From: Nitratireductor sp. GISD-1A_MAKvit
Lineage (GTDB): Bacteria > Pseudomonadota > Alphaproteobacteria > Rhizobiales > Rhizobiaceae
DNA: 64,000 nt
Assembly (NCBI RefSeq): GCF_040819555.1
Contig: NZ_CP161920.1
Location: 1,177,001 to 1,241,000, forward strand
Reading direction: 5' to 3'
Shown: piece by piece, positions 1-64,000 of the stretch
How positions within the stretch are numbered: the first letter of the stretch is position 1
Layout of the letters: each line of letters begins with the position of its first letter
The notes under the pieces: model-generated
Told to the model about the DNA's origin: nothing
What the model saw: the letters and a program-made list of their open reading frames with translations, nothing else
The model's database searches: none
Position numbers and translations under genes: made by a program

Positions 1-1
1 G

Positions 2-1006
2 ATCGGGGTCGAGCGGTTCCTGGCGGAATTGACCGTTTACATCGAAGAGGATTTCCGCCGCTGGGAGGATTTCGACAAGACGCCGCGGGTGGCCTCCCAC
101 AGTTGTGAGGGCGTTATCGAACTGATGCCGACCAGCGATGGCAGGCACTACGGCTTCAAATATGTCAACGGCCACCCCAAGAACACGCGCGAGGGCCGGC
201 AGACGGTGACGGCGTTCGGCGTGTATGCGGATGTGGGCAATGGCTATCCCCTGCTGATCACCGAGATGACCATACTGACGGCGTTACGCACGGCGGCGAC
301 TTCTGCGCTGGCCGCAAAATATCTGGCGCCTGAAGGGGCCCGTACCATGGCGCTGATCGGCAATGGCGCGCAGTCCGAGTTTCAGGCAATGGCCTTCAAG
401 GCTGCACTCGGTGTCGACCACCTTCGGCTCTACGACATTGATGGCGATGCAACGGCAAAGTGCTTGCGCAATCTGCGAGGGCTGGGCTTCGAGACGGTTG
501 CGTGCAACACGCCGGAAGAGGCGGTCGAAGGGGCCGATATCATCACCACCGCGACGGCAGACAAACTAAATGCCACCATCCTGACCGACAATATGGTCGG
601 CTCCGGCGTTCACATAAACGCTGTGGGTGGTGACTGCCCCGGCAAGACCGAGCTGCATCGCGACATCCTGACCCGTTCCGACATCTTTGTTGAATATCCG
701 CCGCAAACCCGCATTGAGGGCGAAATTCAGCAGCTTTCGGAAGACCACCCGGTGGAGGAGCTTTGGAAGGTGATCACTGGCAAGGTGAAGGGGCGGCGCG
801 AGGCGCGGCAGATCACGCTGTTTGATTCCGTCGGGTTTGCGACGGAGGATTTTTCTGCCCTGCGCTATGTCTATGACCGCATGCGGGAGACGGGGCACTT
901 TATCGAGCTCGACCTTCTGGCCGATCCCGATGAACCGCGGGATCTCTTCGGCATGCTGCTGCGTTTCCCCGGTTCATCGCTTCTGGCTTCCAGCAAGACC
1001 GGCTGA
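2..1006 (+). CDS. Ornithine cyclodeaminase, 5'-truncated by window edge
   Basis: Cytosolic NAD-dependent enzyme of the ornithine cyclodeaminase/mu-crystallin family, which converts L-ornithine to L-proline and ammonia. The reading frame is open from base 2, so the true start lies left of the window and the in-frame TTG at 29 is probably internal. 334 residues are visible of a family length near 350. Seen in sequence: KYVNGHPKN (substrate-binding lysine region), the nucleotide-binding GNGAQSE (from about base 359) and GGDCPGKTEL with the catalytic aspartate position of the family. Rhizobial ornithine cyclodeaminases often follow an arginase gene, which would be outside the window. Its TGA stop abuts the stop of the convergent nadE-like gene with no spacer. 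A related amino-acid dehydrogenase-like activity cannot be excluded. Confidence 0.9.
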   Translation: MGVERFLAELTVYIEEDFRRWEDFDKTPRVASHSCEGVIELMPTSDGRHYGFKYVNGHPKNTREGRQTVTAFGVYADVGNGYPLLITEMTILTALRTAATSALAAKYLAPEGARTMALIGNGAQSEFQAMAFKAALGVDHLRLYDIDGDATAKCLRNLRGLGFETVACNTPEEAVEGADIITTATADKLNATILTDNMVGSGVHINAVGGDCPGKTELHRDILTRSDIFVEYPPQTRIEGEIQQLSEDHPVEELWKVITGKVKGRREARQITLFDSVGFATEDFSALRYVYDRMRETGHFIELDLLADPDEPRDLFGMLLRFPGSSLLASSKTG

Positions 1007-2000
1007 TCAGGGGGTGGCGACCTCTTCGACTTTCTGTGGAGGCAGGTGCAGGTAGTGTGCCACCTTGCGTTTTGCCGCAATGTCGCGCCACACCAGCCCC
1101 ACCTGCCGCTCGCTGAGCCCCGTGGCGCAGGCAACCTTCTTGGCCGGGATGTCATGGTCGAGTCCGTAAAGGCAAAGGTCCATTTCGCGATAGGGCAGGG
1201 CGAAATAGAACTCCTCCTGGGACTGTGCGAGCGAATAGGTGTCGGTTGTCGGCATCCGCCGGCGGATCTCCGCAGGCACGCCCAGATATTTCGCGAGCTG
1301 GTAGACCTGTGACTTGTAAAGGTGCGCGATGGGTTTCACATCAGCCGCGCCATCTCCGTTCTTCACGAAGAAACCCTGGTCGTATTCCAGCCGGTTCGGC
1401 GTGCCGATCACCGCATAGTTCAGGCGGTCGGCATGATAATATTCGAGCTGTTTGCGGGTTCGTTGCTTCATGTTGGTGGCGGCTACAATGCCAAGATACA
1501 CCTCCGGCGGCAGACGGTGTTTCTCGACCGTTCCATCGGGCCCTGCGTACCACCAGATATGAAATGTTGTAGGCCTTGGTGGTGAGCGCATTGGCAATCG
1601 CGATCTTCATCGACCAGCCGGGGCCGAATTCTGGTACCACCTGGCGGATAAAGGCGTCGCGCCGTTCATAGCAGCCCATGGCTTCCAGTGTTGGGCCAAT
1701 GTCTTCGATCACGCTTTCAAGCCCGAATGTCTCGGCCACTTCCTGGCCAAGCCGGAGGCTCTCGGGGTCCGAATCATACTCCGGCATGAACAGGCAGAAA
1801 ACGCGTTCCGGTCCCAGTGCACGGGCAGCGAGAGCAGCGCAGACGCTGGAATCGATGCCACCCGACAGGCCGAGCACTAAACCGCGTTTGCGCAGGTTCC
1901 TGCGGAGTTGTGTCCGTAGCGTTGTGATGATCCGTTGCGTCTCTGCGGCCGGATCGATCTTCAGACTTTCGGTCGAGAAGCAGATGTTCATTTCGTTCAT
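1007..2000 (-). CDS. nadE: NadE-like NAD synthase family ATP-pyrophosphatase (frameshifted as sequenced)
   Basis: ATP-PPi-type amide-forming ligase of the NAD synthetase family; canonical members amidate nicotinic acid adenine dinucleotide. The N-terminal half has the PP-loop [10 protein letters not shown] near residues 43-52; the C-terminal half has [12 protein letters not shown] and [16 protein letters not shown]. The halves lie in two frames and join near 1547-1553, where one surplus base separates YNISYLVV from [11 protein letters not shown]. Corrected length is about 330 residues with no glutaminase domain, so ammonia would come from elsewhere. ATG overlaps the ligase gene stop (ATGA, 1997-2000), indicating translational coupling. 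It is last in an operon with AsnB, a carrier protein and a ligase, so it may amidate a pathway intermediate rather than serve NAD synthesis; the sequence cannot decide between these. Confidence 0.85.
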
Positions 2001-3538
2001 GACGCTTTCAGGGCCTCTATGGCAGCGTGGCGGCGGTTGATTTTGCCATTTGCGGATTTTGGCAGTTCCGCTCGGAAAATGAATGCTTTTGGCATCATCG
2101 TGTCGGGTAAGTGGCGCTTGCAGTGCCGCGCTATCGTCTGCTCGGACAATTCGGGATCTGCGCGCACAATGAGTGCTTCGAGACGATGACCGTCAATTGG
2201 ATCGGGTTTGGTGAATGCGAGAGCTTCGCAGACGCCGGGGCAGTCCGTGAGGACGGTTTCCACCTGTTTGGGCGAGACCTTTTCGCCGCGTATTTTCACC
2301 ACTTCATCCCGGCGGCCGATGAAATGAAGCAGCCCGTTCTCATCACGACTGAAGATGTCACCGGTGTGAAGATATCTGCCGACACCGTCAGGGCCCCGAC
2401 GAAGCGTGTTTGCCGTGGCTTCGGGGTTGTTCCAGTATCCCTGCATGACGTGAGGGCCCCGAATGACGAGCTCACCAGGTGCGTTCGTTTCTGCTTCGCT
2501 GCCGCTTTCGTCAAGGACCAGCGCCTCGGTTCCAGGAAGCGCCTTTCCGACCGAGCACGGGTGCCGGTCAATCTCTTCGGGATCGAGAAAAGTGGCGCGC
2601 GCGCATTCGGTGAGGCCGTACATGGAGTACAGCCGCGCTTCCGGAAAAAGTCTCCGAAGGGCTTTCGAATGGGCCGGGGGCAGCGGGCCCGATGCATTGG
2701 TGATGTAGCGCAAGGAGGGCAGGCTTCCGGCGGCAAGCCCATCGAGCCCGGCCAGCATTGCAGCCATGGTCGGAACCATGGGAAAGCCAGTCACGCGCTC
2801 ATTGCGCGCTTTCTCAAGAACGGCATGGGGAAAGGCAAAGCTCTTTTCGAGAACCAGAGTCGCTCCGCTGCGCACGGCAACAAGAAGCTGGTAGAGCCCA
2901 TAGGTAAAGGACAATGGGAGGGCGGAAAGGACGATGTCCGTTTCGTCATTTTCGAGATAGTCGCCGATCATCGCCGACGCCGCATCGACGTTTCGGTGGC
3001 TCAGCATCACACCCTTCGGCCTTCCCGAGGAGCCGGATGTGTAGATTACAAATGCAAGTTGGTCTTCATCTTCCAGCGGGTCGGGTAACGGAGCCTCCAG
3101 GGCAAGGCAGGCTTCGAAAGCGACGCTGTCATGCTGCATGCTCTCCGTGGCCCGCGCGACAATGCATGGAGGGCTGTATCCCGCCTTGTTTTGCGCTTCC
3201 GTGCAGACACGGGCATGTCTTGCTTCATGAATTAAGACGCTGGGCGTGCAGTCCGCTAAGACATGCGCAAGTCCGTCGGACTTCACACCGGGATTGACGG
3301 GGACGACCGTTGCGCCGGCTTTCAGTCCGGCAAAGATCGCGACCGCCATTTCCTGAATGTTGTCCATGAACAGTGCAATGCGCGCACCGGGTCTGACACC
3401 CTTGGCACGTAACGCTGCTGCCAACCGTTGAGACAGGCGATCGAGATCTGCGTAGCTTAACCGCTCCGGGCCGGTAACGATCGCTGTGGCCGAGGGGAAA
3501 AGTTTCGACTGGCTGGTGAGGAAGGCTTCAACGCGCAT
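1997..3538 (-). CDS. Class I adenylate-forming ligase (acyl/aryl-CoA synthetase or carrier-protein ligase)
   Basis: A 513-residue ANL-superfamily enzyme that activates a carboxylic acid as acyl-AMP and passes it to CoA or a phosphopantetheine carrier. Visible motifs: P-loop [11 protein letters not shown] (166-176), YSMYGLTEC (304-312), HTGD (391-394), [14 protein letters not shown] (408-421) and the C-terminal catalytic lysine in NGKI (K499). The ATG follows AGGAG with about 8 bases of spacing. The gene begins 11 bases after the acyl carrier protein gene, so the carrier is its likely acceptor, as in free-standing adenylation systems; this is inference from context. Substrate is unknown. No condensation or thioesterase domain is present. 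Confidence 0.9.
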
Positions 3539-3549
3539 TGCGTCTGCTC

Positions 3550-3828
3550 CTAGGCGCCAACCGGCGCTCTCTCCCTGGATTTCTGCTTGCCTGTGACGAA
3601 AGCGCTTAACTTGGCGATGGTGTCGAAGTTTTCCGGAACGATCTCCGGATCGGCGATTTCGATGGCGAAGTGTTCTTCCAGAAACGAAACCATTTCCAGT
3701 ATGCCGGTGGAATCCACGATGTCGTTTTCGATCAGCGAGTCATCGTCTGCAGGAGCTTCGTCTACATCACCGAACAGGAAATTCTCGATGATGAAGGCGC
3801 GGATATCGGCATTTACGGGCTGGGACAT
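3550..3828 (-). CDS. Acyl carrier protein
   Basis: A 92-residue acidic, helical protein of the phosphopantetheine-binding family. The prosthetic-group serine is most likely Ser40 in IVDSTGILEMV, followed by helix II SFLEEHFAIEI. I chose ATG at 3828 because AGGAAG lies at the right distance upstream and everything N-terminal to it in the longer frame is non-carrier-like and overlaps the end of asnB. It starts 17 bases after asnB and ends 11 bases before the ligase gene, so the three are surely cotranscribed. It resembles free-standing carriers of small natural-product pathways more than the housekeeping fatty-acid carrier AcpP, which has a DSL motif. The basic tail KQKSRERAPVGA is unusual. Confidence 0.88.
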   Translation of the reverse strand: MSQPVNADIRAFIIENFLFGDVDEAPADDDSLIENDIVDSTGILEMVSFLEEHFAIEIADPEIVPENFDTIAKLSAFVTGKQKSRERAPVGA

Positions 3829-3845
3829 GGTGCTTCCTTTCACGG

Positions 3846-5792
3846 TCAGGTGTGAACCGTCAGGGTTGCGTCCGCTGTGCGAACTTGCCTGGCGAATTGC
3901 TGGGTCCAAAGCTGGGTCGACAAAATGCCAACAAATGCGGCGTTATCACGAAAACCGGTAAAACTATTTAGCCGGCTTTTATTATACAATCTGACGGTTT
4001 TTTCAACATCGAACAGACAGTTTTGTTTCAGGCCGGATTTTTGAAACGCCTCTTCGACATAGGCTGGCGGGCAGCCGGCAAACGCTGCGGCGTCCGGAGC
4101 GCGATAGGGTTGTTTGGGTCGATCCGCGATTCGCTTTGGTACGAGGTCGGCGGTCGCCTCCCGGAGCAGATGTTTTTCTCTCAGTCCCCTGAGTTTCACA
4201 TTGGCTGGAATCTGCGAGGCAAGTGTCACGATGCGATGGTCGAGAAAGGGAAACCTTGTTTCGATCCCGTGCGCCATGGCCATTCGATCACCCTGGCTAG
4301 ACAGAATGTAGCCGGGCAAAAGAAAACGCGTTTCCAGATACTGGGCCTGATGCAAAGGATGCCAGCTGCCGAAGGCATCAGGAAGAATCGAGACCAGTTC
4401 ATCGGCTGCATTATAGCCTTTCAGTGTCTCCTTAAGCGCGCCGGAGAAGAAAAGCTTGGCCCCTGCCGTGTTGCGAAACCGGGGCCGATGGGAAAACAGG
4501 GGATCGTTTGGCTGGTCGGCCGAAATGGCGAAAAAAGCAGCAAGATAGTCTGGTGTCTGTCGTTTGAGGTTGGCCAGATATGGGTAGATCTTGCGGAAGA
4601 GATGAGGACGAAGCTGCGAACTTGGTTGCCGGGCGCAGAAACGGCGCAGCCGTGCTTCCTTGAAAATGTCGTATCCGGCAAAAATCTCATCGGCCCCTTC
4701 GCCCGACAGAACGGCCTTGATACCCTGCGAGCGCACAAGTTTCGAAAGCAGGTAGAGCGGAGCCGGAGCCGTGCGCAGAACCGGTTGCTCGGCATGCCGC
4801 ACAACTTCCGGGAAGACCGTCGCAATGGCTTCGGCGTCGCATTCTATGCTGTGATGCCGGGTGCCCAGAACGCGTGCCATCTCTTCCTGATACCGACTTT
4901 CATCGAGTGCGGGATCCTTGAATGTGACTGCAAAACTGGAAAGGCCGTTGGGCGCCCGCTGCCTTGCAAGGTTCGTGATGACCGAGGAATCAAGCCCCCC
5001 GGAGAGATAGGTTCCCACTTCCACATCGGCGCGCAGACGCAATCGGGTCGCATCCTCAAGCATGGCGCGCACCTCTTCTGCTCTCTCTGCCTCAGAGCGG
5101 TCATGTGTGACGTTTGAAAAGTCCAGGTCCCAGTAGCGCTCGACCTTTGCGGCACCGTTTTGCACGATCATCCGGTGGCCGGGTGGAAGCTCCTGAACGT
5201 CCGTAAAGGCCGTGCGTGGTGGTATCGGTGACCAAAGCGTGAAGATCTGGTCGAGGGCAAAGGGATCAAGGCGGGGTTCGATGCCCGGCACTGCGAGCAG
5301 GGCCTTGATCTCGGAAGCGAAGTAGAAACGGCCACCGTGCCATGTGTGATAGAGCGGGCGCACTCCCATGCGGTCGCGTGCAAGAAAAAGGCGTCTCAGG
5401 CGTGCGTCGTGTATGGCGAATGCGAAATCCCCGTTTAGCCTGTCGACGCAATCGGGCCCGAACTCGTCATAGAGCCGCAGGATGACCTCGGTGTCGCTGG
5501 CGGTGCGAAAGCGATGCCCGCGGCACTCCAGATCCCGTCTCAGCTCGATGTGATTGAAGATCTCGCCGTTATAGGTGATGCGCAGGCGTCCACCAGCGCC
5601 TTCCATTGGCTGTTGTCCGTCTTCGAGATCGACGATGGACAGTCGCCGATGAGCCAGACCCGTGTCGCCCCGGATCTGCAGACCGGTTTCGTCAGGTCCG
5701 CGATGCGCGATGGCATCCGACATCGCCATGAGGAGCGTTTCCGCTTCCCTTGGGGCAAGCCCTTTACCTGAATAACCGGCAATTCCACACAT
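3846..5792 (-). CDS. Asparagine synthase-like glutamine amidotransferase (AsnB family)
   Basis: A 648-residue class II amidotransferase. Residues 1-200 form the glutaminase domain: Cys2 nucleophile after Met1, HRGPDE (30-35), YNGEIFN (74-80). Residues from about 235 form the ATP-pyrophosphatase synthetase domain with PP-loop SGGLDSS (264-270). Glutamine supplies ammonia to an adenylated carboxylate. It is somewhat longer than E. coli AsnB (about 554 residues) and sits between a GNAT-like gene and a carrier protein, so it may amidate a specialised intermediate instead of aspartate. GGAG lies about 11 bases upstream of the ATG. Two amide-forming ATP-PPi enzymes (this and the NadE-like protein) in one operon is notable. 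Confidence 0.88.
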   Translation of the reverse strand: MCGIAGYSGKGLAPREAETLLMAMSDAIAHRGPDETGLQIRGDTGLAHRRLSIVDLEDGQQPMEGAGGRLRITYNGEIFNHIELRRDLECRGHRFRTASDTEVILRLYDEFGPDCVDRLNGDFAFAIHDARLRRLFLARDRMGVRPLYHTWHGGRFYFASEIKALLAVPGIEPRLDPFALDQIFTLWSPIPPRTAFTDVQELPPGHRMIVQNGAAKVERYWDLDFSNVTHDRSEAERAEEVRAMLEDATRLRLRADVEVGTYLSGGLDSSVITNLARQRAPNGLSSFAVTFKDPALDESRYQEEMARVLGTRHHSIECDAEAIATVFPEVVRHAEQPVLRTAPAPLYLLSKLVRSQGIKAVLSGEGADEIFAGYDIFKEARLRRFCARQPSSQLRPHLFRKIYPYLANLKRQTPDYLAAFFAISADQPNDPLFSHRPRFRNTAGAKLFFSGALKETLKGYNAADELVSILPDAFGSWHPLHQAQYLETRFLLPGYILSSQGDRMAMAHGIETRFPFLDHRIVTLASQIPANVKLRGLREKHLLREATADLVPKRIADRPKQPYRAPDAAAFAGCPPAYVEEAFQKSGLKQNCLFDVEKTVRLYNKSRLNSFTGFRDNAAFVGILSTQLWTQQFARQVRTADATLTVHT

Positions 5793-5851
5793 TTATAAAA
5801 GCACTCCAACAGGGCTTTCCAACCCCACTAATTTTGCGAAGGGGGCTGACG

Positions 5852-6961
5852 TTAGCCGAAACGGTCTCCAAGCAGCCTGGTCCAGGATTCTCCCGCGAAG
5901 CCGTTGAAGAAGGCGTTCCCCGTCACGAATGGCTCAAGAATCGTCTTGTCGCGGGCATAAACGATGCTCGATGCGGCGTGGACAAACGCGAACCGCCGCC
6001 CGAGCATGGCATTGAGGAGGCCCGGTTGCGAACGACCGCGCAGTGCCGCCATCTTGCGTTCTGTCGCCTCCGCAAGCATAGCGTCGATTACCGCGCCTTC
6101 ATGGCCCGGCACTGACAGTATCTGCACCACACGACCGATACCGCGGCTTTTGCCATAGTAGAGGAAAAGGCCAACCGGTTTGCCGGCGTTTGACAGAACC
6201 TTGCGGCGGACCATGGGGCCGTAATTCCCCTTGCGGCAGGATTCGCTCACCATGCGAAGCAGCTCGGCTTCCTCCCATTTTGGATGAAGCACATGAGCAG
6301 AAACGAATTTCTGGAACAGTGCCACAGTCTCGGCGATGTCTACCTCTGCGGTTGTCAGGACTTTGCCGGTAAACTGGTCATTCGATACGTGGCTCCACTG
6401 TGGCTGAGTGCCGCTCCGGCACAGCAGGGCGTCGACCGGACGCGCCAGAGGGCGGGCAATGGCGGCCGGGCCAAATGCGTTGGTTGCCATCTCGGCCATG
6501 AAAGCTGCCGGACGAAGGATCCGCAACCACTCGAGGCTGTAGTCGGGGAGAATTGTGCCGCGCAGCCTGCGCCACATACCGGTGGAAACATCGTTTGCGG
6601 TTTCGGTCAGGCACAGATCCTGTGGTCCAGACTGAAATGCGCGGAGCAGGCGTGCGCCGGCATAAGGGTCCTCTTCATACCTGTCGACCATGAAGCTTCC
6701 GCCAATGGCAGCGCTCAGCGATCTGCCATGATATGTGAACCGCATGGGAAGAACGCCCATGAAACCGTTGACCGTTCCATCGCTACGAAGGTGGACGAGT
6801 GAATGAATGCCCTCGATCTGACAGGGTGGATCGGTGAACAGGCTTAGCAGATAGTCCGAAAGGCCCACGGGGGGCTTGCCCCGCTGCCTGCGCAAAATGC
6901 GATGGAACATTTCTGCGACCGCAGAAACATCATCGGTTTGGAATGGACGAATCGCACTCAC
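5852..6961 (-). CDS. GNAT-type acyltransferase-like protein
   Basis: About 369 residues. The N-terminal part, SAIRPFQTDDVSAVAEMFHRILRR, has the usual opening of GNAT N-acyltransferases, and the middle VNGFMGVLPMRFTYHGR fits the beta-strand core that binds acyl-CoA; the C-terminal half looks like a second, degenerate GNAT-like fold. I prefer the GTG at 6961, which puts this opening at the N-terminus; a TTG at 7015 in the same frame would add 18 residues. It is the first gene of the cassette that continues with AsnB, carrier protein, ligase and NadE-like protein, and 59 bases separate it from asnB. Function is inferred: acyl transfer to or from the carrier-bound product is plausible. The exact family is not certain. 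Confidence 0.6.
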   Translation of the reverse strand: MSAIRPFQTDDVSAVAEMFHRILRRQRGKPPVGLSDYLLSLFTDPPCQIEGIHSLVHLRSDGTVNGFMGVLPMRFTYHGRSLSAAIGGSFMVDRYEEDPYAGARLLRAFQSGPQDLCLTETANDVSTGMWRRLRGTILPDYSLEWLRILRPAAFMAEMATNAFGPAAIARPLARPVDALLCRSGTQPQWSHVSNDQFTGKVLTTAEVDIAETVALFQKFVSAHVLHPKWEEAELLRMVSESCRKGNYGPMVRRKVLSNAGKPVGLFLYYGKSRGIGRVVQILSVPGHEGAVIDAMLAEATERKMAALRGRSQPGLLNAMLGRRFAFVHAASSIVYARDKTILEPFVTGNAFFNGFAGESWTRLLGDRFG

Positions 6962-7152
6962 GGAGAATCTCTGAAAAATCGCGCCCTGGTTGAAAGCGGA
7001 AACCTTCTGAGCCAATGTGTGACCTAAAGTTGTTTAAGAAGTCTTTTGAGCTGGAAAGTTTTTGTGCATGGCATTCCGGTGAGCGTGTATCATTGGCCGC
7101 AAGCGCAGCCACAAGACTGCGAATGGGAACACGCAAATCAGCATCGGGCTTG

Positions 7153-8047
7153 ATGAATCTTCGACACATAGAGGTTTTCCACGCGATCCGGCTGGCCGGT
7201 TCGATCAACGCTGCGGCGGAGCGGCTCAATGTATCGCAGCCGGCACTCAGCCGGACTTTGAAACATGCGGAATCGCTGCTCGGCTTCAAGCTGTTCGATC
7301 GCGTGAAGCAGCGCCTTGTCCCCACACGCGAAGCAGAGCTCCTGTTTGCCGAAGCGGTGGATGTGCATGGTGCGCTTGAGCGGTTTCGCACCCTTGCCCG
7401 CAACCTGGGACGCAATCCCGATGATGTGCTTCGGGTGGGCTTTCTGCCAAGCCTGGGTGTGGGGCTGGCGCCCAAGGTGGTGTCGAACCTGCCGAAGCAC
7501 TGGGAAGGTTTCAAGATCGAGCTGTTCACGCATCATTACGACGTGCTGCTTCGGCGTCTTCACGCGCTCGATCTGGATCTGGCGGTTGCCTTCAATATCG
7601 TGGAAACACCCGGTATCAGCTCCACTACGGTGGGCACCATGAGCCTCACCTACCTGGAGACGGACGATCCCGCCACGCAGTTCGATCCCTCACCGGTGCA
7701 TCTGAGCGAGATCGACATGCAGACATTCGTGGGGCTGGAGAAGGAATCTCCGGTTGGAGTGTTCCTCAAGGCGGCCTTTGACGAAGCGGGCCCTTCCCTA
7801 TGAGCCTCGTATTTCCGTGCATACCTATTCGGTGGCAGCGGCCTGCGTTAGTCAGGGTGTCGGATGCGCCATCGTCGATGAATTTTCCGCCCGGTACACA
7901 CGCGGCGTGCGCCTCAGACCACTGGTCCCGGATTTGAAGTTCTCGATCACCGCGCTGACATCGGAAAACCGGGCGATTTCCAATGCTGAGGAAATGTTCA
8001 TCCGGATCCTCAGATCGGCCTGTCAGGAACTGCATCGCGAGACTTGA
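7153..8047 (+). CDS. LysR-family transcriptional regulator (frameshifted as sequenced)
   Basis: DNA-binding activator/repressor. The N-terminal winged helix is typical: NLRHIEVFHAIRLAGSINAA, then LNVSQPALSRTLKHAE and LGFKLFDR. The effector-binding domain continues to FDEAG in one frame, then PYEPRISVHTYS in the next; a surplus C in the CCC run at about 7791-7793 accounts for the switch. Corrected length is about 297 residues, normal for the family. ATG at 7153 gives the usual MNLRHIEVF start; no strong Shine-Dalgarno is visible and an upstream ATG at 7123 is possible. It is divergent from the GNAT-AsnB-carrier operon, which by LysR convention is its likely target, and converges on the D-aminoacylase gene with 15 bases between stops. 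Confidence 0.85.
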
Positions 8048-8062
8048 GGCGAATGGCGCCGG

Positions 8063-9511
8063 TCAGGCTTCGCCGCGTGCCACGAAACGACCACCGCGAG
8101 CGCTGGTCACTGTGCCATTTGAAAGCACCGCCACGCCGTTGACGAAGACATGTTCGATGCCGACCGAAGCGCGGTCTGGTTTGTCGTAGTCCGCAAGATC
8201 CAGAACCGTTTCGGCATCGAAGGCGACGAGATCGGCAAAAAAGCCTTCCTGAAGCCTGCCGCGACGGGCAAGACCGAAAATCTGGGCAGGCAAAGATGTC
8301 ATCTTCCGGATGGCTTCTTCCAGCACCAGAACACCATCTTCACGAACATAGCGGCCGAGCACACGGGGGAAGGTTCCCCAAAGCCGGGGGTGAGCCTGCG
8401 GTCCGGGAATGCCATCGGAGCCGATCATGGTGCGCGGGTGCTGCATGATCCGATTGATGTCTTCAGGCGACATCTGAAAATAGATGCCACGCGCTGGTGC
8501 GAGGCGGCGTGCGGCGTCTTCCTGGTCGCAGCCCATCTTCTCTGCGACGTCGGAAAGCTCGTGTCCGTTGAATTCAGGATGGGCAGCGGAATCGATAACG
8601 AGAATGCGTTCGGCATGTCGCGTCAGTTCGGGCAGAAGCACCGTTGAGCTTGCCTCATATGGATAGACGTCCATGGCGATATCCTGCTGGAGGAGCGCCT
8701 TGTCGATCATTGCCAGCGTGTTGACTGACCGGCCATAATTCTGTCGCCCGATGCATTTGTGGTGCGAAATCACGACCGGAACGCCAGCGCTGCGCCCTAT
8801 CGCGATGGTTTCGCCCACGGCTTCTTCCACGCGGTCGCGTTCATCGCGCATATGGGTGACATAGAGAGCGCCTGGAAATTCGGCGAGTGTTCGCGAAAGC
8901 GCTACCACCTCTTCGGTTGGCGCGTGTCGCGCAACCGGGTAGGCAAGTCCGGTGCTGAGCCCGAGTGCGCCGGCTCGCAGTGCTTCTTCAAGCAGCACGC
9001 GCATGACGGCAATCTGGCCTTCGGACGCAGGCTTCTCGGTGTCTTCAAGCGTCATCGCCCGCAGCGTGCCATGGCCCGCAAGTGCCGCCACATTGACTGC
9101 AACACTGGCTGCATCCACCGCGCTGCGATAGGCGGCGAAGGAGCCGAAACGGTAGTCGTCAACTGTGCCCAGAAGGCCAAGCGGAGGCACCAGTTCGACA
9201 GGGTTCTGATAGGGTGCGAGGCTTATCCCGCAATTCCCGACAATGACGCTGGTCACGCCCTGCGTGACCTTCGGCTCCATGGCGCTGTCGTTCAGAACAG
9301 CCAGGTCGTCATGGGTGTGCACATCGATGAAACCGGGCGCGAGACATAGACCGTCCAGATCTATGGTTTCATTCGCCTGCCAGTCGGAAACATCCCCAGT
9401 CGCTGCGATGCGATCGCCGCGGATGGCAAGTCCGCCGCGGGTCGGCGGACCTCCCAGACCGTCAAACAGAAGGGCATTCGTCAGCAGAGTGTCGCAGGTG
9501 TAGTCCGTCAT
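8063..9511 (-). CDS. N-acyl-D-amino-acid deacylase (D-aminoacylase family)
   Basis: Amidohydrolase-superfamily enzyme of about 482 residues that hydrolyses N-acyl-D-amino acids (or related amides) to the free amino acid. Visible: APGFIDVHTHDD (metal-binding HxH, residues 65-67), VGNCGISLAPY (a D-aminoacylase hallmark), VTHMRDERD, VISHHKCIG and the C-terminal metal region MIGSDGIPGPQAHPRLWGTFPRVLGRYV. The frame stays open upstream to 9754, but ATG at 9511 has GGAG just before it and begins MTDYTCDTLLTNALL, the expected first beta strand. It lies 22 bases downstream of the amidase gene, last in the LIV transporter operon, so the imported compound is probably its substrate or is processed by the amidase first. 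Confidence 0.9.
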   Translation of the reverse strand: MTDYTCDTLLTNALLFDGLGGPPTRGGLAIRGDRIAATGDVSDWQANETIDLDGLCLAPGFIDVHTHDDLAVLNDSAMEPKVTQGVTSVIVGNCGISLAPYQNPVELVPPLGLLGTVDDYRFGSFAAYRSAVDAASVAVNVAALAGHGTLRAMTLEDTEKPASEGQIAVMRVLLEEALRAGALGLSTGLAYPVARHAPTEEVVALSRTLAEFPGALYVTHMRDERDRVEEAVGETIAIGRSAGVPVVISHHKCIGRQNYGRSVNTLAMIDKALLQQDIAMDVYPYEASSTVLLPELTRHAERILVIDSAAHPEFNGHELSDVAEKMGCDQEDAARRLAPARGIYFQMSPEDINRIMQHPRTMIGSDGIPGPQAHPRLWGTFPRVLGRYVREDGVLVLEEAIRKMTSLPAQIFGLARRGRLQEGFFADLVAFDAETVLDLADYDKPDRASVGIEHVFVNGVAVLSNGTVTSARGGRFVARGEA

Positions 9512-9533
9512 CGGTGGCTCCTGTCCTTCTGCC

Positions 9534-10935
9534 TCAGACTGCCGTGAGATCTGGTTTCCGCTCTGTTGTGGAGAGCGTCGGTTCAAGCGCGGCACCGAGA
9601 GCGAGAAGCGGCTCCTCCGCAAAGGCAGCCCCCATAAGCTGCACCGAGAGGGGCAGTCCGGTTGCGGTGAAACCTGCCGGCAGGGCAAGCCCGCATGCAC
9701 CAAGATAATTGGCCGGGCGCCCATAGGCGGCGAGCGGCACCGCGGCCTCGTCAACTTCCGCTACCGGGATCGCAGGGAAGGGAAGCGAAGGCGTCAGCAG
9801 TGCATCGAAGGGCTTCATGAACTCGGCATAGACCGCTTTCATGCGCCGGTGATCCGCGAGGGTCTCGATGTAATCATTGGCGCTGATGTCGGCACCGGCG
9901 AGCACACGCTGGCGGACATACGGCCCGATGGGGATGCTTTGGTCATGGATGTACTCTCGGTGCACCGCGTAGGATTCCGCCGCGATGATGCGTCCGTTGC
10001 GCTCGGTCATGTCGTTGAAGGAGAAGGGCAGATCGGCGGGGACGAGCTTGACGCCGAGGCTTGCAAGCGCTTCCTTCGCGCGGTCATAAGCGTCCTGGCT
10101 TTCGGCATCGAGTGGGAGGGGAAAATCCTCCTCGCGCATGACGGCAACCTGCATGCCCTCAGCGCGCAGTGTCTGCCATGCGCCAGACGTTATCGCCGGT
10201 GCCAGCCGTGTCGTGGGGTCCTCGGGCTCGGCCCCCCGAAAGCGCTTCGAACAGGAGAGCGCTATCCTCGACGGTGTGAGTCATCGGGCCGATGGAATCA
10301 AGTGTGGCTGAAAGTGGAAAACAGCCCTTCAGACTGATGCGGCCATAGGTGGGTTTGAGGCCGACAAGGCCGTTGAGAGCGGCGGGGATACGCACGGATC
10401 CGCCCGTGTCGCTGCCAAGGGCGGCTGGTGCCAGACCGGCTGCCACGGCCACCCCGGAGCCGCTGGAAGAGCCGCCGGGAATGCGATGTGTCTCCATGTC
10501 CCACGGGTTGCGCGGCGTCCCACAAATCGGGTTGGTGCCCCAGCCACCGAAGGCGAACTCCACCATGGCCGTTCTGCCGATGGGGATCATGCCTGCTGCA
10601 AGCAGCCTTCGCATCACGATCGCGTTGCCGGTGGAGCGGCGGTCCTTCCATGCTTTGCTGCCCACCGTGCAGATCTCATCCTGCCAGTCGATCAGGTCTT
10701 TCACGGCAATCGGCAGGCCATGGAGTGGACCGTAGACCACGCCAGAAGCGCGCAGCCTGTCGAGCCCCTCGGCCATGGACATCGCCCGATCGGCATCCAC
10801 ATTCACGAAAGCGCCCAGCGCCTTGTCATGTCGGGCGATACGCTCCAGAAAATGGCGGGTGATTGCGGTGGAGGTGAGCGAGCCTTCGCTCAGCGCTTTG
10901 GAGAGGTCCGCAAGGGACGCGAATGACAGGTCCAT
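9534..10935 (-). CDS. Amidase, AS (amidase signature) family (frameshifted as sequenced)
   Basis: About 466 residues after correction. The amidase-signature catalytic triad is visible: Lys in GLPIAVKDLID, cis-Ser in GGSSSGSG and nucleophile Ser in GSDTGGSVRIPA. The frame breaks in a run of six C on the plus strand (10232-10237); removing one restores ALLFEALSGAEPEDPTTRLAP and joins the C-terminal part MQVAVMREEDFPLP. GatA-type function in tRNA amidation is less likely because there is no gatB or gatC nearby. Context, between a LIV-type binding protein and a D-aminoacylase, points to hydrolysis of an imported amide. Substrate unknown. Confidence 0.87.
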
Positions 10936-11002
10936 GATGTTCTTTTCTTGGAAAATGCGCCCGACCTCGAGGGAGACGTTTCGAAAGCCGGGCGCCAGGT
11001 AG

Positions 11003-12229
11003 CTAGTCGCGTTGATCCCAACCTGGGATCGGGTAGATGGGCTCTGCGACTGCGACTTCTTTTGGCCACACGGTCACGAGCCCCTTGCCCGGCTGCAATT
11101 GCACCACCGGGAAAGGCATTTTCAGCTGTTTGCCGGTTTCATCGATCGCATAGGGACCGGCGAGAACCGTCAGATTGTCGCTGAGTTCCATGGCCGCCTT
11201 CTTGAGGTCGGCAGCGTCCAGGCTTTCTGCGTTCTCGATGATCTCTCCGGCGATGACGCCGGCGCCATAGGCGAGAACGGTCTGGAAGTCGGGCTCATAG
11301 GAAACGTCCGGGAAGAGCTTTTCGTATGCGGCGAGGAACCCCTCACGATCAAGCCCGGCATCCACTTCCCAGTTGATGGTCGGGTGGAAATTGGTGTGGC
11401 TGTAGATGTACTGCGCATCGTCGCCGATCTCGATGAACTGCGGCGTTGAGGCATAGACCATGAACGAGAACGGGAAGTTGACGTTCATCTGGCGCATCTG
11501 CCGGACCATCGAGATAAGGTCACCCTCATAGCTGGTCGGGAAGAACACGTCTGCTCCCGCCGCACGTGCCTTCTGCAGGAGCAGGCTGAAATCCTTGGTG
11601 CCCTTTGGATAGTCCTCCTTTAGCACCACTTCCATGCCAAGATTTTCGGCAATCGCTTCGGCACCGTCGGCAAGTCCGGCGGGGAAGGGCTCATCCACAT
11701 TGACGATGGCAACCTTCTTGCCACCCAGCGCTGCGGCGGCCTCGAGACCGGCAGACGGCATGCGCGAAACCGGCATCTGGGTTGCCGAAACGATGTTCTT
11801 GAAGCCCTGGTTGTAAAGCGCGTCGGAGGCGGCGGACCAGATGACCATGAACTTGTCGAGACGCTCGGTCACGGTGGCGGCAGCTGCCGTCAGGGTGGAG
11901 CCGAAAGGCGCCATGAGAAGATCGACATCCTCATTGGCGATCAGGTCTTCATAGACGCGGGCCACCATCTGCTTGTCGGAGCGATCGTCGCGCTTAACGA
12001 GTTCGATGAGGCGCTTCTCGCCATTCACTTCCAGGCCGCCATTGGCGTTGACTTCATCGACCCAGATTTCGACGCCGCGCACACCCGACTGCGAGGCGAG
12101 CGCGAAGTTGCCGGACGACGAAACCGTCATGCCGATCTTGATCTTTTCCTGCGCCTGACCGGCGACCGGCAGCGCAAAGCAGGCAAGCAGCGTGCCTGCC
12201 ATGAAGCTTCGTTTGGTTATGGTCCACAT
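11003..12229 (-). CDS. LIV-type ABC transporter substrate-binding protein
   Basis: Periplasmic binding protein, about 408 residues, of the Leu/Ile/Val/amide type-I fold. Signal peptide: basic start WTITKRSF, hydrophobic AGTLLACFALPVAG, cleavage probably after AQA-Q before EKIKIGMTVSSSGNFA. I place the start at ATG 12229: the GGGG Shine-Dalgarno at about 12236-12242 is 6 bases away, whereas the ATG two codons upstream (12235) is too close. It follows livF by about 38 bases and precedes the amidase, so it probably delivers an amide or N-acyl amino acid to this importer rather than leucine itself. Confidence 0.9.
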   Translation of the reverse strand: MWTITKRSFMAGTLLACFALPVAGQAQEKIKIGMTVSSSGNFALASQSGVRGVEIWVDEVNANGGLEVNGEKRLIELVKRDDRSDKQMVARVYEDLIANEDVDLLMAPFGSTLTAAAATVTERLDKFMVIWSAASDALYNQGFKNIVSATQMPVSRMPSAGLEAAAALGGKKVAIVNVDEPFPAGLADGAEAIAENLGMEVVLKEDYPKGTKDFSLLLQKARAAGADVFFPTSYEGDLISMVRQMRQMNVNFPFSFMVYASTPQFIEIGDDAQYIYSHTNFHPTINWEVDAGLDREGFLAAYEKLFPDVSYEPDFQTVLAYGAGVIAGEIIENAESLDAADLKKAAMELSDNLTVLAGPYAIDETGKQLKMPFPVVQLQPGKGLVTVWPKEVAVAEPIYPIPGWDQRD

Positions 12230-12267
12230 GGGCATTCCCCTTTTGTTGGTTTTGAATTGACGACGCC

Positions 12268-13011
12268 TCACACGTCGATCTTGTAGTTCATCCACTCGGC
12301 AACCATCTCCTTGAGCTGTCCGTCGGTGGCGAAATCCTCCCGGGTCCCCTCCGCCTTGTTGCGGCCAAGCTCAAGAATGTAGAGCCTGTCCGAAATCGTG
12401 GCGCACTGGCGCACATTCTGGTCCACCAGAACGATGGTTGCCCCCTGGTCTGCGAGATCGCGGGTGAGCGCATAGATGTCCTTGGATATCTTCGGCGCGA
12501 TCATGGCCGTGGGCTCATCGAGCAGGATCACCTTGGGCTCGGTGACCAGTGCACGCGCAATTTCCAGAAAACGCTGCTGGCCGCCGCTCATGGAGCCGGC
12601 GAGGCTTGAGCGCTTCTCCTTGAGAACTGGGAACCGCTCGAAAATGCCGTCGATGGCACGCTCGATGCGGGCCTTGTCCCTGCGGAAGGGCCAGCAGCCC
12701 AGAAGCAGGTTGTCATAGACCGACAGACCGGCAAAGGCGCTGCGGTTTTGCGGCACGAAGGAAACGCCTTCAAGCGCGCGCTGGAAAGCCTTGAGACTGG
12801 TGATGTCGCGGCCGCCCATGGTGATGGTACCGGTCTTGGTGGACAGAAGGCCGAAGATGGTTTTCAGCACCGTCGATTTGCCTGCGCCGTTTGGCCCGAT
12901 AATGCCCGTCACCTCACCTGGTCTCGCCCGCAGCGCCACCTCCTTGAGAACCGTGATGTCTCCGTTATAGGCGACGGAGATGTTCTCCATGCTCAGTTCA
13001 ACGCCATGCAT
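12268..13011 (-). CDS. livF: LIV-type ABC transporter ATP-binding protein (LivF class)
   Basis: A 247-residue ATPase. Walker A GPNGAGKST (about 39-47), Q-loop region FVPQNRSAFAGL, signature SMSGGQQRFLEIARAL, Walker B VILLDEPTAM and H-loop position LVDQNV, where the usual histidine is Gln, as in LivF proteins. The gene begins 2 bases after livG stops. It powers import of the ligand bound by the downstream periplasmic protein, paired with LivG on the LivH/LivM membrane dimer. Confidence 0.92.
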   Translation of the reverse strand: MHGVELSMENISVAYNGDITVLKEVALRARPGEVTGIIGPNGAGKSTVLKTIFGLLSTKTGTITMGGRDITSLKAFQRALEGVSFVPQNRSAFAGLSVYDNLLLGCWPFRRDKARIERAIDGIFERFPVLKEKRSSLAGSMSGGQQRFLEIARALVTEPKVILLDEPTAMIAPKISKDIYALTRDLADQGATIVLVDQNVRQCATISDRLYILELGRNKAEGTREDFATDGQLKEMVAEWMNYKIDV

Positions 13012-13013
13012 GG

Positions 13014-13721
13014 TCAGGCTCCCAGGTATGCTTCGATGACGTCCGGATTCTTCTGGATCGCTTCGGCGTCGCCCTCAGCGAGGACATGGCCTTCGTGCAT
13101 CACCAGAATGTTGTCGGACAGTTCGTAGACGGAGGTGAGGTCGTGGCTGACGAGAAGCACCGAGCAGCCCAGCTCCTTCGGCATCTCGCGGATGATGTTG
13201 ATGAGCAGAAGTGCGAGGCTCGGATTGACGCCCGCGAACGGCTCGTCGAGCAGCACCAGCTTGGGATTGGCCACCATGATGCGGGCGAGTTCCAGAAGCT
13301 TCTGCTGACCGCCGGAAAGCTCCTCCGCATAGTTGTGGCGCAGCCGGTAGAGTTCTACCTTCTTGAGCCAGTAGGCGCTGATCTTGGCAATCTCGGCATT
13401 GCTCAAACCCTTGTTGAGAAGCGCGACCGAGAGATTTTCCAGGAGCGACATCTGCGGGAAGATGCGCGGCACCTGGAAGGTGCGCCCCACGCCTTCGGAG
13501 AAGACCGCATGCGGGGCCTTGCCGATGAGGCTGACGCCATCGAGCGTGATTTCACCGGCGGTCGCGTCATAGAGGCCATTGATGCAGTTAAGCATCGTTG
13601 TCTTGCCGGAGCCGTTCATGCCCAGCACGCCGAGAATCGAGCGGTCGGGGAGGGTGAGGCTGATCCCGTCGAGCGCTGTGACGCCACCGAATTTCTTGAC
13701 GAGGTTTTCGACTTTCAACAT
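13014..13721 (-). CDS. livG: LIV-type ABC transporter ATP-binding protein (LivG class)
   Basis: A 235-residue ATPase. Walker A GMNGSGKTT, Q-loop region GRTFQVPRIFP typical of LivG, signature LSGGQQKLLELARIM, Walker B LVLLDEPFAG and H-loop LLVSHD. GVNP follows the Walker B, as in LivG. It begins 4 bases after livH and ends 2 bases before livF. A partner for LivF in the same importer. Confidence 0.92.
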   Translation of the reverse strand: MLKVENLVKKFGGVTALDGISLTLPDRSILGVLGMNGSGKTTMLNCINGLYDATAGEITLDGVSLIGKAPHAVFSEGVGRTFQVPRIFPQMSLLENLSVALLNKGLSNAEIAKISAYWLKKVELYRLRHNYAEELSGGQQKLLELARIMVANPKLVLLDEPFAGVNPSLALLLINIIREMPKELGCSVLLVSHDLTSVYELSDNILVMHEGHVLAEGDAEAIQKNPDVIEAYLGA

Positions 13722-13725
13722 GGCG

Positions 13726-14608
13726 TCACCGCGAGTTCTGCACGCCGAAGAGACCGGCGGGGCGAATGAGAATGACAGCGATCAGGAGCACGAAGCCGAG
13801 GAGCATCGCCACGGTTCCGCTGAAGAACACCATGGCGGTCTGTTCGGCCAGCCCGAACAGGATGCCGCCGGCGACAGCGCCGATCGGATGGCCGAGGCCG
13901 CCCAGAACGATCACAATGAAGCCGATCAGGGTGTAATCCTGGCCGATGAAGGGGGAGAAGGAGGGAAAGATCATCGACACGAGAATGCCGGTGATACCCG
14001 CCAGCCCGAGGCCGAGACCGAAGGTCAGGGCCGAAAGGTGATTGAGATCGACGCCGACGATCTGAATCGCATCGCGGTTCATGATGATGGCGCGCAGCGC
14101 CTTTCCGGGCAGAGTGCGGTAGAGGAAGAAGGCAAGCGCACCGGTGACCACGACCGCAACCGCAAGGCCAAGCAGCTTTGTGGTCGGCAGGATGATGTTG
14201 CCGAACATCAGGAAGGGCGGATCAAGCGTGAAGTTGAGCGAGCGTGCATCCGCCTCGAAGGCAAGCAGCATGAGTGCGCCCAGCACGAGCGACAGGCCGA
14301 ACATGACCAGAAGCGAGGCGTGTTCGGGATCGTTGGAGCGCGCAAGGCGCTTCACCAGCACGAAGTAGAGCCCGTAGCCCATCATGCCGAAGACGACAAA
14401 GATCAGCGGCAGGGCAAGCAGGGGTGAAAGGCCAAGCCAGGGCCTGGGCGAAATAGGCGCCATAGGCTCCCAGCACGATGAATTCGCCATGAGCGAAGTT
14501 GACGACGCGCAGCACGCCGAAGATCACGTTGAGGCTGACGCCGATCAGCGCGTAGATCAGCCCGACGACGATGCCGTTGACGAGGCCTTGAAGCAGAAGT
14601 TCGTTCAT
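13726..14608 (-). CDS. livH: LIV-type ABC transporter permease (LivH class), frameshifted as sequenced
   Basis: Membrane permease of about 293 residues after correction. N-terminus MNELLLQGLVNGIVVGLIYALIGVSLNVIFGVLRVVNFAHGEF is classic LivH; the C-terminal part has GLAGITGILVSMIF and the permease-ATPase coupling region GGLGHPIGAVAGGI. The frame changes after AYFAQA: one surplus base in the GGG run at 14440-14442 (plus strand) separates it from WLGLSPLLALPLIFVVFGMMGYGLYF. The ATG at 14608 follows livM by 22 bases. Several hydrophobic membrane segments span the length. Confidence 0.88.
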
Positions 14609-14630
14609 CTTTGTTTCAATCCTGTACGTC

Positions 14631-15638
14631 TTACGGAATGAAGCGCCGGAAGCGCGAGAAGCGCTGGGCGAACGCCCCGACAATGCCGCGCGGCAGGAGC
14701 AGCATCAGTGCGATGATGACCACGCCGAGAATGAGCAGGTTGAGCGTCGGGAAATGCCGCCAGATCAGCTGGTCGATGCCATAGAGCGCAGAAGCACCGA
14801 TGATCGGGCCGACCAGGAAGCCGAGGCCGCCGGCCATGGCGTAGACGATGCTCTTTGCCGTCACCAGCAGGTTGAAGGAGGAATCGAGGTCGATGGCGTT
14901 GGTGTACCAGGCCTCGACGCCGCCCACGAGAGCAGGGAACATGGTGGCCATGATCCATGCCTTGAGGCGGGTTCCCACCACGTTGACACCGACCACCTCT
15001 GCAGCCTCGCTGTCATCGCGGATGGCGCGTAGCGCCGTGCCGAGGCGCGACATGGTGAGCCAGGTGCCGGCCGCCAGAGCGCCCATCAGCACGATGAACA
15101 TGGCGTAGTAGGCCGCCACCGGATCGTTTGCCGCAGAGAGAATGAGACCGAGGCTGCCGCCTGTAATCTCGCTTGGCATGAGCGAGATCACGAGCTTCAT
15201 TGCCATGGCGAGCGCGAGGCTGACGATGCCGAAGTAAACACCCTTGAGCCGCAGTGTGGGCGCCACCAGAAGGCCGATAATGATGCCTGTCAGCGCTGCA
15301 CCCGCCAGGGCTACTGGAATGGGCAGGCCGAATGTCTTGTAAAGAACGCCGGTGGCGTAGGCACCAACGCCATAGAACGCCACATAACCAAAAGGCATAT
15401 ATCCGGCCATGCCTGCAACGAAGTTGAACGACGTCGCCATGGTCAGCCACAGCATCATGTAAAACAGGAACGACAGATTGCTGGCGAAAAATGGCGCCGG
15501 CAGAAAAACGGCGACAATCATTGCCACCACGATGCCCCATATCAAGAATTTGATATGGCTTGATTTTTCGGAACTTTCCTGAGGCGCGGACAATGATACA
15601 CCTGTACCCTCCCGCGTTTCCTGAGTTTTTTCTGTCAC
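14631..15638 (-). CDS. livM: LIV-type ABC transporter permease (LivM class)
   Basis: A 335-residue polytopic inner-membrane protein with a hydrophilic N-terminal tail of about 28 residues rich in Glu, Ser and Thr, then about ten hydrophobic segments. The LivM landmarks are visible: GYMPFGYVAFYGVGAY, LRLKGVYFGIVSLALA, RAIRDDSEAAEVVGVN and GGLGFLVGPIIGASAL. Start is GTG at 15638, with AGAGG upstream. First gene of the importer operon. A hairpin-forming inverted repeat sits directly upstream of the ribosome-binding site. Confidence 0.9.
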   Translation of the reverse strand: MTEKTQETREGTGVSLSAPQESSEKSSHIKFLIWGIVVAMIVAVFLPAPFFASNLSFLFYMMLWLTMATSFNFVAGMAGYMPFGYVAFYGVGAYATGVLYKTFGLPIPVALAGAALTGIIIGLLVAPTLRLKGVYFGIVSLALAMAMKLVISLMPSEITGGSLGLILSAANDPVAAYYAMFIVLMGALAAGTWLTMSRLGTALRAIRDDSEAAEVVGVNVVGTRLKAWIMATMFPALVGGVEAWYTNAIDLDSSFNLLVTAKSIVYAMAGGLGFLVGPIIGASALYGIDQLIWRHFPTLNLLILGVVIIALMLLLPRGIVGAFAQRFSRFRRFIP

Positions 15639-15648
15639 TGTGGGACCT

Positions 15649-15678
15649 CTATAGGGAACGCTTTTCGCGACCCTATAG
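15649..15678 (-). promoter_or_regulatory. Inverted repeat in the livM leader
   Basis: On the minus strand CTATAGGG is followed 14 bases later by CCCTATAG, a perfect 8-bp inverted repeat; inside it CGC-GAAAA-GCG can form a second short stem. The 3' arm ends right at the AGAGG ribosome-binding site of livM. It could be an operator or an RNA hairpin affecting translation of the first gene of the importer operon. No function is known to me. Confidence 0.45.
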
Positions 15679-15820
15679 CGCAGAAGTCGTGCTGTCCTAT
15701 CGCAATTTCAGACTCAATTATAACCAAAAAACATAATTTGATCGGACCGACTGAAAACAGCTTGCCACCGGCTAGGGGAGCGAGCTGTCTTGCGGTCTGG
15801 AAGGCCGGGTATTCCGGGGT

Positions 15821-16609
15821 TCATCCTCCGCGCCGCAATGCAATCTGCCGGCGCACGAGCAGAGCGACGATGGCGAGCGCAATGGTGCCGACAATGAACA
15901 GAAAGGCTGCGGCGGCGATGGCCGGGCTGATGTTCTCGCGGATCGTGGCAAACATCTGCCGCGCCAGCGTGCGCTGGTTCGGGCCGGCCACGAAGAGCGT
16001 GAGAACCACCTCGTCCAGCGACGTGGCGAAGGCCAGCACCGCGCCGGACATGATGCCGGGCAGGGCGAGCGGCAGGGTCACGCGCCGAAACACGGTGACC
16101 GGGGAGGCGCCGAGGCTGGCCGCCGCCAGTTCCACACGCTGGTCGATACCGCCGAGACCGCCAATGACGCTGACCACCACGAAAGGGATGGCGACGATGG
16201 TGTGGGCGACGATGACGCCGAAATAGCTCGACGCGATGCCGAACTGTACGAACAGCACCTGCATGCCCACGCCCATGACCACGGCGGGAACCACCATGGG
16301 CAGAAGGAAAAGGGTGCGCACCGTGCCCTTGAACGGCAGTTTCCAGTGGCGCAGGCCGAGCGCGGCGAGCGTGCCCAGAACGGTGGCGAGTACCGTCGTG
16401 CCGCCGCCGATGACAAGGCTGTTGAAGATCGCCCGGCGCCAGGCGGCGGCAGTGAACAGCTCGTCGAACCAGCGCAACGAAAATTCCGGGATCGGATAGG
16501 TGAGGAACTGGCTTGAGGTAAAGGCCAGCGGCAGGATGGCGATCAACGGCGCCAGCAGAAAGATGACCGCCAGCGTTCCGAATGTAATCCGGGCGCTTTT
16601 CAACAGCAT
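15821..16609 (-). CDS. Polyamine-type ABC transporter permease (PotC class)
   Basis: A 262-residue inner-membrane permease with about six hydrophobic segments and the binding-protein-dependent transport loop ELAAASLGASPVTVFRRVTLPLALPGI (EAA motif). ATG at 16609 is one base beyond the stop of the partner permease (TGACATG), so the two are coupled; the longer upstream frame overlaps that gene and is not membrane-like. Last gene of the aminotransferase-Pot operon. Ligand is inferred only: putrescine, spermidine or another compound handled by this family. Confidence 0.88.
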   Translation of the reverse strand: MLLKSARITFGTLAVIFLLAPLIAILPLAFTSSQFLTYPIPEFSLRWFDELFTAAAWRRAIFNSLVIGGGTTVLATVLGTLAALGLRHWKLPFKGTVRTLFLLPMVVPAVVMGVGMQVLFVQFGIASSYFGVIVAHTIVAIPFVVVSVIGGLGGIDQRVELAAASLGASPVTVFRRVTLPLALPGIMSGAVLAFATSLDEVVLTLFVAGPNQRTLARQMFATIRENISPAIAAAAFLFIVGTIALAIVALLVRRQIALRRGG

Positions 16610-16610
16610 G

Positions 16611-17786
16611 TCAGCTTCTCCTTTCTTCGGCGCCCGACAGACGACCGTAGACGGCGTAGAGCAGGAGGGTGACGACAAGCAGCACGATACCGAGCGCGCC
16701 GGCCATGCCCCAGTTCGCCGAACCGGTTGCGTAGAAAGCGATCACGGAGCTGATCATCTGGTCGCCCGCGCCGCCGATGAGCGCCGGCGTGATGTAGTAG
16801 CCGATGGCGGTCATGAACACGAGCAGCGAACCAGAGGCGACGCCACGCAGGCTGAGCGGCAGAAGCACCCGCACGAAGGCGCGCAGCGGATGCGCGCCGA
16901 GCGAGGCGGCCGCCGGCATGAGGTTGCTCGGGATCGAGATTAGCACGCTGTAGATCGGCAGCACCATGAGCGGAAGAAGCACATGGGTCATGGCGATCAC
17001 GACACCGGTGCGGTTGAAGATCAGGGCAAGCGGTTCGCTGGTAATGCCAAGCCCGGTGATGACCGCGTTTATCAGGCCATTGTCCTGCAGGATGATGAAC
17101 CAGGCGGCTGTCCGCACCAGAAGCGATGTCCACAGCGGCAGGAGAACCGCGCCGAGCAGGAGCTGGCGTTTCCACCCCTCCGTGGAGGCGATCAGCATCG
17201 CGTAGGGAAAGCCGATGGCCAGGCACGCAAGCGTGACAAGCGCGCCGATCCAGAAGGTCCGCAGCATGATCTCGCGGTTGGCGGACGTTTCGTCGGGCAT
17301 GCCGACAATGTTGCCGGAAACATCGCGCTCAAGGTCGATCGCGGCGAGCAGATAACGGTCCGTCGTCGGTGAGAGTGCGCCGGCTATGGCCTGCCAGAAG
17401 CGGGGGTCATCCCAGCGCTCATCAATCTCGGAGAGCGGTGGCGCGTCATCCTTGCGCAGCGCGCGCATCGTGCGCGACATGAGCGTACGGAACCCGGGCT
17501 GGGCGCTGTTGAGACGGCGCGTCATGTCGCCCACCGCCTGTCGGTCGTTGGCTGCCCGCAGGTCTGAGGCAAGCGCCTCCTTCATCTCTGCCGTAGGTGG
17601 CGTTTCCGGATCCCAGTTGGCTGCGACCTTCGCCGTCTGCGGGAGGATGCGCAGGACGGCGGTGTCGGAGACGGCCTGGGACATCATGGTCGCAAGCGGC
17701 CACAGGAAGAAAACCGCGATGAAGAGGAAGAGCGGCGCGACCAGCGCGATCGCGCTCAGATGCCCTTTTCCGCCCATGGAGCTCAT
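16611..17786 (-). CDS. Polyamine-type ABC transporter permease (PotB class)
   Basis: A 391-residue permease, about 100 residues longer than E. coli PotB. The extra length is a periplasmic loop between the first hydrophobic segment (LSAIALVAPLFLFIAVFFLWPLA) and the second, containing ILPQTAKVAANWDPETPPTAEMKEAL and DERWDDPRFWQAIAG; such loops occur in rhizobial PotB-like proteins. The EAA loop is PAAASLGAHPLRAFVRVLLPLSLRGV. ATG overlaps the ATPase stop by 4 bases (ATGA). Confidence 0.88.
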   Translation of the reverse strand: MSSMGGKGHLSAIALVAPLFLFIAVFFLWPLATMMSQAVSDTAVLRILPQTAKVAANWDPETPPTAEMKEALASDLRAANDRQAVGDMTRRLNSAQPGFRTLMSRTMRALRKDDAPPLSEIDERWDDPRFWQAIAGALSPTTDRYLLAAIDLERDVSGNIVGMPDETSANREIMLRTFWIGALVTLACLAIGFPYAMLIASTEGWKRQLLLGAVLLPLWTSLLVRTAAWFIILQDNGLINAVITGLGITSEPLALIFNRTGVVIAMTHVLLPLMVLPIYSVLISIPSNLMPAAASLGAHPLRAFVRVLLPLSLRGVASGSLLVFMTAIGYYITPALIGGAGDQMISSVIAFYATGSANWGMAGALGIVLLVVTLLLYAVYGRLSGAEERRS

Positions 17787-18850
17787 GAGCGGATCACCCA
17801 GCAGTCGTCCGGCTGGAAGCGGGCGGTGACATCTGCGCCGGGCGCATGCTGCTCGGCCTTGCGGTCGAGATGGATGACGAAGTTGTGCGCCTGCTCGTCA
17901 AGCTGGATGCGCAGGTGATTGCCCTGATAGACGCTGTCGGCAACTTTTGCCGCAAACCGGTTGTCGCCGCCATGCAGCGCGTCGAGGCGAATGCGCTCCG
18001 GCCGGATGGAGACGAGCACGTTTTCGCCCGGCGTGTAATTGTCGGAAGCCGAGGCCGTCAGTTCCGTGCCATTGGCGAGGCGGACGCGCAGGCCGTCTGC
18101 GGATTTGCCCGCGACCGTGCCTTCCAGAAGATTGGTTTCGCCGATGAAATTGGCCACAAAGCGCGTCTGCGGATGATCGTAGATTTCGCGCGGGGTGCCG
18201 ATCTGCTCGATCTTGCCCTTGTTGAAGACGGCGATCCGGTCGGACATGGTCAGCGCTTCAGACTGGTCGTGCGTGACGAAGACGATGGTCAGGCCGAGCC
18301 GGTTGTGCAGTGCGCGAATGTCGAGCTGCATCTGCTCGCGCAGGTTCTTGTCAAGCGCGCCAAGCGGCTCGTCCATCAGCACCACCCGGGGTTCGAAAAC
18401 GAGGGCGCGGGCAAGCGCGACGCGTTGCTGCTGGCCACCGGAAAGCTGGGCTGGCCACCGGTCTGAAAGTGCGCTGAGCTGCACCATGTCGAGCACCCGG
18501 GCGACGCGCTCGGCGGTCTCTGCCTTACCGACGCCACGCATCTGCAGCGGGAAGGCGATGTTGTCGCCGACACTCATATGCGGGAAGAGCGCGTAGTTCT
18601 GGAAGACGACGCCCATGTCGCGCTTGTAGGTGGGGGTTGTGTCCACCACCGCGCCATCGACCAGAATGCGGCCTTTCGTCGGGCGCTCGAAGCCGGCGAG
18701 CATCATCAGAAGCGTTGTCTTGCCGGATCCGGAGGGGCCAAGCAGGCTGACGAACTCGCCCTTTGCGATGTCGAGTTCCAGATCGTCGACCACGCATAAC
18801 GACCCAAAGCACTTGGTCACATGGTCAAATCGAATGCGTAGTTCGCTCAA
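17783..18850 (-). CDS. Polyamine-type ABC transporter ATP-binding protein (PotA class)
   Basis: A 355-residue ATPase: Walker A GPSGSGKTT (about 38-46), Q-loop VFQNYALFPHM, signature LSGGQQQRVALARAL, Walker B VVLMDEPLGALD, H-loop FVTHDQSEAL, then a C-terminal TOBE domain from about residue 270 (ENVLVSIRPERIRLDAL). It energises the PotB/PotC-class permeases encoded just downstream. The TOBE domain places it in the Pot/Fbp/sulfate group rather than the LIV or Dpp groups. Confidence 0.9.
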   Translation of the reverse strand: MSELRIRFDHVTKCFGSLCVVDDLELDIAKGEFVSLLGPSGSGKTTLLMMLAGFERPTKGRILVDGAVVDTTPTYKRDMGVVFQNYALFPHMSVGDNIAFPLQMRGVGKAETAERVARVLDMVQLSALSDRWPAQLSGGQQQRVALARALVFEPRVVLMDEPLGALDKNLREQMQLDIRALHNRLGLTIVFVTHDQSEALTMSDRIAVFNKGKIEQIGTPREIYDHPQTRFVANFIGETNLLEGTVAGKSADGLRVRLANGTELTASASDNYTPGENVLVSIRPERIRLDALHGGDNRFAAKVADSVYQGNHLRIQLDEQAHNFVIHLDRKAEQHAPGADVTARFQPDDCWVIRS

Positions 18851-18968
18851 GAGGCTCTCCCCCGGTTGGGCCTGATGTCGCGCTTTGGGAAACGATGGGA
18901 CGTTTCAGTCAGAGCCGCACTGCTCAGGGCAATGGATGCCTTGCGCGGGGCGGCTCTCGGCTGGCTTC

Positions 18969-20018
18969 TTATTGAGCCAGCCAGGCGTTGAAACGCTCGG
19001 TGAGGGCTTCGGAATTATCGATCCAGAAGTCGACATTGAGCGCGATGGCGTCGGTCAGGTTTTCCGCGGTCGTCGGCAGTTCTGCCTTCTGCTCGTCGCT
19101 CACCATCTTTGCAGCTTCGTTGTTGGGCAGGCCGTAGGCCACATATTCGGGCAGCTTCTTCTGGTTTTCCGGTTCGCTGGCAAAGGCGATGAAATCCATG
19201 CCCGCCTGTGCGTTTTCGGCATCCTTCAGGATCACCCAGCTGTCGACAGCATAGATGCTGCCGGGCCAGACCACCTTGAAGTTGCGGTTTTCCGTTTGGT
19301 TGATGCCCGTGATGCGGCCATTATAGGCAGACGCCATGACAACTTCACCGGAGGCGAGGAACTGGAGCGGCTGTGCTCCGGCTTCCCACCAGACGATGTC
19401 ATCACGGATCTCTTCGAGCTTGGCAAAGGCGCGGTCGATGCCTTCAGGCGTGGCGAGCACGTCATAGAGATCATCCTTATCGACACCGTCAGCCAGGAGG
19501 GCGAACTCCAGCGTGTATTTCGGGCCCTTGCGCAGCGAGCGTTTGCCGGGGAACTTTTCGGTATCCCAGAAATCGGACCATGAGGCTGGACCACCGTCAG
19601 GCAACCTGTCGGCGTCATAGGCAATTGCCGTTGACCAGACGATGGCGCCGACGCCGCAATCGTGTACGGCGCTCTCCAGAAATTTGTCCTCGCCGCCGAG
19701 CTTGTCCCAGTCGATGTATTCGAAGAGGCCGTCGCCGCAGCCCAGTTCCAGCTCTTCGGCTTCTACCTGAACGACATCCCAGTTGGGAGCGCCAGCCTTC
19801 ACCTTTGCCTGCAGGACGCCGTAACCGCCATTCCAGGCCTCGTCCAGAACCGGTTTGCCGAGTTTTTCCGCAAACGGTTTGAAATAGATTTCACGCTGGG
19901 CGTCCTGATAGGTTCCTCCCCACGAAACGACCGTCAGGTCGCGTGCGCTTGCCGTGGTGGCGGTGAAGCCCGCCAGAGCGGCAAATGCGGTCATTGCAAG
20001 CAAACTATTCGTCTTCAT
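18969..20018 (-). CDS. Polyamine-type ABC transporter substrate-binding protein (PotD class)
   Basis: About 349 residues. Signal peptide KTNSLLAMTAFAALAGFT with cleavage likely after TASA, then RDLTVVSWGGTYQDAQREIYFKPF, typical of the PotD/Fbp-like extracellular solute-binding family 1. I chose ATG 20018 because GGAGGAG lies 7 bases upstream; the ATG two codons before it (20024) is too close. Residues resembling the polyamine-binding acidic/aromatic pocket cannot be assigned by eye, so the ligand is inferred from the adjacent class III aminotransferase. It follows the aminotransferase by 52 bases. Confidence 0.87.
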   Translation of the reverse strand: MKTNSLLAMTAFAALAGFTATTASARDLTVVSWGGTYQDAQREIYFKPFAEKLGKPVLDEAWNGGYGVLQAKVKAGAPNWDVVQVEAEELELGCGDGLFEYIDWDKLGGEDKFLESAVHDCGVGAIVWSTAIAYDADRLPDGGPASWSDFWDTEKFPGKRSLRKGPKYTLEFALLADGVDKDDLYDVLATPEGIDRAFAKLEEIRDDIVWWEAGAQPLQFLASGEVVMASAYNGRITGINQTENRNFKVVWPGSIYAVDSWVILKDAENAQAGMDFIAFASEPENQKKLPEYVAYGLPNNEAAKMVSDEQKAELPTTAENLTDAIALNVDFWIDNSEALTERFNAWLAQ

Positions 20019-20070
20019 GCGCATTCTCCTCCAGATATGCATGTATCGATAGGTCGTTTGAGAAATCTGC

Positions 20071-21457
20071 TTATGCCGGCAGGGCTTCTTTCGGCAGTTC
20101 GGCAAGCGCCTTGTCGAGTCCCGTCTTGAAGCGGGTAAGCAGGTCGTCGACTTCATCCTCCGAAATGATGAGCGGCGGGCAGAATGCCATTGCGTCGACC
20201 ATGGCGCGGCTGATGAGGGCCGGCCTCCTGAAGATGCGCATTGACGAGCGCCCCAAGCGCGCCGGGCGTCTCGAGCGCCGTCTTGTTCGCCTTGTCGATC
20301 ACGAGCTCCACGGCAGCGATCAGGCCGACGCCGCGAACTTCACCAACCAGCGGATGATCGGCAAGTTCAGCAAGCCCGTTGCGCAGCCGTTCGCCCATGC
20401 GCGCGGCATTGCCCACCAGATCGCGCTCCTCGATGATCTTGAGGTTTTCAAGCGCGACTGCCGCGACAACCGGATGACCGCTCGCCGTGTAGCCGTGGCC
20501 GAGCGTGCCGATGCGGTTGCTTTCCTCCATGATCGGCTCGAACACCCGGTCGTTGATCATCAGGGCAGAGGCCGGCAGGTAGGACGACGAAAGCTGCTTG
20601 GACATGACCATGATGTCCGGCTTGATGTCGTAGGTGGTGGAGCCGAACATGGTGCCCGTGCGGCCAAAACCGCAGATCACTTCGTCGGCGACCAGCAGGA
20701 TGTCGTACTTGTTAAGAACAGCCTGCACCTTTTCCCAATAGGTCGCGGGCGGAACGATCACGCCGCCGGCGCCCTGTACCGGCTCGCCGAAGAAGGCGGC
20801 AATGGTTTCGGGGCCTTCTGCCAGGATCGCGTCTTCCAGTTCTTTTGCCAGACGGGTTGCAAACTCTTCTTCGCTCTCGCCCGGCAGCGCCTCACGCCAG
20901 TAATGCGGCGCGGTCATGCGCAACACGTTCGGCACGATCAGGTCGAAGGATTTGTGGTTTGCCGGCAGGCTGGTAAGGTTTGCGCCGGCGATGGTCACGC
21001 CGTGATAGGCGCGGTTGCGAACGATGATCTTTTTCTTTTCCGGCTTTCCAAGGGCGTTGGAGCGATACCAGATCAGCTTCAGTGCCGTGTCGATGGCTTC
21101 CGAGCCGGAATTGGTGAAGAACGCCTTGCTCATCGGCACCGGGGCCATGCCGATCAGCTTCTCGGAAAGTTCGATCACCGGGCCATGCGACTTGTGTGTG
21201 AAAGTGTGGTAATAGGGCAGCTTCTCCATCTGCTCCGTGGCGGCCTTCACAAGACGCTTTTCATTGAAGCCGAGGCCAACGCTCCACAGGCCTGCCATCG
21301 CCTCGATATACTGCTTGCCACTGTTGTCGTAGACATGGACACCTTCGCCCCGATCGATGATCAGTGGGCCGGCTTCAAGGTGTTTTTTCGCATTCGTGTA
21401 GGGATGCAGGTGATAGGCGATATCGCGCGCTTCGGGTGAATTGGGCTTTTCGGTCAT
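20071..21457 (-). CDS. Class III PLP-dependent aminotransferase (frameshifted as sequenced)
   Basis: About 461 residues after correction. Landmarks: GLWSVGLGF, TFTHKSHGPVIELSEKL, FFTNSGSEAIDTALKL, RAYHGVTIAGANLT, the cofactor aspartate in LLVADEVICGFGRTG and the Schiff-base lysine in VMSKQLSSSYLP. The frame breaks at a GGG run (20217-20219 on plus); dropping one base joins NAHLQEAG to LISRAMVDAMAFCPPLIIS. This subfamily includes putrescine-, taurine-, beta-alanine- and GABA-pyruvate transaminases. Position as first gene before a Pot-type importer suggests a polyamine or omega-amino acid substrate. Divergent from an XRE-cupin regulator. Confidence 0.9.
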
Positions 21458-21563
21458 CGGCTTGTCCTGCGTGTGAATGCGGGTATGGTTGCTGGATGAG
21501 GCCGTATCTGCCCCTCTCCATCTTCTCTAGCGGTAGCATTCATTTTCAAGCTAGGCAATTATG

Positions 21564-21581
21564 TGTTCAATATTTTGAGCA
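21564..21581. promoter_or_regulatory. Near-palindrome between aminotransferase and XRE-cupin genes
   Basis: TGTTCAA-TATT-TTGAGCA, an inverted repeat with one mismatch, lies in the 267-base AT-rich divergent promoter region. It is a candidate operator for the adjacent regulator; further copies of a TTCAA/TTGAA half-site lie nearby (around 21546 and 21600). Binding is not shown. Confidence 0.35.
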
Positions 21582-21724
21582 ACGATGAGGCGCGACGCTT
21601 GAATTCGAGTGATACTCTCGTTGAATAAGCATTGTGCATCGGGGTTCAGGGCAATATCTTGAGCGATATAGCGGCCTGGAGACGTATACGCATCGTGGTG
21701 AAGGAAGGAACGGGCGAACAGCAT

Positions 21725-22306
21725 ATGAATGAATTCGACATCGGCTCCCGCCTAAGAGCCATGCGCACGGCGGGCAATCTTTCGCAGCGACAGCTTGCCG
21801 AGCAGGCCGGTGTTCCTCACGCTCAGATTTCCAACATCGAGAAGAACAAGATCAGCCCCTCGATCTCCACCCTGCGCAAGGTGCTTGGCGGTATGGGTGT
21901 CAGCATGGCGGATTTCTTCGAACCTGAGCGGGAGGACAATCCCGGCCCGTTCTTCGGCAGGGATGAGCTGATCGATCTCACTTCGCGGGTGGCGATCAAT
22001 GCAAATGCACCCGAGAGCGGGCTTCTGGTCCTCAGGCAGATTGGCGATGCGCGCCTGCACAATCTCCAGATCCTGCACGAGGTCTATGAACCGGGCGCTG
22101 ATACCGGCGAGACCATGCTGCAGCACGCCTCAAGCGAGGGGGGCTTTGTGGTGGAGGGTGAACTGGCGCTGACCGTTGGTGATGAAACACGCATCCTGAA
22201 GGCCGGCGAATCCTATCTGTTCGACAGTCGCCAGCCACATCGTTTCCGCAATCTCTCAGACAGGCGCACCATCGTCGTGTCCGCCTGCACGCCGCCCTAT
22301 CTTTGA
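21725..22306 (+). CDS. XRE-family regulator with C-terminal cupin domain (PuuR-like)
   Basis: A 193-residue two-domain protein. Residues about 7-62 form an XRE helix-turn-helix (LRAMRTAGNLSQRQLAEQAGVPHAQISNIEKNKISPSI); residues about 115-190 form a cupin_2 ligand domain (GETMLQHASSEGGFVVEGELALTVGDETRILKAGESYLFDSRQPHRF). This architecture is that of PuuR, the repressor of putrescine utilisation in E. coli. ATG 21725 gives the expected start; the longer upstream frame is not protein-like and its Shine-Dalgarno is poor. It is divergent from the aminotransferase-Pot operon and 107 bases before the dipeptide importer, so it could control either. Confidence 0.88.
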   Translation: MNEFDIGSRLRAMRTAGNLSQRQLAEQAGVPHAQISNIEKNKISPSISTLRKVLGGMGVSMADFFEPEREDNPGPFFGRDELIDLTSRVAINANAPESGLLVLRQIGDARLHNLQILHEVYEPGADTGETMLQHASSEGGFVVEGELALTVGDETRILKAGESYLFDSRQPHRFRNLSDRRTIVVSACTPPYL

Positions 22307-22413
22307 GGCGGTGTCATATTCAACAGGCTGGACCAACGCAACGCAATCATGGCCCTGTTCCTGCCCGGCGCGATTTTTAAACTTCCGTTGGCTGGCAAAA
22401 GCGAGGGTTTCCG

Positions 22414-24024
22414 ATGACCGGTTTTCTGATTTCGCGACGCAATCTTCTCCTTGCCGCAGGTGCGTTGATGACGGCAGCCCTGCCGATGGCGCAGGCATGG
22501 GCAGAGGACGCACCACGCGGAGGAAGGCTGGTGGTGGCGGCCGATTCCGAGCCGCGCACGCTGAACCCGGCAATCGTCGCGTCGAATGGTGTGTTTTTCA
22601 TTGCCAGCAAGGTGATCGAGCCGCTGGCCGAAGCCATGATGGATGGCGAGGGCGGGCTTGCGCCACGCCTGGCCACAAGCTGGGAAGGCTCCGAGGACGG
22701 GCTTTCCGTCACCTTCAAACTGCGAGAGGGCGTGACCTGGCACGATGGCGAGCCATTCACCTCGGCGGATGTGGCCTTCTCCGCGATGGAGGTCTGGAAG
22801 CCGCTGCAAAATCTTGGCCGCGTGGTGTTCGCAAACCTCGATACGGTGGAAACGCCCGATGCGCACACCGCAATTTTCCGCTTTTCCGCGCCCACGCCGA
22901 TCCAGCTCATTCGCAATGCACTGCCGGTGGTAACGAGCGTTTTGCCAAAGCACCTCTATGAGGGCACGGACATTGCCGCCAACCCGGCCAACAAGGCACC
23001 GGTGGGAACGGGACCGTTCAAATTCGCCGAGCACAGGCCCGGCGAATATTATCGCCTCACGCGCAACGACGCTTACTGGGGCGAGGAACTGCCGAAGCTC
23101 GACGAGATCGTTTTCCGCGTTCTGCCAGACCGGGCGGCGGCGGCTTCCGCGCTGGAGGCAGGCGAAATCCAGCTTGCGGCCTTCTCTCAGGTGCCGCTGG
23201 TCGATCTGGAGCGCATCGCCAGCGTGCCGGGCCTGAAAGTGGTGACGGAGGGCTATGAGGCGCTCACCTATCAGCTTGTGGTGGAGATCAACCATCGCAA
23301 CGAGATCCTCGCCGACCAGAGGGTGCGGCAGGCCCTGTCGCACGCCATCGACCGGGAATTCGTGGTCGACACGGTGTTTCTTGGCTATGCGCAGGCGGCC
23401 ACCGGCCCGGTGCCGCAGAACGCGCCGCAATTCTACAATCCCGATGTGAAACCCTACGCCTTCGACATCGAGCGGGCGAACAGGCTTCTCGACGAGGCGG
23501 GGTATCCGCGCGGCGAAGATGGCAAGCGCTTTTCGCTGCGCCTCCTGCCGGCACCCTTCTTCAGCGAAACGCGCCAGTTCGGCGATTATCTGCGTCAGGC
23601 GCTCGGCAAGGTGGGCATCGACGTGACACTGGTCAACAACGACACGCCGGCCCATCTGAAGGCGGTCTACACGGATCATGATTTCGACATCGCCGTCGGC
23701 TCGCCCGTGTTTCGCGGCGACCCGGCCATCTCGACCACGATCCTCGTGCAGTCGGGCATCCCGGATGGCGTGCCGTTTTCCAATCAGGGCGGCTACGCCA
23801 ATGCCGAGCTCGACACGATCATCGATCAGGCTGCCGAGACCATCGATACGGAGGCGCGCACAGCACTCTACAACGACTTCCAGCGCATCGTTGTGGAAGA
23901 CCTGCCGCTGATCAATGTCGCCGAATGGGGCTTTACCACGGTGGCCAGTGACACCGTTCTCAATGTGGGCAACAATCCGCGCTGGCCGGTCTCCAACTGG
24001 GCCGACACCGCACTCGCTCCCTGA
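22414..24024 (+). CDS. Dipeptide/oligopeptide ABC transporter substrate-binding protein
   Basis: A 536-residue family 5 extracellular solute-binding protein (DppA/OppA class). The N-terminus FLISRRNLLLAAGALMTAALPMAQAWA has a twin-arginine SRRNLL motif, so export by Tat is likely, with cleavage after AWA. Landmarks: LAPRLATSWEGSEDGLSVTFKLREGVTWHDGEPFTSADV and GTGPFKFAEHRPGEYYRLTRNDAYWGE. It opens a five-gene plus-strand operon for a complete importer. Ligand may be peptides, opines, glutathione or nickel complexes; sequence alone does not say. Confidence 0.9.
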   Translation: MTGFLISRRNLLLAAGALMTAALPMAQAWAEDAPRGGRLVVAADSEPRTLNPAIVASNGVFFIASKVIEPLAEAMMDGEGGLAPRLATSWEGSEDGLSVTFKLREGVTWHDGEPFTSADVAFSAMEVWKPLQNLGRVVFANLDTVETPDAHTAIFRFSAPTPIQLIRNALPVVTSVLPKHLYEGTDIAANPANKAPVGTGPFKFAEHRPGEYYRLTRNDAYWGEELPKLDEIVFRVLPDRAAAASALEAGEIQLAAFSQVPLVDLERIASVPGLKVVTEGYEALTYQLVVEINHRNEILADQRVRQALSHAIDREFVVDTVFLGYAQAATGPVPQNAPQFYNPDVKPYAFDIERANRLLDEAGYPRGEDGKRFSLRLLPAPFFSETRQFGDYLRQALGKVGIDVTLVNNDTPAHLKAVYTDHDFDIAVGSPVFRGDPAISTTILVQSGIPDGVPFSNQGGYANAELDTIIDQAAETIDTEARTALYNDFQRIVVEDLPLINVAEWGFTTVASDTVLNVGNNPRWPVSNWADTALAP

Positions 24025-24047
24025 TAACGCAAGGAAAACCCACTGGC

Positions 24048-25037
24048 ATGCACCGGGCCCTGACCTTGACGCGGCGGCGTATCGTCAGCAGCATTCCGGT
24101 GCTGATGATCGTCATTGTGGGCACCTTCCTGCTTCTGGAAGCAGCACCGGGTGATGCGGTGGATGCCTATCTCCTTTCACTGGGGGGCGGCGATGCGGGG
24201 CTTGTGGCGGAGCTTCGCCAGAGCTACGGGCTCGACCAGTCGCTCGTGAAGCGGCTAACGCTCTATGTGGGCGCGCTTCTGCGGTTCGATCTCGGCTGGT
24301 CGGTGACGTTCGACCGGCCGGTTCTCGACCTGATCGCGGAGCGTCTGCCCAACACGCTGTGGCTCATGGGCGCGGCGACGGCGCTTGCCTTCTCGCTCGG
24401 TTCGCTGCTTGGCGTCGTGGCGGGCGCGCGGCCGGGAAGCCTGACCGACCGGGCGCTTTCCATCGGGTCTCTGGCGCTCTATGCGATTCCGAGCTTCTGG
24501 CTCGGCCTCGTGCTGGTTCTGGTGTTCGCCGTCGACCTGCGCTGGTTTCCCACGGCCGGCATCGAAACCATCGCTTCCGGCAAGACCGGTCTGGCGCGCG
24601 CGGTCGATATTGCCTGGCATCTGGTGTTGCCGGTTTCCGCGCTCGGTTTCATTTACCTCGCTCTTTTCCTGCGCATGATGCGTGCGGGCATGGCGGAAGC
24701 CTGGCGGCAGGATTTCGTGCTTTTTGCGCGCGCCAAGGGGCTTGCGCAGCGGCGCATCGTGCTGCGCCATGTGGCGCGCAACGCGCTTCTGCCGCTGGTC
24801 ACCATGCTTGGCCTGCAGGCAGCAGCCATGCTGGGTGGCAGTGTGGTGGTGGAAAGCGTGTTTGCCATTCCGGGGTTTGGGCGGCTTGCGCATGAAGCGG
24901 TTTCTGGCCGCGATGCGCCGCTTCTGACCGGCATCATCATCGTCAGCGCGGTGCTCGTGATCGTCGTCAATCTTCTGGTGGACATTGCCTATGCGGCTCT
25001 CGACCCGCGCGTTGGCAGTGGGGAGACGTCGTCGTGA
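24048..25037 (+). CDS. Dipeptide-type ABC transporter permease (DppB class)
   Basis: A 329-residue permease with the DppB N-terminal signature (GTFLLLEAAPGDAVDAYL), a long periplasmic stretch (LRQSYGLDQSLVKRLTLYVGALLRFDLGWSVTFDRPV) and coupling loop DFVLFARAKGLAQRRIVLRHVARNALLP. About six hydrophobic segments. The next gene starts at a GTG that overlaps its stop (GTGA). Confidence 0.9.
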   Translation: MHRALTLTRRRIVSSIPVLMIVIVGTFLLLEAAPGDAVDAYLLSLGGGDAGLVAELRQSYGLDQSLVKRLTLYVGALLRFDLGWSVTFDRPVLDLIAERLPNTLWLMGAATALAFSLGSLLGVVAGARPGSLTDRALSIGSLALYAIPSFWLGLVLVLVFAVDLRWFPTAGIETIASGKTGLARAVDIAWHLVLPVSALGFIYLALFLRMMRAGMAEAWRQDFVLFARAKGLAQRRIVLRHVARNALLPLVTMLGLQAAAMLGGSVVVESVFAIPGFGRLAHEAVSGRDAPLLTGIIIVSAVLVIVVNLLVDIAYAALDPRVGSGETSS

Positions 25038-25867
25038 ACCGCGTTGCAGCGCGTCTCTTGCGATCGCCTGAAGGGGTGGCGGGGCTTTGCCTTCTGGTGC
25101 TGCTTGCCGCCATGGCGCTTGCTGCGCCGCTTCTTTTTCCGGGCGATCCGCTGACGATTGTCGGGCAACCTTTGACCGCGCCCTTCACCGATGCGGGTGT
25201 GCCGCTTGGCACCGACCGGCTGGGGCGGGATGTGGCAGCGGGCCTGATGCATGGCGCGCAGACATCGCTTCTCGTCGGGCTCGCCACGGCGCTGGTTGCG
25301 CTCACCTCTGGTGCGCTTGTGGGCACGGTTGCCGGGCTTGCCGGCGGGCTGGTGGACGAGGCGCTGATGCGGGTGGTGGAAGCGTTTCAGATCGTGCCGG
25401 GGTTCCTTCTGGCGCTTGCCTTCGTCAGTGTCACGGGGGCATCGCTTCCGGTGATCATTCTCGCCATTGCCCTTGGCGCATGGACCGGGCCGGCGCGGCT
25501 GGTGCGTGCGGAAGTCCTGTCGATCCGTGAGCGCGACTACGTGGCGGCGGCGCGGGTGATCGGCATGCACCCGGCGGAGATCGCGTTGCGCGAAGTGTTG
25601 CCCAATGCGCTGCCGCCGATTCTGGCGCTGACGGCGGTGATCGTCGCGACGGCGGTTCTGGTGGAGGCGGCGCTCTCGTTTCTCGGGCTTGGCGATCCCA
25701 ATGTGGTGACCTGGGGTTCCATGATCGCCGAAGGGCGCAATGTTCTGCGCACCGCTCCGCACCTCTCCATCGTTCCGGGGCTGGGCCTCGTGGCCACCGT
25801 GCTTGGCGTTTATCTTCTGGGCGAGGGGCTGGCGGATGCCATGGCAGGCCGCAAGGTGCGCGGATGA
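25034..25867 (+). CDS. Dipeptide-type ABC transporter permease (DppC class)
   Basis: A 277-residue permease starting with GTG, translationally coupled to the upstream permease. Landmarks: GVPLGTDRLGRDVAAGLMHGAQTSLLVG (DppC signature) and coupling loop RDYVAAARVIGMHPAEIALREVLPNALPPI. The C-terminus AMAGRKVRG is typical of the DppC class. ATGA overlap with the next gene. Confidence 0.9.
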   Translation: MNRVAARLLRSPEGVAGLCLLVLLAAMALAAPLLFPGDPLTIVGQPLTAPFTDAGVPLGTDRLGRDVAAGLMHGAQTSLLVGLATALVALTSGALVGTVAGLAGGLVDEALMRVVEAFQIVPGFLLALAFVSVTGASLPVIILAIALGAWTGPARLVRAEVLSIRERDYVAAARVIGMHPAEIALREVLPNALPPILALTAVIVATAVLVEAALSFLGLGDPNVVTWGSMIAEGRNVLRTAPHLSIVPGLGLVATVLGVYLLGEGLADAMAGRKVRG

Positions 25868-26661
25868 GCGCGCCGCTGGCCGTAATCCGGGGGCTCTCGG
25901 TTTCCTTCAGGCGTGACGATGCGCAATGCTTTGCGCTTCAGGGCGTCGATCTCGAGATCGCGAAAGGCCGCCGGCTGGCGGTGATTGGTGAAAGCGGATC
26001 GGGCAAGAGCACGCTGGCGCTGGCGATCGCCGGGCTCTTGCCGCCGCAGGCGCGGATTGAGGGAGCTGTCGGCTGGCCCGGCCTTGCGCATTCTCCCGTG
26101 GCGGGGCGTGACATCGGCATGGTGTTTCAGGACCCCGGTGGCAGCCTCAACCCGGTTCTGACCATTGGCGAACAGGTGACGGAAGGCGCGGTGCGGCATC
26201 TGGGGCTCGACTGGCGCGCGGCGCGGTCGCATGCGCTGGCCCTGCTTGAGCGGGTGCGCATTCCAGATCCGCAGGCTGCACTTCTTGCCTATCCGCATCA
26301 GTTTTCCGGCGGCCAGCGCCAGCGCATCGCCATTGCCGCCGCCATTGCGGCGCGGCCGGGGCTGCTGATCGCGGATGAACCCACGAGCGCGCTCGACATG
26401 GTGGTGCAGGCCGAGATCGAGGAGCTGCTCGACGAACTGGTGCGCGAGGCCGGCATGACACTGGTCTTCATCACGCACGACATCGCGCTCGCTTCCAGGT
26501 TCGCCGACGACATTGCCGTTTTCCAGCGGGCGCGGCTGGTGGAGAAAGGCCCGGTGCAGGCGGTACTCGCGCAGCCAGCGCATGCCTATACGAAGCACCT
26601 TCTTGCCGCGCAGATCGACTTTTCAACACCGCGCCTGATCGACGGGGTGGCCAATGTCTGA
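25864..26661 (+). CDS. Dipeptide-type ABC transporter ATP-binding protein (DppD class)
   Basis: A 265-residue ATPase: Walker A GESGSGKST, Q-loop VFQDPGGSLNPVLT, signature FSGGQRQRIAIAAAI, Walker B LLIADEPTSALD and H-loop FITHDIALAS. It lacks most of the usual C-terminal oligopeptide-transporter extension (family length about 320), ending shortly after HAYTKHLLAAQ. Overlaps the next gene by 8 bases. Confidence 0.9.
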   Translation: MSAPLAVIRGLSVSFRRDDAQCFALQGVDLEIAKGRRLAVIGESGSGKSTLALAIAGLLPPQARIEGAVGWPGLAHSPVAGRDIGMVFQDPGGSLNPVLTIGEQVTEGAVRHLGLDWRAARSHALALLERVRIPDPQAALLAYPHQFSGGQRQRIAIAAAIAARPGLLIADEPTSALDMVVQAEIEELLDELVREAGMTLVFITHDIALASRFADDIAVFQRARLVEKGPVQAVLAQPAHAYTKHLLAAQIDFSTPRLIDGVANV

Positions 26662-27439
26662 GCCGCTTCTCGTTGCGCAGAACCTCTGCAAGACGTTCAT
26701 CAGCCGAGGGCGCAGGGTGACGGCGCTGGATGATGTGAGCCTGACGATCGCTCCAGGCGAAACGCTGGGTCTGGTGGGCGCGTCCGGCAGCGGCAAGTCG
26801 ACGCTCGCGCGGGTGCTGCTCAGGCTCTTGCCGGCGGATGCGGGGACGGTGCGGCTTCAGGGCGAGGACTGGCTCAAGCTTCGCGGGCAAGCACTGCGCA
26901 GGCAGCGCCGGGTGATCCAGATGGTGTTTCAGGATCCGCTTGCCGCCTTCAATCCGCGCGCGACCATCGCCGGTGTGCTGGCGGACCCGCTGCGCATCCA
27001 TAGCCTTGCGGACCGTGCCGCACGGCCCATGCAGGTGGGTGCACTTCTGGAGCGTGTCGGTCTTCCCGCGAGCCATGCCGCGCGCATTGTTCACGAAGTC
27101 TCGGGCGGTGAGCGCCAGCGTGTCGCCATCGCCCGCGCGCTTGCCGTTCGTCCGTCGCTGATCGTGTTCGATGAGCCTGTCTCCGCGCTCGACCAGTCGA
27201 TACGCGCCGGGATTCTGAAACTCATCGCTGATTTGCAGAAAAGCGAGGGCCTCTCCTACCTCTTCATCGCGCATGACCTCGCTGTCGTGCGTCTTGTTTC
27301 CCATCGGGTGGCGATCATGGAGAGTGGCCGTATTGTCGAGACGGGACCAACGCCACAGATCATCGACAACCCGCAATCGCCGGCGGGCAGGGCGCTTGTG
27401 GCAGCAGTGCCACGCCCTCGCTATCGTCGCACTCCATAG
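26654..27439 (+). CDS. Dipeptide-type ABC transporter ATP-binding protein (DppF class)
   Basis: A 261-residue ATPase: Walker A GASGSGKST, Q-loop VFQDPLAAFNPRAT, Walker B LIVFDEPVSALD and H-loop FIAHDLAVV. The signature reads VSGGERQRVAIARAL; the usual leucine before SGGE is Val. Like its partner it is shorter than typical DppF, ending at PRPRYRRTP. Last gene of the importer operon; about 100 bases separate it from the next plus-strand gene. Confidence 0.9.
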   Translation: MSEPLLVAQNLCKTFISRGRRVTALDDVSLTIAPGETLGLVGASGSGKSTLARVLLRLLPADAGTVRLQGEDWLKLRGQALRRQRRVIQMVFQDPLAAFNPRATIAGVLADPLRIHSLADRAARPMQVGALLERVGLPASHAARIVHEVSGGERQRVAIARALAVRPSLIVFDEPVSALDQSIRAGILKLIADLQKSEGLSYLFIAHDLAVVRLVSHRVAIMESGRIVETGPTPQIIDNPQSPAGRALVAAVPRPRYRRTP

Positions 27440-27538
27440 GCTGAGGGCAATCGCATATCGCGGGTTGCGCAGTCTTTGCGCGATAACGCTATAGTGTCGA
27501 CGAAACGCAAAACCCGTGCAAACCCGGAGTCATCGTTC

Positions 27539-30215
27539 ATGACGATCCGCAATCTCGAATACGCCGCCCGCCCGTGCTCCGTTGCCGTCATCGGTGCTTC
27601 AAGCAGGCCCGGCGCCGTTGGTCATATCGTCATGCAGAACCTGCAGGATGGCGGGTTCGATGGAGAGATATGGCCCGTCAATCCGAAATACAGGGAAGTG
27701 GCTGGCCGGCGCTGCTACAAGCGCGCTGCCGACATCCCAGGCATCCCGGACATTGCCGTCATCGTCACGCCCCCGAAAACGGTGCCGGGCATCATCTCCG
27801 AGCTTGGCGAGAAGGGGACGCGCACCGCGGTCGTCATCACCGCCGGGCTGACACGGGAAAACGGGCTGCGGCAGGCCATGCTCGACGCGGCAAAGCCCTA
27901 TCTTTTCCGGATCATCGGGCCGAACACGGTGGGGCTGATCGTGCCGCCGATGAATTTCAATGCCAGCTTCGCGCATATGCAGGCCAGACCCGGCGGGCTG
28001 GCTCTTCTGTCGCAGTCGGGGGCGATTGCCACTTCGCTGGTTGACTGGGCGGCGGCAGAGGGCGTTGGGTTCTCGCACATCGTCTCGCTGGGCGACATGG
28101 CCGACGTCGATGTGGGCGACTATCTGGAAATGCTCGCGGGCGACGGGCGCACGCGCGGCATTCTCATGTATCTCGAAACAATCCCCAATCCGCGCAAGTT
28201 CATGACCGCCGCCCGGGCGGCAGCGCGTCTGAAACCGGTGATTGCCATCAAGGCAGGCCGCCATGCGCAGGCGGCTCAGGCAGCGGCGACACACACCGGC
28301 GCGCTTTCGGGCGCAGACCGCGTGGTGGAGGCCGCGCTTCGCCGTGCGGGCATTCTGCGGGTGCTCGATCTTGGCGAACTGTTCGATGCGGCGGAAGTGC
28401 TAGCCCGGTTCCGGCCTTTGCAGCGCGCCCATGTGGGCATTGTCAGCAATGGTGGCGGGGCAGGCGTTCTGGCCGTGGACCGGCTCAACGATCTCGGCGG
28501 CACGATGGCAGAATTTTCGCCCGAAACCATCGCCCGCCTCGATCGGGCGCTGCCGCCCAACTGGTCGCACTCAAACCCGGCCGACATTATCGGCGATGCG
28601 CCGCCGGAGCGGTATAGCGAGGCGTTGTTGGCGGTGGCAGACGACCCCGACACGGATGCGGTTCTGGTGTTCAACTGCCCGACCGGGCTTGCCTCGCCCT
28701 CCGATGCGGCCCGCGCGGTTGCGGCCCATGCCGACAAGGGGCCGCGTGAACGGCAAGCCGCTCATCACCTGCTGGCTGGGCGAGGAGACGGCGCGCGAGG
28801 GGCGTCGCATCCTGCAGGAAGCGGGCATTGCAAACTTCAGCACCCCATCCAGCGCCACGGCGGCGCTTTCCTATCTCGGCGAGTGGTCGCGCGCGCAGAA
28901 GGCGCTGACCCGTGTGCCGTCCAGCCGCAGCGAGGATGTTGAGGGAGATCGCGAAAGCCTGCGCGCCATCCTTGAAAAGGTCGCAGCCGAAGGTCGCCGA
29001 ATGCTGACGGAACCGGAGGCCAAGGCGGCCATTGCCGCTTACGGAATTTCCGTGCCTGAAACCGTGATTGTCGAGACACCAGAAGCGGTGAGTGAGGCCA
29101 CTGCACGCTTGCTCGAAAGTTCGGAGAAGGTTGTCGTCAAACTTCTTTCCAGAACCATCACGCACAAATCGGATGTGGGCGGCGTGGTGCTCGGTCTCAA
29201 GACGCCGGAAGCGGCGCAGAAGGCCGCCGAGAACATCATGAAGCGGCTGGACGATGCGGGCATGGCGGACGGGCTGGAGGGCTTTGCCGTACAGCCCATG
29301 GTGGTGCGCAAACACGCCCATGAGCTGATCCTCGGTGTCAGCCAGGATCCCATTTTCGGTCCTGTTGTCCTGTTTGGCGCGGGGGGCACGGCGGTGGAGG
29401 TGATGGAGGACACGGCCATTGCACTGCCGCCGCTCGACGACGTTCTGGCCGGCGACCTGATGGCGTCGACCCGCATAGGCAGGCTGCTTGCCGGCTATCG
29501 CGATCGCGCGCCCGCCGACAGGGGAGCGATTGCCGGTGCACTCAATGCCGTGTCGCAGATGATCGTCGATTTCCCCTGCATCAAGGGCATGGACATCAAC
29601 CCGCTGTTGGCCGATGCCGATGGCGTTGTCGCGCTTGATGCACGCATCGAGATCGAGCCTGCGGAGATCCACCGCAAGGGGCCCAACCCCGACCTCGCCA
29701 TCCGGCCCTATCCCTCCGGGTGGGAAAAGGATGTGAACCTTGAGGGACACCGCTATCATCTTCGCCCGATCAAGCCGGCGGATGTGGCGCTGTTTCCCGA
29801 TTTCCTGGCGCGCGTTTCGCCGGAGGATATCCGGTTTCGCTTCCTCGCCCCGCGAAAGCACTTTCCCGATGAAATGCTGGAGCGGCTGACCCAGCTCGAC
29901 TATGAGCGCGACATGGCTTTCATCGCGCTCAGGGAAGAGGATGGGGAGATGGCGGGAATTGGCCGCCTATCCGCTGATCCCGACAAGGAGATCGCCGAGT
30001 ATGGCCTGCTTGTGCGCACGGACCTGCAGGGTCACGGGCTTGGCTTCGCGCTGCTGAAACAGCTCATCGACTATGGCCGGGAAGAGGGCATTGGCGCCAT
30101 AGAGGGCATCGTTCTGAGCGACAACACCAAAATGCTCGCCATGTGCCGCGATTTCGGTTTCGTGGTGAAGAACAGCGGCGAGGCTGGCGTGATCACGGTG
30201 GTGCTGGAGCTTTAG
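27539..30215 (+). CDS. Acyl-CoA synthetase (NDP-forming type) fused to GNAT acetyltransferase, frameshifted as sequenced
   Basis: About 891 residues. Order: CoA-binding domain (PCSVAVIGASSRPGAVGHIVMQNL), succinyl-CoA-ligase-like domains (GLALLSQSGAIATSLVDWA; THTGALSGADRV), ATP-grasp domain (KLLSRTITHKSDVGGVVLGL; PIFGPVVLFGAGGTAVEV) and a C-terminal GNAT domain (GHRYHLRPIKPADVALF; EYGLLVRTDLQGHGLGFALLKQLIDYG). The frame breaks at GGGG 28738-28741; removing one base joins AAHADKG to RVNGKPLITCWLGEE. The architecture matches the protein lysine acetyltransferases Pat/YfiQ (Pka), whose ligase part is usually inactive. Such enzymes acetylate acetyl-CoA synthetase and other proteins. A catalytic acyl-CoA ligase role is the alternative. 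Confidence 0.87.
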
Positions 30216-30270
30216 CGGCGCGGTTGCGGGGGTGATGGTGCGTGCCCTTTTTTTGCTCAAGCGCCGAGCA

Positions 30271-30434
30271 GGCCCCTCATCCGCCTGCCGGCACCTTCTC
30301 CCCGTTCACGGGGAGAAGGACAGCGCGGTGATGACGGCGGAGCCGTTTCACCATTGCAATCAAATACATAAACATTGAAACTCCCTCCTTCTCCCCGCAT
30401 GCGGGGAGAAGGTGCCGGCAGGCGGATGAGGGCC
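30271..30434. repeat. Paired palindromes resembling a rhizobial intergenic mosaic element (RIME/REP-like)
   Basis: The outer arms form an inverted repeat: GCCCCTCATCCGCCTGCCGG at the left reads in reverse complement at the right (30411-30434). Each half also holds its own palindrome of the type CTTCTCCCCG-CGGGGAGAAG, at about 30294-30319 and 30387-30412. It lies between two convergent genes. Similar units are scattered in intergenic space of rhizobial genomes. It may act as a bidirectional terminator or mRNA stabiliser for the converging genes. Confidence 0.8.
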
Positions 30435-30445
30435 TGCGCCAGACC

Positions 30446-31591
30446 TTAGATGCAGGCTTCGAACAGTGCCTTCGTGTTGGCAACGGTCAGCTTGACCGGG
30501 TTGCCGCCGGCACTCGGATCCTCCAGAGCCATTTCGACCATCTCGTCGATGCGGTCCGTGCCGACACCCATGTCGCCGAGGCGGTCGGGAATGCCGAGCT
30601 CTGCGCGAAGGCCCATGACGAAATCGAAGAAGCCATCGAACCCGCCAGAAATGCCCAGATAGGCGGCAGCAGCGTTGATGCGTTCCTCGATTGCCGGGCG
30701 GTTCATTTTCAGCACCGCCGGCATCACCACCGCATTGGTGGTTCCATGGTGTGTGTTATAGACCGCCCCGACCGGGTGCGAGACCGCATGGATGGCGCCG
30801 AGCCCTTTCTGGAAGGCGACCGCGCCCATGGCGGCTGCACTCATCATCTGCGCACGGGCTTCCAAATCGCTTCCGTTCTGAAAAGCCCGGGGGAGATATT
30901 CCTTCACCAGCCGCATTCCTTCCAGAGCGATGCCCTGGCTCATCGGATGGTAGAAAGGCGAGGAATAGGCCTCCAGACAATGCGCAAAGGCGTCCATCCC
31001 CGTGCCGGCGGTGATCGCCTTTGGCATGCCCACCGTCAGTTCCGGGTCGCAGATGACCACGGAGGGAAGCACTTTCGGATGGAAGATGATCTTCTTCACA
31101 TGCGTTTCGGAATTGGTGAGAACGCCCGCGCGCCCGACCTCCGAGCCGGTGCCGGCGGTCGTAGGGACGGCCACATTTGGTGCGATTTTCGACGCATCCG
31201 CCCGGGTCCACCAGTCGCCAATATCTTCGAAATCCCAAACCGGCCGCGTCTGGCCGGCCATGAAGGCGATCAGCTTGCCGAGATCGAGGCCGGAGCCGCC
31301 GCCAAAGGCGACCACGCCATCATGCCCGCCATCCCTGAAGACCTTCACCCCGGCTTCGAGGTTCTTCTCATTGGGGTTGGGATCCACGTCCGAGAACATT
31401 GCGCGCCCGAGGCCCGCAGCCTCCAGAATGTCGAGCGCATTCTTCGTGATGTCCATGCCGGCAAGACCCCGGTCGGTCACCAGAAGCGGCTTTGAAATAC
31501 CGGCCGCCTTGCAGGCCTCGGCCAGCTCCCTGATGCGCCCCGCGCCAAACCGTACAGCGGTGGGATAGGACCAGTTTCCTTCGAGCTTCAT
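30446..31591 (-). CDS. Iron-containing (group III) alcohol dehydrogenase
   Basis: A 381-residue NAD(P)-dependent dehydrogenase. Visible: nucleotide-binding GGGSGLDLGKLIAF, PTTAGTGSEVGRAGVL, metal-ligand helix GTGMDAFAHCLEAYSSPFYHP and the second ligand region GAIHAVSHPVGAVYNTHHGTTNAVVMP. ATG 31591 overlaps the stop of the aldehyde dehydrogenase gene (ATGA); the longer upstream frame overlaps that gene and is not family sequence. Last of a seven-gene operon with a glutamine-synthetase-like ligase and an aldehyde dehydrogenase. It would oxidise an alcohol to the aldehyde handled by the adjacent enzyme. Confidence 0.92.
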   Translation of the reverse strand: MKLEGNWSYPTAVRFGAGRIRELAEACKAAGISKPLLVTDRGLAGMDITKNALDILEAAGLGRAMFSDVDPNPNEKNLEAGVKVFRDGGHDGVVAFGGGSGLDLGKLIAFMAGQTRPVWDFEDIGDWWTRADASKIAPNVAVPTTAGTGSEVGRAGVLTNSETHVKKIIFHPKVLPSVVICDPELTVGMPKAITAGTGMDAFAHCLEAYSSPFYHPMSQGIALEGMRLVKEYLPRAFQNGSDLEARAQMMSAAAMGAVAFQKGLGAIHAVSHPVGAVYNTHHGTTNAVVMPAVLKMNRPAIEERINAAAAYLGISGGFDGFFDFVMGLRAELGIPDRLGDMGVGTDRIDEMVEMALEDPSAGGNPVKLTVANTKALFEACI

Positions 31592-32976
31592 GCCTGTTTC
31601 TTTCTCATGTGGTAGGATTTCGGACGGGTCAGATTGTGGTAGCCGATTTCCGACAGCGCGCCACCGCGCCCCGTGTTCTTGCACCCAGTCCAGCAAAGGG
31701 CCGGATCGAGATAGTCCGCGCGGTTCATGAAAACGGTGCCCGTTTCGATGTCGGCGCCAAGGGCCGCCGCGCGTTCGGGATCAGCGGTCCACAGCGAGGC
31801 GGTGAGACCGAACTCACAGTCGTTCATGAGATCGAGCGCCTCGGCATCGTTCTTCACCGGCATGATGCCGACAACGGGGCCGAAGCTTTCCTCGCGCATC
31901 ACCCGCATCTGGTGGTTCACGTCGATCAGTATCTGCGGCATGAGATAGGTGCCGCCGTCATCTTCCGGGAAGAGCTTTTTCTCGATCAGCGCCTTTGCGC
32001 CCTGAGCCAGCGCGTCTTCGGTCTGGCTGCGCACTTCGGCTGCGAAGCGCTTGTTGGCCATCGGCCCGATGGTGGTTTCCTCATCCAGCGGATTGCCGAG
32101 CTTGAGTTTGTTCACCCAGTCGACGGCCTTCTCGACAAAACTGTCGAAATGTTTCTCGGCAACATAGATGCGCTCGATGCCGCAGCAGCACTGTCCGGCA
32201 TTGAACATTGCGCCGTCCATCAGCCCGTCAACGGCCCAGTCAATGTCGGCATCCTCCATCACATAGGCAGGATCCTTGCCGCCAAGTTCGAGCCCCAGTC
32301 CGGTGAAGGTGCCAGCCGCAGCGCGCTCGATTGCGCGTCCGCCGCCGACCGAGCCGGTGAAATTGATGAAATCGAACGAACGCTCGCCAATCAGTTTCTC
32401 CGTCCCTGCATGATCGAGAAAGAGGTTGACGAACAGCTCTTCTGGAACACCCGCTTCATGAAAGGCGCGCACGATGCGCTCACCCACGAGCAATGTCTGC
32501 GTGGCATGTTTGATGGCCACGGCATTGCCGGCGATAAGCGCTGGAACAACCGTGTTGATGGCGGTCATGTAGGGATAGTTCCAGGGCGCGATGACACCGA
32601 CCAGCCCATGGGGAACGCGCTCGATACGGCGCGCGAAATCGTCGGAATCCTCCAGAACGATGGGTGCGAGGCCGCGCGCGGCAATCTCCGCCATATAGGA
32701 GGAGCGTTCGTTCATGCCGCCGAACTCGCCGCCATAGCGCACCGGGCGACCCATCATGTGGGCAAGCTCCGGCACCACCTCATCCTTCATCTCGTTGAGG
32801 CGGGCAATGCCGGCATTCACCAGCGCGATGCGCTCATCGAGCGGACGCGCGGCCCAGGCCCTTTGCGCCTGGCGGGCGCTGGCGAGAAGCCCGGCGGCCT
32901 TGTCGGGATCCATCACGGGGCGTTCGGCAAAGACCGAACCGTCGATGGGGGATATGCATTGCAGGGTTTTCGTCAT
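31588..32976 (-). CDS. NAD(P)-dependent aldehyde dehydrogenase
   Basis: A 462-residue ALDH-superfamily enzyme. Catalytic residues visible: Asn in PWNYPY, Glu in GLGLELGGKDPAYV and the nucleophile within FNAGQCCCGIERIYV, where three consecutive cysteines occur. FTGSVGGGRAIE is the cofactor loop. ATG 32976 was chosen because it lies one base past the preceding stop (TGACATG) and the family sequence begins SPIDGSVFAERP; the extra upstream frame overlaps the previous gene. Closest in appearance to succinate-semialdehyde and gamma-glutamyl-aldehyde dehydrogenases, but assignment by eye is not firm. Confidence 0.9.
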   Translation of the reverse strand: MTKTLQCISPIDGSVFAERPVMDPDKAAGLLASARQAQRAWAARPLDERIALVNAGIARLNEMKDEVVPELAHMMGRPVRYGGEFGGMNERSSYMAEIAARGLAPIVLEDSDDFARRIERVPHGLVGVIAPWNYPYMTAINTVVPALIAGNAVAIKHATQTLLVGERIVRAFHEAGVPEELFVNLFLDHAGTEKLIGERSFDFINFTGSVGGGRAIERAAAGTFTGLGLELGGKDPAYVMEDADIDWAVDGLMDGAMFNAGQCCCGIERIYVAEKHFDSFVEKAVDWVNKLKLGNPLDEETTIGPMANKRFAAEVRSQTEDALAQGAKALIEKKLFPEDDGGTYLMPQILIDVNHQMRVMREESFGPVVGIMPVKNDAEALDLMNDCEFGLTASLWTADPERAAALGADIETGTVFMNRADYLDPALCWTGCKNTGRGGALSEIGYHNLTRPKSYHMRKKQA

Positions 32977-32977
32977 G

Positions 32978-34346
32978 TCATGCTCTCTCAAAACCGCGCC
33001 TGACCTCCCAGTCGGTGATGCGGCGGTCATATTCGGATTGTTCCCAGCGGGCCGCATGGACATAGTGATCGACAACGTCGTCACCAAAGGCCGCACGCAG
33101 CATTTTCGAACCGTCGAGCGCGGTGGCGGCGTCGCGCAGGGTGTTGGGAATCTCTCGGACGCCCTCGCCTTCATACGCATCGCCGACAAAGGGCCGGCTC
33201 CAGCTCTCTCTTGTTCTCGATGCCATCAATACCTGCCGCGATCAGGGCCGCGAAGGCAAGATAGGGGTTTAGGTCGGCGCCGCCGACCCGACATTCCACG
33301 CGCACCGCTTTTGTATTCTCACCGCAGACGCGGTAGCCCGCCGTGCGGTTGTCGAACGACCAGATCGCCTTGGTTGGGGCGAAGGTGCCGGCCGCGAAGC
33401 GTTTGTAGGAATTGATGTAGGGCGCGAGGAAATAGGTGATTTCGCCGGCGTGGGTGAGCAGACCCGCCATATAGTGTTTCATCATGTCCGACATGCCGTG
33501 TTCGCCCGAAGGGTCGAAGAAGAGCGGCTTGCCGTCGAGTGTCCACAGCGACTGGTGAACATGCGAGGAACTGCCAGCGGCGTTGTCGTCCCACTTGGCC
33601 ATGAAGCTTATGGCCCGGCCTGCTTTCCAGGCGATCTCCTTGCAGCCATTCTTCACGATGGCGTGCCGGTCTGCCATGGTCAGCGCATCGGTGTAGCGAA
33701 CGTTGATTTCCGCCTGTCCGGCATCGGCCTCGCCCTTGGAGTTTTCCACCGGCACATCGGCGCTGTTGAGACCGTTGCGGATCGCCCGCATCACATCCTC
33801 CTCCTTGGAGGTCTGGAAGATGTGGTAATCCTCGTTGTAGGCACTGATGCGCTCCAGTCCGCGATAGCCTTTCGCCGCAGCTTCCTCGAAAGTGTCGCGG
33901 AACAGGAAGAACTCCAGCTCCGAGGCCATCATCGCCTTCATGCCCATGGCTTCCAGCCGGGCGACCTGCTTTTTCAGAATGGCGCGTGGCGAATGGGGCA
34001 CGTCTTCATGCGTGTGGTGGTCGAGCACATCGCACAGCACCAGCGCCGTGCCCTCCAGCCAGGGAATGCGGCGCAAGGTCGAAAGATCGGGCTTCATCGT
34101 GTAGTCGCCATAGCCCGCTGCCCAGCTTGTCGCGCGGTAGCCCTCGACCGTGAACATTTCCATGTCGGTGGCGAGCAGATAGTTGCAGCTATGTGTTTCC
34201 TCGAACGCGCTTTCGAGGAAGAAATCCACGTGGAAACGCTTGCCCATCAGGCGCCCCTGCATGTCGACCAGCGCCACGAGCACCGTGTCGATCTCGCCGG
34301 CCTCAGCCGCTGCCTTGAGGCTTTCCAAAGTCAGTTTGCCCGCCAT
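32978..34346 (-). CDS. Glutamine synthetase-like gamma-glutamyl-amine ligase (PuuA/GlnT-like), frameshifted as sequenced
   Basis: About 455 residues after correction. ATP-dependent ligase of the glutamine synthetase fold. Landmarks: ALVDMQGRLMGKRFHVDFFLE, MMASELEFFLF, GSSSHVHQSLW, and KAIWSFDNRTAGYRVCGENTKAVRVECRVGGADLNPYLAFAALIAAGIDGIE. It is not the assimilatory GlnA: length and context match the enzymes that join glutamate to an amine (PuuA for putrescine, IpuC for isopropylamine, GlnA4 for ethanolamine). The frame breaks in GGG 33191-33193; correction joins KRELEPA to FVGDAYEGEGVREIPNTL. Encoded after a TRAP importer and before aldehyde and alcohol dehydrogenases. Confidence 0.9.
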
Positions 34347-34417
34347 TCAATCCGTCCTGTCGGTGGTTTTTGGGTTTGGCCCCGGCTGTATCGCCGGGAC
34401 CATGTTTGTTTTTGGGG

Positions 34418-35471
34418 TCACCCGTAGCGATAGGGCGGACCGGCTTTCTGCATCAGGGAGCGGTAGTCGCGCAGGATTTTCACAACACGCTCCTTGCGCC
34501 CGCCTTCGGCAGCGATCTCGTCCCAGAATTTTTCCGCCTCGGCTTCCACGGTCGCCCATTCGGCGTCGGGGATGGTGGTGAGCTCCATCTTGCCACCATT
34601 GACGCGCAGGTCCGCTTCACCCGCCCAATACCAGTGCAGGCGGTAGTAGTGCGAGGAGTCCATCGCCAGCCGGAAGAGCTGCTTCAAATGGTCCGGCACC
34701 TCGTTCCAGCGGTCGGAATTGGCAAAGAAGGAGCCAACCCAGGCACCGCAGATATTGTTGGTGAGCAGATAGGGCGTCACGTCGGCCCAGCCCACCGTGT
34801 AATCCTCGGTGATGCCCGACCAGGCGATGCCGTCGAGCTCGCCCGTCTGCACCGCCACTTCCACGTCTTCCCATGGAAGCGTTACGGGAACGACACCGAA
34901 ACGGGAAAGGAACTTGCCGGCTGTCGGGAAGGTGAAGACGCGCTTGCCCTTCAGGTCTTCAAGGCTCTTGATGGGCTCCTTGGTGTTGAAGTGGCACGGG
35001 TCCCAGGAACCGGCCGAAAGCCATGTCACGCCTTCCACCTCGCCATAGGCCTCCTCCCAGATTTCGGCCAGCCCATGCTTGTAAAACAGCGCCTGAACAT
35101 CAAGCGAGTAACGCGTGGCGAAGGGGAAATAGCCGCCGAAAACCGACACATCCACCGGCGCGGCCATGGAATCGTCGTCCGACTGGACTGCGTCGATCGT
35201 GCCGTTCTGCATGGCGCGGAACAATTCGCCCGTCGGCACCAGCTGGTCGGCATAGTAGAGCTCGATTTCCATCTCGCCATTGGCCGCCTTGTTGAAGGCG
35301 TCGATGGCCGGTTTGACCACATGCTCGGCAAGGGGCCGCTCCGGCATAGGTCTGCAGCCGCCAGCGGATCGGGCTTTGCGCATGAACATAGGGCGTTGCT
35401 AGGGCCGTGGTGCCGGCTGCAGCCGCCGATGCCATGCCCGCTTTCTTGAGAAAGTCGCGTCTGTTTTGCAT
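34418..35471 (-). CDS. dctP: TRAP transporter substrate-binding protein DctP, frameshifted as sequenced
   Basis: About 350 residues. N-terminus MQNRRDFLKKAGMASAAAAGTTALATPYVHAQ is a twin-arginine signal, so Tat export is likely. Mature landmarks: LVPTGELFRAMQNGTIDAVQ and the FcbT1-type region GWADVTPYLLTNNICGAWVGSFFANSDRWNEVPDHLKQ, typical of amino/keto-acid-binding DctP proteins. The frame breaks at GGGG 35332-35335; correction gives QTYAGAALAEHVVKPAIDAF. GAGGAG lies upstream of the ATG. With DctQ and DctM it forms a secondary importer driven by an ion gradient. Ligand unknown. Confidence 0.9.
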
Positions 35472-35562
35472 CTTCGTTCACTCCTCTGGTTGTTGTCCCG
35501 GTCGTTGTTGCCGGGCATTGCCGCAGGCTTGTTCTGGTCGTCACCTCCTTGGTTGTTCGGCT

Positions 35563-36885
35563 TCAGCGTGCATAGACATGTTCAGGGAGCCATAGCGCGA
35601 TCTGCGGGAACGCCATGACAATGATCAGCGCGAACACCATCACAGCCACGAACGGAATAATGGATCGGTAGATGTCTGAGAGCCTGATTTCCGGCGGCGC
35701 CATGGCCCGCATCAGGAAGAGGTTGTAGCCGAAAGGCGGGGTCATATAGGCGATCTGGCAGGTGATCGTGTAGAGCACGCCGTACCAGATCAAGTCGAAA
35801 CCGAGCAGCTTGACGAGCGGCACATAGAGCGGGGCGACGATGACCAGCATCGCCGTGTCGTCCAGAAACATGCCCATGATGAGATAGGAAAGCTGCATCA
35901 GGATCAGCACTTCCCAGGGCGAGAGACCGAGCTGATCGAGGAAGAAACCCTCGATGGCCCTGACCGCACCCAGACCGTCGAACACTGCGCCGAAGCACAG
36001 TGCGGCCAGGATGATCCACATGAACATGCACGAGACCGAAAGCGTCTTGCGCACCGTGTCGTGGATCACCTTCAAGGTCAGGCGGCCGCGAATGGCGGCG
36101 GCGGCGGTTGCCGAGACGGCGCCGATGGCGGAGCTCTCGACAAGGCTGGTGACGCCCATCACGAAGAGCCCGGTCATCAGGAAAAAGATCATGAAGGGCA
36201 GAATGCCGGCTGACAGAAGCTTGAGCTTTTCCGACATCGAGATACGGCGTTCTTCGGCAGGAAGCACAGGCCCGAGGTTGGGCTGCAGCCAGCACCGCAC
36301 CGCGATGTAGAGAATGAAGAGCCCGGCCATCAGCAGGCCCGGAAACACGCCGGCGAGCCAGAGTTGGCCGACCGGCTGGCGCGCGATCATGGCGTAAAGA
36401 ACCAGCACCACGCTCGGCGGTACGAGAATGCCGAGAGAAGAACCGGCCTGAATGACGCCGGTCACCATGATCTTGTCGTAGCCGCGTCTAAGCAACTCGG
36501 GCAGGGCGATCGTCGCACCGATGGCCATGCCGGCGACGGAGAGGCCGTTCATGGCCGAGATGACGACCATGAGCGCGATCGTGCCGATGGCAAGTCCGCC
36601 ACGCACCGGGCCGAACCAGACATGGAACATCTTGTAGAGGTCGTCGGCAATCCCTGATTCCGACAACATGTAGCCCATGTAGATGAAGAGCGGCAGCGTC
36701 AGCAGAGCGTACCATTTCATCAGCTTCATGGCGGCGGAGAAGGCAATCTCGGAGCCGCCCGTGCCCCACAGCAACAGCGCAAAGGCTACGGCGATGAAGC
36801 CGATCGCGCCAAACACGCGCTGCCCCGTCAAGAGCAGTCCCATCATGCCGGTGAACATGAGGATCGCGGTCAGTTCGTAGCTCAC
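35563..36885 (-). CDS. dctM: TRAP transporter large permease subunit DctM
   Basis: A 440-residue protein with about twelve hydrophobic segments, starting SYELTAILMFTGMMGLLLTGQRVFGAIGF. Hallmarks: MSGLS-type region NGLSVAGMAIGATIALPELLRRGYDK and FLDDTAMLVIVAPLYVPLVK. I chose GTG 36885 because GGAGGAG is 5 bases upstream and the GTG overlaps the DctQ stop (GTGA); the longer frame starting with an ATG at 36969 lies within dctQ. Partner of the small permease encoded just upstream. Confidence 0.92.
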   Translation of the reverse strand: MSYELTAILMFTGMMGLLLTGQRVFGAIGFIAVAFALLLWGTGGSEIAFSAAMKLMKWYALLTLPLFIYMGYMLSESGIADDLYKMFHVWFGPVRGGLAIGTIALMVVISAMNGLSVAGMAIGATIALPELLRRGYDKIMVTGVIQAGSSLGILVPPSVVLVLYAMIARQPVGQLWLAGVFPGLLMAGLFILYIAVRCWLQPNLGPVLPAEERRISMSEKLKLLSAGILPFMIFFLMTGLFVMGVTSLVESSAIGAVSATAAAAIRGRLTLKVIHDTVRKTLSVSCMFMWIILAALCFGAVFDGLGAVRAIEGFFLDQLGLSPWEVLILMQLSYLIMGMFLDDTAMLVIVAPLYVPLVKLLGFDLIWYGVLYTITCQIAYMTPPFGYNLFLMRAMAPPEIRLSDIYRSIIPFVAVMVFALIIVMAFPQIALWLPEHVYAR

Positions 36886-37391
36886 GACAGCTCCTCCCCG
36901 CGAACCCGCGCAACATCCTTGCAGAGCTGGGCGATCGCCTGAAGCAGCGTCAGCGCGATGCCGATGCACATGATGATCTTGATCGGGGCCATGTAGGGCG
37001 ACCAGGCCGAATAGCTGGTCTCACCATATTTCAGCGCATAGGAGGTGGACGAAAAACCGCCATAGAGCAGAAGCGAGAGATAGAAGATCAGGAACAGAAC
37101 GGTGATGGAATCGACAATCGCCTTCGTGCGCGGCGTCCAGCGTGCATAGATCAGGTCCATGCGCACGTGTGCGTCATTCTGCAATGCCCAGCCTCCGCCG
37201 ACCATGTAGTAGGCAACCATGGCGAACTGTGCCATTTCCAGCGTCCAGAGCGGCGGGATGGCCACGGTCTTCATGATCGACGAATAGAGCAGGACGCCGA
37301 TCATCAGGAAGATCATGTACATGACCACCAGACCGACATAGTGGTTGGTCCGGTCGATCAGGCGCACATAGCGCCTTATGACGTTCGGCAT
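36882..37391 (-). CDS. dctQ: TRAP transporter small permease subunit DctQ
   Basis: A 169-residue membrane protein with four hydrophobic segments (YVGLVVMYMIFLMIGVLLY; WTLEMAQFAMVAYYMVGGG; SITVLFLIFYLSLLLYGG; MAPIKIIMCIGIALTLLQAI). The segment ALQNDAHVRMDLIYARWTPRTKAIVD matches the DctQ core (HVRVD). Overlaps dctM by 4 bases. Second gene of the operon, 64 bases after the amidohydrolase gene. Confidence 0.92.
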   Translation of the reverse strand: MPNVIRRYVRLIDRTNHYVGLVVMYMIFLMIGVLLYSSIMKTVAIPPLWTLEMAQFAMVAYYMVGGGWALQNDAHVRMDLIYARWTPRTKAIVDSITVLFLIFYLSLLLYGGFSSTSYALKYGETSYSAWSPYMAPIKIIMCIGIALTLLQAIAQLCKDVARVRGEELS

Positions 37392-37455
37392 CGGCTCCGG
37401 TCTCCCATTCTCGCTCCCCGTGTTCCCACTATGTTTGTTTGCCGGTTCTCTTTCT

Positions 37456-38250
37456 TCAGGCTTGTTGTGAACCGGCTGCGTGTATGTCGAAGCGCTCCAG
37501 CGCTGCCTCGAGCAAGCGCGTGGTAAGCGCCGCCCATTCGTCCTGTCCCTTTTCGGTGTCGATCAGGTCGCTGCAATATTCGATCATGACGTTGAGCAGG
37601 CCGTTCTGGACCGCATGCAGGCGCAGCGTGTGGGTCACGCCGTCATCGGGCCCGTAGGGGTAGTTGCGCATCGCATTGGTGATGCCATGTTCTTCTGCTT
37701 GCTGCAGCATGGTGTCCGCCAGCCTGCGGTCGCGGTCATGCAGAAGACCGATCGCGCGATGCCGGGCAGCGCCGAAATAGACGCGCGTGTATGAATGGAT
37801 GGTAACAATGACCGGCTGTCTGGATGGGCCGGTTCGCGCGGCTACCAGCGCCGCGAGCGCCTGGCGAAACGGTTCGTAGATTTCCGCGACACGCTGCTGG
37901 CGCGCTTCCCCCGAAAGATTGCGATTGCCGGGGATCGCGTGAATTTCACTCATCTCGGGAATGGCGTCCGGCGCCTCTGGCGGGCGGTTGCAATCATAGA
38001 CCAGGCGCGAGAAGCGCTGATGGACCAGCGGTGCATCCAGCAGCTGTGAGATTTTCTGTGCCGTTGCAAGCGCGCCAATGTCCCAGGCGGCATGGCTTGT
38101 CAGTGTGTCCGGCTTCACACCGAGGTTCGAGAGCGAGGCAGGAATCGTGCGGGAGGCGTGCTCGCAAACCAGGATCACTGGCGAACGTCCGCCCGCGCGT
38201 TCGATCTGGACCGGTTCGCCTTCCGATGGATCTAGAAGCGCTCTGATCAT
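37456..38250 (-). CDS. N-formylglutamate amidohydrolase family protein
   Basis: A 264-residue zinc amidohydrolase of the FGase/HutG2 family. Visible: VILVCEHASRTIPASLSNLG, RLVYDCNRPPEAPDAIPEMSEIHAIPGN, VTIHSYTRVYFGAARHRAIGLLHDRDRRLA and NGLLNVMIEYCSDLI. ATG 38250 has GGAGG 4-5 bases upstream; the frame extends further but without family sequence. No hut genes are nearby, so histidine breakdown is unlikely. As first gene of the TRAP/gamma-glutamyl-ligase operon, it could cleave the amide bond of a gamma-glutamyl intermediate; that is inference. A promoter and operator repeats lie just upstream. Confidence 0.87.
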   Translation of the reverse strand: MIRALLDPSEGEPVQIERAGGRSPVILVCEHASRTIPASLSNLGVKPDTLTSHAAWDIGALATAQKISQLLDAPLVHQRFSRLVYDCNRPPEAPDAIPEMSEIHAIPGNRNLSGEARQQRVAEIYEPFRQALAALVAARTGPSRQPVIVTIHSYTRVYFGAARHRAIGLLHDRDRRLADTMLQQAEEHGITNAMRNYPYGPDDGVTHTLRLHAVQNGLLNVMIEYCSDLIDTEKGQDEWAALTTRLLEAALERFDIHAAGSQQA

Positions 38251-38290
38251 GAAACCTCCACAAACCCGCCCACACCCGTGCAGCGGAACT

Positions 38291-38342
38291 GTAATAATGA
38301 TTAGCATTGCCGGTATTTTGTCAATTGTGTAATTTCTATTAC
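38291..38342. promoter_or_regulatory. Two GTAAT-N4-ATTAS repeats, candidate RpiR operator
   Basis: GTAAT-AATG-ATTAG (38291-38304) and the perfect inverted repeat GTAAT-TTCT-ATTAC (38329-38342) are spaced by 38 bases start to start, close to an integral number of helix turns. Both lie in the short AT-rich gap between the divergent amidohydrolase and RpiR genes. RpiR-family proteins bind short inverted repeats of this kind in their own promoter regions. No experimental support. Confidence 0.5.
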
Positions 38343-38375
38343 GGATCGGAATCGAGAGCTTCGGGGGAGACGCGT

Positions 38376-39227
38376 TTGGCAATCAGGGAGCAGGTTCACG
38401 AGGCACTCGCTCAGATGACCGATGCCGAGCGCAAGGTGGCGCATGCGTTTCTTGCCAACTATCCCAGCAGTGGCCTGTCCAGGGTTGCTGAATTCGCCGA
38501 TCTCGCCGGGACGAGTGCGCCGACCGTTCTGCGTTTTGTCTCGCGGCTGGGTTATTCCGGGTATCCCGAGTTCCAGCGGGCCTTGCGCCTTGAGATACAG
38601 GCGGAGCTGCTTTCCCCGCTTGAAAAGGGAGACGGCTCTGCGGCGCGTAGTCTGGACGGTTCAGCGCTTGGTGCATATTTCGCGCGCGCCACCGCCAATA
38701 TCCAGGCGACACTTGAGGCGATCCCCGAAAGCGAGTTCGAGGCGGCCTGCGCGTTGCTCTCCGATCCGAAGGTCGCTTGCTACACGCTGGGTGGGAGGTT
38801 CAGCGACGCCATTGCGCGCTACATGGCCTCGCATCTACGCATTGTGAGGCCCAATGTGCGCCGTTTCCAGGATCAGACTTCCACGTGGGACGATCAGTTG
38901 CTGGACGTGAAGGCGGGGGATGTGGTGGTTCTGTTCGACATTCGCCGCTACCAGCGCGACCTTGTGCATCTGAGCGAGCTTCTGTGCGAGCGCAAGGCGC
39001 GCATCGTGCTCATCACCGATGGCTGGCTTTCACCGATTTCACGTTATGCCAAGGTCGTGCTGCCCTGCGCCATCGATGCGGGACGCACCTGGGATTCAGG
39101 GGTGGTTCTGATGGCGCTGGTGGAGGCGATTGTCGACCGCGTGACACACGGTGACTGGGAGACCGCGCGTGAGCGCATACAGGCACTGGAGCATATTCAC
39201 TGGAACAAGCCGACTGTCGCTGACTGA
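38376..39227 (+). CDS. RpiR/MurR-family transcriptional regulator
   Basis: About 283 residues: N-terminal HTH_6 domain (EQVHEALAQMTDAERKVAHAFLANYPSSGLSRVAEFADLAGTSAPTVLRFVSRLGYSGYPEFQRAL) and C-terminal SIS domain (CYTLGGRFSDAIARYMASHLRIV; GDVVVLFDIRRYQRDLVHLSELLCERKARIVLITD). I place the start at TTG 38376 because GGGGGAG lies 6 bases before it; the ATG at 38307 would extend into the operator-like repeats. SIS domains usually sense phosphosugars, which is unusual for control of an amine operon. Divergent from the TRAP/gamma-glutamyl operon, its likely target. Confidence 0.87.
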   Translation: MAIREQVHEALAQMTDAERKVAHAFLANYPSSGLSRVAEFADLAGTSAPTVLRFVSRLGYSGYPEFQRALRLEIQAELLSPLEKGDGSAARSLDGSALGAYFARATANIQATLEAIPESEFEAACALLSDPKVACYTLGGRFSDAIARYMASHLRIVRPNVRRFQDQTSTWDDQLLDVKAGDVVVLFDIRRYQRDLVHLSELLCERKARIVLITDGWLSPISRYAKVVLPCAIDAGRTWDSGVVLMALVEAIVDRVTHGDWETARERIQALEHIHWNKPTVAD

Positions 39228-39243
39228 AGCGCACTCGCTTCCG

Positions 39244-40008
39244 CTATTCGTAGACTGCGGCGGCCGCATTCCTCAACCACTCCAGAGCGGCCCGGTAGGG
39301 GAAGGGGCCATGGCTGATGCGGGCCACACCCAGCTCTCCAAGTTTGGTTGCATCCGGCGCGGTCGGCATTGCCAGAATGTTGACGGGCAGGCTTGAGGCG
39401 GCGCAGAGGTCTTCAATAAGAGCTTCGTCCACCAGAGCGGGAACAAAGAATCCGCTGGCACCCGCATCGGCAAATGCCTTCGAACGCTCCTTTGCTTCGG
39501 CGAGCAGCGCAGCGTGCCGGCTCGGGTTGCTTTCCTTCAGAAAGAGATCCGTACGCGCATTGATGAAGAGCGCAATACCGCGCTTCTCCGCCATGGCGCG
39601 TATGGCGGCGATACGTTTCGCCTGATCGGCGATCGGGTGCAGGCCTTCTCCCCCGACGATCTGGTCCTCGAAATTGATGCCAACCGCACCTGCGTCCAGA
39701 ACCTGCGCAACATTGTCTGCCGCACCCTGCGGGTCGGTGTCGTAAGCTCCTTCGAAATCAACCGAGAGAGGCAGGTCCACGGTCTCCACAATGCGCTCGA
39801 TAACGCGCGCGAGGAGTGAGACCGGAATTTTCTCACCATCGTCATAGCCCTGGGCGGCAGCCACCGACCAACTTCCGGTGGCAAGAGCTTTCGCGCCAGC
39901 TTCTGCCACGGCTGCCGCCGAACCGGCATCCCAGATATTGTAGAGAACGAGCGGATTCTTCCTTGTGTGAAGGCCCTGGAAGAAGCGGGCTTTTTCTGAC
40001 TGGCTCAT
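39244..40008 (-). CDS. PEP mutase/isocitrate lyase superfamily protein
   Basis: A 254-residue TIM-barrel protein. Landmarks: LVLYNIWDAGSAAAVAEAGAKALATGSWSVA, LSVDFEGAYDTDP (metal-binding acid), GAVGINFEDQIVGG and FINARTDLFL. It lacks the KKCGH active-site motif of true isocitrate and methylisocitrate lyases, so it is more like the oxaloacetate hydrolase/decarboxylase-like or uncharacterised branch. ATG 40008 gives the expected start; upstream frame is non-family. It converges with the RpiR gene with 16 bases between stops and stands alone. Confidence 0.87.
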   Translation of the reverse strand: MSQSEKARFFQGLHTRKNPLVLYNIWDAGSAAAVAEAGAKALATGSWSVAAAQGYDDGEKIPVSLLARVIERIVETVDLPLSVDFEGAYDTDPQGAADNVAQVLDAGAVGINFEDQIVGGEGLHPIADQAKRIAAIRAMAEKRGIALFINARTDLFLKESNPSRHAALLAEAKERSKAFADAGASGFFVPALVDEALIEDLCAASSLPVNILAMPTAPDATKLGELGVARISHGPFPYRAALEWLRNAAAAVYE

Positions 40009-40145
40009 GGCGGCACATCCATATCCGGGACACCACTGCCCCGGACCATTCCATGTTTGTAGCAGCAGCGCTTGCGCCACCGGACGGGGGCGTGTCGGCC
40101 AATGGCTCGAACACTCTTGCCCCGAGTGCAATCCGCGTTGACCGC

Positions 40146-41147
40146 TCAGCGGATGACCTTGCCTTGATCATCGAAGCGGAATACGCGAGGCGCTTCAAAC
40201 TTCGCATGCAGCATGCTGTCGATCTCGAAGTTCTGCTCGCCGAACAGGCGCGCGCAGATCAGGCCGGCTTCGCCGCAGTCGAGATAGACATTGGTGTCCG
40301 CGCCCAGGTGCTCGATGTGCGAGACCCGGCCTTCGATGTCGCCTCCCGCTGGAACGATCGAGATGTGTTCCGGGCGGATGCCAATGGTCTTCGCGTCCTC
40401 GCGTCCCAGATGTGCCGCCTCGATGAAATTCATCTGCGGAGAGCCGATAAACCCGGCGACGAAGAGGTTTTCCGGATCGTTGTAGAGCTCCATCGGTGTG
40501 CCGATCTGCTCGATGCGACCGGCGTTCAGCACAACGATGCGATCCGCAAGCGTCATGGCTTCCGTCTGATCATGGGTGACATAGACCATCGTTGCCCCCA
40601 GCTCGCGGTGGAGGCGCGCAATCTCCAGCCGCGTGTTGACGCGCAACGCAGCATCGAGGTTGGAAAGCGGCTCATCGAAGAGAAACAGCTTGGGTTTGCG
40701 CACGACGGCCCGTCCGATGGCGACACGCTGGCGCTGCCCGCCCGAGAGTTCCGCCGGCCGCCGGTCCAGATAGGGTTCCAGCGACAGCATCTTTGATGCG
40801 AAATCCACCCGTTCGGCAATGTGTGCGGGAGGATGCTTCGCTTGTTTCAGCCCGAGACTCATATTGTCGCGCACGGTCAGGTGCGGGTATAGCGCGTAGG
40901 TCTGAAACACCATGGCGATGCCGCGTTTCGAGGGAGGTGTCGAGCTTACATCGGTGCCGTCGATCTCCACGCTTCCGCCGCTGGCGTCTTCGAGCCCCGC
41001 AATGATGCGCAGAAGAGTGGATTTGCCACAGCCCGACGGGCCGACGAAAATAACCAGTTCGCCGTCCTGAACGTCCAGATCGACGCCCTTGATGACGTTG
41101 ACCTGACCGAACGACTTGGTGATGTTCTTGAGTGCGAGTGAGCCCAC
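40146..41147 (-). CDS. Sugar ABC transporter ATP-binding protein (UgpC/MsmK class)
   Basis: A 333-residue ATPase: Walker A GPSGCGKST, Q-loop VFQTYALYPHLTVRDNMS, signature LSGGQRQRVAIGRAV, Walker B LFLFDEPLSNLD, H-loop YVTHDQTEAM, and a C-terminal regulatory/TOBE segment with IGIRPEHISIV. Such ATPases serve CUT1 sugar importers and can be shared by several. It follows the Gfo/Idh gene by 9 bases and ends the importer operon. Confidence 0.92.
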   Translation of the reverse strand: MGSLALKNITKSFGQVNVIKGVDLDVQDGELVIFVGPSGCGKSTLLRIIAGLEDASGGSVEIDGTDVSSTPPSKRGIAMVFQTYALYPHLTVRDNMSLGLKQAKHPPAHIAERVDFASKMLSLEPYLDRRPAELSGGQRQRVAIGRAVVRKPKLFLFDEPLSNLDAALRVNTRLEIARLHRELGATMVYVTHDQTEAMTLADRIVVLNAGRIEQIGTPMELYNDPENLFVAGFIGSPQMNFIEAAHLGREDAKTIGIRPEHISIVPAGGDIEGRVSHIEHLGADTNVYLDCGEAGLICARLFGEQNFEIDSMLHAKFEAPRVFRFDDQGKVIR

Positions 41148-41156
41148 TATTTCGTC

Positions 41157-42221
41157 CTAGAGTTTGATTTCCTTGCCGCTTCGCACGCTTTCGTCGGCGG
41201 CGAGGCAGATGTTGAGAGATTGCACGGCATCGTTCATGTGCCGTGAAAGGTCGAGATCGTCGCGGATGGCTTTGAGAACGAAAGCCTGTTCTCGATCGCA
41301 CAGTTCCTGATGGCCCGGCTCACCTTCCATGGAGAGGAGGGTGTCGTCATGGGCGAACCGGCCGTTGGCATCGGTTTCGGCCCTGTGGATTCGGATGCGC
41401 GAGGTTTGCGTGTGCGCGTCGATGTCATCAGATTTCGCGCCATCGTCCATGACGATGGAGACGCAGCCTTTCGGCGAGACGATGTCTTTCACGAAGAAGG
41501 CGGTTTCCGACATCATCGGCCCCCAGCCGGCCTCATACCAGCCGACCGAACCGTCTTCGAACATCACCTGGAAATGTCCGTAATTGTACATGTCCGGGGC
41601 GACTTCGTCTGAAAGCCGAACCCCCATGCCGCGCACCTTGACCGGCTTCGCATCGGTGATCTGGCACATCACGTCCACATAGTGCACACCGCAATCCACA
41701 ATGGGTGGTGTCGTCTGCATGAGCTGCTTGTGCGTCATCCAGGTGGGGCCCGAGGATTGCTGGTTGAGATTGAGCCGGAAGACATAGGGCCCACCAAGCC
41801 CGCGTGCTTCCTCGATCAGCTTCACCCAGGAAGGGTGATGGCGAAGAATATAGCCCACCACGAGCTTGCGGTTGTGCGCTTTCGCCGTTTCCACGACGCG
41901 CCGCGCGTCGGCGACATTCGTTGCCAGCGGCTTTTCCACAAATACATGCGCGCCCGCTTCCATGGCCGTGAGGGCAAAGGGGGCATGGCTGTCCGAATAG
42001 GTGTTGATCGAGGCCAGATCCGGCTTGGTCTCGGCCAGCGCTTCCTCGAAGTCGGTCGAGTGCGGATAGCCCTTCAGCGCATCCGGAAGCTCCGGTTCCG
42101 AGCGGCTCACGAGTCCCACGATCTCGAAGCCGGGAATGGCGTGATAGGCGAGCGCATGGCTCATGCCCATATTGCCAAGTCCTGCGACCAACACCCGCAC
42201 GGGTTTTTCCTGCGCACTCAT
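41157..42221 (-). CDS. Gfo/Idh/MocA-family oxidoreductase
   Basis: A 354-residue NAD(P)-dependent dehydrogenase. N-terminal Rossmann fold RVLVAGLGNMGMSHALAYHAI, the family EKPLATNVADARRVVE motif with catalytic lysine, and a C-terminal substrate domain with DCGVHYVDVMCQI (the catalytic histidine region). It sits inside the sugar importer operon, overlapping the permease gene by 4 bases, so it probably oxidises or isomerises the imported sugar or its derivative. Exact reaction unknown; such enzymes include inositol, glucose-fructose and N-acetylhexosamine dehydrogenases. Confidence 0.9.
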   Translation of the reverse strand: MSAQEKPVRVLVAGLGNMGMSHALAYHAIPGFEIVGLVSRSEPELPDALKGYPHSTDFEEALAETKPDLASINTYSDSHAPFALTAMEAGAHVFVEKPLATNVADARRVVETAKAHNRKLVVGYILRHHPSWVKLIEEARGLGGPYVFRLNLNQQSSGPTWMTHKQLMQTTPPIVDCGVHYVDVMCQITDAKPVKVRGMGVRLSDEVAPDMYNYGHFQVMFEDGSVGWYEAGWGPMMSETAFFVKDIVSPKGCVSIVMDDGAKSDDIDAHTQTSRIRIHRAETDANGRFAHDDTLLSMEGEPGHQELCDREQAFVLKAIRDDLDLSRHMNDAVQSLNICLAADESVRSGKEIKL

Positions 42222-43057
42222 TTCACTGCTCCCGATGTGATGCCGCGGATGAGCTGGCGCGAGAAGATCAGATAGAGGATCAGCACCGGCAGGATGGCGA
42301 GCGAGAGTGCCGCCAGAACGGCGTTCCAGTTGGTAACGAACTGCCCGATGAAGACCTGCGCGCCGAGCGTGATGGTTTTCGTGGACTCAGCGGGCGCGAG
42401 GATCAGCGGGAACCAGAGATCGTTCCAGATGGGGATCATGGTGAAGACCGCGACCGTCGCCATTGCCGGCCGCACCAGCGGTAGAACGAGGCGGAAGAAG
42501 ATGCGGTACTCGCTGAGCCCGTCGATCCGTCCGGCGTTCTTCAGATCGTCGGAAACCTGTCGCATGAACTCCGAGAGGATGAAGACGGCAAGAGGCAACC
42601 CCTGTGCCGTATAGACCAGGATGAGCGAGGTCAGCGTGTTGACGAGGCCGGATGCCGCCATCATCTGAAGGATCGCCACAGTGCCGAGCCGGATCGGGAT
42701 CATGATGCCGAGCGCCAGGTAAAGGCCCATCAGCGAGTTGCCCTTGAAGCGGTATTCGGCAAGCGCAAAGGCGGCCATGGCACCGAACAGCAGCACCATG
42801 AACAGCGACACGACGGTGACCACGAAGCTGTTTTGGAAATAAAGCAGGAAATCACCCTGTTTCAAAACCGTCTCGAAGCCGACCAGACTGAAGGTTTCCG
42901 CGTTGGGAAGCTCCAGCGGCGTACGGAAGATCGCCTTGCGCGACTTGAAGGCGTTGACCACGATGACGAACACGGGAAATAGAGCGATGATCGTGTAGGT
43001 CGCCAGCACCGCATGGGCGGCGATGGAACGGGCGGGGGAGTGCCTGGCTGTGCTCAT
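42218..43057 (-). CDS. Sugar ABC transporter permease (MalG class)
   Basis: A 279-residue CUT1 permease with six hydrophobic segments; coupling loop NAGRIDGLSEYRIFFRLVLPLVRPAMA (EAA motif) and VFIGQFVTNWNAVLAALSLAILPVLILY near the end. ATG 43057 has GGGAGAG upstream; the longer frame overlaps the partner permease gene. Its stop overlaps the Gfo/Idh start (ATGA). Confidence 0.9.
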   Translation of the reverse strand: MSTARHSPARSIAAHAVLATYTIIALFPVFVIVVNAFKSRKAIFRTPLELPNAETFSLVGFETVLKQGDFLLYFQNSFVVTVVSLFMVLLFGAMAAFALAEYRFKGNSLMGLYLALGIMIPIRLGTVAILQMMAASGLVNTLTSLILVYTAQGLPLAVFILSEFMRQVSDDLKNAGRIDGLSEYRIFFRLVLPLVRPAMATVAVFTMIPIWNDLWFPLILAPAESTKTITLGAQVFIGQFVTNWNAVLAALSLAILPVLILYLIFSRQLIRGITSGAVK

Positions 43058-43070
43058 GGGTCTCTCCCGA

Positions 43071-43994
43071 TCAGAACTGGTAGCGGCGAAGCCGCGTCTG
43101 AATGCCGAACAGATAGATCGACACGCCGACAAGAATGATGGCGAACATGGCCGTGGCGATGGCCGCCCCGAGATTCGGATCACCAAGCTGGAGCTGGAAG
43201 CCGAAGAAGGTGCGGAACATGAAGGTACCGAGAATATCGGTTGAGAAGTCCGGCCCCGCGAGAGCGCCCTGTGTCGCGTAGATCAGGTCGAAGGCATTGA
43301 AATTGCCGACAAAGGTAAGGATCGAGATGATGCCTATCGCCGGCAGGATAAGCGGAAGCTTCACCTTCCAGAATTGAGACATGCCGGTGATGCCGTCGCA
43401 TTCCGCCGCTTCCAGAAGCTCGTCGGGAATGGAAAGAAGAGCCGCGTAGATCAGCATCATAGGAATGCCGACGAATTGCCAGACCGAGATCAGTGCCAGT
43501 GTTGTCAGCGCATAGGCTTCCTTGCCAAGCCATGGCTGGAACAGGCTCTTGAGGCCCACAAGATCAAGCAGGTTGGGGGCCACGCCCCAGAGTGGGCTCA
43601 GGATAAGCTTCCAGGCAAAACCTGCAATCACGAATGAGAGAATCGTCGGAATGAAGATCGCCGTGCGGTAGAAAGAGCGCATTCTCAGCCTTGGGCTGGA
43701 AAGAAGGGCTGCCAGAAGAATGCCGATCGGGTTCTGCACGATCATGTGTACGATGAAGAACCAGGTGTTGTTCTTGAGCGCGTTCCAGAACTGGTCGGAC
43801 CATTGCGGGTCACCGAAAAGGGCCCGGAAATTTTGCAGACCAACGAAAACCTGACTGTTTTCCACGTCACTGTACATGGCCAGTTTCAGGGTGCTGAAGA
43901 GCGGAATGATCATGATCGCCGTGTAAATCAAAACGGCGGGTGCCAGAAAAACGGCAATGTGCCAGCGTGGCGACTTCTTTGCGGCTTGAGCCAT
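43071..43994 (-). CDS. Sugar ABC transporter permease (MalF class)
   Basis: A 307-residue CUT1 permease. Landmarks: HIAVFLAPAVLIYTAIMIIPLFSTL, the long FVGLQNFRALFGDPQWSDQFWNALKNNTWFFI and coupling loop EAAECDGITGMSQFWKVKLPLILPAI. ATG 43994 matches the family start and has a GAGAGA sequence upstream. Thirteen bases before the MalG-class gene. Confidence 0.9.
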   Translation of the reverse strand: MAQAAKKSPRWHIAVFLAPAVLIYTAIMIIPLFSTLKLAMYSDVENSQVFVGLQNFRALFGDPQWSDQFWNALKNNTWFFIVHMIVQNPIGILLAALLSSPRLRMRSFYRTAIFIPTILSFVIAGFAWKLILSPLWGVAPNLLDLVGLKSLFQPWLGKEAYALTTLALISVWQFVGIPMMLIYAALLSIPDELLEAAECDGITGMSQFWKVKLPLILPAIGIISILTFVGNFNAFDLIYATQGALAGPDFSTDILGTFMFRTFFGFQLQLGDPNLGAAIATAMFAIILVGVSIYLFGIQTRLRRYQF

Positions 43995-44060
43995 GGAATG
44001 TCTCTCTATGGTGCCGGGTCCGCGCATGTGGCGGACCCGGCCTGAGTTCAGAGCTGGAAC

Positions 44061-45318
44061 CTACTGCTGAGGCTCATACCAGCCGGCCAGGCCATCCTGA
44101 AGCTGCTTTGCGCCGTCCTCTGGCGATTGCGCGCCACGCAGGACATTGGCCGAAACGTTCCACATCTCGTTCCAGAGATTGGGCGTGCCACGCGAAAGGA
44201 TCTGGTGCGCGGGACGGATGGTCGAGTCGCAGTTTTCGCGCCAGGAGACAAATTCCTTGGCCAGCGGATCTTCCATCTCAACGGTCTCGTTGGAGAGGGA
44301 GAAGAAGCCCGGCAGGGAGTTGGCGTAGAGGGAGGCGAACTCGGCCGAACCCACCCAGTTCAGGAACGTGCGGGCAGCCTCGGGATGCTCCGTCTTGGCG
44401 TTCATGCCGATGCCGATATCCGTATGGTCGGAAATATAGCACTTGTCACCGGCATTCTGCACCGGAGGCGGGAACGCACCCAGCTTGAAGTCGGCCTGCT
44501 CGTTGAAGATGGAAATCTCCCAGGAGCCGGCAGGGAAGATTGCCGCACGACCGAGCGTGAAGAGGTTCTGGCTGTCCGGATAGGCCCTGCGCTTCGTAGC
44601 CGTCGCCCAGATAGGGCGCCCATGAAGCAAGCTGGCGGAAGGGTTCAACCCACTGCTCGTCCGTGAGCTTCTGTTCGCCGGCAATCAGCGCAAGACGGCC
44701 TTCCTCGCCCTTCCAGTAGTTCGGGCCAATATTGGTGTAGCCCATGGTTGCGGCTTCCCACTGGTCCTTGGCGCCCATGGCCATCGGAATATAGGTGCCG
44801 TCTTCCTTGATCTTTTCGAGTGCCGCGTAGAATTCCTCATTGGTCTTCGGTGGCTCGATGCCAAGTTCTTCAAAGGCGTCGGCATTATATATGAAGCCGT
44901 GGATGACGGATGCCATGGGCACGCAGAAGGTTGCCGAGCCATCGTCCGTGCTCCAGGCAGCCTTGGCCACGTCGGAGAAGTTCGACATGTTCTCGAGATC
45001 CTTCAGATCCGTCAGGTGGCCTTTTTCATAAAGGCTGAGCGAGGCGTCGAACGGACGGCAGGTAACAAGATCGCCGGCGGTGCCGGCATCGAGCTTGGAG
45101 TTGAGGACGGCATTGTATTCGGTCGGCGCGCTGGGTGCGAACTTCACCTTGATGCCGGGATGCTTGGCTTCGAAAGCAGGAATGAGCTTTTCCTGCCAGA
45201 TGGTCAGGTCGTCATTGCGCCAGCTTTCAATGGTGAGTTCGGCATCCTGTGCCATAGCCGTGCCGGTTGCACCCAGCATGGTGGCCGCAAGCAGCGCCAG
45301 TCTGGTGGACTTGATCAT
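44061..45318 (-). CDS. Sugar ABC transporter substrate-binding protein, frameshifted as sequenced
   Basis: About 418 residues, family 1 extracellular solute-binding protein. Signal peptide IKSTRLALLAATMLGATGTAMA, cleaved before QDAELTIESWRNDDLTIWQ. Mature part has GRAAIFPAGSWEISIF and the C-terminal GTPNLWNEMWNVSANVL. The frame breaks at CCC 44585-44587; correction joins YLGDGYEAQ to AYPDSQNLFTLGRAAI. ATG 45318 has GGGAGAAG upstream. First gene of the operon that continues with the two permeases, Gfo/Idh and ATPase; amino-sugar ligand inferred from the divergent kinase and NagA genes. Confidence 0.88.
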
Positions 45319-45719
45319 GGTCTTCTCCCTGTTGTGCTTCGGGAACACGGCCCTGTCACCTGCGTTGCAGATCGAGACACGCCCCCAAAGCGCTTCTGAA
45401 CTGTTCCAATGGAGGTCGTTCTGTCGGTAGCCGGCACAAGAGCCTGGCCGGCATTTCCGGTGGGATGCTGGTGCTTCGACACATTCTGCGTGTGCCTTTG
45501 GCCTGCTCTCTCCCGGAGCCCCTCTGTTCCTCCAATGTTGAAATAAAAGTCCAAAAAAATACCATTTGTCCAGAGGGGAATTGTCATTCTTTGTCGGCCG
45601 AAAATGGGCGATAGCCGATTTTACCATTTAAATTAATTGCTTGCCTCGAAATCAGATCCTGTCGATTTTTGTTGTTTCCTGAAGGTATCTTTTTGGTATT
45701 ATTGCTTGGAGGAGGCGTC
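45319..45719. promoter_or_regulatory. Divergent intergenic region with GGTAT half-sites
   Basis: A 401-base gap between the sugar-binding protein gene and the kinase gene, markedly AT-rich from about 45540 on. AATACCA (45558-45564) and TGGTATT (45694-45700) form a perfect 7-base inverted pair far apart, and a second GGTAT at 45684-45688 lies 11 bases, one helix turn, before the latter. These are candidate half-sites for the GntR regulator encoded at 46610. No ORF here is convincing. Confidence 0.4.
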
Positions 45720-46613
45720 ATGAGCGAATTTGTCATTGCCGTAGATGGTGGAGGGACAAGCTGTCGGGCCGCAGTGGCCGACCGTGCGGGAAATGTGCTC
45801 GGACGCGGCAAGCGGGGTTCTGCCAACATTTTCACCACGCAGGATGCCATCGGGCACAACATCATTGCCGCGGCAAGCGAAGCGCTTCAGGCTGCCGGGC
45901 TGTCCACCGAAGAGCTTCCACGACTGCCGGCCTATCTTGGGCTGGCCGGTATCAATGTCGGGCAGCGTCAAAAGGCGTTGGCCGAGGCGTTGCCCTTTGC
46001 GCAGACGGAGTTTGTTCACGATGGTCTGATCGCTCTTCAGGGCGCGATGGGCGACGATGACGGCGTCATGGCCATTCTGGGCACGGGCTCCGTCTATCTT
46101 TCGCGGAAGGGGAATGTCCTGCGTAGTGTTGGCGGCTGGGGATTTGCAATCGGCGACCAGGCCAGCGGCGCGGTGATCGGACGCACGCTTCTCCAGCAGG
46201 CCCTGCTGGCCCATGACGGGATCCATGAGCATACGCCCCTCAGTTGCGCAGTCATGGCCCGTTTCGATAACAGTCCCGAGGCCATGGTCGAGTTTGCTCA
46301 GCAGGGTGCACGTCCGGCGGATTTTGGCGCGTTTGCGCCCTTGATCTTCGAATATGATCGCCAGGATGATCCGCTCGCAGCGCGCATTTTGCGTGATGCA
46401 GTGCTCGACGTCTCCGAAGCACTGGATGCCATGATCTTTGAAGGGTGCGGGCGGCTCTGCCTGCTCGGTGGTCTGGCGCAGGAGTATTCGACGCGCCTGT
46501 CACCGCGCCATCGCCGTATTCTCAGGGAGCCGCTGGGCGATGCTCTCGGTGGAGCGGTTCAGCTTGCCCTGCGGGCGTTCCCGCCAGCCCCCCTTGTGGA
46601 GGGGCGACGATGA
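45720..46613 (+). CDS. BadF/BadG-type sugar kinase (N-acetylglucosamine/glucosamine kinase family)
   Basis: A 297-residue ASKHA-fold kinase. Landmarks: VIAVDGGGTSCRAAVADRAGNVLGRGKRGSANIF (phosphate-1 loop), GLAGINVGQRQ, VMAILGTGSVYLSR and GGWGFAIGDQASGAVIGR, the pattern of bacterial GlcNAc/GlcN kinases. It would phosphorylate the imported amino sugar in the cytosol, giving the substrate of NagA. ATG 45720 has GGAGGAGG four bases upstream. Overlaps the GntR gene by 4 bases (ATGA). Confidence 0.88.
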   Translation: MSEFVIAVDGGGTSCRAAVADRAGNVLGRGKRGSANIFTTQDAIGHNIIAAASEALQAAGLSTEELPRLPAYLGLAGINVGQRQKALAEALPFAQTEFVHDGLIALQGAMGDDDGVMAILGTGSVYLSRKGNVLRSVGGWGFAIGDQASGAVIGRTLLQQALLAHDGIHEHTPLSCAVMARFDNSPEAMVEFAQQGARPADFGAFAPLIFEYDRQDDPLAARILRDAVLDVSEALDAMIFEGCGRLCLLGGLAQEYSTRLSPRHRRILREPLGDALGGAVQLALRAFPPAPLVEGRR

Positions 46614-47368
46614 GCGTGCAGGACCTTTTCACCACAGAGCGTGTCGAGGCCATGGGGCCAGGACCGCTCTATCTTCGCCTGCGGCGGCTGCTCGAAGAGG
46701 CTATCCTCGGTGGTGTGCTTGGGGAAGGCGAAGCCCTGCCAACCGAGCGTGATATTGCCGAGCTGACGGCCCTCAGCCGTGTGACGGTGCGGCGGGCGGT
46801 GGACGATCTCGTGAAGCAGGGCCGGCTCATCCGACGTCACGGCTCGGGGACTTTTGTCGCGCCGTCCGTTTCGCGTGTCGAGCAATCGCTGTCACTGCTG
46901 ACCTCGTTCACCGAAGACATGGCGCGGCGCGGTCTTACCGCCCGGTCGGAATGGCTGGAGCGTGTCGTCGTTGCGCCGTCTCCCGACGAGATGATGGTTC
47001 TGGGCCTTTCCATCGGAGACAAGGTCTCCCGACTCGAGCGTCTCCGCATTGCCGGCAACGTGCCAATGGCCATCGAAAAAGCGTCCATCATCGGCAGTTT
47101 CCTGCCCGATCCGGCGTCGGTCACGGATTCACTTTATGATGCGCTGGAGCAGCGCTCGGCAAGGCCGTGCCGTGCCACGCAGCGCATCGCGGCACGCAAT
47201 GTCGACGAGCGCGAAGCCGGCCTTCTCAGGATCGCGCCGGGTGAGGCCGCTCTCTACATCGAACGCGTTTCCTATCTGCCCAATGGCAGGGTCATCGAGT
47301 TCACACGCTCCATCTACCGTGGCGACGCATATGATTTCGTTGCCGAACTGAAGATTCCCGAGCGCTGA
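46610..47368 (+). CDS. GntR/HutC-family transcriptional regulator
   Basis: A 252-residue regulator: N-terminal GntR winged helix (PLYLRLRRLLEEAILGGVLGEGEALPTERDIAELTALSRVTVRRAVDDLVKQGRLIRRHGSGTFVA) and C-terminal UTRA ligand domain (VSRLERLRIAGNVPMAIEKASI; ALYIERVSYLPNGRVIEFTRSIYRGDAYDFVAEL). This is the architecture of NagR/YvoA and DasR, which respond to amino-sugar phosphates. Translationally coupled to the kinase; 29 bases before nagA. Confidence 0.9.
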   Translation: MSVQDLFTTERVEAMGPGPLYLRLRRLLEEAILGGVLGEGEALPTERDIAELTALSRVTVRRAVDDLVKQGRLIRRHGSGTFVAPSVSRVEQSLSLLTSFTEDMARRGLTARSEWLERVVVAPSPDEMMVLGLSIGDKVSRLERLRIAGNVPMAIEKASIIGSFLPDPASVTDSLYDALEQRSARPCRATQRIAARNVDEREAGLLRIAPGEAALYIERVSYLPNGRVIEFTRSIYRGDAYDFVAELKIPER

Positions 47369-47397
47369 CACCCCACTACAACATCGGAACTTTATTC

Positions 47398-48558
47398 ATG
47401 CCTTCATTTGCAATCGTCGACGCTCGCATCTTCGATGGAAACATCTGGTTGGACGACCATGCCCTCATCGTCGAGGGTGGACGCGTGTCAGCCATCGTGC
47501 CGAAGAGCGCGCTTGGAGCGGGGATTGAACGACGCGCTGCCGGTGGCGCACTGATCGTGCCCGGCTTCATCGACCTGCAGGTCAATGGCGGTGGTGGCGT
47601 CATGTTCGATGGCGATTGCGGGGTGGAAGGACTGCATAAAATGTGCAGCGCTCACGCGCGGTTCGGCACCACGGGGCTTTTGCCGACATTGATCACCGAC
47701 ACGCGGGAAGCGACAGCGGCATCCATCGCGTCCGGCATCGAGGCCGCGCGTTTGGGAATGCCGGGGTTCCTTGGGCTGCACCTCGAAGGCCCCCATCTCT
47801 CGCTTGCTCGCAAGGGCGCGCACGATCCGTCGCTCATCAGGCCCATGGACGATGATGACATCAAGGCTCTGGTCAGTGCGCGTGCCGAACTGCCGGCTCT
47901 CATGGTGACGCTGGCACCGGAAAACGTCACGACGGATCAGGTTCGTGTGTTGGTCGACGCCGGCATCAGGGTCAGTCTCGGACATACGGATACGACCTGC
48001 GAAACGGCACTCGCCTATGCGCAGGCGGGCGCTACGCTGGTCACGCATCTGTTCAATGCCATGAGCCCGCTTGCGCACCGCGAGCCCGGTGTCGTGGGGG
48101 CGGCTTTGGAGAGCGGAAACCTCTGGGCCGGCATCATCGCCGATGGCGTTCATGTCGATCCGGTTGCGATTGGAGCGGCCCTGCGTGGCAAGAGAGGCCC
48201 GGCGCGCATCTTCGCCGTCACCGACGCCATGTCGACAATCGGTACCGATCTCAAATCGTTCACCCTCAACGGTCGCACCATCGAACGACGGAACGGCCGG
48301 CTCACGCTGGCAGACGGCACACTGGCCGGTGCGGATATCGACATGATTGGTACACTATCCTACCTCCACGGAACGGTTCAGTTGCCGCTTGAAGAAGCCC
48401 TGCGCATGGTGGGGCTATACCCCGCACAGGCGATCGGCCTGGACGCGGCCAAGGGTTGGCTTGGTGCGGGCAGCGATGCCGACTTCGTCATTCTCGACAA
48501 TGATTTGAACGTCGTCTCCACCTGGATCGGAGGGCAGGCCGTCCATCAGGCGCGCTGA
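47398..48558 (+). CDS. nagA: N-acetylglucosamine-6-phosphate deacetylase
   Basis: A 386-residue amidohydrolase that removes acetate from GlcNAc-6-P. Landmarks: GGALIVPGFIDLQVNGGGGVMFD, FLGLHLEGPHLSLARKGAHDPSLI (metal Glu), VSLGHTDTTCETALAYAQAGATLVTHLFNAMSPLAHREPG (metal His and substrate loop), FAVTDAMSTIG (catalytic Asp) and YPAQAIGLDAAKGWLGAGSDADFVILD. Family length is normal. With the kinase it forms a GlcNAc route; a glucosamine-6-phosphate deaminase (nagB) is not present in the window. Confidence 0.93.
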   Translation: MPSFAIVDARIFDGNIWLDDHALIVEGGRVSAIVPKSALGAGIERRAAGGALIVPGFIDLQVNGGGGVMFDGDCGVEGLHKMCSAHARFGTTGLLPTLITDTREATAASIASGIEAARLGMPGFLGLHLEGPHLSLARKGAHDPSLIRPMDDDDIKALVSARAELPALMVTLAPENVTTDQVRVLVDAGIRVSLGHTDTTCETALAYAQAGATLVTHLFNAMSPLAHREPGVVGAALESGNLWAGIIADGVHVDPVAIGAALRGKRGPARIFAVTDAMSTIGTDLKSFTLNGRTIERRNGRLTLADGTLAGADIDMIGTLSYLHGTVQLPLEEALRMVGLYPAQAIGLDAAKGWLGAGSDADFVILDNDLNVVSTWIGGQAVHQAR

Positions 48559-48582
48559 GTACAAAGAGTTTCATTTTTCCTC

Positions 48583-48613
48583 TTGAAGCTCTAGTCACTA
48601 GAGATCCTATCCT
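48583..48613 (+). promoter_or_regulatory. MerR-type promoter/operator of the metal ATPase gene
   Basis: A -35-like TTGAAG (48583-48588) and a -10-like TATCCT (48608-48613) are 19 bases apart, the over-long spacer characteristic of MerR-family promoters. The spacer holds the perfect dyad CTCTAGT-C-ACTAGAG (48589-48603), close to ZntR/CadR/PbrR operators. The regulator gene itself is not in the window, so it must act in trans. Confidence 0.8.
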
Positions 48614-48646
48614 TGCGTCACTGAGAGATTGCAGGGAGTCTTTATC

Positions 48647-50893
48647 GTGTCCTTGAAACAGGTTGAGAACGTCGCAAGCCACCATTCCTGGGTGGTGGGC
48701 GGCATGGACTGCGCAGGCTGCGCAAACAAGATCAGGACGGCGCTGGAGCGCCTTCCCGGCGTGACCGATGTGAGCGTTTCGGTGATGGCCGAATCGCTTG
48801 CGGTTTCGCTCGACGATGAAAAAACCTCCCGCGACCGGATTGAACGCACTGTCAGGAAACTCGGCTACTCGATCACTCCACGTGACGGCGGGGCGACTTG
48901 CGCGGCGGGCGGTGAGGGTGCCTGCTGTGCTTCCGGTGGCCAGAACGGCCCGGCACCACAGTTGGGGTCCGGCCCGCGGCATGCAACAGCCGCGTCCTCT
49001 CATGGAGCTGGCGACGCGAGCGTGCACTGGTACGGGACCGCGAAGGGCCGGCTTGTTATCCTGACGGGGCTGCTCCTTGTGGCTGCATGGGGGGCAGAGT
49101 TTCTTCTGCCCGGTGCGCTGGGCAGCTGGGCCTTCATCCTCGCCTGTCTGATCGGTGTCGCTCCCATTGCACGTCGTGCCTTTTCTGCTCTTGGCGCGGG
49201 CATGCCCTTCACCATCGAAATGCTGATGACTGTTGCCGCTGCGGGTGCGTTGTTCATCGGTGCCCAGGAAGAAGCAGCGCTGGTAGTCTTCCTCTTTGCC
49301 GTTGGCGAGGTGCTGGAGGGTGTGGCGGCAAATCGCGCCCGCGCCGGCATTCGTGCTCTTGGCGAACTCGTGCCCAAATCTGCGTTGCTTGAGGAGAACG
49401 GCACCACGCGCAAGGTCGAGGCGTCGCAGCTTTCCATCGGCCAGATCGTGGTTGTCCGACCGGGCGACAGGATTCCCGCCGATGGTGAAATCGTCGAGGG
49501 TATCGCCGGTATCGACGAGGCTCCGGTAACGGGCGAATCCGTTCCCCGAACGAAGGGGGAGGGCGAGGACGTCTTCGCCGGCTCGATCAGCACCGATGCC
49601 GTGATCAGGGTGCGCGTCACCAGAGCGGCCGAGAACAACACCATTGCGAGGATCATCCGGCTGGTCGAAGAGGCGCAGGAAGCGCGTGCTCCCACGGAAC
49701 GCTTCATCGACCGGTTCAGCCGATATTACATGCCCGCGGTGGTCGGGCTGGCGCTTCTGGTTGCGGTCCTTCCTCCGCTTGTCGTCGGTGCGGCATGGGA
49801 TGTCTGGGTGTACAGGGCGCTCGCATTGCTCCTGATCGGCTGCCCCTGCGCGCTGGTGATATCGGTTCCGGCCTCGATCGCATCGTCACTTTCGGCCGGT
49901 GCACGTCGTGGCCTGCTTCTCAAGGGCGGAGCAGTGATCGAAGCTGCGGCCAGAGCGGACATGGTCACATTCGACAAAACCGGTACGCTGACGGTCGGCC
50001 GTCCCGTGGTAACCGACATCTGGGCGAGGGAAGGTGATCGCTCCACCGTGCTTGCCCTGGCAGCCGGTGTCGAGGCCGGGTCCAGTCATCCACTGGCCGA
50101 AGCCGTGCTTGCGCACGCCGAAACGCAGGGCATTTCTTTCGAAACAGGGCGAGAGGCGCGTGTTATTCCCGGTCGCGGCGTCGAGGCGCGCATTGCCGGA
50201 CAGACGGTGTTTGTCGGTTCGCCCCGACATGCGCAGGAAGAGGGTGTCCTCACGAAGGATGCCATCGATCGGATTGATGCTCTCGAGGCTGAAGGCAAGA
50301 CAGTGGCGGTCGTGTCTGGCAGCGAGGGGCTTTCAGGCGTTGTCGCGTTTCGGGACGAGCCGCGTCAGGACGCTTCAGCCGCCATGCAGGAATTGAAGGC
50401 GCTTGGCGTGCGTGCGGTCATGCTGACGGGAGACAATGCCCGCACCGCTGCGGCGATCGCCGCGCATCTTTCCATGGAGTACCGCGCCGAACTTCTGCCA
50501 GATGACAAGGTATCGGCGATACGTGATCTGACAGCCCGGCATACGGTCATGATGGTGGGTGACGGCATCAACGATGCGCCGGCGCTCGCAATGGCCGATG
50601 TCGGGATCGCCATGGGATCGGGAACGGACGTGGCGCTTGAATCTGCCGATGGAGCGCTGCTGCGCAATCGCATTCTCGACGTGGCGGGAATGCTGCGCCT
50701 TGCACGCGCTACAATGGCCAATATCCATCAGAACATTGTAATTGCGCTCGGCCTCAAAGCGGTTTTTCTGGTGACGACCGTGCTCGGCGTGACGGGACTC
50801 TGGATCGCGATCCTGGCTGATACCGGTGCGACGGTTCTTGTGACGCTGAATGCGTTGCGGCTGCTTGGATTCCGTGTGGAGCGACGATCGTAG
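48647..50893 (+). CDS. zntA: Zn/Cd/Pb-exporting P1B-type ATPase (ZntA/CadA class)
   Basis: A 748-residue inner-membrane metal efflux pump. An N-terminal HMA domain has GMDCAGC (Cys22, Cys25). It is followed by a Cys-rich linker (Cys85, Cys93, Cys94). Core motifs: TGES (295-298), CPC in the membrane (399-401), phosphorylated Asp443 in DKTGT, SSHPL with the P1B histidine (481) and GDGINDAP. The last membrane segments contain LGLKAVFLVTT and WIAILADTGATVLVTLNALRLL; that Lys and Asp mark the P1B-2 (Zn2+/Cd2+/Pb2+) subgroup. GTG 48647 follows GGGAG; the TTG at 48629 in the same frame is less likely. Driven by the MerR-type promoter just upstream. Confidence 0.92.
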   Translation: MSLKQVENVASHHSWVVGGMDCAGCANKIRTALERLPGVTDVSVSVMAESLAVSLDDEKTSRDRIERTVRKLGYSITPRDGGATCAAGGEGACCASGGQNGPAPQLGSGPRHATAASSHGAGDASVHWYGTAKGRLVILTGLLLVAAWGAEFLLPGALGSWAFILACLIGVAPIARRAFSALGAGMPFTIEMLMTVAAAGALFIGAQEEAALVVFLFAVGEVLEGVAANRARAGIRALGELVPKSALLEENGTTRKVEASQLSIGQIVVVRPGDRIPADGEIVEGIAGIDEAPVTGESVPRTKGEGEDVFAGSISTDAVIRVRVTRAAENNTIARIIRLVEEAQEARAPTERFIDRFSRYYMPAVVGLALLVAVLPPLVVGAAWDVWVYRALALLLIGCPCALVISVPASIASSLSAGARRGLLLKGGAVIEAAARADMVTFDKTGTLTVGRPVVTDIWAREGDRSTVLALAAGVEAGSSHPLAEAVLAHAETQGISFETGREARVIPGRGVEARIAGQTVFVGSPRHAQEEGVLTKDAIDRIDALEAEGKTVAVVSGSEGLSGVVAFRDEPRQDASAAMQELKALGVRAVMLTGDNARTAAAIAAHLSMEYRAELLPDDKVSAIRDLTARHTVMMVGDGINDAPALAMADVGIAMGSGTDVALESADGALLRNRILDVAGMLRLARATMANIHQNIVIALGLKAVFLVTTVLGVTGLWIAILADTGATVLVTLNALRLLGFRVERRS

Positions 50894-50945
50894 GGGGAGC
50901 CTTTCCCCACGCCCTCCATTGCTGGCCAGAAACTGGACCCGAATG

Positions 50946-50973
50946 CGCCGACCTGTTTGGTCGGCGTTTTTTT
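50946..50973 (+). terminator. Rho-independent terminator after the metal ATPase gene
   Basis: Perfect 8-bp stem CGCCGACC / GGTCGGCG with a five-base loop TGTTT, followed by seven T. It lies about 50 bases beyond the ATPase stop. Confidence 0.93.
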
Positions 50974-51493
50974 GGCCGTTGTTTATGTAGCGGATTACGT
51001 AAGAGTTAGCGTATAGGTTGTATTTCCCGAAGGGGCTTGCTGCTTTTCGTCTTCCAAAACATCGTATTGAAATATATGACGAATCTAGCTCTCCTGCTGA
51101 ACTTGTTTATCGCTGGTTGCGTAGATATCCACATAATCCATTATAGGTTGTATATGTAATCCGAATCCGATATCGTGCAGAAGTTGTATTTAGCAGAGTG
51201 CGTCGGAATTCACCGGGGGTGCGTATTTTCAGCGGACATGTCTAGCGCCGCATTGATCAGTGTTCGGGCCGTGTTTTCCCGAACTGATGAGTAGGCGTCG
51301 CATGGGCAGCGTAAAAGCTGCCGATGCAGACCGATGCCGAGTGTATCGCGAAACTGCATTGCGCGAATGAACGCGCGGTGCGGACAGACGGCTTTTGCCG
51401 TTCGGTTGAAAGCGTTGCGTTTTGTGTGCCGCGTTCGCGGCAGCGTCCTTCGGGTCAGATTTCCCACCTCTTATAAAGCGAGGCGTAGAGCAT
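50974..51493. other. AT-rich intergenic region with a direct repeat
   Basis: About 520 bases without a convincing gene. The first 220 bases are clearly poorer in G+C than the surroundings. TATAGGTTGTAT occurs twice (51012-51023 and 51142-51153), with related GTTGTATTTAG at 51184. CGGATTAC (50991-50998) and GTAATCCG (51156-51163) form an inverted pair enclosing the repeats. It is the upstream region of the LysR gene. No family match recognised. Confidence 0.4.
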
Positions 51494-52402
51494 ATGGGCA
51501 TGCACAAACAGGATGGACTATCATTTGCAACTTTGCGGGCCGCTGCGGCGGTCATCGACACACGCAGCCTGACCGGCGCAGCGCAGAAGCTTGGCATAAG
51601 CCAGCCAGCGGTCAGTATGCATCTCGGGCGGCTCGAAAGAGCAATTGGTACGCCCTTGATCAAAAAGCTGGGCAACCGGATCATCGTCAAGGAAGAGATC
51701 TCCAAGCTGGTCTGTCAGATACTCGATCTCGAGCGCCGTCTGCGCAGCGTTGGCTACGAGAAAAACGTTTCCAAGCTGAAGGTCGGCATCTGCACCTACA
51801 CGGCTCCCCTGCTTCTCGGCGGGATGGGGCGGCTGGGCAAGATCAAGGAGACTGTGAGTTGGCGGATTGCCGATTCCAAGCGGCTGGAAGAGATGTATGA
51901 TCTGGGGCAGGTCGACGCAGTCTTCCGCGCGCTCTATCCCAATGAAATCGGCCCGGATCTCGTCAGCGAATACACGATGCGCTGGATGGGGTCGCGGGAG
52001 CTTGCCGAACAGGCAAAGCGAAACAGTGGTGCGATACCGGTGGTGTTGACCAATCCGCTTTCTCCGCTGGGTATTGTTGTCCGGGAGTGGCTGCGTCAAC
52101 GCTGCGTATCCTATGACGTGGTGGGCGAGGTTGATGATATCGCCAACGCCATGAGGCTTGTGGGCAACGGGGTTGCGGTGTCTCCATTGCCGGGATTTGT
52201 CTTTGATGGCAGTTCAGCCGCGATGGAGGACTGTGTTGAAGTGATACCTGGCGGCCTCGAAACCCGCTATGGCATGTTTTACGATGACAAGCGTTTCAAC
52301 CTGCGGCTCGCCATGGACATTTTCGAGCTCCTTCAGGGTGAGTTGCATCGCCTGTCTCCCCCGCCAGTCTCCTACCAGGGGCACAGCCTGGCTCACCAAT
52401 AG
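51494..52402 (+). CDS. LysR-family transcriptional regulator
   Basis: About 302 residues. Helix-turn-helix: LSFATLRAAAAVIDTRSLTGAAQKLGISQPAVSMHLGRLERAIGTPLIKKLGNRIIVKEE. The effector domain is divergent from common LysR proteins (KLKVGICTYTAPLLLGGMGRLGKIKETVSW; VVGEVDDIANAMRLVGNGVAVSPLPGFVFD). ATG 51494 has GAGG upstream; the frame remains open before it without family sequence. No obviously linked target operon: the metal ATPase upstream has its own promoter and terminator, and the downstream genes belong to an IclR regulon. Confidence 0.85.
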   Translation: MGMHKQDGLSFATLRAAAAVIDTRSLTGAAQKLGISQPAVSMHLGRLERAIGTPLIKKLGNRIIVKEEISKLVCQILDLERRLRSVGYEKNVSKLKVGICTYTAPLLLGGMGRLGKIKETVSWRIADSKRLEEMYDLGQVDAVFRALYPNEIGPDLVSEYTMRWMGSRELAEQAKRNSGAIPVVLTNPLSPLGIVVREWLRQRCVSYDVVGEVDDIANAMRLVGNGVAVSPLPGFVFDGSSAAMEDCVEVIPGGLETRYGMFYDDKRFNLRLAMDIFELLQGELHRLSPPPVSYQGHSLAHQ

Positions 52403-52421
52403 GTTCATCTTGGAACACGCC

Positions 52422-52443
52422 GCCGCGCAGCTTGCTGCGCGGC
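52422..52443 (+). terminator. Possible terminator hairpin after the LysR gene
   Basis: GCCGCGCAGC / GCTGCGCGGC, a perfect 10-bp inverted repeat around TT, about 20 bases after the LysR stop. The T-run after it is weak (TTGGTCGT), so termination may be inefficient or factor-dependent. Confidence 0.6.
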
Positions 52444-52524
52444 TTGGTCGTGCCTGAAAACTGTCGTCAAAATTTCACTCAGCCGCCGCTTTCCCGTCAG
52501 GTTCGGTGCGCAAGATTCCAAACC

Positions 52525-52782
52525 ATGAGAAGAATGATTCATAACGCCCGTTCGGACGCGCAGACCGATGCGCAGATTGAGGCTCTCCTGTCGCCACAGG
52601 ATGAGATTTCCATCGTTGATTCACTCTTTGCGATGTCCAGAGGACATGCGGCAACCGGAGCAGGCGATGTGCTTGCACGTGTGCTTGAGGCGCGCCTGCA
52701 GGCACGCCTCGCGCGCCGCATGCGCCAGACCATCGAAAAATCGCCTGATCAGTCAAACGACGTATCACGGAGTGCAGCATGA
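52525..52782 (+). CDS. Hypothetical small protein
   Basis: An 85-residue frame, RRMIHNARSDAQTDAQIEALLSPQDEISIVDSLFAMSRG and then the basic, helical ARVLEARLQARLARRMRQTIEK. It fills part of the 427-base gap between the LysR and IclR genes. No Shine-Dalgarno is apparent and I recognise no family. Amphipathic-looking composition argues weakly for a real protein; it could equally be chance in GC-rich DNA. The rest of the gap (52783-52829) holds nothing I can identify. Confidence 0.3.
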   Translation: MRRMIHNARSDAQTDAQIEALLSPQDEISIVDSLFAMSRGHAATGAGDVLARVLEARLQARLARRMRQTIEKSPDQSNDVSRSAA

Positions 52783-52829
52783 CGTGCCTTTTTCGCTCGT
52801 TGATAGATGCTTCTTGCCGGGACGACAGT

Positions 52830-53618
52830 CTATTGCAGCGCGAGAAAGTCTTCGATCTCACGCGCGCCGGCCTGAAGCAAAGGCAGGATCGTCCTTTCCA
52901 TCTCGGCGCAGGTGAAGCGCGCCGACTGGGTGGAGACATTGAGCGCAGCCACAATGTGCCCGCCCATGTCTCGGACCGGCACCGCAATCGAGCGCAGACC
53001 GAGCTCCAGTTCCTGGTCGACAATGGCATAGCCGCTCGCGCCGGCCATCGCCACGGCTTCGGCGAGTTCGGCCCGGTCCGTCAACGTTCTCTCGGTCTTG
53101 GCGCTGATCGACGCCTGCGCGAGAAAACGGGTGAGTTCGGCCGCGTCCAGGTCTGACAGCAGGACCCGGCCCATGGATGTGCAGAAGGCCGGCAGGCGCG
53201 TGCCCACATTGAGAGCCACCGAAACGATTCGTCGCCCGGCTACCCGGGCGACATAAACCACTTCTTCCCCTTCCAGAACGGCTGCGGAGCAGGATTCGCC
53301 GAGCGTTTCGGAGATCCGCCGCATGATGGGTTCGGCATAGCGCCAGAGAGTGGCTCCTCCCATCCATGTGCGTGCCAGTCCGAGCAGTCTTGCAGACAAA
53401 ATGAACCGTCGGTCCTCCTGTCGCGCATAGCCGCTTGCCACCAGTGTGAGCAGCAGGCGTCGTGCCCCTGCGCGGGTCAATCCGGCTTCCTTCGCCACCT
53501 CCGTCAGCGTCATGCCATCCGGCGCGTCTGCGAGAATTTCGAGGACGCCAAGTCCCTTTTGCAGCGATCCAACGAGATCGCGCCCCTCTGCGGTGTTTGA
53601 CACGATTTTATTCTCCAT
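52830..53618 (-). CDS. IclR-family transcriptional regulator (PcaR/PcaU-like)
   Basis: A 262-residue regulator. N-terminal winged helix: VGSLQKGLGVLEILADAPDGMTLTEVAKEAGLTRAGARRLLLTLVASGYARQEDRRFILSARLLGL; C-terminal ligand domain: SCSAAVLEGEEVVYVARVAGRRIVSVALNVGTRLPAFCTSMGRVLLSDL and IVDQELELGLRSIAVPVRDMGGHIVAALNVSTQSARFTCAEM. PcaR/PobR-type IclR proteins of this length control protocatechuate/beta-ketoadipate genes. Divergent from pcaI with an operator-like palindrome in the 56-base gap. Confidence 0.9.
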   Translation of the reverse strand: MENKIVSNTAEGRDLVGSLQKGLGVLEILADAPDGMTLTEVAKEAGLTRAGARRLLLTLVASGYARQEDRRFILSARLLGLARTWMGGATLWRYAEPIMRRISETLGESCSAAVLEGEEVVYVARVAGRRIVSVALNVGTRLPAFCTSMGRVLLSDLDAAELTRFLAQASISAKTERTLTDRAELAEAVAMAGASGYAIVDQELELGLRSIAVPVRDMGGHIVAALNVSTQSARFTCAEMERTILPLLQAGAREIEDFLALQ

Positions 53619-53645
53619 CTAGAAAGTATCGCATACAAAACTATT

Positions 53646-53660
53646 GTTCGCAATACGAAC
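53646..53660. promoter_or_regulatory. IclR-type operator between the regulator and pcaI genes
   Basis: GTTCGCAATACGAAC is a perfect inverted repeat (GTTCG-N5-CGAAC), similar to operator half-sites of PcaU/PcaR/PobR. It lies 14 bases upstream of the pcaI ATG, in a position to control both divergent promoters. Confidence 0.65.
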
Positions 53661-53674
53661 TTTTGAGGAAGGCC

Positions 53675-54532
53675 ATGGCGCGTTTTGTTCCGCTGTCGCA
53701 GGCGGTCGCGGAGAATCTCGGCAATGGCGACAGTGTCGCTTTCGAGGGGTTCACGCATCTTATCCCCACTGCCGCTGCCCATGAGGCGATCCGCCAGGGT
53801 TTTAGCGATCTCACCCTGATCCGGATGACCCCCGATGTGGTTTATGACCAGATGATCGGCATGGGTCTGGCCCGCAAGCTGATCTTTTCCTATGCCGGCA
53901 ATCCCGGTGTTGGTCTTCTGCGCCGGCTGCGCGACGCGGTGGAAAACGGCTTTCCGCACAAAATCGAGATCGAGGAACATTCGCACGCCGCCATGGCCAA
54001 TGCTTACGAGGCAGGTGCAGCAGGGCTTCCCTGTGCGGTTTTCCGTGGCTATCGCGGTGCGGAGCTTGCCCGCGTGAACCCGAACATAAAATTCATCGAG
54101 TGCCCTTTCACGGGCGAGAGCCTGGCCGTCGTGCCGGCGCTCCGGCCCGATGTCACCTTCATTCACGCCCAGAAGGCGGACCGGAAGGGGAATGTGCTGG
54201 TTGAGGGCATTGTCGGCATTCAGAAAGAGGCGGTGCTGGCGGCGAAACGCGCTGTCGTGACCGTGGAAGAAATCGTCGACGACTTCTCCGACCTGCACCC
54301 CAATCTCACCATCCTGCCGCATTGGACGGTGACCGACATCGCCGTGGTGCCGGGCGGGGCGCATCCCTCCTACACGCATGGCTATTACGCGCGTGACAAC
54401 GCCGAATATCTGAAATGGGACAAGATCGCCGCAGACCGCGACCTGTTCCGAGACTGGATGCAGAAGAATGTGCTTGATGCGTCGCCCGAGGATTTCGCAG
54501 GCCGCGTCGAGAAGCTGAGGGACGCAAAATGA
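53675..54532 (+). CDS. pcaI: 3-oxoadipate CoA-transferase subunit A (PcaI/CatI type)
   Basis: A 285-residue alpha subunit of a family I CoA-transferase that moves CoA from succinyl-CoA to 3-oxoadipate. Landmarks: DSVAFEGFTHLIPTAAAHEAIRQG, FSYAGNPGVGLLRRLRDAVENG, TFIHAQKADRKGNV and the C-terminal GGAHPSYTHGYYARD. The length and sequence match the CatI/GctA branch rather than the shorter (about 230-residue) PcaI of Pseudomonas. ATG 53675 has GAGGAAGG upstream. Its stop overlaps pcaJ by 4 bases. Controlled probably by the divergent IclR protein. Confidence 0.88.
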   Translation: MARFVPLSQAVAENLGNGDSVAFEGFTHLIPTAAAHEAIRQGFSDLTLIRMTPDVVYDQMIGMGLARKLIFSYAGNPGVGLLRRLRDAVENGFPHKIEIEEHSHAAMANAYEAGAAGLPCAVFRGYRGAELARVNPNIKFIECPFTGESLAVVPALRPDVTFIHAQKADRKGNVLVEGIVGIQKEAVLAAKRAVVTVEEIVDDFSDLHPNLTILPHWTVTDIAVVPGGAHPSYTHGYYARDNAEYLKWDKIAADRDLFRDWMQKNVLDASPEDFAGRVEKLRDAK

Positions 54533-55305
54533 GCAAGCCCGAATTCACCCCAAACGAGATGATGACGATTGCCGCCTCGCGCGCGCTGAAGAACGACGAT
54601 GTGTGCTTCGTCGGCATCGGCGCGCCGTCCGCCGCATGCAACATTGCGCGCCTGACCCATGCGCCCGACATCACGCTTATCTATGAATCCGGCACCATCG
54701 GAACCGCGCCCGACGTGCTGCCGCTTTCCATCGGCGATGGTGAACTCTGCGACACCGCGCTAACCACCGTTCCGGTGACAGAAATGTTCCGCTACTGGCT
54801 GCAGGGCGGGCGCATCACCATCGGCTTTCTGGGCGCGGCCCAGATCGACAGATACGGCAACATCAACACCACCGTCATCGGTGACTATGGCAACCCGAAG
54901 ACGCGGCTTCCAGGCGGCGGTGGCGCCCCCGAAATCGCCACCTCCTCGCAGGAAGTCTACATCACGCTCGCCCAGTCGAAGCGGGGCATGGTGGAGAAGA
55001 TCGACTTCTACACCTCATTTGGTCACGGCGATGGCGGCGACCACCGGGAGAGCCTCGGCATTCGCACAAAGGGGCCGACTCTGCTCATCACCGATCTTGC
55101 GATCTGGAAGCCGGACCCGGTGACGAAGGAGTTCACCGTCGTGTCGCTGCATCCGGGTGTGACACGCGATCAGGTGCAGGAGACCTGCGGCTGGAGCGTG
55201 ACGTTCGCGGACGGTGTGGAAGAGACACCGCCACCAACCGAACTGGAGCTTGCGACACTGCGCGACTTGAAAGCCCGTACTGAAGCGGCTCATAAGGGTG
55301 CATGA
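54529..55305 (+). CDS. pcaJ: 3-oxoadipate CoA-transferase subunit B (PcaJ/CatJ type)
   Basis: A 258-residue beta subunit, coupled to pcaI through an ATGA overlap. Landmarks: FVGIGAPSAACNIARLTHAPDITLIYESGTIG, which carries the catalytic glutamate (ESG), and IDRYGNINTTVIGDYGNPKTRLPGGGGAPEIATSSQEVYI. It forms the active transferase with the alpha subunit. Followed after 70 bases by the thiolase gene. Confidence 0.9.
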   Translation: MSKPEFTPNEMMTIAASRALKNDDVCFVGIGAPSAACNIARLTHAPDITLIYESGTIGTAPDVLPLSIGDGELCDTALTTVPVTEMFRYWLQGGRITIGFLGAAQIDRYGNINTTVIGDYGNPKTRLPGGGGAPEIATSSQEVYITLAQSKRGMVEKIDFYTSFGHGDGGDHRESLGIRTKGPTLLITDLAIWKPDPVTKEFTVVSLHPGVTRDQVQETCGWSVTFADGVEETPPPTELELATLRDLKARTEAAHKGA

Positions 55306-55375
55306 TCTTTTTGGCCCGCGTGGCGCACGCGGCGACCGGGCGATGCCCGGCATTGATGGTTAGGAGACCTCACGC

Positions 55376-56581
55376 ATGGCTGAAGCATTCATTTGTGATT
55401 ACATCCGCACACCGATCGGCCGTTTTGGCGGCGCGCTGTCATCGGTCCGCGCAGACGATCTGGCGGCCCTGCCGATCAAGGCGCTGATGGAGCGCAATCC
55501 GAAGGTCGACTGGGCGGCGATCGACGATGTTTTCTATGGCTGTGCCAACCAGGCCGGTGAGGACAACCGCAATGTCGCGCGCATGGCCGTCCTTCTTGCC
55601 GGCCTGCCCATCGACGTGCCGGGCTCTACCGTAAACCGCCTTTGCGGCTCGGGCATGGACGCGATCACCATCGCCGCGCGCGCCATCAAGGCCGGCGAGG
55701 CCGACATCATGATCGCGGGCGGCGTGGAATCCATGAGCCGTGCGCCCTTTGTCATGCCGAAGGCAGAGACGGCCTTCTCCCGCAATGCCGAGATCTACGA
55801 CACCACGATAGGCTGGCGCTTCGTCAACAGGGTGCTCAAGAAACAGTATGGCATCGATTCCATGCCGGAGACGGGTGAGAACGTGGCGGCGGATTTTTCC
55901 GTGAGCCGCGCCGATCAGGACGCCTTTGCCGTGCGCAGCCAGAACAAGGCTGTCGCAGCACAGGAGAACGGGCGTCTCGCAAAGGAAATCACCCCTGTCA
56001 CCATTCCCCAGCGCAAGGGCGACCCGGTGGTGGTCGACAAGGACGAGCATCCGCGTCCGGGCACCACGGTTGAAAAGCTCGGCAAGCTGCCGACGCCTTT
56101 CCGCGAGGGCGGCAGCGTGACCGCCGGCAACGCCTCCGGCGTCAATGACGGTGCGGCGGCCCTCATCATCGCTTCGGAAGAAGCGGCAAAGAAATATGGT
56201 CTGACGCCGATTGCCCGCATTCTCGGCGGCGCGACGGCTGGCGTTCCGCCGCGCATCATGGGCATTGGCCCGGCACCGGCAACCAAGAAGCTTTGTGCGC
56301 GGCTTGGCCTGAAACCCTCCGATTTCGATGTGATCGAGCTGAACGAAGCCTTCGCCTCGCAGGGCATCGCCGTGCTGCGCGATCTTGGGATTGCAGAAGA
56401 TGTGCCGCATGTGAACCCGAATGGCGGCGCGATCGCGCTTGGTCATCCGCTCGGCATGTCGGGCGCCCGCATTTCCGGCACGGCAGCACTAGAGCTGCAG
56501 GCCACCGGCGGCAAGCTTGCGCTCGCCACCATGTGCATCGGTGTCGGCCAGGGCATCGCGCTGGCGATGGAACGCGTTTAA
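55376..56581 (+). CDS. pcaF: 3-oxoadipyl-CoA thiolase
   Basis: A 401-residue thiolase that splits 3-oxoadipyl-CoA into succinyl-CoA and acetyl-CoA. The nucleophile Cys90 lies in VNRLCGSGMDA, His357 in ALGHPLGMSG and the general-base Cys387 in TMCIGVGQG. ALSSVRADDLAALPIKAL and AAIDDVFYGCANQAGEDNRNVARM are characteristic of the PcaF subgroup. It completes the beta-ketoadipate end steps; the ring-cleavage genes (pcaHG, pcaB and so on) are not in the window. Confidence 0.92.
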   Translation: MAEAFICDYIRTPIGRFGGALSSVRADDLAALPIKALMERNPKVDWAAIDDVFYGCANQAGEDNRNVARMAVLLAGLPIDVPGSTVNRLCGSGMDAITIAARAIKAGEADIMIAGGVESMSRAPFVMPKAETAFSRNAEIYDTTIGWRFVNRVLKKQYGIDSMPETGENVAADFSVSRADQDAFAVRSQNKAVAAQENGRLAKEITPVTIPQRKGDPVVVDKDEHPRPGTTVEKLGKLPTPFREGGSVTAGNASGVNDGAAALIIASEEAAKKYGLTPIARILGGATAGVPPRIMGIGPAPATKKLCARLGLKPSDFDVIELNEAFASQGIAVLRDLGIAEDVPHVNPNGGAIALGHPLGMSGARISGTAALELQATGGKLALATMCIGVGQGIALAMERV

Positions 56582-56595
56582 GCGTCGGCAAACCA

Positions 56596-56713
56596 CAGCC
56601 CTCATCCTGAGCCTGTCGAAGGGCGAGGGCGATATGACGTGCTCAGGTGGCGACGTCGGCGCGTGCCTTCACCTCGCCCTTCGACAAGCTCAGGATGAGG
56701 TGAAGGCAGGCAG
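56596..56713. repeat. Intergenic palindromic repeat, copy 1
   Basis: Left arm CCCTCATCCTGAGCCTGTCG... and right arm ending CAAGCTCAGGATGAGG are near-perfect inverted copies, making a long imperfect hairpin with about 45 bases between arms. Related CTCATCCTGAGC...GAAGGGCGAGG units are common between genes of many Alphaproteobacteria. The whole 56582-57046 gap holds this copy, a second copy and nothing else I can identify. Confidence 0.8.
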
Positions 56714-56880
56714 ATGTGGGGCGCTTGCCTTGTCTTGTCTTGCGTTGCCCGCCTTGGGTTGCGTTGCCGCGCTTTGCAATGCCGTGAGGTGCTTGTTTGT
56801 CTCTCCCAGATCATCAGCGCTCCCGCATTGCCTTGGGTTTTGCAGCGCTCAGAGCATCGTCTCTCTCAGCGGTTCAGAAA

Positions 56881-56994
56881 CAGCCCTCATCCTGAGCTTG
56901 TCGAAGGGCGAGGGCGACATGACGGGCTCAGGTGGCGGTGTTGTGCGTGCCTTCGCCCCGTCCTTGAACAGGCTCAGGATGAGGTGAAGGCAGA
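56881..56994. repeat. Intergenic palindromic repeat, copy 2
   Basis: A second copy in the same orientation, 285 bases downstream of copy 1. Its left arm is nearly identical to copy 1; its right arm (CCGTCCTTGAACAGGCTCAG...) is more degenerate. The two copies share the inner GGGCGAGGGCGA, the GCTCAGGTGGCG and the tail GGTGAAGGCAG. Confidence 0.78.
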
Positions 56995-57046
56995 CAGCGG
57001 TAAGACGTGTTCAGGCGGCCAGCCGGAGCGCGCCCAGCCATCCCCG

Positions 57047-57646
57047 TCAGTTCAGCGGAATGTCGTTCTCCGCCTTGCTGTCCTGATAGCGCTCGGAAAG
57101 CGCGGCATAGGCTGCGGCCAGCTCTGTAATCCGCGCTTTTACCGCTTCCGCGTCAGCGTCGGGCAGTGCGGTTGCCAGAGCGGGCAGGGCGTAGCTTTTC
57201 CAGAAGGCGTTTTCGGCGTTGTAGCCGCCGGGCTCCAGCGTGAAGACCTCTTTCAAAATCTTCAGATCGTGCGGGATCGCGAAGGCGTCGCGCGAATCTT
57301 CGTGGCTGAACAGATAATAGAAATTGTCGAAACCGGTCCAGGTGATCGCCGAAAGACACAGCGAGCAGGGCTCGTGCGTGGACAGGAAAATGCAGTCCTT
57401 CGTGTCGGGTCGCGCATCCTTCGGCAGTTCGTAAAACCGCTTCAGCGTGTGCACCTCGCCATGCCAGAGCGGGTTTTCCAACTCGTTGTTGGTTTCGGCA
57501 AGCACCAGCGACAGATCGCTTTTCTTAAGGATCGCCGCGCCGAAAAGCTTGTTGCCATGGGCCACACCCTCGGCGGTCTTCGGCAGGATGTCCTGCTCGA
57601 TCACATTGAGCAGCCGGTTGATGAGGTGAATGTCGGGAGCGGTCAT
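57047..57646 (-). CDS. Cytidine/deoxycytidylate deaminase-fold nucleoside or base deaminase
   Basis: A 199-residue zinc-dependent deaminase. Metal/catalytic motifs: WHGEVHT (His62, Glu64) and EPCSLCLSAI (Cys94, Cys97). The zinc motif is HGE where most relatives have H(A/V/C)E. As the last gene of the urate/allantoin operon and coupled to allA by ATGA overlap, it is likely a purine-related deaminase such as guanine deaminase (guanine to xanthine), feeding xanthine dehydrogenase. A tRNA adenosine deaminase is less likely given length and context. Confidence 0.83.
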   Translation of the reverse strand: MTAPDIHLINRLLNVIEQDILPKTAEGVAHGNKLFGAAILKKSDLSLVLAETNNELENPLWHGEVHTLKRFYELPKDARPDTKDCIFLSTHEPCSLCLSAITWTGFDNFYYLFSHEDSRDAFAIPHDLKILKEVFTLEPGGYNAENAFWKSYALPALATALPDADAEAVKARITELAAAYAALSERYQDSKAENDIPLN

Positions 57647-58143
57647 GGGAGGGATGGCACCGTGATTTCAAAAGGGGTGGGGAAGTGAAACTCTTCGAGA
57701 TTGTTGCCGTCGCCACCCCGGTCGACCACCATGAAATCCTGCGGTTCGCCGATGGGCGTCAGGACGCCATGCCATGTGCTGCGCGCATAGTTCACACCCT
57801 GCCCGGGATGCGTGATGAAGGCGCGGGGTTCGCCGGGTTTCCCGCCCTCATCCGGGCACACGATCACCAGAAAGGGGGCGGGCGAAAGCGGCATGAAGGC
57901 CTGGCTTCCAAGCGGGTGCCGCTCCACCATCGAAAGCTCGAGCGGCAGTGCATAGGGCGTGCCGCGAAAAATATTGATCAACACGCGGGCATTCTCGCCC
58001 GCCACCTCCACCGTCGCCAGATCGTGAAAGCGGCGGCACTTGTCGGCATTGATCAGGAAGCTTTCCGCGCCTTCGGTCTCGATCACGTCGCCGAAGGGCG
58101 CGAAGGCGGCGCGTGTCAGCATTTCGGCTTCGATCCGTTTCAT
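57643..58143 (-). CDS. allA: Ureidoglycolate lyase
   Basis: A 166-residue cupin-fold enzyme that converts ureidoglycolate to glyoxylate and urea. Landmarks: AFAPFGDVIETEGAESFLINADKCRRFHDLA, NIFRGTPYALPLELSMVERHPLGSQAFMPLSPAPFLVIVCP and NYARSTWHGVLTPIG. ATG 58143 overlaps the stop of the ureidoglycine aminohydrolase gene (ATGA). Length matches AllA (about 165). Confidence 0.93.
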   Translation of the reverse strand: MKRIEAEMLTRAAFAPFGDVIETEGAESFLINADKCRRFHDLATVEVAGENARVLINIFRGTPYALPLELSMVERHPLGSQAFMPLSPAPFLVIVCPDEGGKPGEPRAFITHPGQGVNYARSTWHGVLTPIGEPQDFMVVDRGGDGNNLEEFHFPTPFEITVPSLP

Positions 58144-58977
58144 CGCGCGAAGCTGCCGGCGAGTTTGGCGTGCCGGTTGACGTCTTTGTAGAGCAGGTAG
58201 CGGAACTTGCCCGGTCCGCCCGCATAGCAGGCCTGCGGACAGAAAGCGCGCAGCCACATGAAATCGCCGGCTTCTACCTCCACCCAGTCCTGGTTGAGCC
58301 GGTAGACGGCCTTGCCCTCCAGCACATAAAGACCGTGTTCCATGACATGCGTTTCGGCAAAGGGGATCACCGCGCCGGGCTCCAGCGTGACGATGGTCAC
58401 ATGCATGTCGTGGCGCAAATCCGCCGGGTCCACAAACCGCGTCGTCGCCCATTTCCCCTCCGTTCCCGGCATGGGGGAGGGGGCAATATCGGCTTCGTTC
58501 AGAAACAGCGGTTCAGGCATGTCGAGACCGTCGACGGGCTCATAGGCCTTGCGGATCCAGTGAAAGCGCGCGGGGGCATCGCCCCGGTTGTGGGCCGTCC
58601 AGCCGCTCGATGGCGGCAGATAGGCATATCCGCCGGGCGTCATGTTGTGCGTCTCGCCGGCAATCTCGACGGAGAGCTCGCCCTCGACCATGAAAAACAC
58701 GCCTTCCGCACTTTCATCGAGCTCGGGCCCGGTCGCTGCCGCCGCCGGGCTCCACTTCCATGATGTATTGCGAAAAGGTCTCGGCAAAACCGGAAAGCGG
58801 CCGCGCGATGATCCAGCAGTGGGTTTTTTCCCAGAATGGCAGCAGGCTTGTGACAATGTCCTGCATGACGCCCTTCGGCATCAGCGCATAGGCATCCGTT
58901 AAAACCGCGCGGTCGGTCAGGAGCTGGGTCTGTGGCGGGTGCCCGCCATGCGGGGCGTAGTAGGTGCGGGCGCTCAT
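58140..58977 (-). CDS. allE: (S)-ureidoglycine aminohydrolase, frameshifted as sequenced
   Basis: About 278 residues, bicupin manganese enzyme (YlbA/UGlyAH) that releases ammonia from ureidoglycine to give ureidoglycolate. Landmarks: TYYAPHGGHPPQTQLLTDRAVLTDAYALMPKGVMQDIVTSLLPFWEKT, GELSVEIAGETHNMTPGGYAYLPP and HVMEHGLYVLEGKAVYRLNQDWVEVEAGDFMWLRAFCPQACYAGG. The frame breaks near 58725-58730 (GGGCCC); correction joins EVEPGGGSDR to PELDESAEGVFF. ATG 58977 begins the family sequence. Confidence 0.9.
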
Positions 58978-58993
58978 CTTGATTGTCCTGTTT

Positions 58994-60430
58994 TTACGCG
59001 GGAAGGATGTCGTTGAGCCGCAACCGGGCAATCCGCTCCACCTGCCGGCAGGCGGTGGCGAATTCCTCGTCGCGGTTGTTTTCCAGCCGGGCCTCGAAGG
59101 CCTTCAGAATGCTGTCCTTGGTGTTGTCCTTGACGGCGATGATGAAGGGAAAGCCGAATTTCTGCGTATAGGCGGTGTTGAGTTCGGTGAAGCGCGCGCG
59201 CTCGCTGTCGGTCAGCGCATCGAGCCCGGCCGAAGCCTGCTCCTTGCTCGATTCCTCGGTCAGTCTCTTGGCCGCCGCCAGCTTCCCGGCAAGGTCGGGA
59301 TGGGCTTTCAGAACGCCAAGCCGCTCGTCTTCGCTGGCTGAGCGGAACACCCGCGCCAGCGCATTGGCGAGCCCCGCCGCCGTGTCATGCGCGGGGCCGA
59401 GCTCCAACTTCACAGCGCGCTCGGCGATCCAGGGCGAATGTTCGTAAATGCTGCCGAACCGCTCGATGAATTCCGGTTCGCTTATGCGGCTCGGACGCAG
59501 GGCTGGCGCTTCATAAGGGTGCTTTTCGCGCCAGTGCCGGGCGATCTCGCCACGTGTCGCAAGCCACACATGGTCGTGGCTCTTCATATAGTCGATGAAG
59601 CGCTGAAGGGCAGCTGCGCGTCCCGGCCTGCCTGCGAGCCGGCAATGCAGGCCTATGCTCATCATGCCCGGCCTGCCTGAGGCCCCTTCGGCATAAAGCG
59701 TGTCGAACGCATCCTTCAGATAGCAGAAAAACTGATCGCCGGAATTGAAGCCCTGCGCGGTGGCAAAGCGCATGTCGTTTGCGTCCAGCGTGTAGGGGAT
59801 GACCAGCTGTGGCCTTGTGCCATGGCCGTGGCCGTCATGGTCGATCCAGTAGGGCAGGTCGTCGTCATAGGTGTCGGAAATCCAGTCGAACCCGCCTTCC
59901 TCGATGGCCAGTTTCACCGAATTGACCGAGGTGCGCCCCAGGTAGAGACCTCTTGGCCGCTCGCCCACAACCTCCGTATGCAGGCGGATTGCTTCCAGAA
60001 GGTCGGCGCGTTCGCTTTCCTCCGTGTGTGCGCGGTAGTCGATCCATTTCAGCCCGTGTGAGGCGATTTCCCAGCCGGCCTCCTGCATCGCCGCCACCTG
60101 TCCCGGGCTGCGGGCAAGCGCGGATGCGACACCGAAAACGGTGACGGGGATATTGGCTGCCGTTAACATGCGGTGGAGCCGCCAGAAGCCGGCGCGTGCG
60201 CCATACTCATAGATCGATTCCATGTTCCAGTGGCGCATGCCGGGCCAGGGGGCCGCGCCCACCACTTCCGAAAGGAAGGCTTCCGAGGCCTCGTCGCCAT
60301 GCAGAATGCAGTTTTCGCCGCCTTCCTCGTAGTTGACGACAAACTGCACGGCGATCCTCGCACCGCCGGGCCAGTCGGCATTGGGTGGGGTCTGGCCATA
60401 GCCGATCATGTTTCTGAGGTAACGGGTCAT
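58994..60430 (-). CDS. puuE: Bifunctional allantoinase (PuuE) / OHCU decarboxylase (UraD) fusion
   Basis: A 478-residue fusion. Residues about 1-300 are a PuuE-type polysaccharide-deacetylase-fold allantoinase (YGQTPPNADWPGGARIAVQFVVNYEEGGENCILHGDEASEAFL; EIASHGLKWIDY). Residues about 310-478 are the 2-oxo-4-hydroxy-4-carboxy-5-ureidoimidazoline decarboxylase (FIERFGSIYEHSPWIAERA; HPDLAGKLAAAKRLTEESSKEQASAGLDALTDSERARFTELNTAYTQKFGFPFIIAV). One protein thus forms S-allantoin from OHCU and hydrolyses it to allantoate. ATG 60430 starts the family sequence; upstream frame is promoter region. 16 bases before the aminohydrolase gene. Divergent from uraH. Confidence 0.92.
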   Translation of the reverse strand: MTRYLRNMIGYGQTPPNADWPGGARIAVQFVVNYEEGGENCILHGDEASEAFLSEVVGAAPWPGMRHWNMESIYEYGARAGFWRLHRMLTAANIPVTVFGVASALARSPGQVAAMQEAGWEIASHGLKWIDYRAHTEESERADLLEAIRLHTEVVGERPRGLYLGRTSVNSVKLAIEEGGFDWISDTYDDDLPYWIDHDGHGHGTRPQLVIPYTLDANDMRFATAQGFNSGDQFFCYLKDAFDTLYAEGASGRPGMMSIGLHCRLAGRPGRAAALQRFIDYMKSHDHVWLATRGEIARHWREKHPYEAPALRPSRISEPEFIERFGSIYEHSPWIAERAVKLELGPAHDTAAGLANALARVFRSASEDERLGVLKAHPDLAGKLAAAKRLTEESSKEQASAGLDALTDSERARFTELNTAYTQKFGFPFIIAVKDNTKDSILKAFEARLENNRDEEFATACRQVERIARLRLNDILPA

Positions 60431-60613
60431 GCAATCTGTCCGAAATTCGCTATTGGCAAGGATAATAGATGAAATGAGGAAGGGACTTTCCTGAAAAATT
60501 TGAAAGAGTTTAGTTGTCGATCCTCCGCAGGGCCTCTTATGCTCGCAGCCGATTTGCCCCACAATCAACTATATATAGGGCAAGTGGCTTGAGCGAATTC
60601 AAAGGGAGGCCGC

Positions 60614-60980
60614 ATGAGCAATGCGGGTGAGGGCCGTCTGACGACCCATGTGCTGGACACCGCCAGCGGAAAACCGGCGGGAGGGCTGGAGATCGCGCTT
60701 TATCGTCTGGAAGGCGAGGCGCGGGTTCATGTGAAAACCGTCACGACCAACAGCGATGGCCGTTGCGACGCGCCGCTGCTTGAAGGGGAGGCTTTTCGTA
60801 CCGGCTTCTATGAGCTGGTGTTCGAGGCTGGCGCCTATCTGCGTGCGCAGGGCCTCGATCTGCCTGCCCCGGCCCTTTCTCGACCAGGTGCCGATCCGCT
60901 TCGGCATGGCTGAAACCGCGCATTACCATGTGCCACTTCTTGTCTCGCCCTATGGCTATTCCACCTACAGGGGAAGCTGA
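60614..60980 (+). CDS. uraH: 5-hydroxyisourate hydrolase (transthyretin-like), frameshifted as sequenced
   Basis: About 121 residues. Landmarks: [24 protein letters not shown] (catalytic His), the middle [17 protein letters not shown] and the C-terminal [19 protein letters not shown], the HIUase signature. The frame breaks at CCCC/CCC between 60867 and 60875; correction joins QGLDLPA to [20 protein letters not shown] lies just upstream of the ATG. It converts hydroxyisourate to OHCU for the UraD domain. Stop overlaps the xdhA start (TGATG). Confidence 0.92.
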
Positions 60981-62443
60981 TGGGCGCGCGTTCTGAAATC
61001 CGCTTCCTGCTAAACGGCACGCCGGTGACGCCAGCCGATGTGCGCCCTGACGAAACCCTTCTCGATTATCTGCGCCAGCGCCAGCGCCTGACAGGCACCA
61101 AGGAAGGCTGCGCGGAAGGCGATTGCGGCGCCTGCACCGTTCTTGTGGGGCGGCTGCGCAATGGCGAACTCGTTTATGAGAGCATCAATGCCTGCATCCG
61201 CTTTCTGGGTTCGCTCGATGCCTGTCACGTGGTGACTGTGGAGCATCTGAAGCGCGCCGATGGCAGCCTGCACCCGGTGCAGCAGGCGCTTGTCGACCAT
61301 CACGGTTCGCAATGCGGTTTCTGTACGCCGGGCTTTGTCATGTCGCTCTATGCGCTCTGGATGCGCGAGCCGAAACCTTCCGAGAGAGCCGTCGAAAAGG
61401 CTCTGCAGGGCAATCTCTGCCGCTGTACGGGTTACGAACCCATTGTGCGCGCCGCTTTGTCGGTCTCCACCTATGGTGATGCGGTATCGGATCCGCTGGC
61501 CACGGAACGCGCTGCGGTCATCGCCGCGCTCAATCAGATGAAGGATGGGGCGAGGGTGGAGATCGGTTCCGGCAGGGACCGCCTGGTCATCCCGACCGAT
61601 GTCGACGATTTCGCCACGATTCTCGAAAGCGAGCCCGACGCCACTGTCGTCGCCGGTGCCACGGATGTGGGGTTGTGGGTCACGAAGTTCATGCGTGAGA
61701 TCGCGCCTGTGGTGTTCATTGGGGGGCTCGATGAATTGCGCGATATCCACGAAGAAAATGGCGCGATCCACATTGGCGCTGGCGTCAGCTATTCCGATGC
61801 ATTCTCATTTCTGGCGAAACGCATTCCCGCGCTGGGCGCACTGATCGACCGCATTGGCGGCGAGCAGGTGCGCAATATGGGTACGATTGGCGGCAACATC
61901 GCCAATGGCTCGCCCATCGGCGACACGCCTCCTCCGCTGATCGCCCTTGGCGCAACCCTTACGCTGCGCAAGGGCAGCGCGCGCCGCACCATTCCGCTGG
62001 AAGATTTCTTCATCGACTATGGCAAACAGAATCGTGCGCCCGGCGAATTCGTCGAGGCGGTGCATGTGCCGGTGCCCGATGCGGCCTCCCGTTTCGCGGT
62101 GTGGAAAATTTCCAAGCGTCGGGATGAAGACATCACGGCGGTTCTCGGCGCGTTCGATCTCACGATCGCCGATGGCCGGGTTGAGGCCGCCCGCATCGCC
62201 TATGGCGGCATGGCTGCGACGCCGAAACGCGCAAAAGCTGTCGAGGCAGCGCTTGTCGGAAAGGCGTGGACTGAGGAAACGGTCGAGGCAGCACTTTCGG
62301 CCTATGAGAAAGATTTCCAGCCGATCAGCGACATGCGTGCCTCCGCCGATTATCGCATGATGGCGGCGAAGAACCTGCTGCGCCGCTTCTACGTTGAAAG
62401 CATGGGCAACCCGGCAAGCCTCTCCAGATATGAGGCGGCCTGA
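60980..62443 (+). CDS. xdhA: Xanthine dehydrogenase small subunit (2Fe-2S/FAD)
   Basis: A 487-residue subunit. First [2Fe-2S] cluster: GCAEGDCGACTVLVG (Cys44, 49, 52) and Cys72. Second: SQCGFCTPGFVMS (Cys112, 115) and NLCRCTGYEPI (Cys147, 149). FAD domain from about residue 190: ATVVAGATDVGLWV and RNMGTIGGNIANGSPIGDTPPPL. Oxidises hypoxanthine/xanthine to urate with XdhB. Coupled to uraH by a one-base overlap; xdhB starts 2 bases after its stop. Confidence 0.95.
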   Translation: MGARSEIRFLLNGTPVTPADVRPDETLLDYLRQRQRLTGTKEGCAEGDCGACTVLVGRLRNGELVYESINACIRFLGSLDACHVVTVEHLKRADGSLHPVQQALVDHHGSQCGFCTPGFVMSLYALWMREPKPSERAVEKALQGNLCRCTGYEPIVRAALSVSTYGDAVSDPLATERAAVIAALNQMKDGARVEIGSGRDRLVIPTDVDDFATILESEPDATVVAGATDVGLWVTKFMREIAPVVFIGGLDELRDIHEENGAIHIGAGVSYSDAFSFLAKRIPALGALIDRIGGEQVRNMGTIGGNIANGSPIGDTPPPLIALGATLTLRKGSARRTIPLEDFFIDYGKQNRAPGEFVEAVHVPVPDAASRFAVWKISKRRDEDITAVLGAFDLTIADGRVEAARIAYGGMAATPKRAKAVEAALVGKAWTEETVEAALSAYEKDFQPISDMRASADYRMMAAKNLLRRFYVESMGNPASLSRYEAA

Positions 62444-62445
62444 TC

Positions 62446-64000
62446 ATGACACGGCACGAAACGCTTGATCCCGGAAAGGCGAGGATCGCCGGCGGTGTCG
62501 CCAGTGATCAAAAACACGATTCCGCGCACAAGCATGTCAGCGGCGAAGCCGTCTATATCGACGACATGCCCGAACCGGCGGGCACGCTGCATGCCTGTCT
62601 CGGTCTTTCCGAGGTCGCGCATGGCACGATCACGAGCATGGACCTCTCGAAGGTGCGTGCTGCGCCCGGTGTGGTCGCCGTTCTGACGGCGGACGACATT
62701 CCCGGCGAAAACGACATCAGCCCCACCGGGTTGCACGACGAACCCATTTTTACGAACGAAAGGGTGCAGTTCTTCGGCCAGCCAATCTTTGCCGTGATTG
62801 CCAAAACGCGCGAAGCCGCCCGCCGTGCCTGCCGTCTTGCGAAGGTCGAGTATGCGGAAGAACCCGCGCTGATCGACATCGCCGACGCGGGCGCCGATGC
62901 CCGCCTCGTCACCGCACCGCTGAAGCTTGAACGCGGCGACAGTGCCGCGGCAATCGCCGCCGCGCCGCATTCCATCAAGGGGCAGATGCGGGTCGGCGGA
63001 CAGGACCATTTCTACCTCGAAGGCCAGATCGCCTTTGCCATGCCGGGCGAGGATGGCGACGTCACCGTCTTTTCCTCCACTCAGCACCCGAGCGAAGTGC
63101 AGCACATGGTGGCGCACGCGCTGGGCGTTTCTTCCCACGCCGTCACCATCGAGGTGCGGCGCATGGGTGGCGGGTTCGGCGGCAAGGAGACACAGGCCAA
63201 TCTGTTTGCCGTTGTCTCGGCGATCGCCGCAAAGAAGCTCAACCGTCCCGTCAAGTTGCGTCCCGACCGCGACGACGACATGACGGCGACCGGCAAGCGT
63301 CACGATTTCCTGATCGACTACGAGGTGGGCTTCGATGACGAGGGAAACATTCTCGGGGTCGACTTCACCTATGCCGCGCGCTGCGGCTATGCGGCCGACC
63401 TCTCCGGTGCGGTGACCGACCGGGCGCTCTTTCACTGCGACAACACCTATTTCTATCCCGCTGCCCGCGCAGTCTCGCGCCCGCTCTACACCAACACCGT
63501 GTCCAACACGGCGTTTCGCGGTTTCGGTGGGCCGCAGGGCATGGTGGGGGCGGAGCGCATCATCGATGAGGTGGCTTTCGCTCTGGGTAAAGACCCGCTC
63601 GAAATCCGCAGGAAAAATCTCTACGGCACGGACGACCGCAACGTCACGCCCTATCACCAGAGGGTGGAGGACAATGTCGCAGAACGGATCATCACGGAAC
63701 TGGAGGAAAGCAGCGGTTATACCGCCCGCCGGCGAGAAATCGCTTCCTTCAATGCAAAAAGCCCGGTCATCAAGCGCGGTCTGGCGCTGACGCCGGTCAA
63801 GTTCGGCATCTCCTTCACCGCAACCCATTTCAACCAGGGCCGGCGCGTTGGTGCATGTCTATACGGATGGCTCCGTGCATCTCAACCATGGCGGCACCGA
63901 AATGGGTCAGGGGCTCTACACCAAGGTGGCGCAGGTGGTGGCCGAGGAATTCCAGATCGACATCGATCAGGTGAAGATCACCGCCACGACCACCGGCAAG
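62446..64000 (+). CDS. xdhB: Xanthine dehydrogenase large (molybdopterin) subunit, 3'-truncated by window edge and frameshifted as sequenced
   Basis: About 518 of an expected 780 residues are visible. Landmarks: KHVSGEAVYIDDMPEPAGTLHACLGLS, GQDHFYLEGQIAFAMPGEDGDVTVFSSTQHPSEVQHMVAHALG, RRMGGGFGGKETQ (molybdopterin site), and TAFRGFGGPQGM. The frame breaks at GGG 63837-63839; removing one base continues [41 protein letters not shown], a perfect family match, to the right edge. Starts with ATG 2 bases after xdhA. Confidence 0.93.
   Translation, partial: MTRHETLDPGKARIAGGVASDQKHDSAHKHVSGEAVYIDDMPEPAGTLHACLGLSEVAHGTITSMDLSKVRAAPGVVAVLTADDIPGENDISPTGLHDEPIFTNERVQFFGQPIFAVIAKTREAARRACRLAKVEYAEEPALIDIADAGADARLVTAPLKLERGDSAAAIAAAPHSIKGQMRVGGQDHFYLEGQIAFAMPGEDGDVTVFSSTQHPSEVQHMVAHALGVSSHAVTIEVRRMGGGFGGKETQANLFAVVSAIAAKKLNRPVKLRPDRDDDMTATGKRHDFLIDYEVGFDDEGNILGVDFTYAARCGYAADLSGAVTDRALFHCDNTYFYPAARAVSRPLYTNTVSNTAFRGFGGPQGMVGAERIIDEVAFALGKDPLEIRRKNLYGTDDRNVTPYHQRVEDNVAERIITELEESSGYTARRREIASFNAKSPVIKRGLALTPVKFGISFTATHFNQGRRVGACLYGWLRASQPWRHRNGSGALHQGGAGGGRGIPDRHRSGEDHRHDHRQ

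Follow-up and report, generated by a model that had tools for sequence, protein, structure and literature searches.

An eight-gene unit of Nitratireductor sp. GISD-1A_MAKvit very probably corresponds to the known EtoVWX ethanolamine operon

Which compound is handled by an eight-gene unit of Nitratireductor sp. GISD-1A_MAKvit, and is the system that it encodes a new one? The unit lies in a stretch of 64,000 nt (NZ_CP161920.1, 1,177,001–1,241,000; hereafter the window, to which all positions refer). Pfam identifies a divergent RpiR gene followed on the minus strand by genes for an N-formylglutamate amidohydrolase (FGase)-like hydrolase, DctQ, DctM, DctP, a glutamine synthetase (GS)-like ligase, an aldehyde dehydrogenase (ALDH) and an iron-type alcohol dehydrogenase (Fe-ADH; table 1). 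We consider it very probable that this is the EtoVWX ethanolamine operon. Because the same genes, in the same order, have already been described in a marine bacterium, the unit is taken here as known and ordinary: the system is not new, and this genome extends a published operon.

Table 1. Features of the eight-gene unit, in window coordinates.
Feature	Position	Strand	Basis and remarks
RpiR-family regulator, HTH_6 + SIS	38307..39227	+	Pfam; start codon uncertain, TTG 38307 being the longest form
FGase-family hydrolase, proposed gamma-glutamylglycine amidohydrolase (GGAH)	37456..38250	-	PF05013, 131 bits
DctQ small permease (EtoV)	36882..37391	-	PF04290, 73 bits
DctM large permease (EtoW)	35563..36885	-	PF06808, 228 bits; GTG start
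DctP substrate-binding protein (EtoX)	34418..35471	-	PF03480, 80 bits; TAT signal; frame-broken near 35,33x
GS-like gamma-glutamyl ligase (ETAGA, GS-I type)	32978..34346	-	PF00120 (Gln-synt_C) in both pieces (33171-34346 and 32978-33187), 287 and 45 bits; frame-broken near 33,19x
Aldehyde dehydrogenase (GAADDH)	31588..32976	-	PF00171, 374 bits
Iron-type alcohol dehydrogenase (GETADH)	30446..31591	-	PF00465 (162 bits) and PF25137

In the route that we infer for this strain, ethanolamine would be taken up by the TRAP importer and joined, with ATP, to the gamma-carboxyl of glutamate by the GS-like ligase. The resulting gamma-glutamylethanolamide would be oxidized to the aldehyde by the Fe-ADH and then to gamma-glutamylglycine by the ALDH, which the FGase-like hydrolase would cleave into glycine and glutamate, so that glutamate would be recycled. 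By the same inference, the RpiR protein is probably the operon regulator. A preliminary description of this DNA had proposed the same logic for an amino alcohol, namely import, ligation, two oxidations and FGase-like amide cleavage; this scheme fits the tests reported here and equals the published ethanolamine pathway. The main use of the result is in annotation: in such a setting, the names ‘N-formylglutamate amidohydrolase’, ‘glutamine synthetase’, ‘iron alcohol dehydrogenase’ and ‘DctP’ should give way to ethanolamine pathway names.

The arrangement was compared across the best 80 of at least 570 EtoX matches, all 80 rows being kept; this set therefore leans to close relatives, and several loci end at contig ends. 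In the neighbourhood search that had been proposed for the gene set, all eight genes, with order and orientation kept, occur at 17 of these best 80 (of at least 570) loci, at identities down to 35% (RpiR) and 39% (FGase), so the arrangement is more than chance. An RpiR match stands on the strand opposite to the TRAP genes at 31 of the best 80 (of at least 570).

Some details of the operon have to be redrawn. Junctions described as mostly overlapping or one-base are so in three of six cases (DctQ/DctM, 4-base overlap; GS/ALDH, 1 base; ALDH/ADH, 4-base overlap), the remaining three being gaps of 64, 91 and 71 bases. The edge placed at 38376 also has to move, as the FGase start is better set at ATG 38250 than near 38376-38382, where an extended reading from TTG would run into the RpiR gene; the latter falls beyond the interval first outlined. 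Gene content and order are confirmed by Pfam, but the DctP and GS-like genes are each split over two frames, a feature unreported earlier.

Both frame breaks lie at GGCC sites. Isolated one-base indels, counted at a local identity of at least 0.8 against two same-genus genomes, fall at GGCC in 7/9 and 9/11 cases in the window, all of them insertions; the corresponding figures for another part of the genome are 6/10 and 5/10, with 9/10 and 8/10 insertions. Random contexts are at GGCC in only 7.5% and 8.6% of cases. Since the breaks are located where the assembly has an excess of one-base insertions, they are probably sequence errors, and the operon is thus probably working. DctP is open at 352-359 aa in nine of nine same-genus relatives. 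The alternative, a decay of the operon in this strain, with DctP and ligase truly frame-broken and hence neither import nor ligation, takes both breaks as they stand in the assembly sequence. It also gains from the absence of any match to the C5-cytosine methylase PF00145 in the genome, which leaves C5-cytosine methylation unsupported as a cause of read errors at GGCC. We nevertheless regard decay as unlikely, given the GGCC context of both breaks and the fact that the pieces are still 98-100% (DctP) and 93-97% (GS) identical to the four Nitratireductor loci L002-L005.

DctP bears on the nature of the substrate. This substrate-binding protein matches PDB 4uab/4xf5 at E 2.5e-150, the next structure being at 1.5e-14; by sequence, it is a member of the Csal_0678 (4UAB) subfamily. 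Structure 4UAB is described as Csal_0678, a Chromohalobacter salexigens protein, with ethanolamine, and Csal_0678 is reported to be without the carboxylate-selecting Arg. The window protein appears to lack this residue too: it has Phe opposite an Arg of 4pet that is presumably the canonical one, and Phe is found in all of the best 80 (of at least 570) relatives. The Glu of the GITED motif is kept in 80/80 of these best matches (of at least 570); counted along the chain itself it stands at 217, the closest Glu to 220, and is a mere candidate for the platform Glu220 that holds ethanolamine in 4UAB, a point that speaks against rather than for the main reading. The amino alcohol of the preliminary description can be narrowed to ethanolamine. 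Another small amino alcohol (alaninol, propanolamine or serinol), or several, could still be the main substrate of the same pathway: enzymes of these kinds would suit any HO-R-NH2, and the ligand of 4xf5, which shares the 4uab sequence, is L-alaninol. This seems quite improbable, as the binding and induction data of a related system concern ethanolamine and the protein is of a type solved with ethanolamine.

The enzymes are consistent with ethanolamine glutamylation. In the ALDH, three columns that we take to be catalytic, two of Cys and one of Glu, are conserved in 57/57 loci with a match (among the best 80 of at least 570); in the Fe-ADH, one Asp and four His columns, presumably metal-site candidates, are kept in 56/56 or 55/56 loci (again among the best 80 of at least 570), the odd one falling outside the aligned part. 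The ligase matches PDB 5dm3 at E 2e-167, a protein that we take to be Csal_0679, adjacent to Csal_0678. Aligned to 1hto, it carries Phe where ammonia-using GS has Glu327, as do 23/23 GS-I relatives (among the best 80 of at least 570 loci); at this place, the GlnA4 model also has Phe, described as F331 (PMC6529630).

Cleavage of the gamma-glutamyl amide had been presented as a new role for the FGase family, yet an FGase-family protein was already predicted in 2019 to be a gamma-glutamylglycine hydrolase (PMC6529630). The window protein matches PDB 2odf (E 1.9e-75). That it is an ordinary N-formylglutamate deformylase merely adjoining the operon, as the Pfam name of PF05013 would have it, is very improbable: it reaches 25.8 bits against the HutG model TIGR02017 (cut-off 278.75), and a true HutG scoring 366.4 bits is encoded elsewhere in the genome (G000:C2:718530), so that a HutG role was rejected. 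Moreover, the FGase is linked to GS-I ligases, occurring with them at 22/23 loci and with GS-II ligases at 0/37 in the flank (best 80 of at least 570 EtoX loci). Finally, a Puu-type pathway for putrescine or another polyamine, which has a GS-like ligase and an ALDH in common with this operon and whose gamma-glutamylputrescine synthetase model NF045547 does match the ligase (184.8 bits for the larger piece, 24.6 for the smaller), was rejected as highly improbable, the better score being far under the cut-off of 650, on a piece without the C-terminus, and the ten operon pieces scanned with Pfam containing neither FAD oxidase nor GATase, with an alcohol dehydrogenase instead.

The ethanolamine importer has more than one kind of neighbour. 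GS-II ligases are about 34% identical to GS-I, with Trp at the Glu327 place, and 18 of the 37 GS-II loci (best 80 of at least 570 EtoX loci) have a class-I GATase-like gene in the flank. Counting against the main reading, no GS-like match was found within the fetched flank at 20 of the best 80 (of at least 570) EtoX loci; 14 of these genomes were searched, and in 11 a ligase of GS-I or GS-II type (52-73% identity) is encoded at another place, the other three having none at E 1e-60. Replacement of glutamylation by EutB where EtoX adjoins no ligase was rejected, EutB being found in only 1/13 such genomes (one of the three just mentioned) and in 1/16 of all genomes examined. At one of the 14 (L057), which likewise counts against the main reading, the FGase adjoins the TRAP genes, but the ligase is of GS-II type and lies elsewhere in the genome. 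Possibly, though we hold this a little below even chances, a single importer of ethanolamine works with two enzyme sets that were assembled separately, GS-I with FGase, and GS-II with, at about half of the loci, a nearby class-I GATase-like hydrolase. If so, two non-orthologous ethanolamine glutamylation pathways would share one transporter. A literature search of titles and abstract openings, covering few subscription journals, found no description of the GATase-type version. In any case, the two ligase/hydrolase pairs among EtoX loci offer a direct way to test hydrolase families for gamma-glutamylglycine cleavage.

Among known systems, the EutBC ethanolamine ammonia-lyase route shares the substrate, whereas EutB has no match in this genome. 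The GlnA4 pathway of Streptomyces coelicolor (SCO1611-1615) likewise comprises a gamma-glutamylethanolamide synthetase, two predicted dehydrogenases and a formylglutamate amidohydrolase-family hydrolase; it differs in its regulator, EpuRI, and in that the available text mentions no TRAP transporter (PMC6529630). Vetting et al. (2015) are cited for an ethanolamine pathway in Chromohalobacter salexigens and Agrobacterium tumefaciens C58 (PMC10132767, PMC4646407), the Chromohalobacter pathway being ‘demonstrated’ in one paper and an in silico prediction in another; with C. salexigens, the window operon shares the subfamily of its binding protein (E 2.5e-150) and a ligase close to 5dm3 (E 2e-167). 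The preliminary description knew of no system combining this set with a TRAP importer. The same eight genes have in fact been published for Phaeobacter sp. MED193 (MED193_10021-10056: RpiR, GGAH, EtoV, EtoW, EtoX, ETAGA, GAADDH, GETADH; PMC10132767, 2023), where, as that paper reports, ethanolamine binding by EtoX was measured and five operon proteins rise on phosphorylethanolamine. Judged from the published gene list rather than from sequences, gene content does not differ, the two frame breaks, probably sequence errors, being a feature of the present assembly; all eight genes, their order, the proposed chemistry and the importer type are alike.

The operon and its probable regulator (table below) lie in a host genome of 4.1 Mb. 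Three of the six operon junctions overlap or are 1 base long, and at the remaining three the genes stand 64, 91 and 71 bases apart.

Genes of the operon and its probable regulator in the window
Feature	Coordinates	Strand	Place
FGase-family hydrolase	37456-38250	minus	first in transcription order
DctQ	36882-37391	minus	second in transcription order
DctM	35563-36885	minus	third in transcription order
DctP	34418-35471	minus	fourth in transcription order
GS-like ligase	32978-34346	minus	fifth in transcription order
aldehyde dehydrogenase	31588-32976	minus	sixth in transcription order
iron alcohol dehydrogenase	30446-31591	minus	seventh in transcription order
RpiR-family regulator	38307-39227		divergent from operon

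The substrate-binding protein (SBP, or DctP; EtoX in the ethanolamine TRAP importer) aligns through residues 19-322 of its piece to PDB 4uab/4xf5 at E 2.5e-150, and the structure ranked next reaches E 1.5e-14; 4UAB is described as Csal_0678 with ethanolamine (PMC12410723). The Arg that selects carboxylates is reported missing from Csal_0678 (PMC4646407), and a Phe of the window SBP aligns opposite an Arg of 4pet, a position that is Phe in 80/80 relatives (the best 80 of at least 570 matches). The four best named matches of this SBP, among those listed, are all from Nitratireductor (98-100% identity). In the Nitratireductor pacificus locus, SBP identity to the window (83%) is below that of DctM (94%) and ligase (89%), which hints that the SBP gene alone was replaced there.

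The GS-like ligase is closest to PDB 5dm3 (E 2e-167) and 11zs (E 1e-157), with the next structure at 8.1e-42. The flap Glu of 1hto aligns with Phe in this ligase and in 23/23 relatives of its type (GS-I); the GlnA4 model is reported to have Phe at the Glu327 place and PauA7 to have Trp, and the loss of Glu327 and Asp50 is read there as pointing to a larger amine as substrate (PMC6529630). On the HutG model, the FGase reaches 25.8 bits, below the cut-off of 278.75; one of the four family members outside the operon (five in the genome) scores 366.4 bits on it. EutB gave no match in this genome. A second cluster outside the window (L114, G000:C2:3506000-3521000) holds an FGase-family hydrolase, a GS-like ligase, an RpiR regulator, a branched-chain-type ABC importer, an isochorismatase-family protein, a class-III aminotransferase and a 1014-residue APH/M23/aminotransferase fusion; it is perhaps another gamma-glutamylation pathway.

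Conservation was counted over the 80 best EtoX loci, of at least 570 matches. All eight genes keep order and orientation in 17 of these 80, and 23 carry a GS-I ligase (65-97% identity to the window's), with FGase present in 22 of the 23. Another 37 of the 80 carry a second type, GS-II, approximately 34% identical to GS-I and with Trp at the Glu327 place in all 37. FGase was found in the flank of none of the 37 GS-II loci; a class-I GATase-like gene occurs at 18 (PF00117 in the Halomonas locus L067, a GS-II example at L067:7992-13084), and 17 have both dehydrogenases and neither hydrolase in the flank. The last 20 of the 80 have no ligase in the flank (FGase in two); among 14 of these genomes checked, 11 encode a ligase elsewhere (two GS-I at 60-62% identity, nine GS-II at 52-73%), and three gave no ligase of either type at E 1e-60, one of them having EutB. 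The pairing of ligase type and hydrolase is thus strong but not absolute, since one of the 14 (L057) combines FGase adjoining the TRAP genes with a GS-II ligase elsewhere; at L080, a GS-I ligase and FGase occur together with a GATase match. Tentatively, one ethanolamine importer may serve two enzyme sets, GS-I with FGase, and GS-II with a GATase-like gene in about half. This is the only part of the finding for which no description was found in the literature, as searched by title and abstract listings.

In the window assembly, two genes, DctP and the ligase, each run over two reading frames, and both breaks sit at GGCC sites. DctP is open (352-359 residues) in 9/9 same-genus relatives, and the frame-shifting difference in the ligase is absent from both same-genus genomes compared (G001 and G008). 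Isolated one-base indels in the window, all insertions, fall at GGCC in 7/9 cases versus G008 and 9/11 versus G001. Elsewhere in the genome, over a second region (80 kb, approximately 49.5 kb aligned), the ratios are 6/10 and 5/10, with insertions making up 9/10 and 8/10, respectively; chance alone would place GGCC in 7.5% and 8.6% of contexts for the window and this region. These insertions gathered at GGCC are likely a systematic assembly error, which would make false pseudogenes. A PF00145 methylase, sought in the genome as a possible cause, gave no match. A third gene (27476-30215, plus strand), acyl-CoA synthetase-like with a C-terminal acetyltransferase-like part as named from its translation, is likewise frame-broken at a GGCC site. 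In the G008 alignment, window 20345-30250 and 57034-64000 are inverted relative to block 30438-56580, and a rearrangement therefore separates the two genomes.

The preliminary description had proposed, as undescribed, an amino-alcohol gamma-glutamylation operon. Its chemistry agrees with published work and its novelty does not stand, because both the operon (PMC10132767) and the hydrolase role are already in print: SCO1615, of the formylglutamate amidohydrolase family, was proposed as gamma-glutamylglycine hydrolase (PMC6529630, restated in PMC9397018). The Chromohalobacter pathway is called demonstrated in one paper (PMC10132767) and predicted in silico in another (PMC6529630). Phaeobacter sp. 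MED193 is reported to encode in one operon RpiR, gamma-glutamylglycine amidohydrolase, EtoV, EtoW, EtoX, ethanolamine gamma-glutamylase, aldehyde dehydrogenase and alcohol dehydrogenase; phosphorylethanolamine raises five of its proteins, EtoX binds ethanolamine with a Kd of 7.9 uM, and the locus tags run in the same gene order as the window (PMC10132767).
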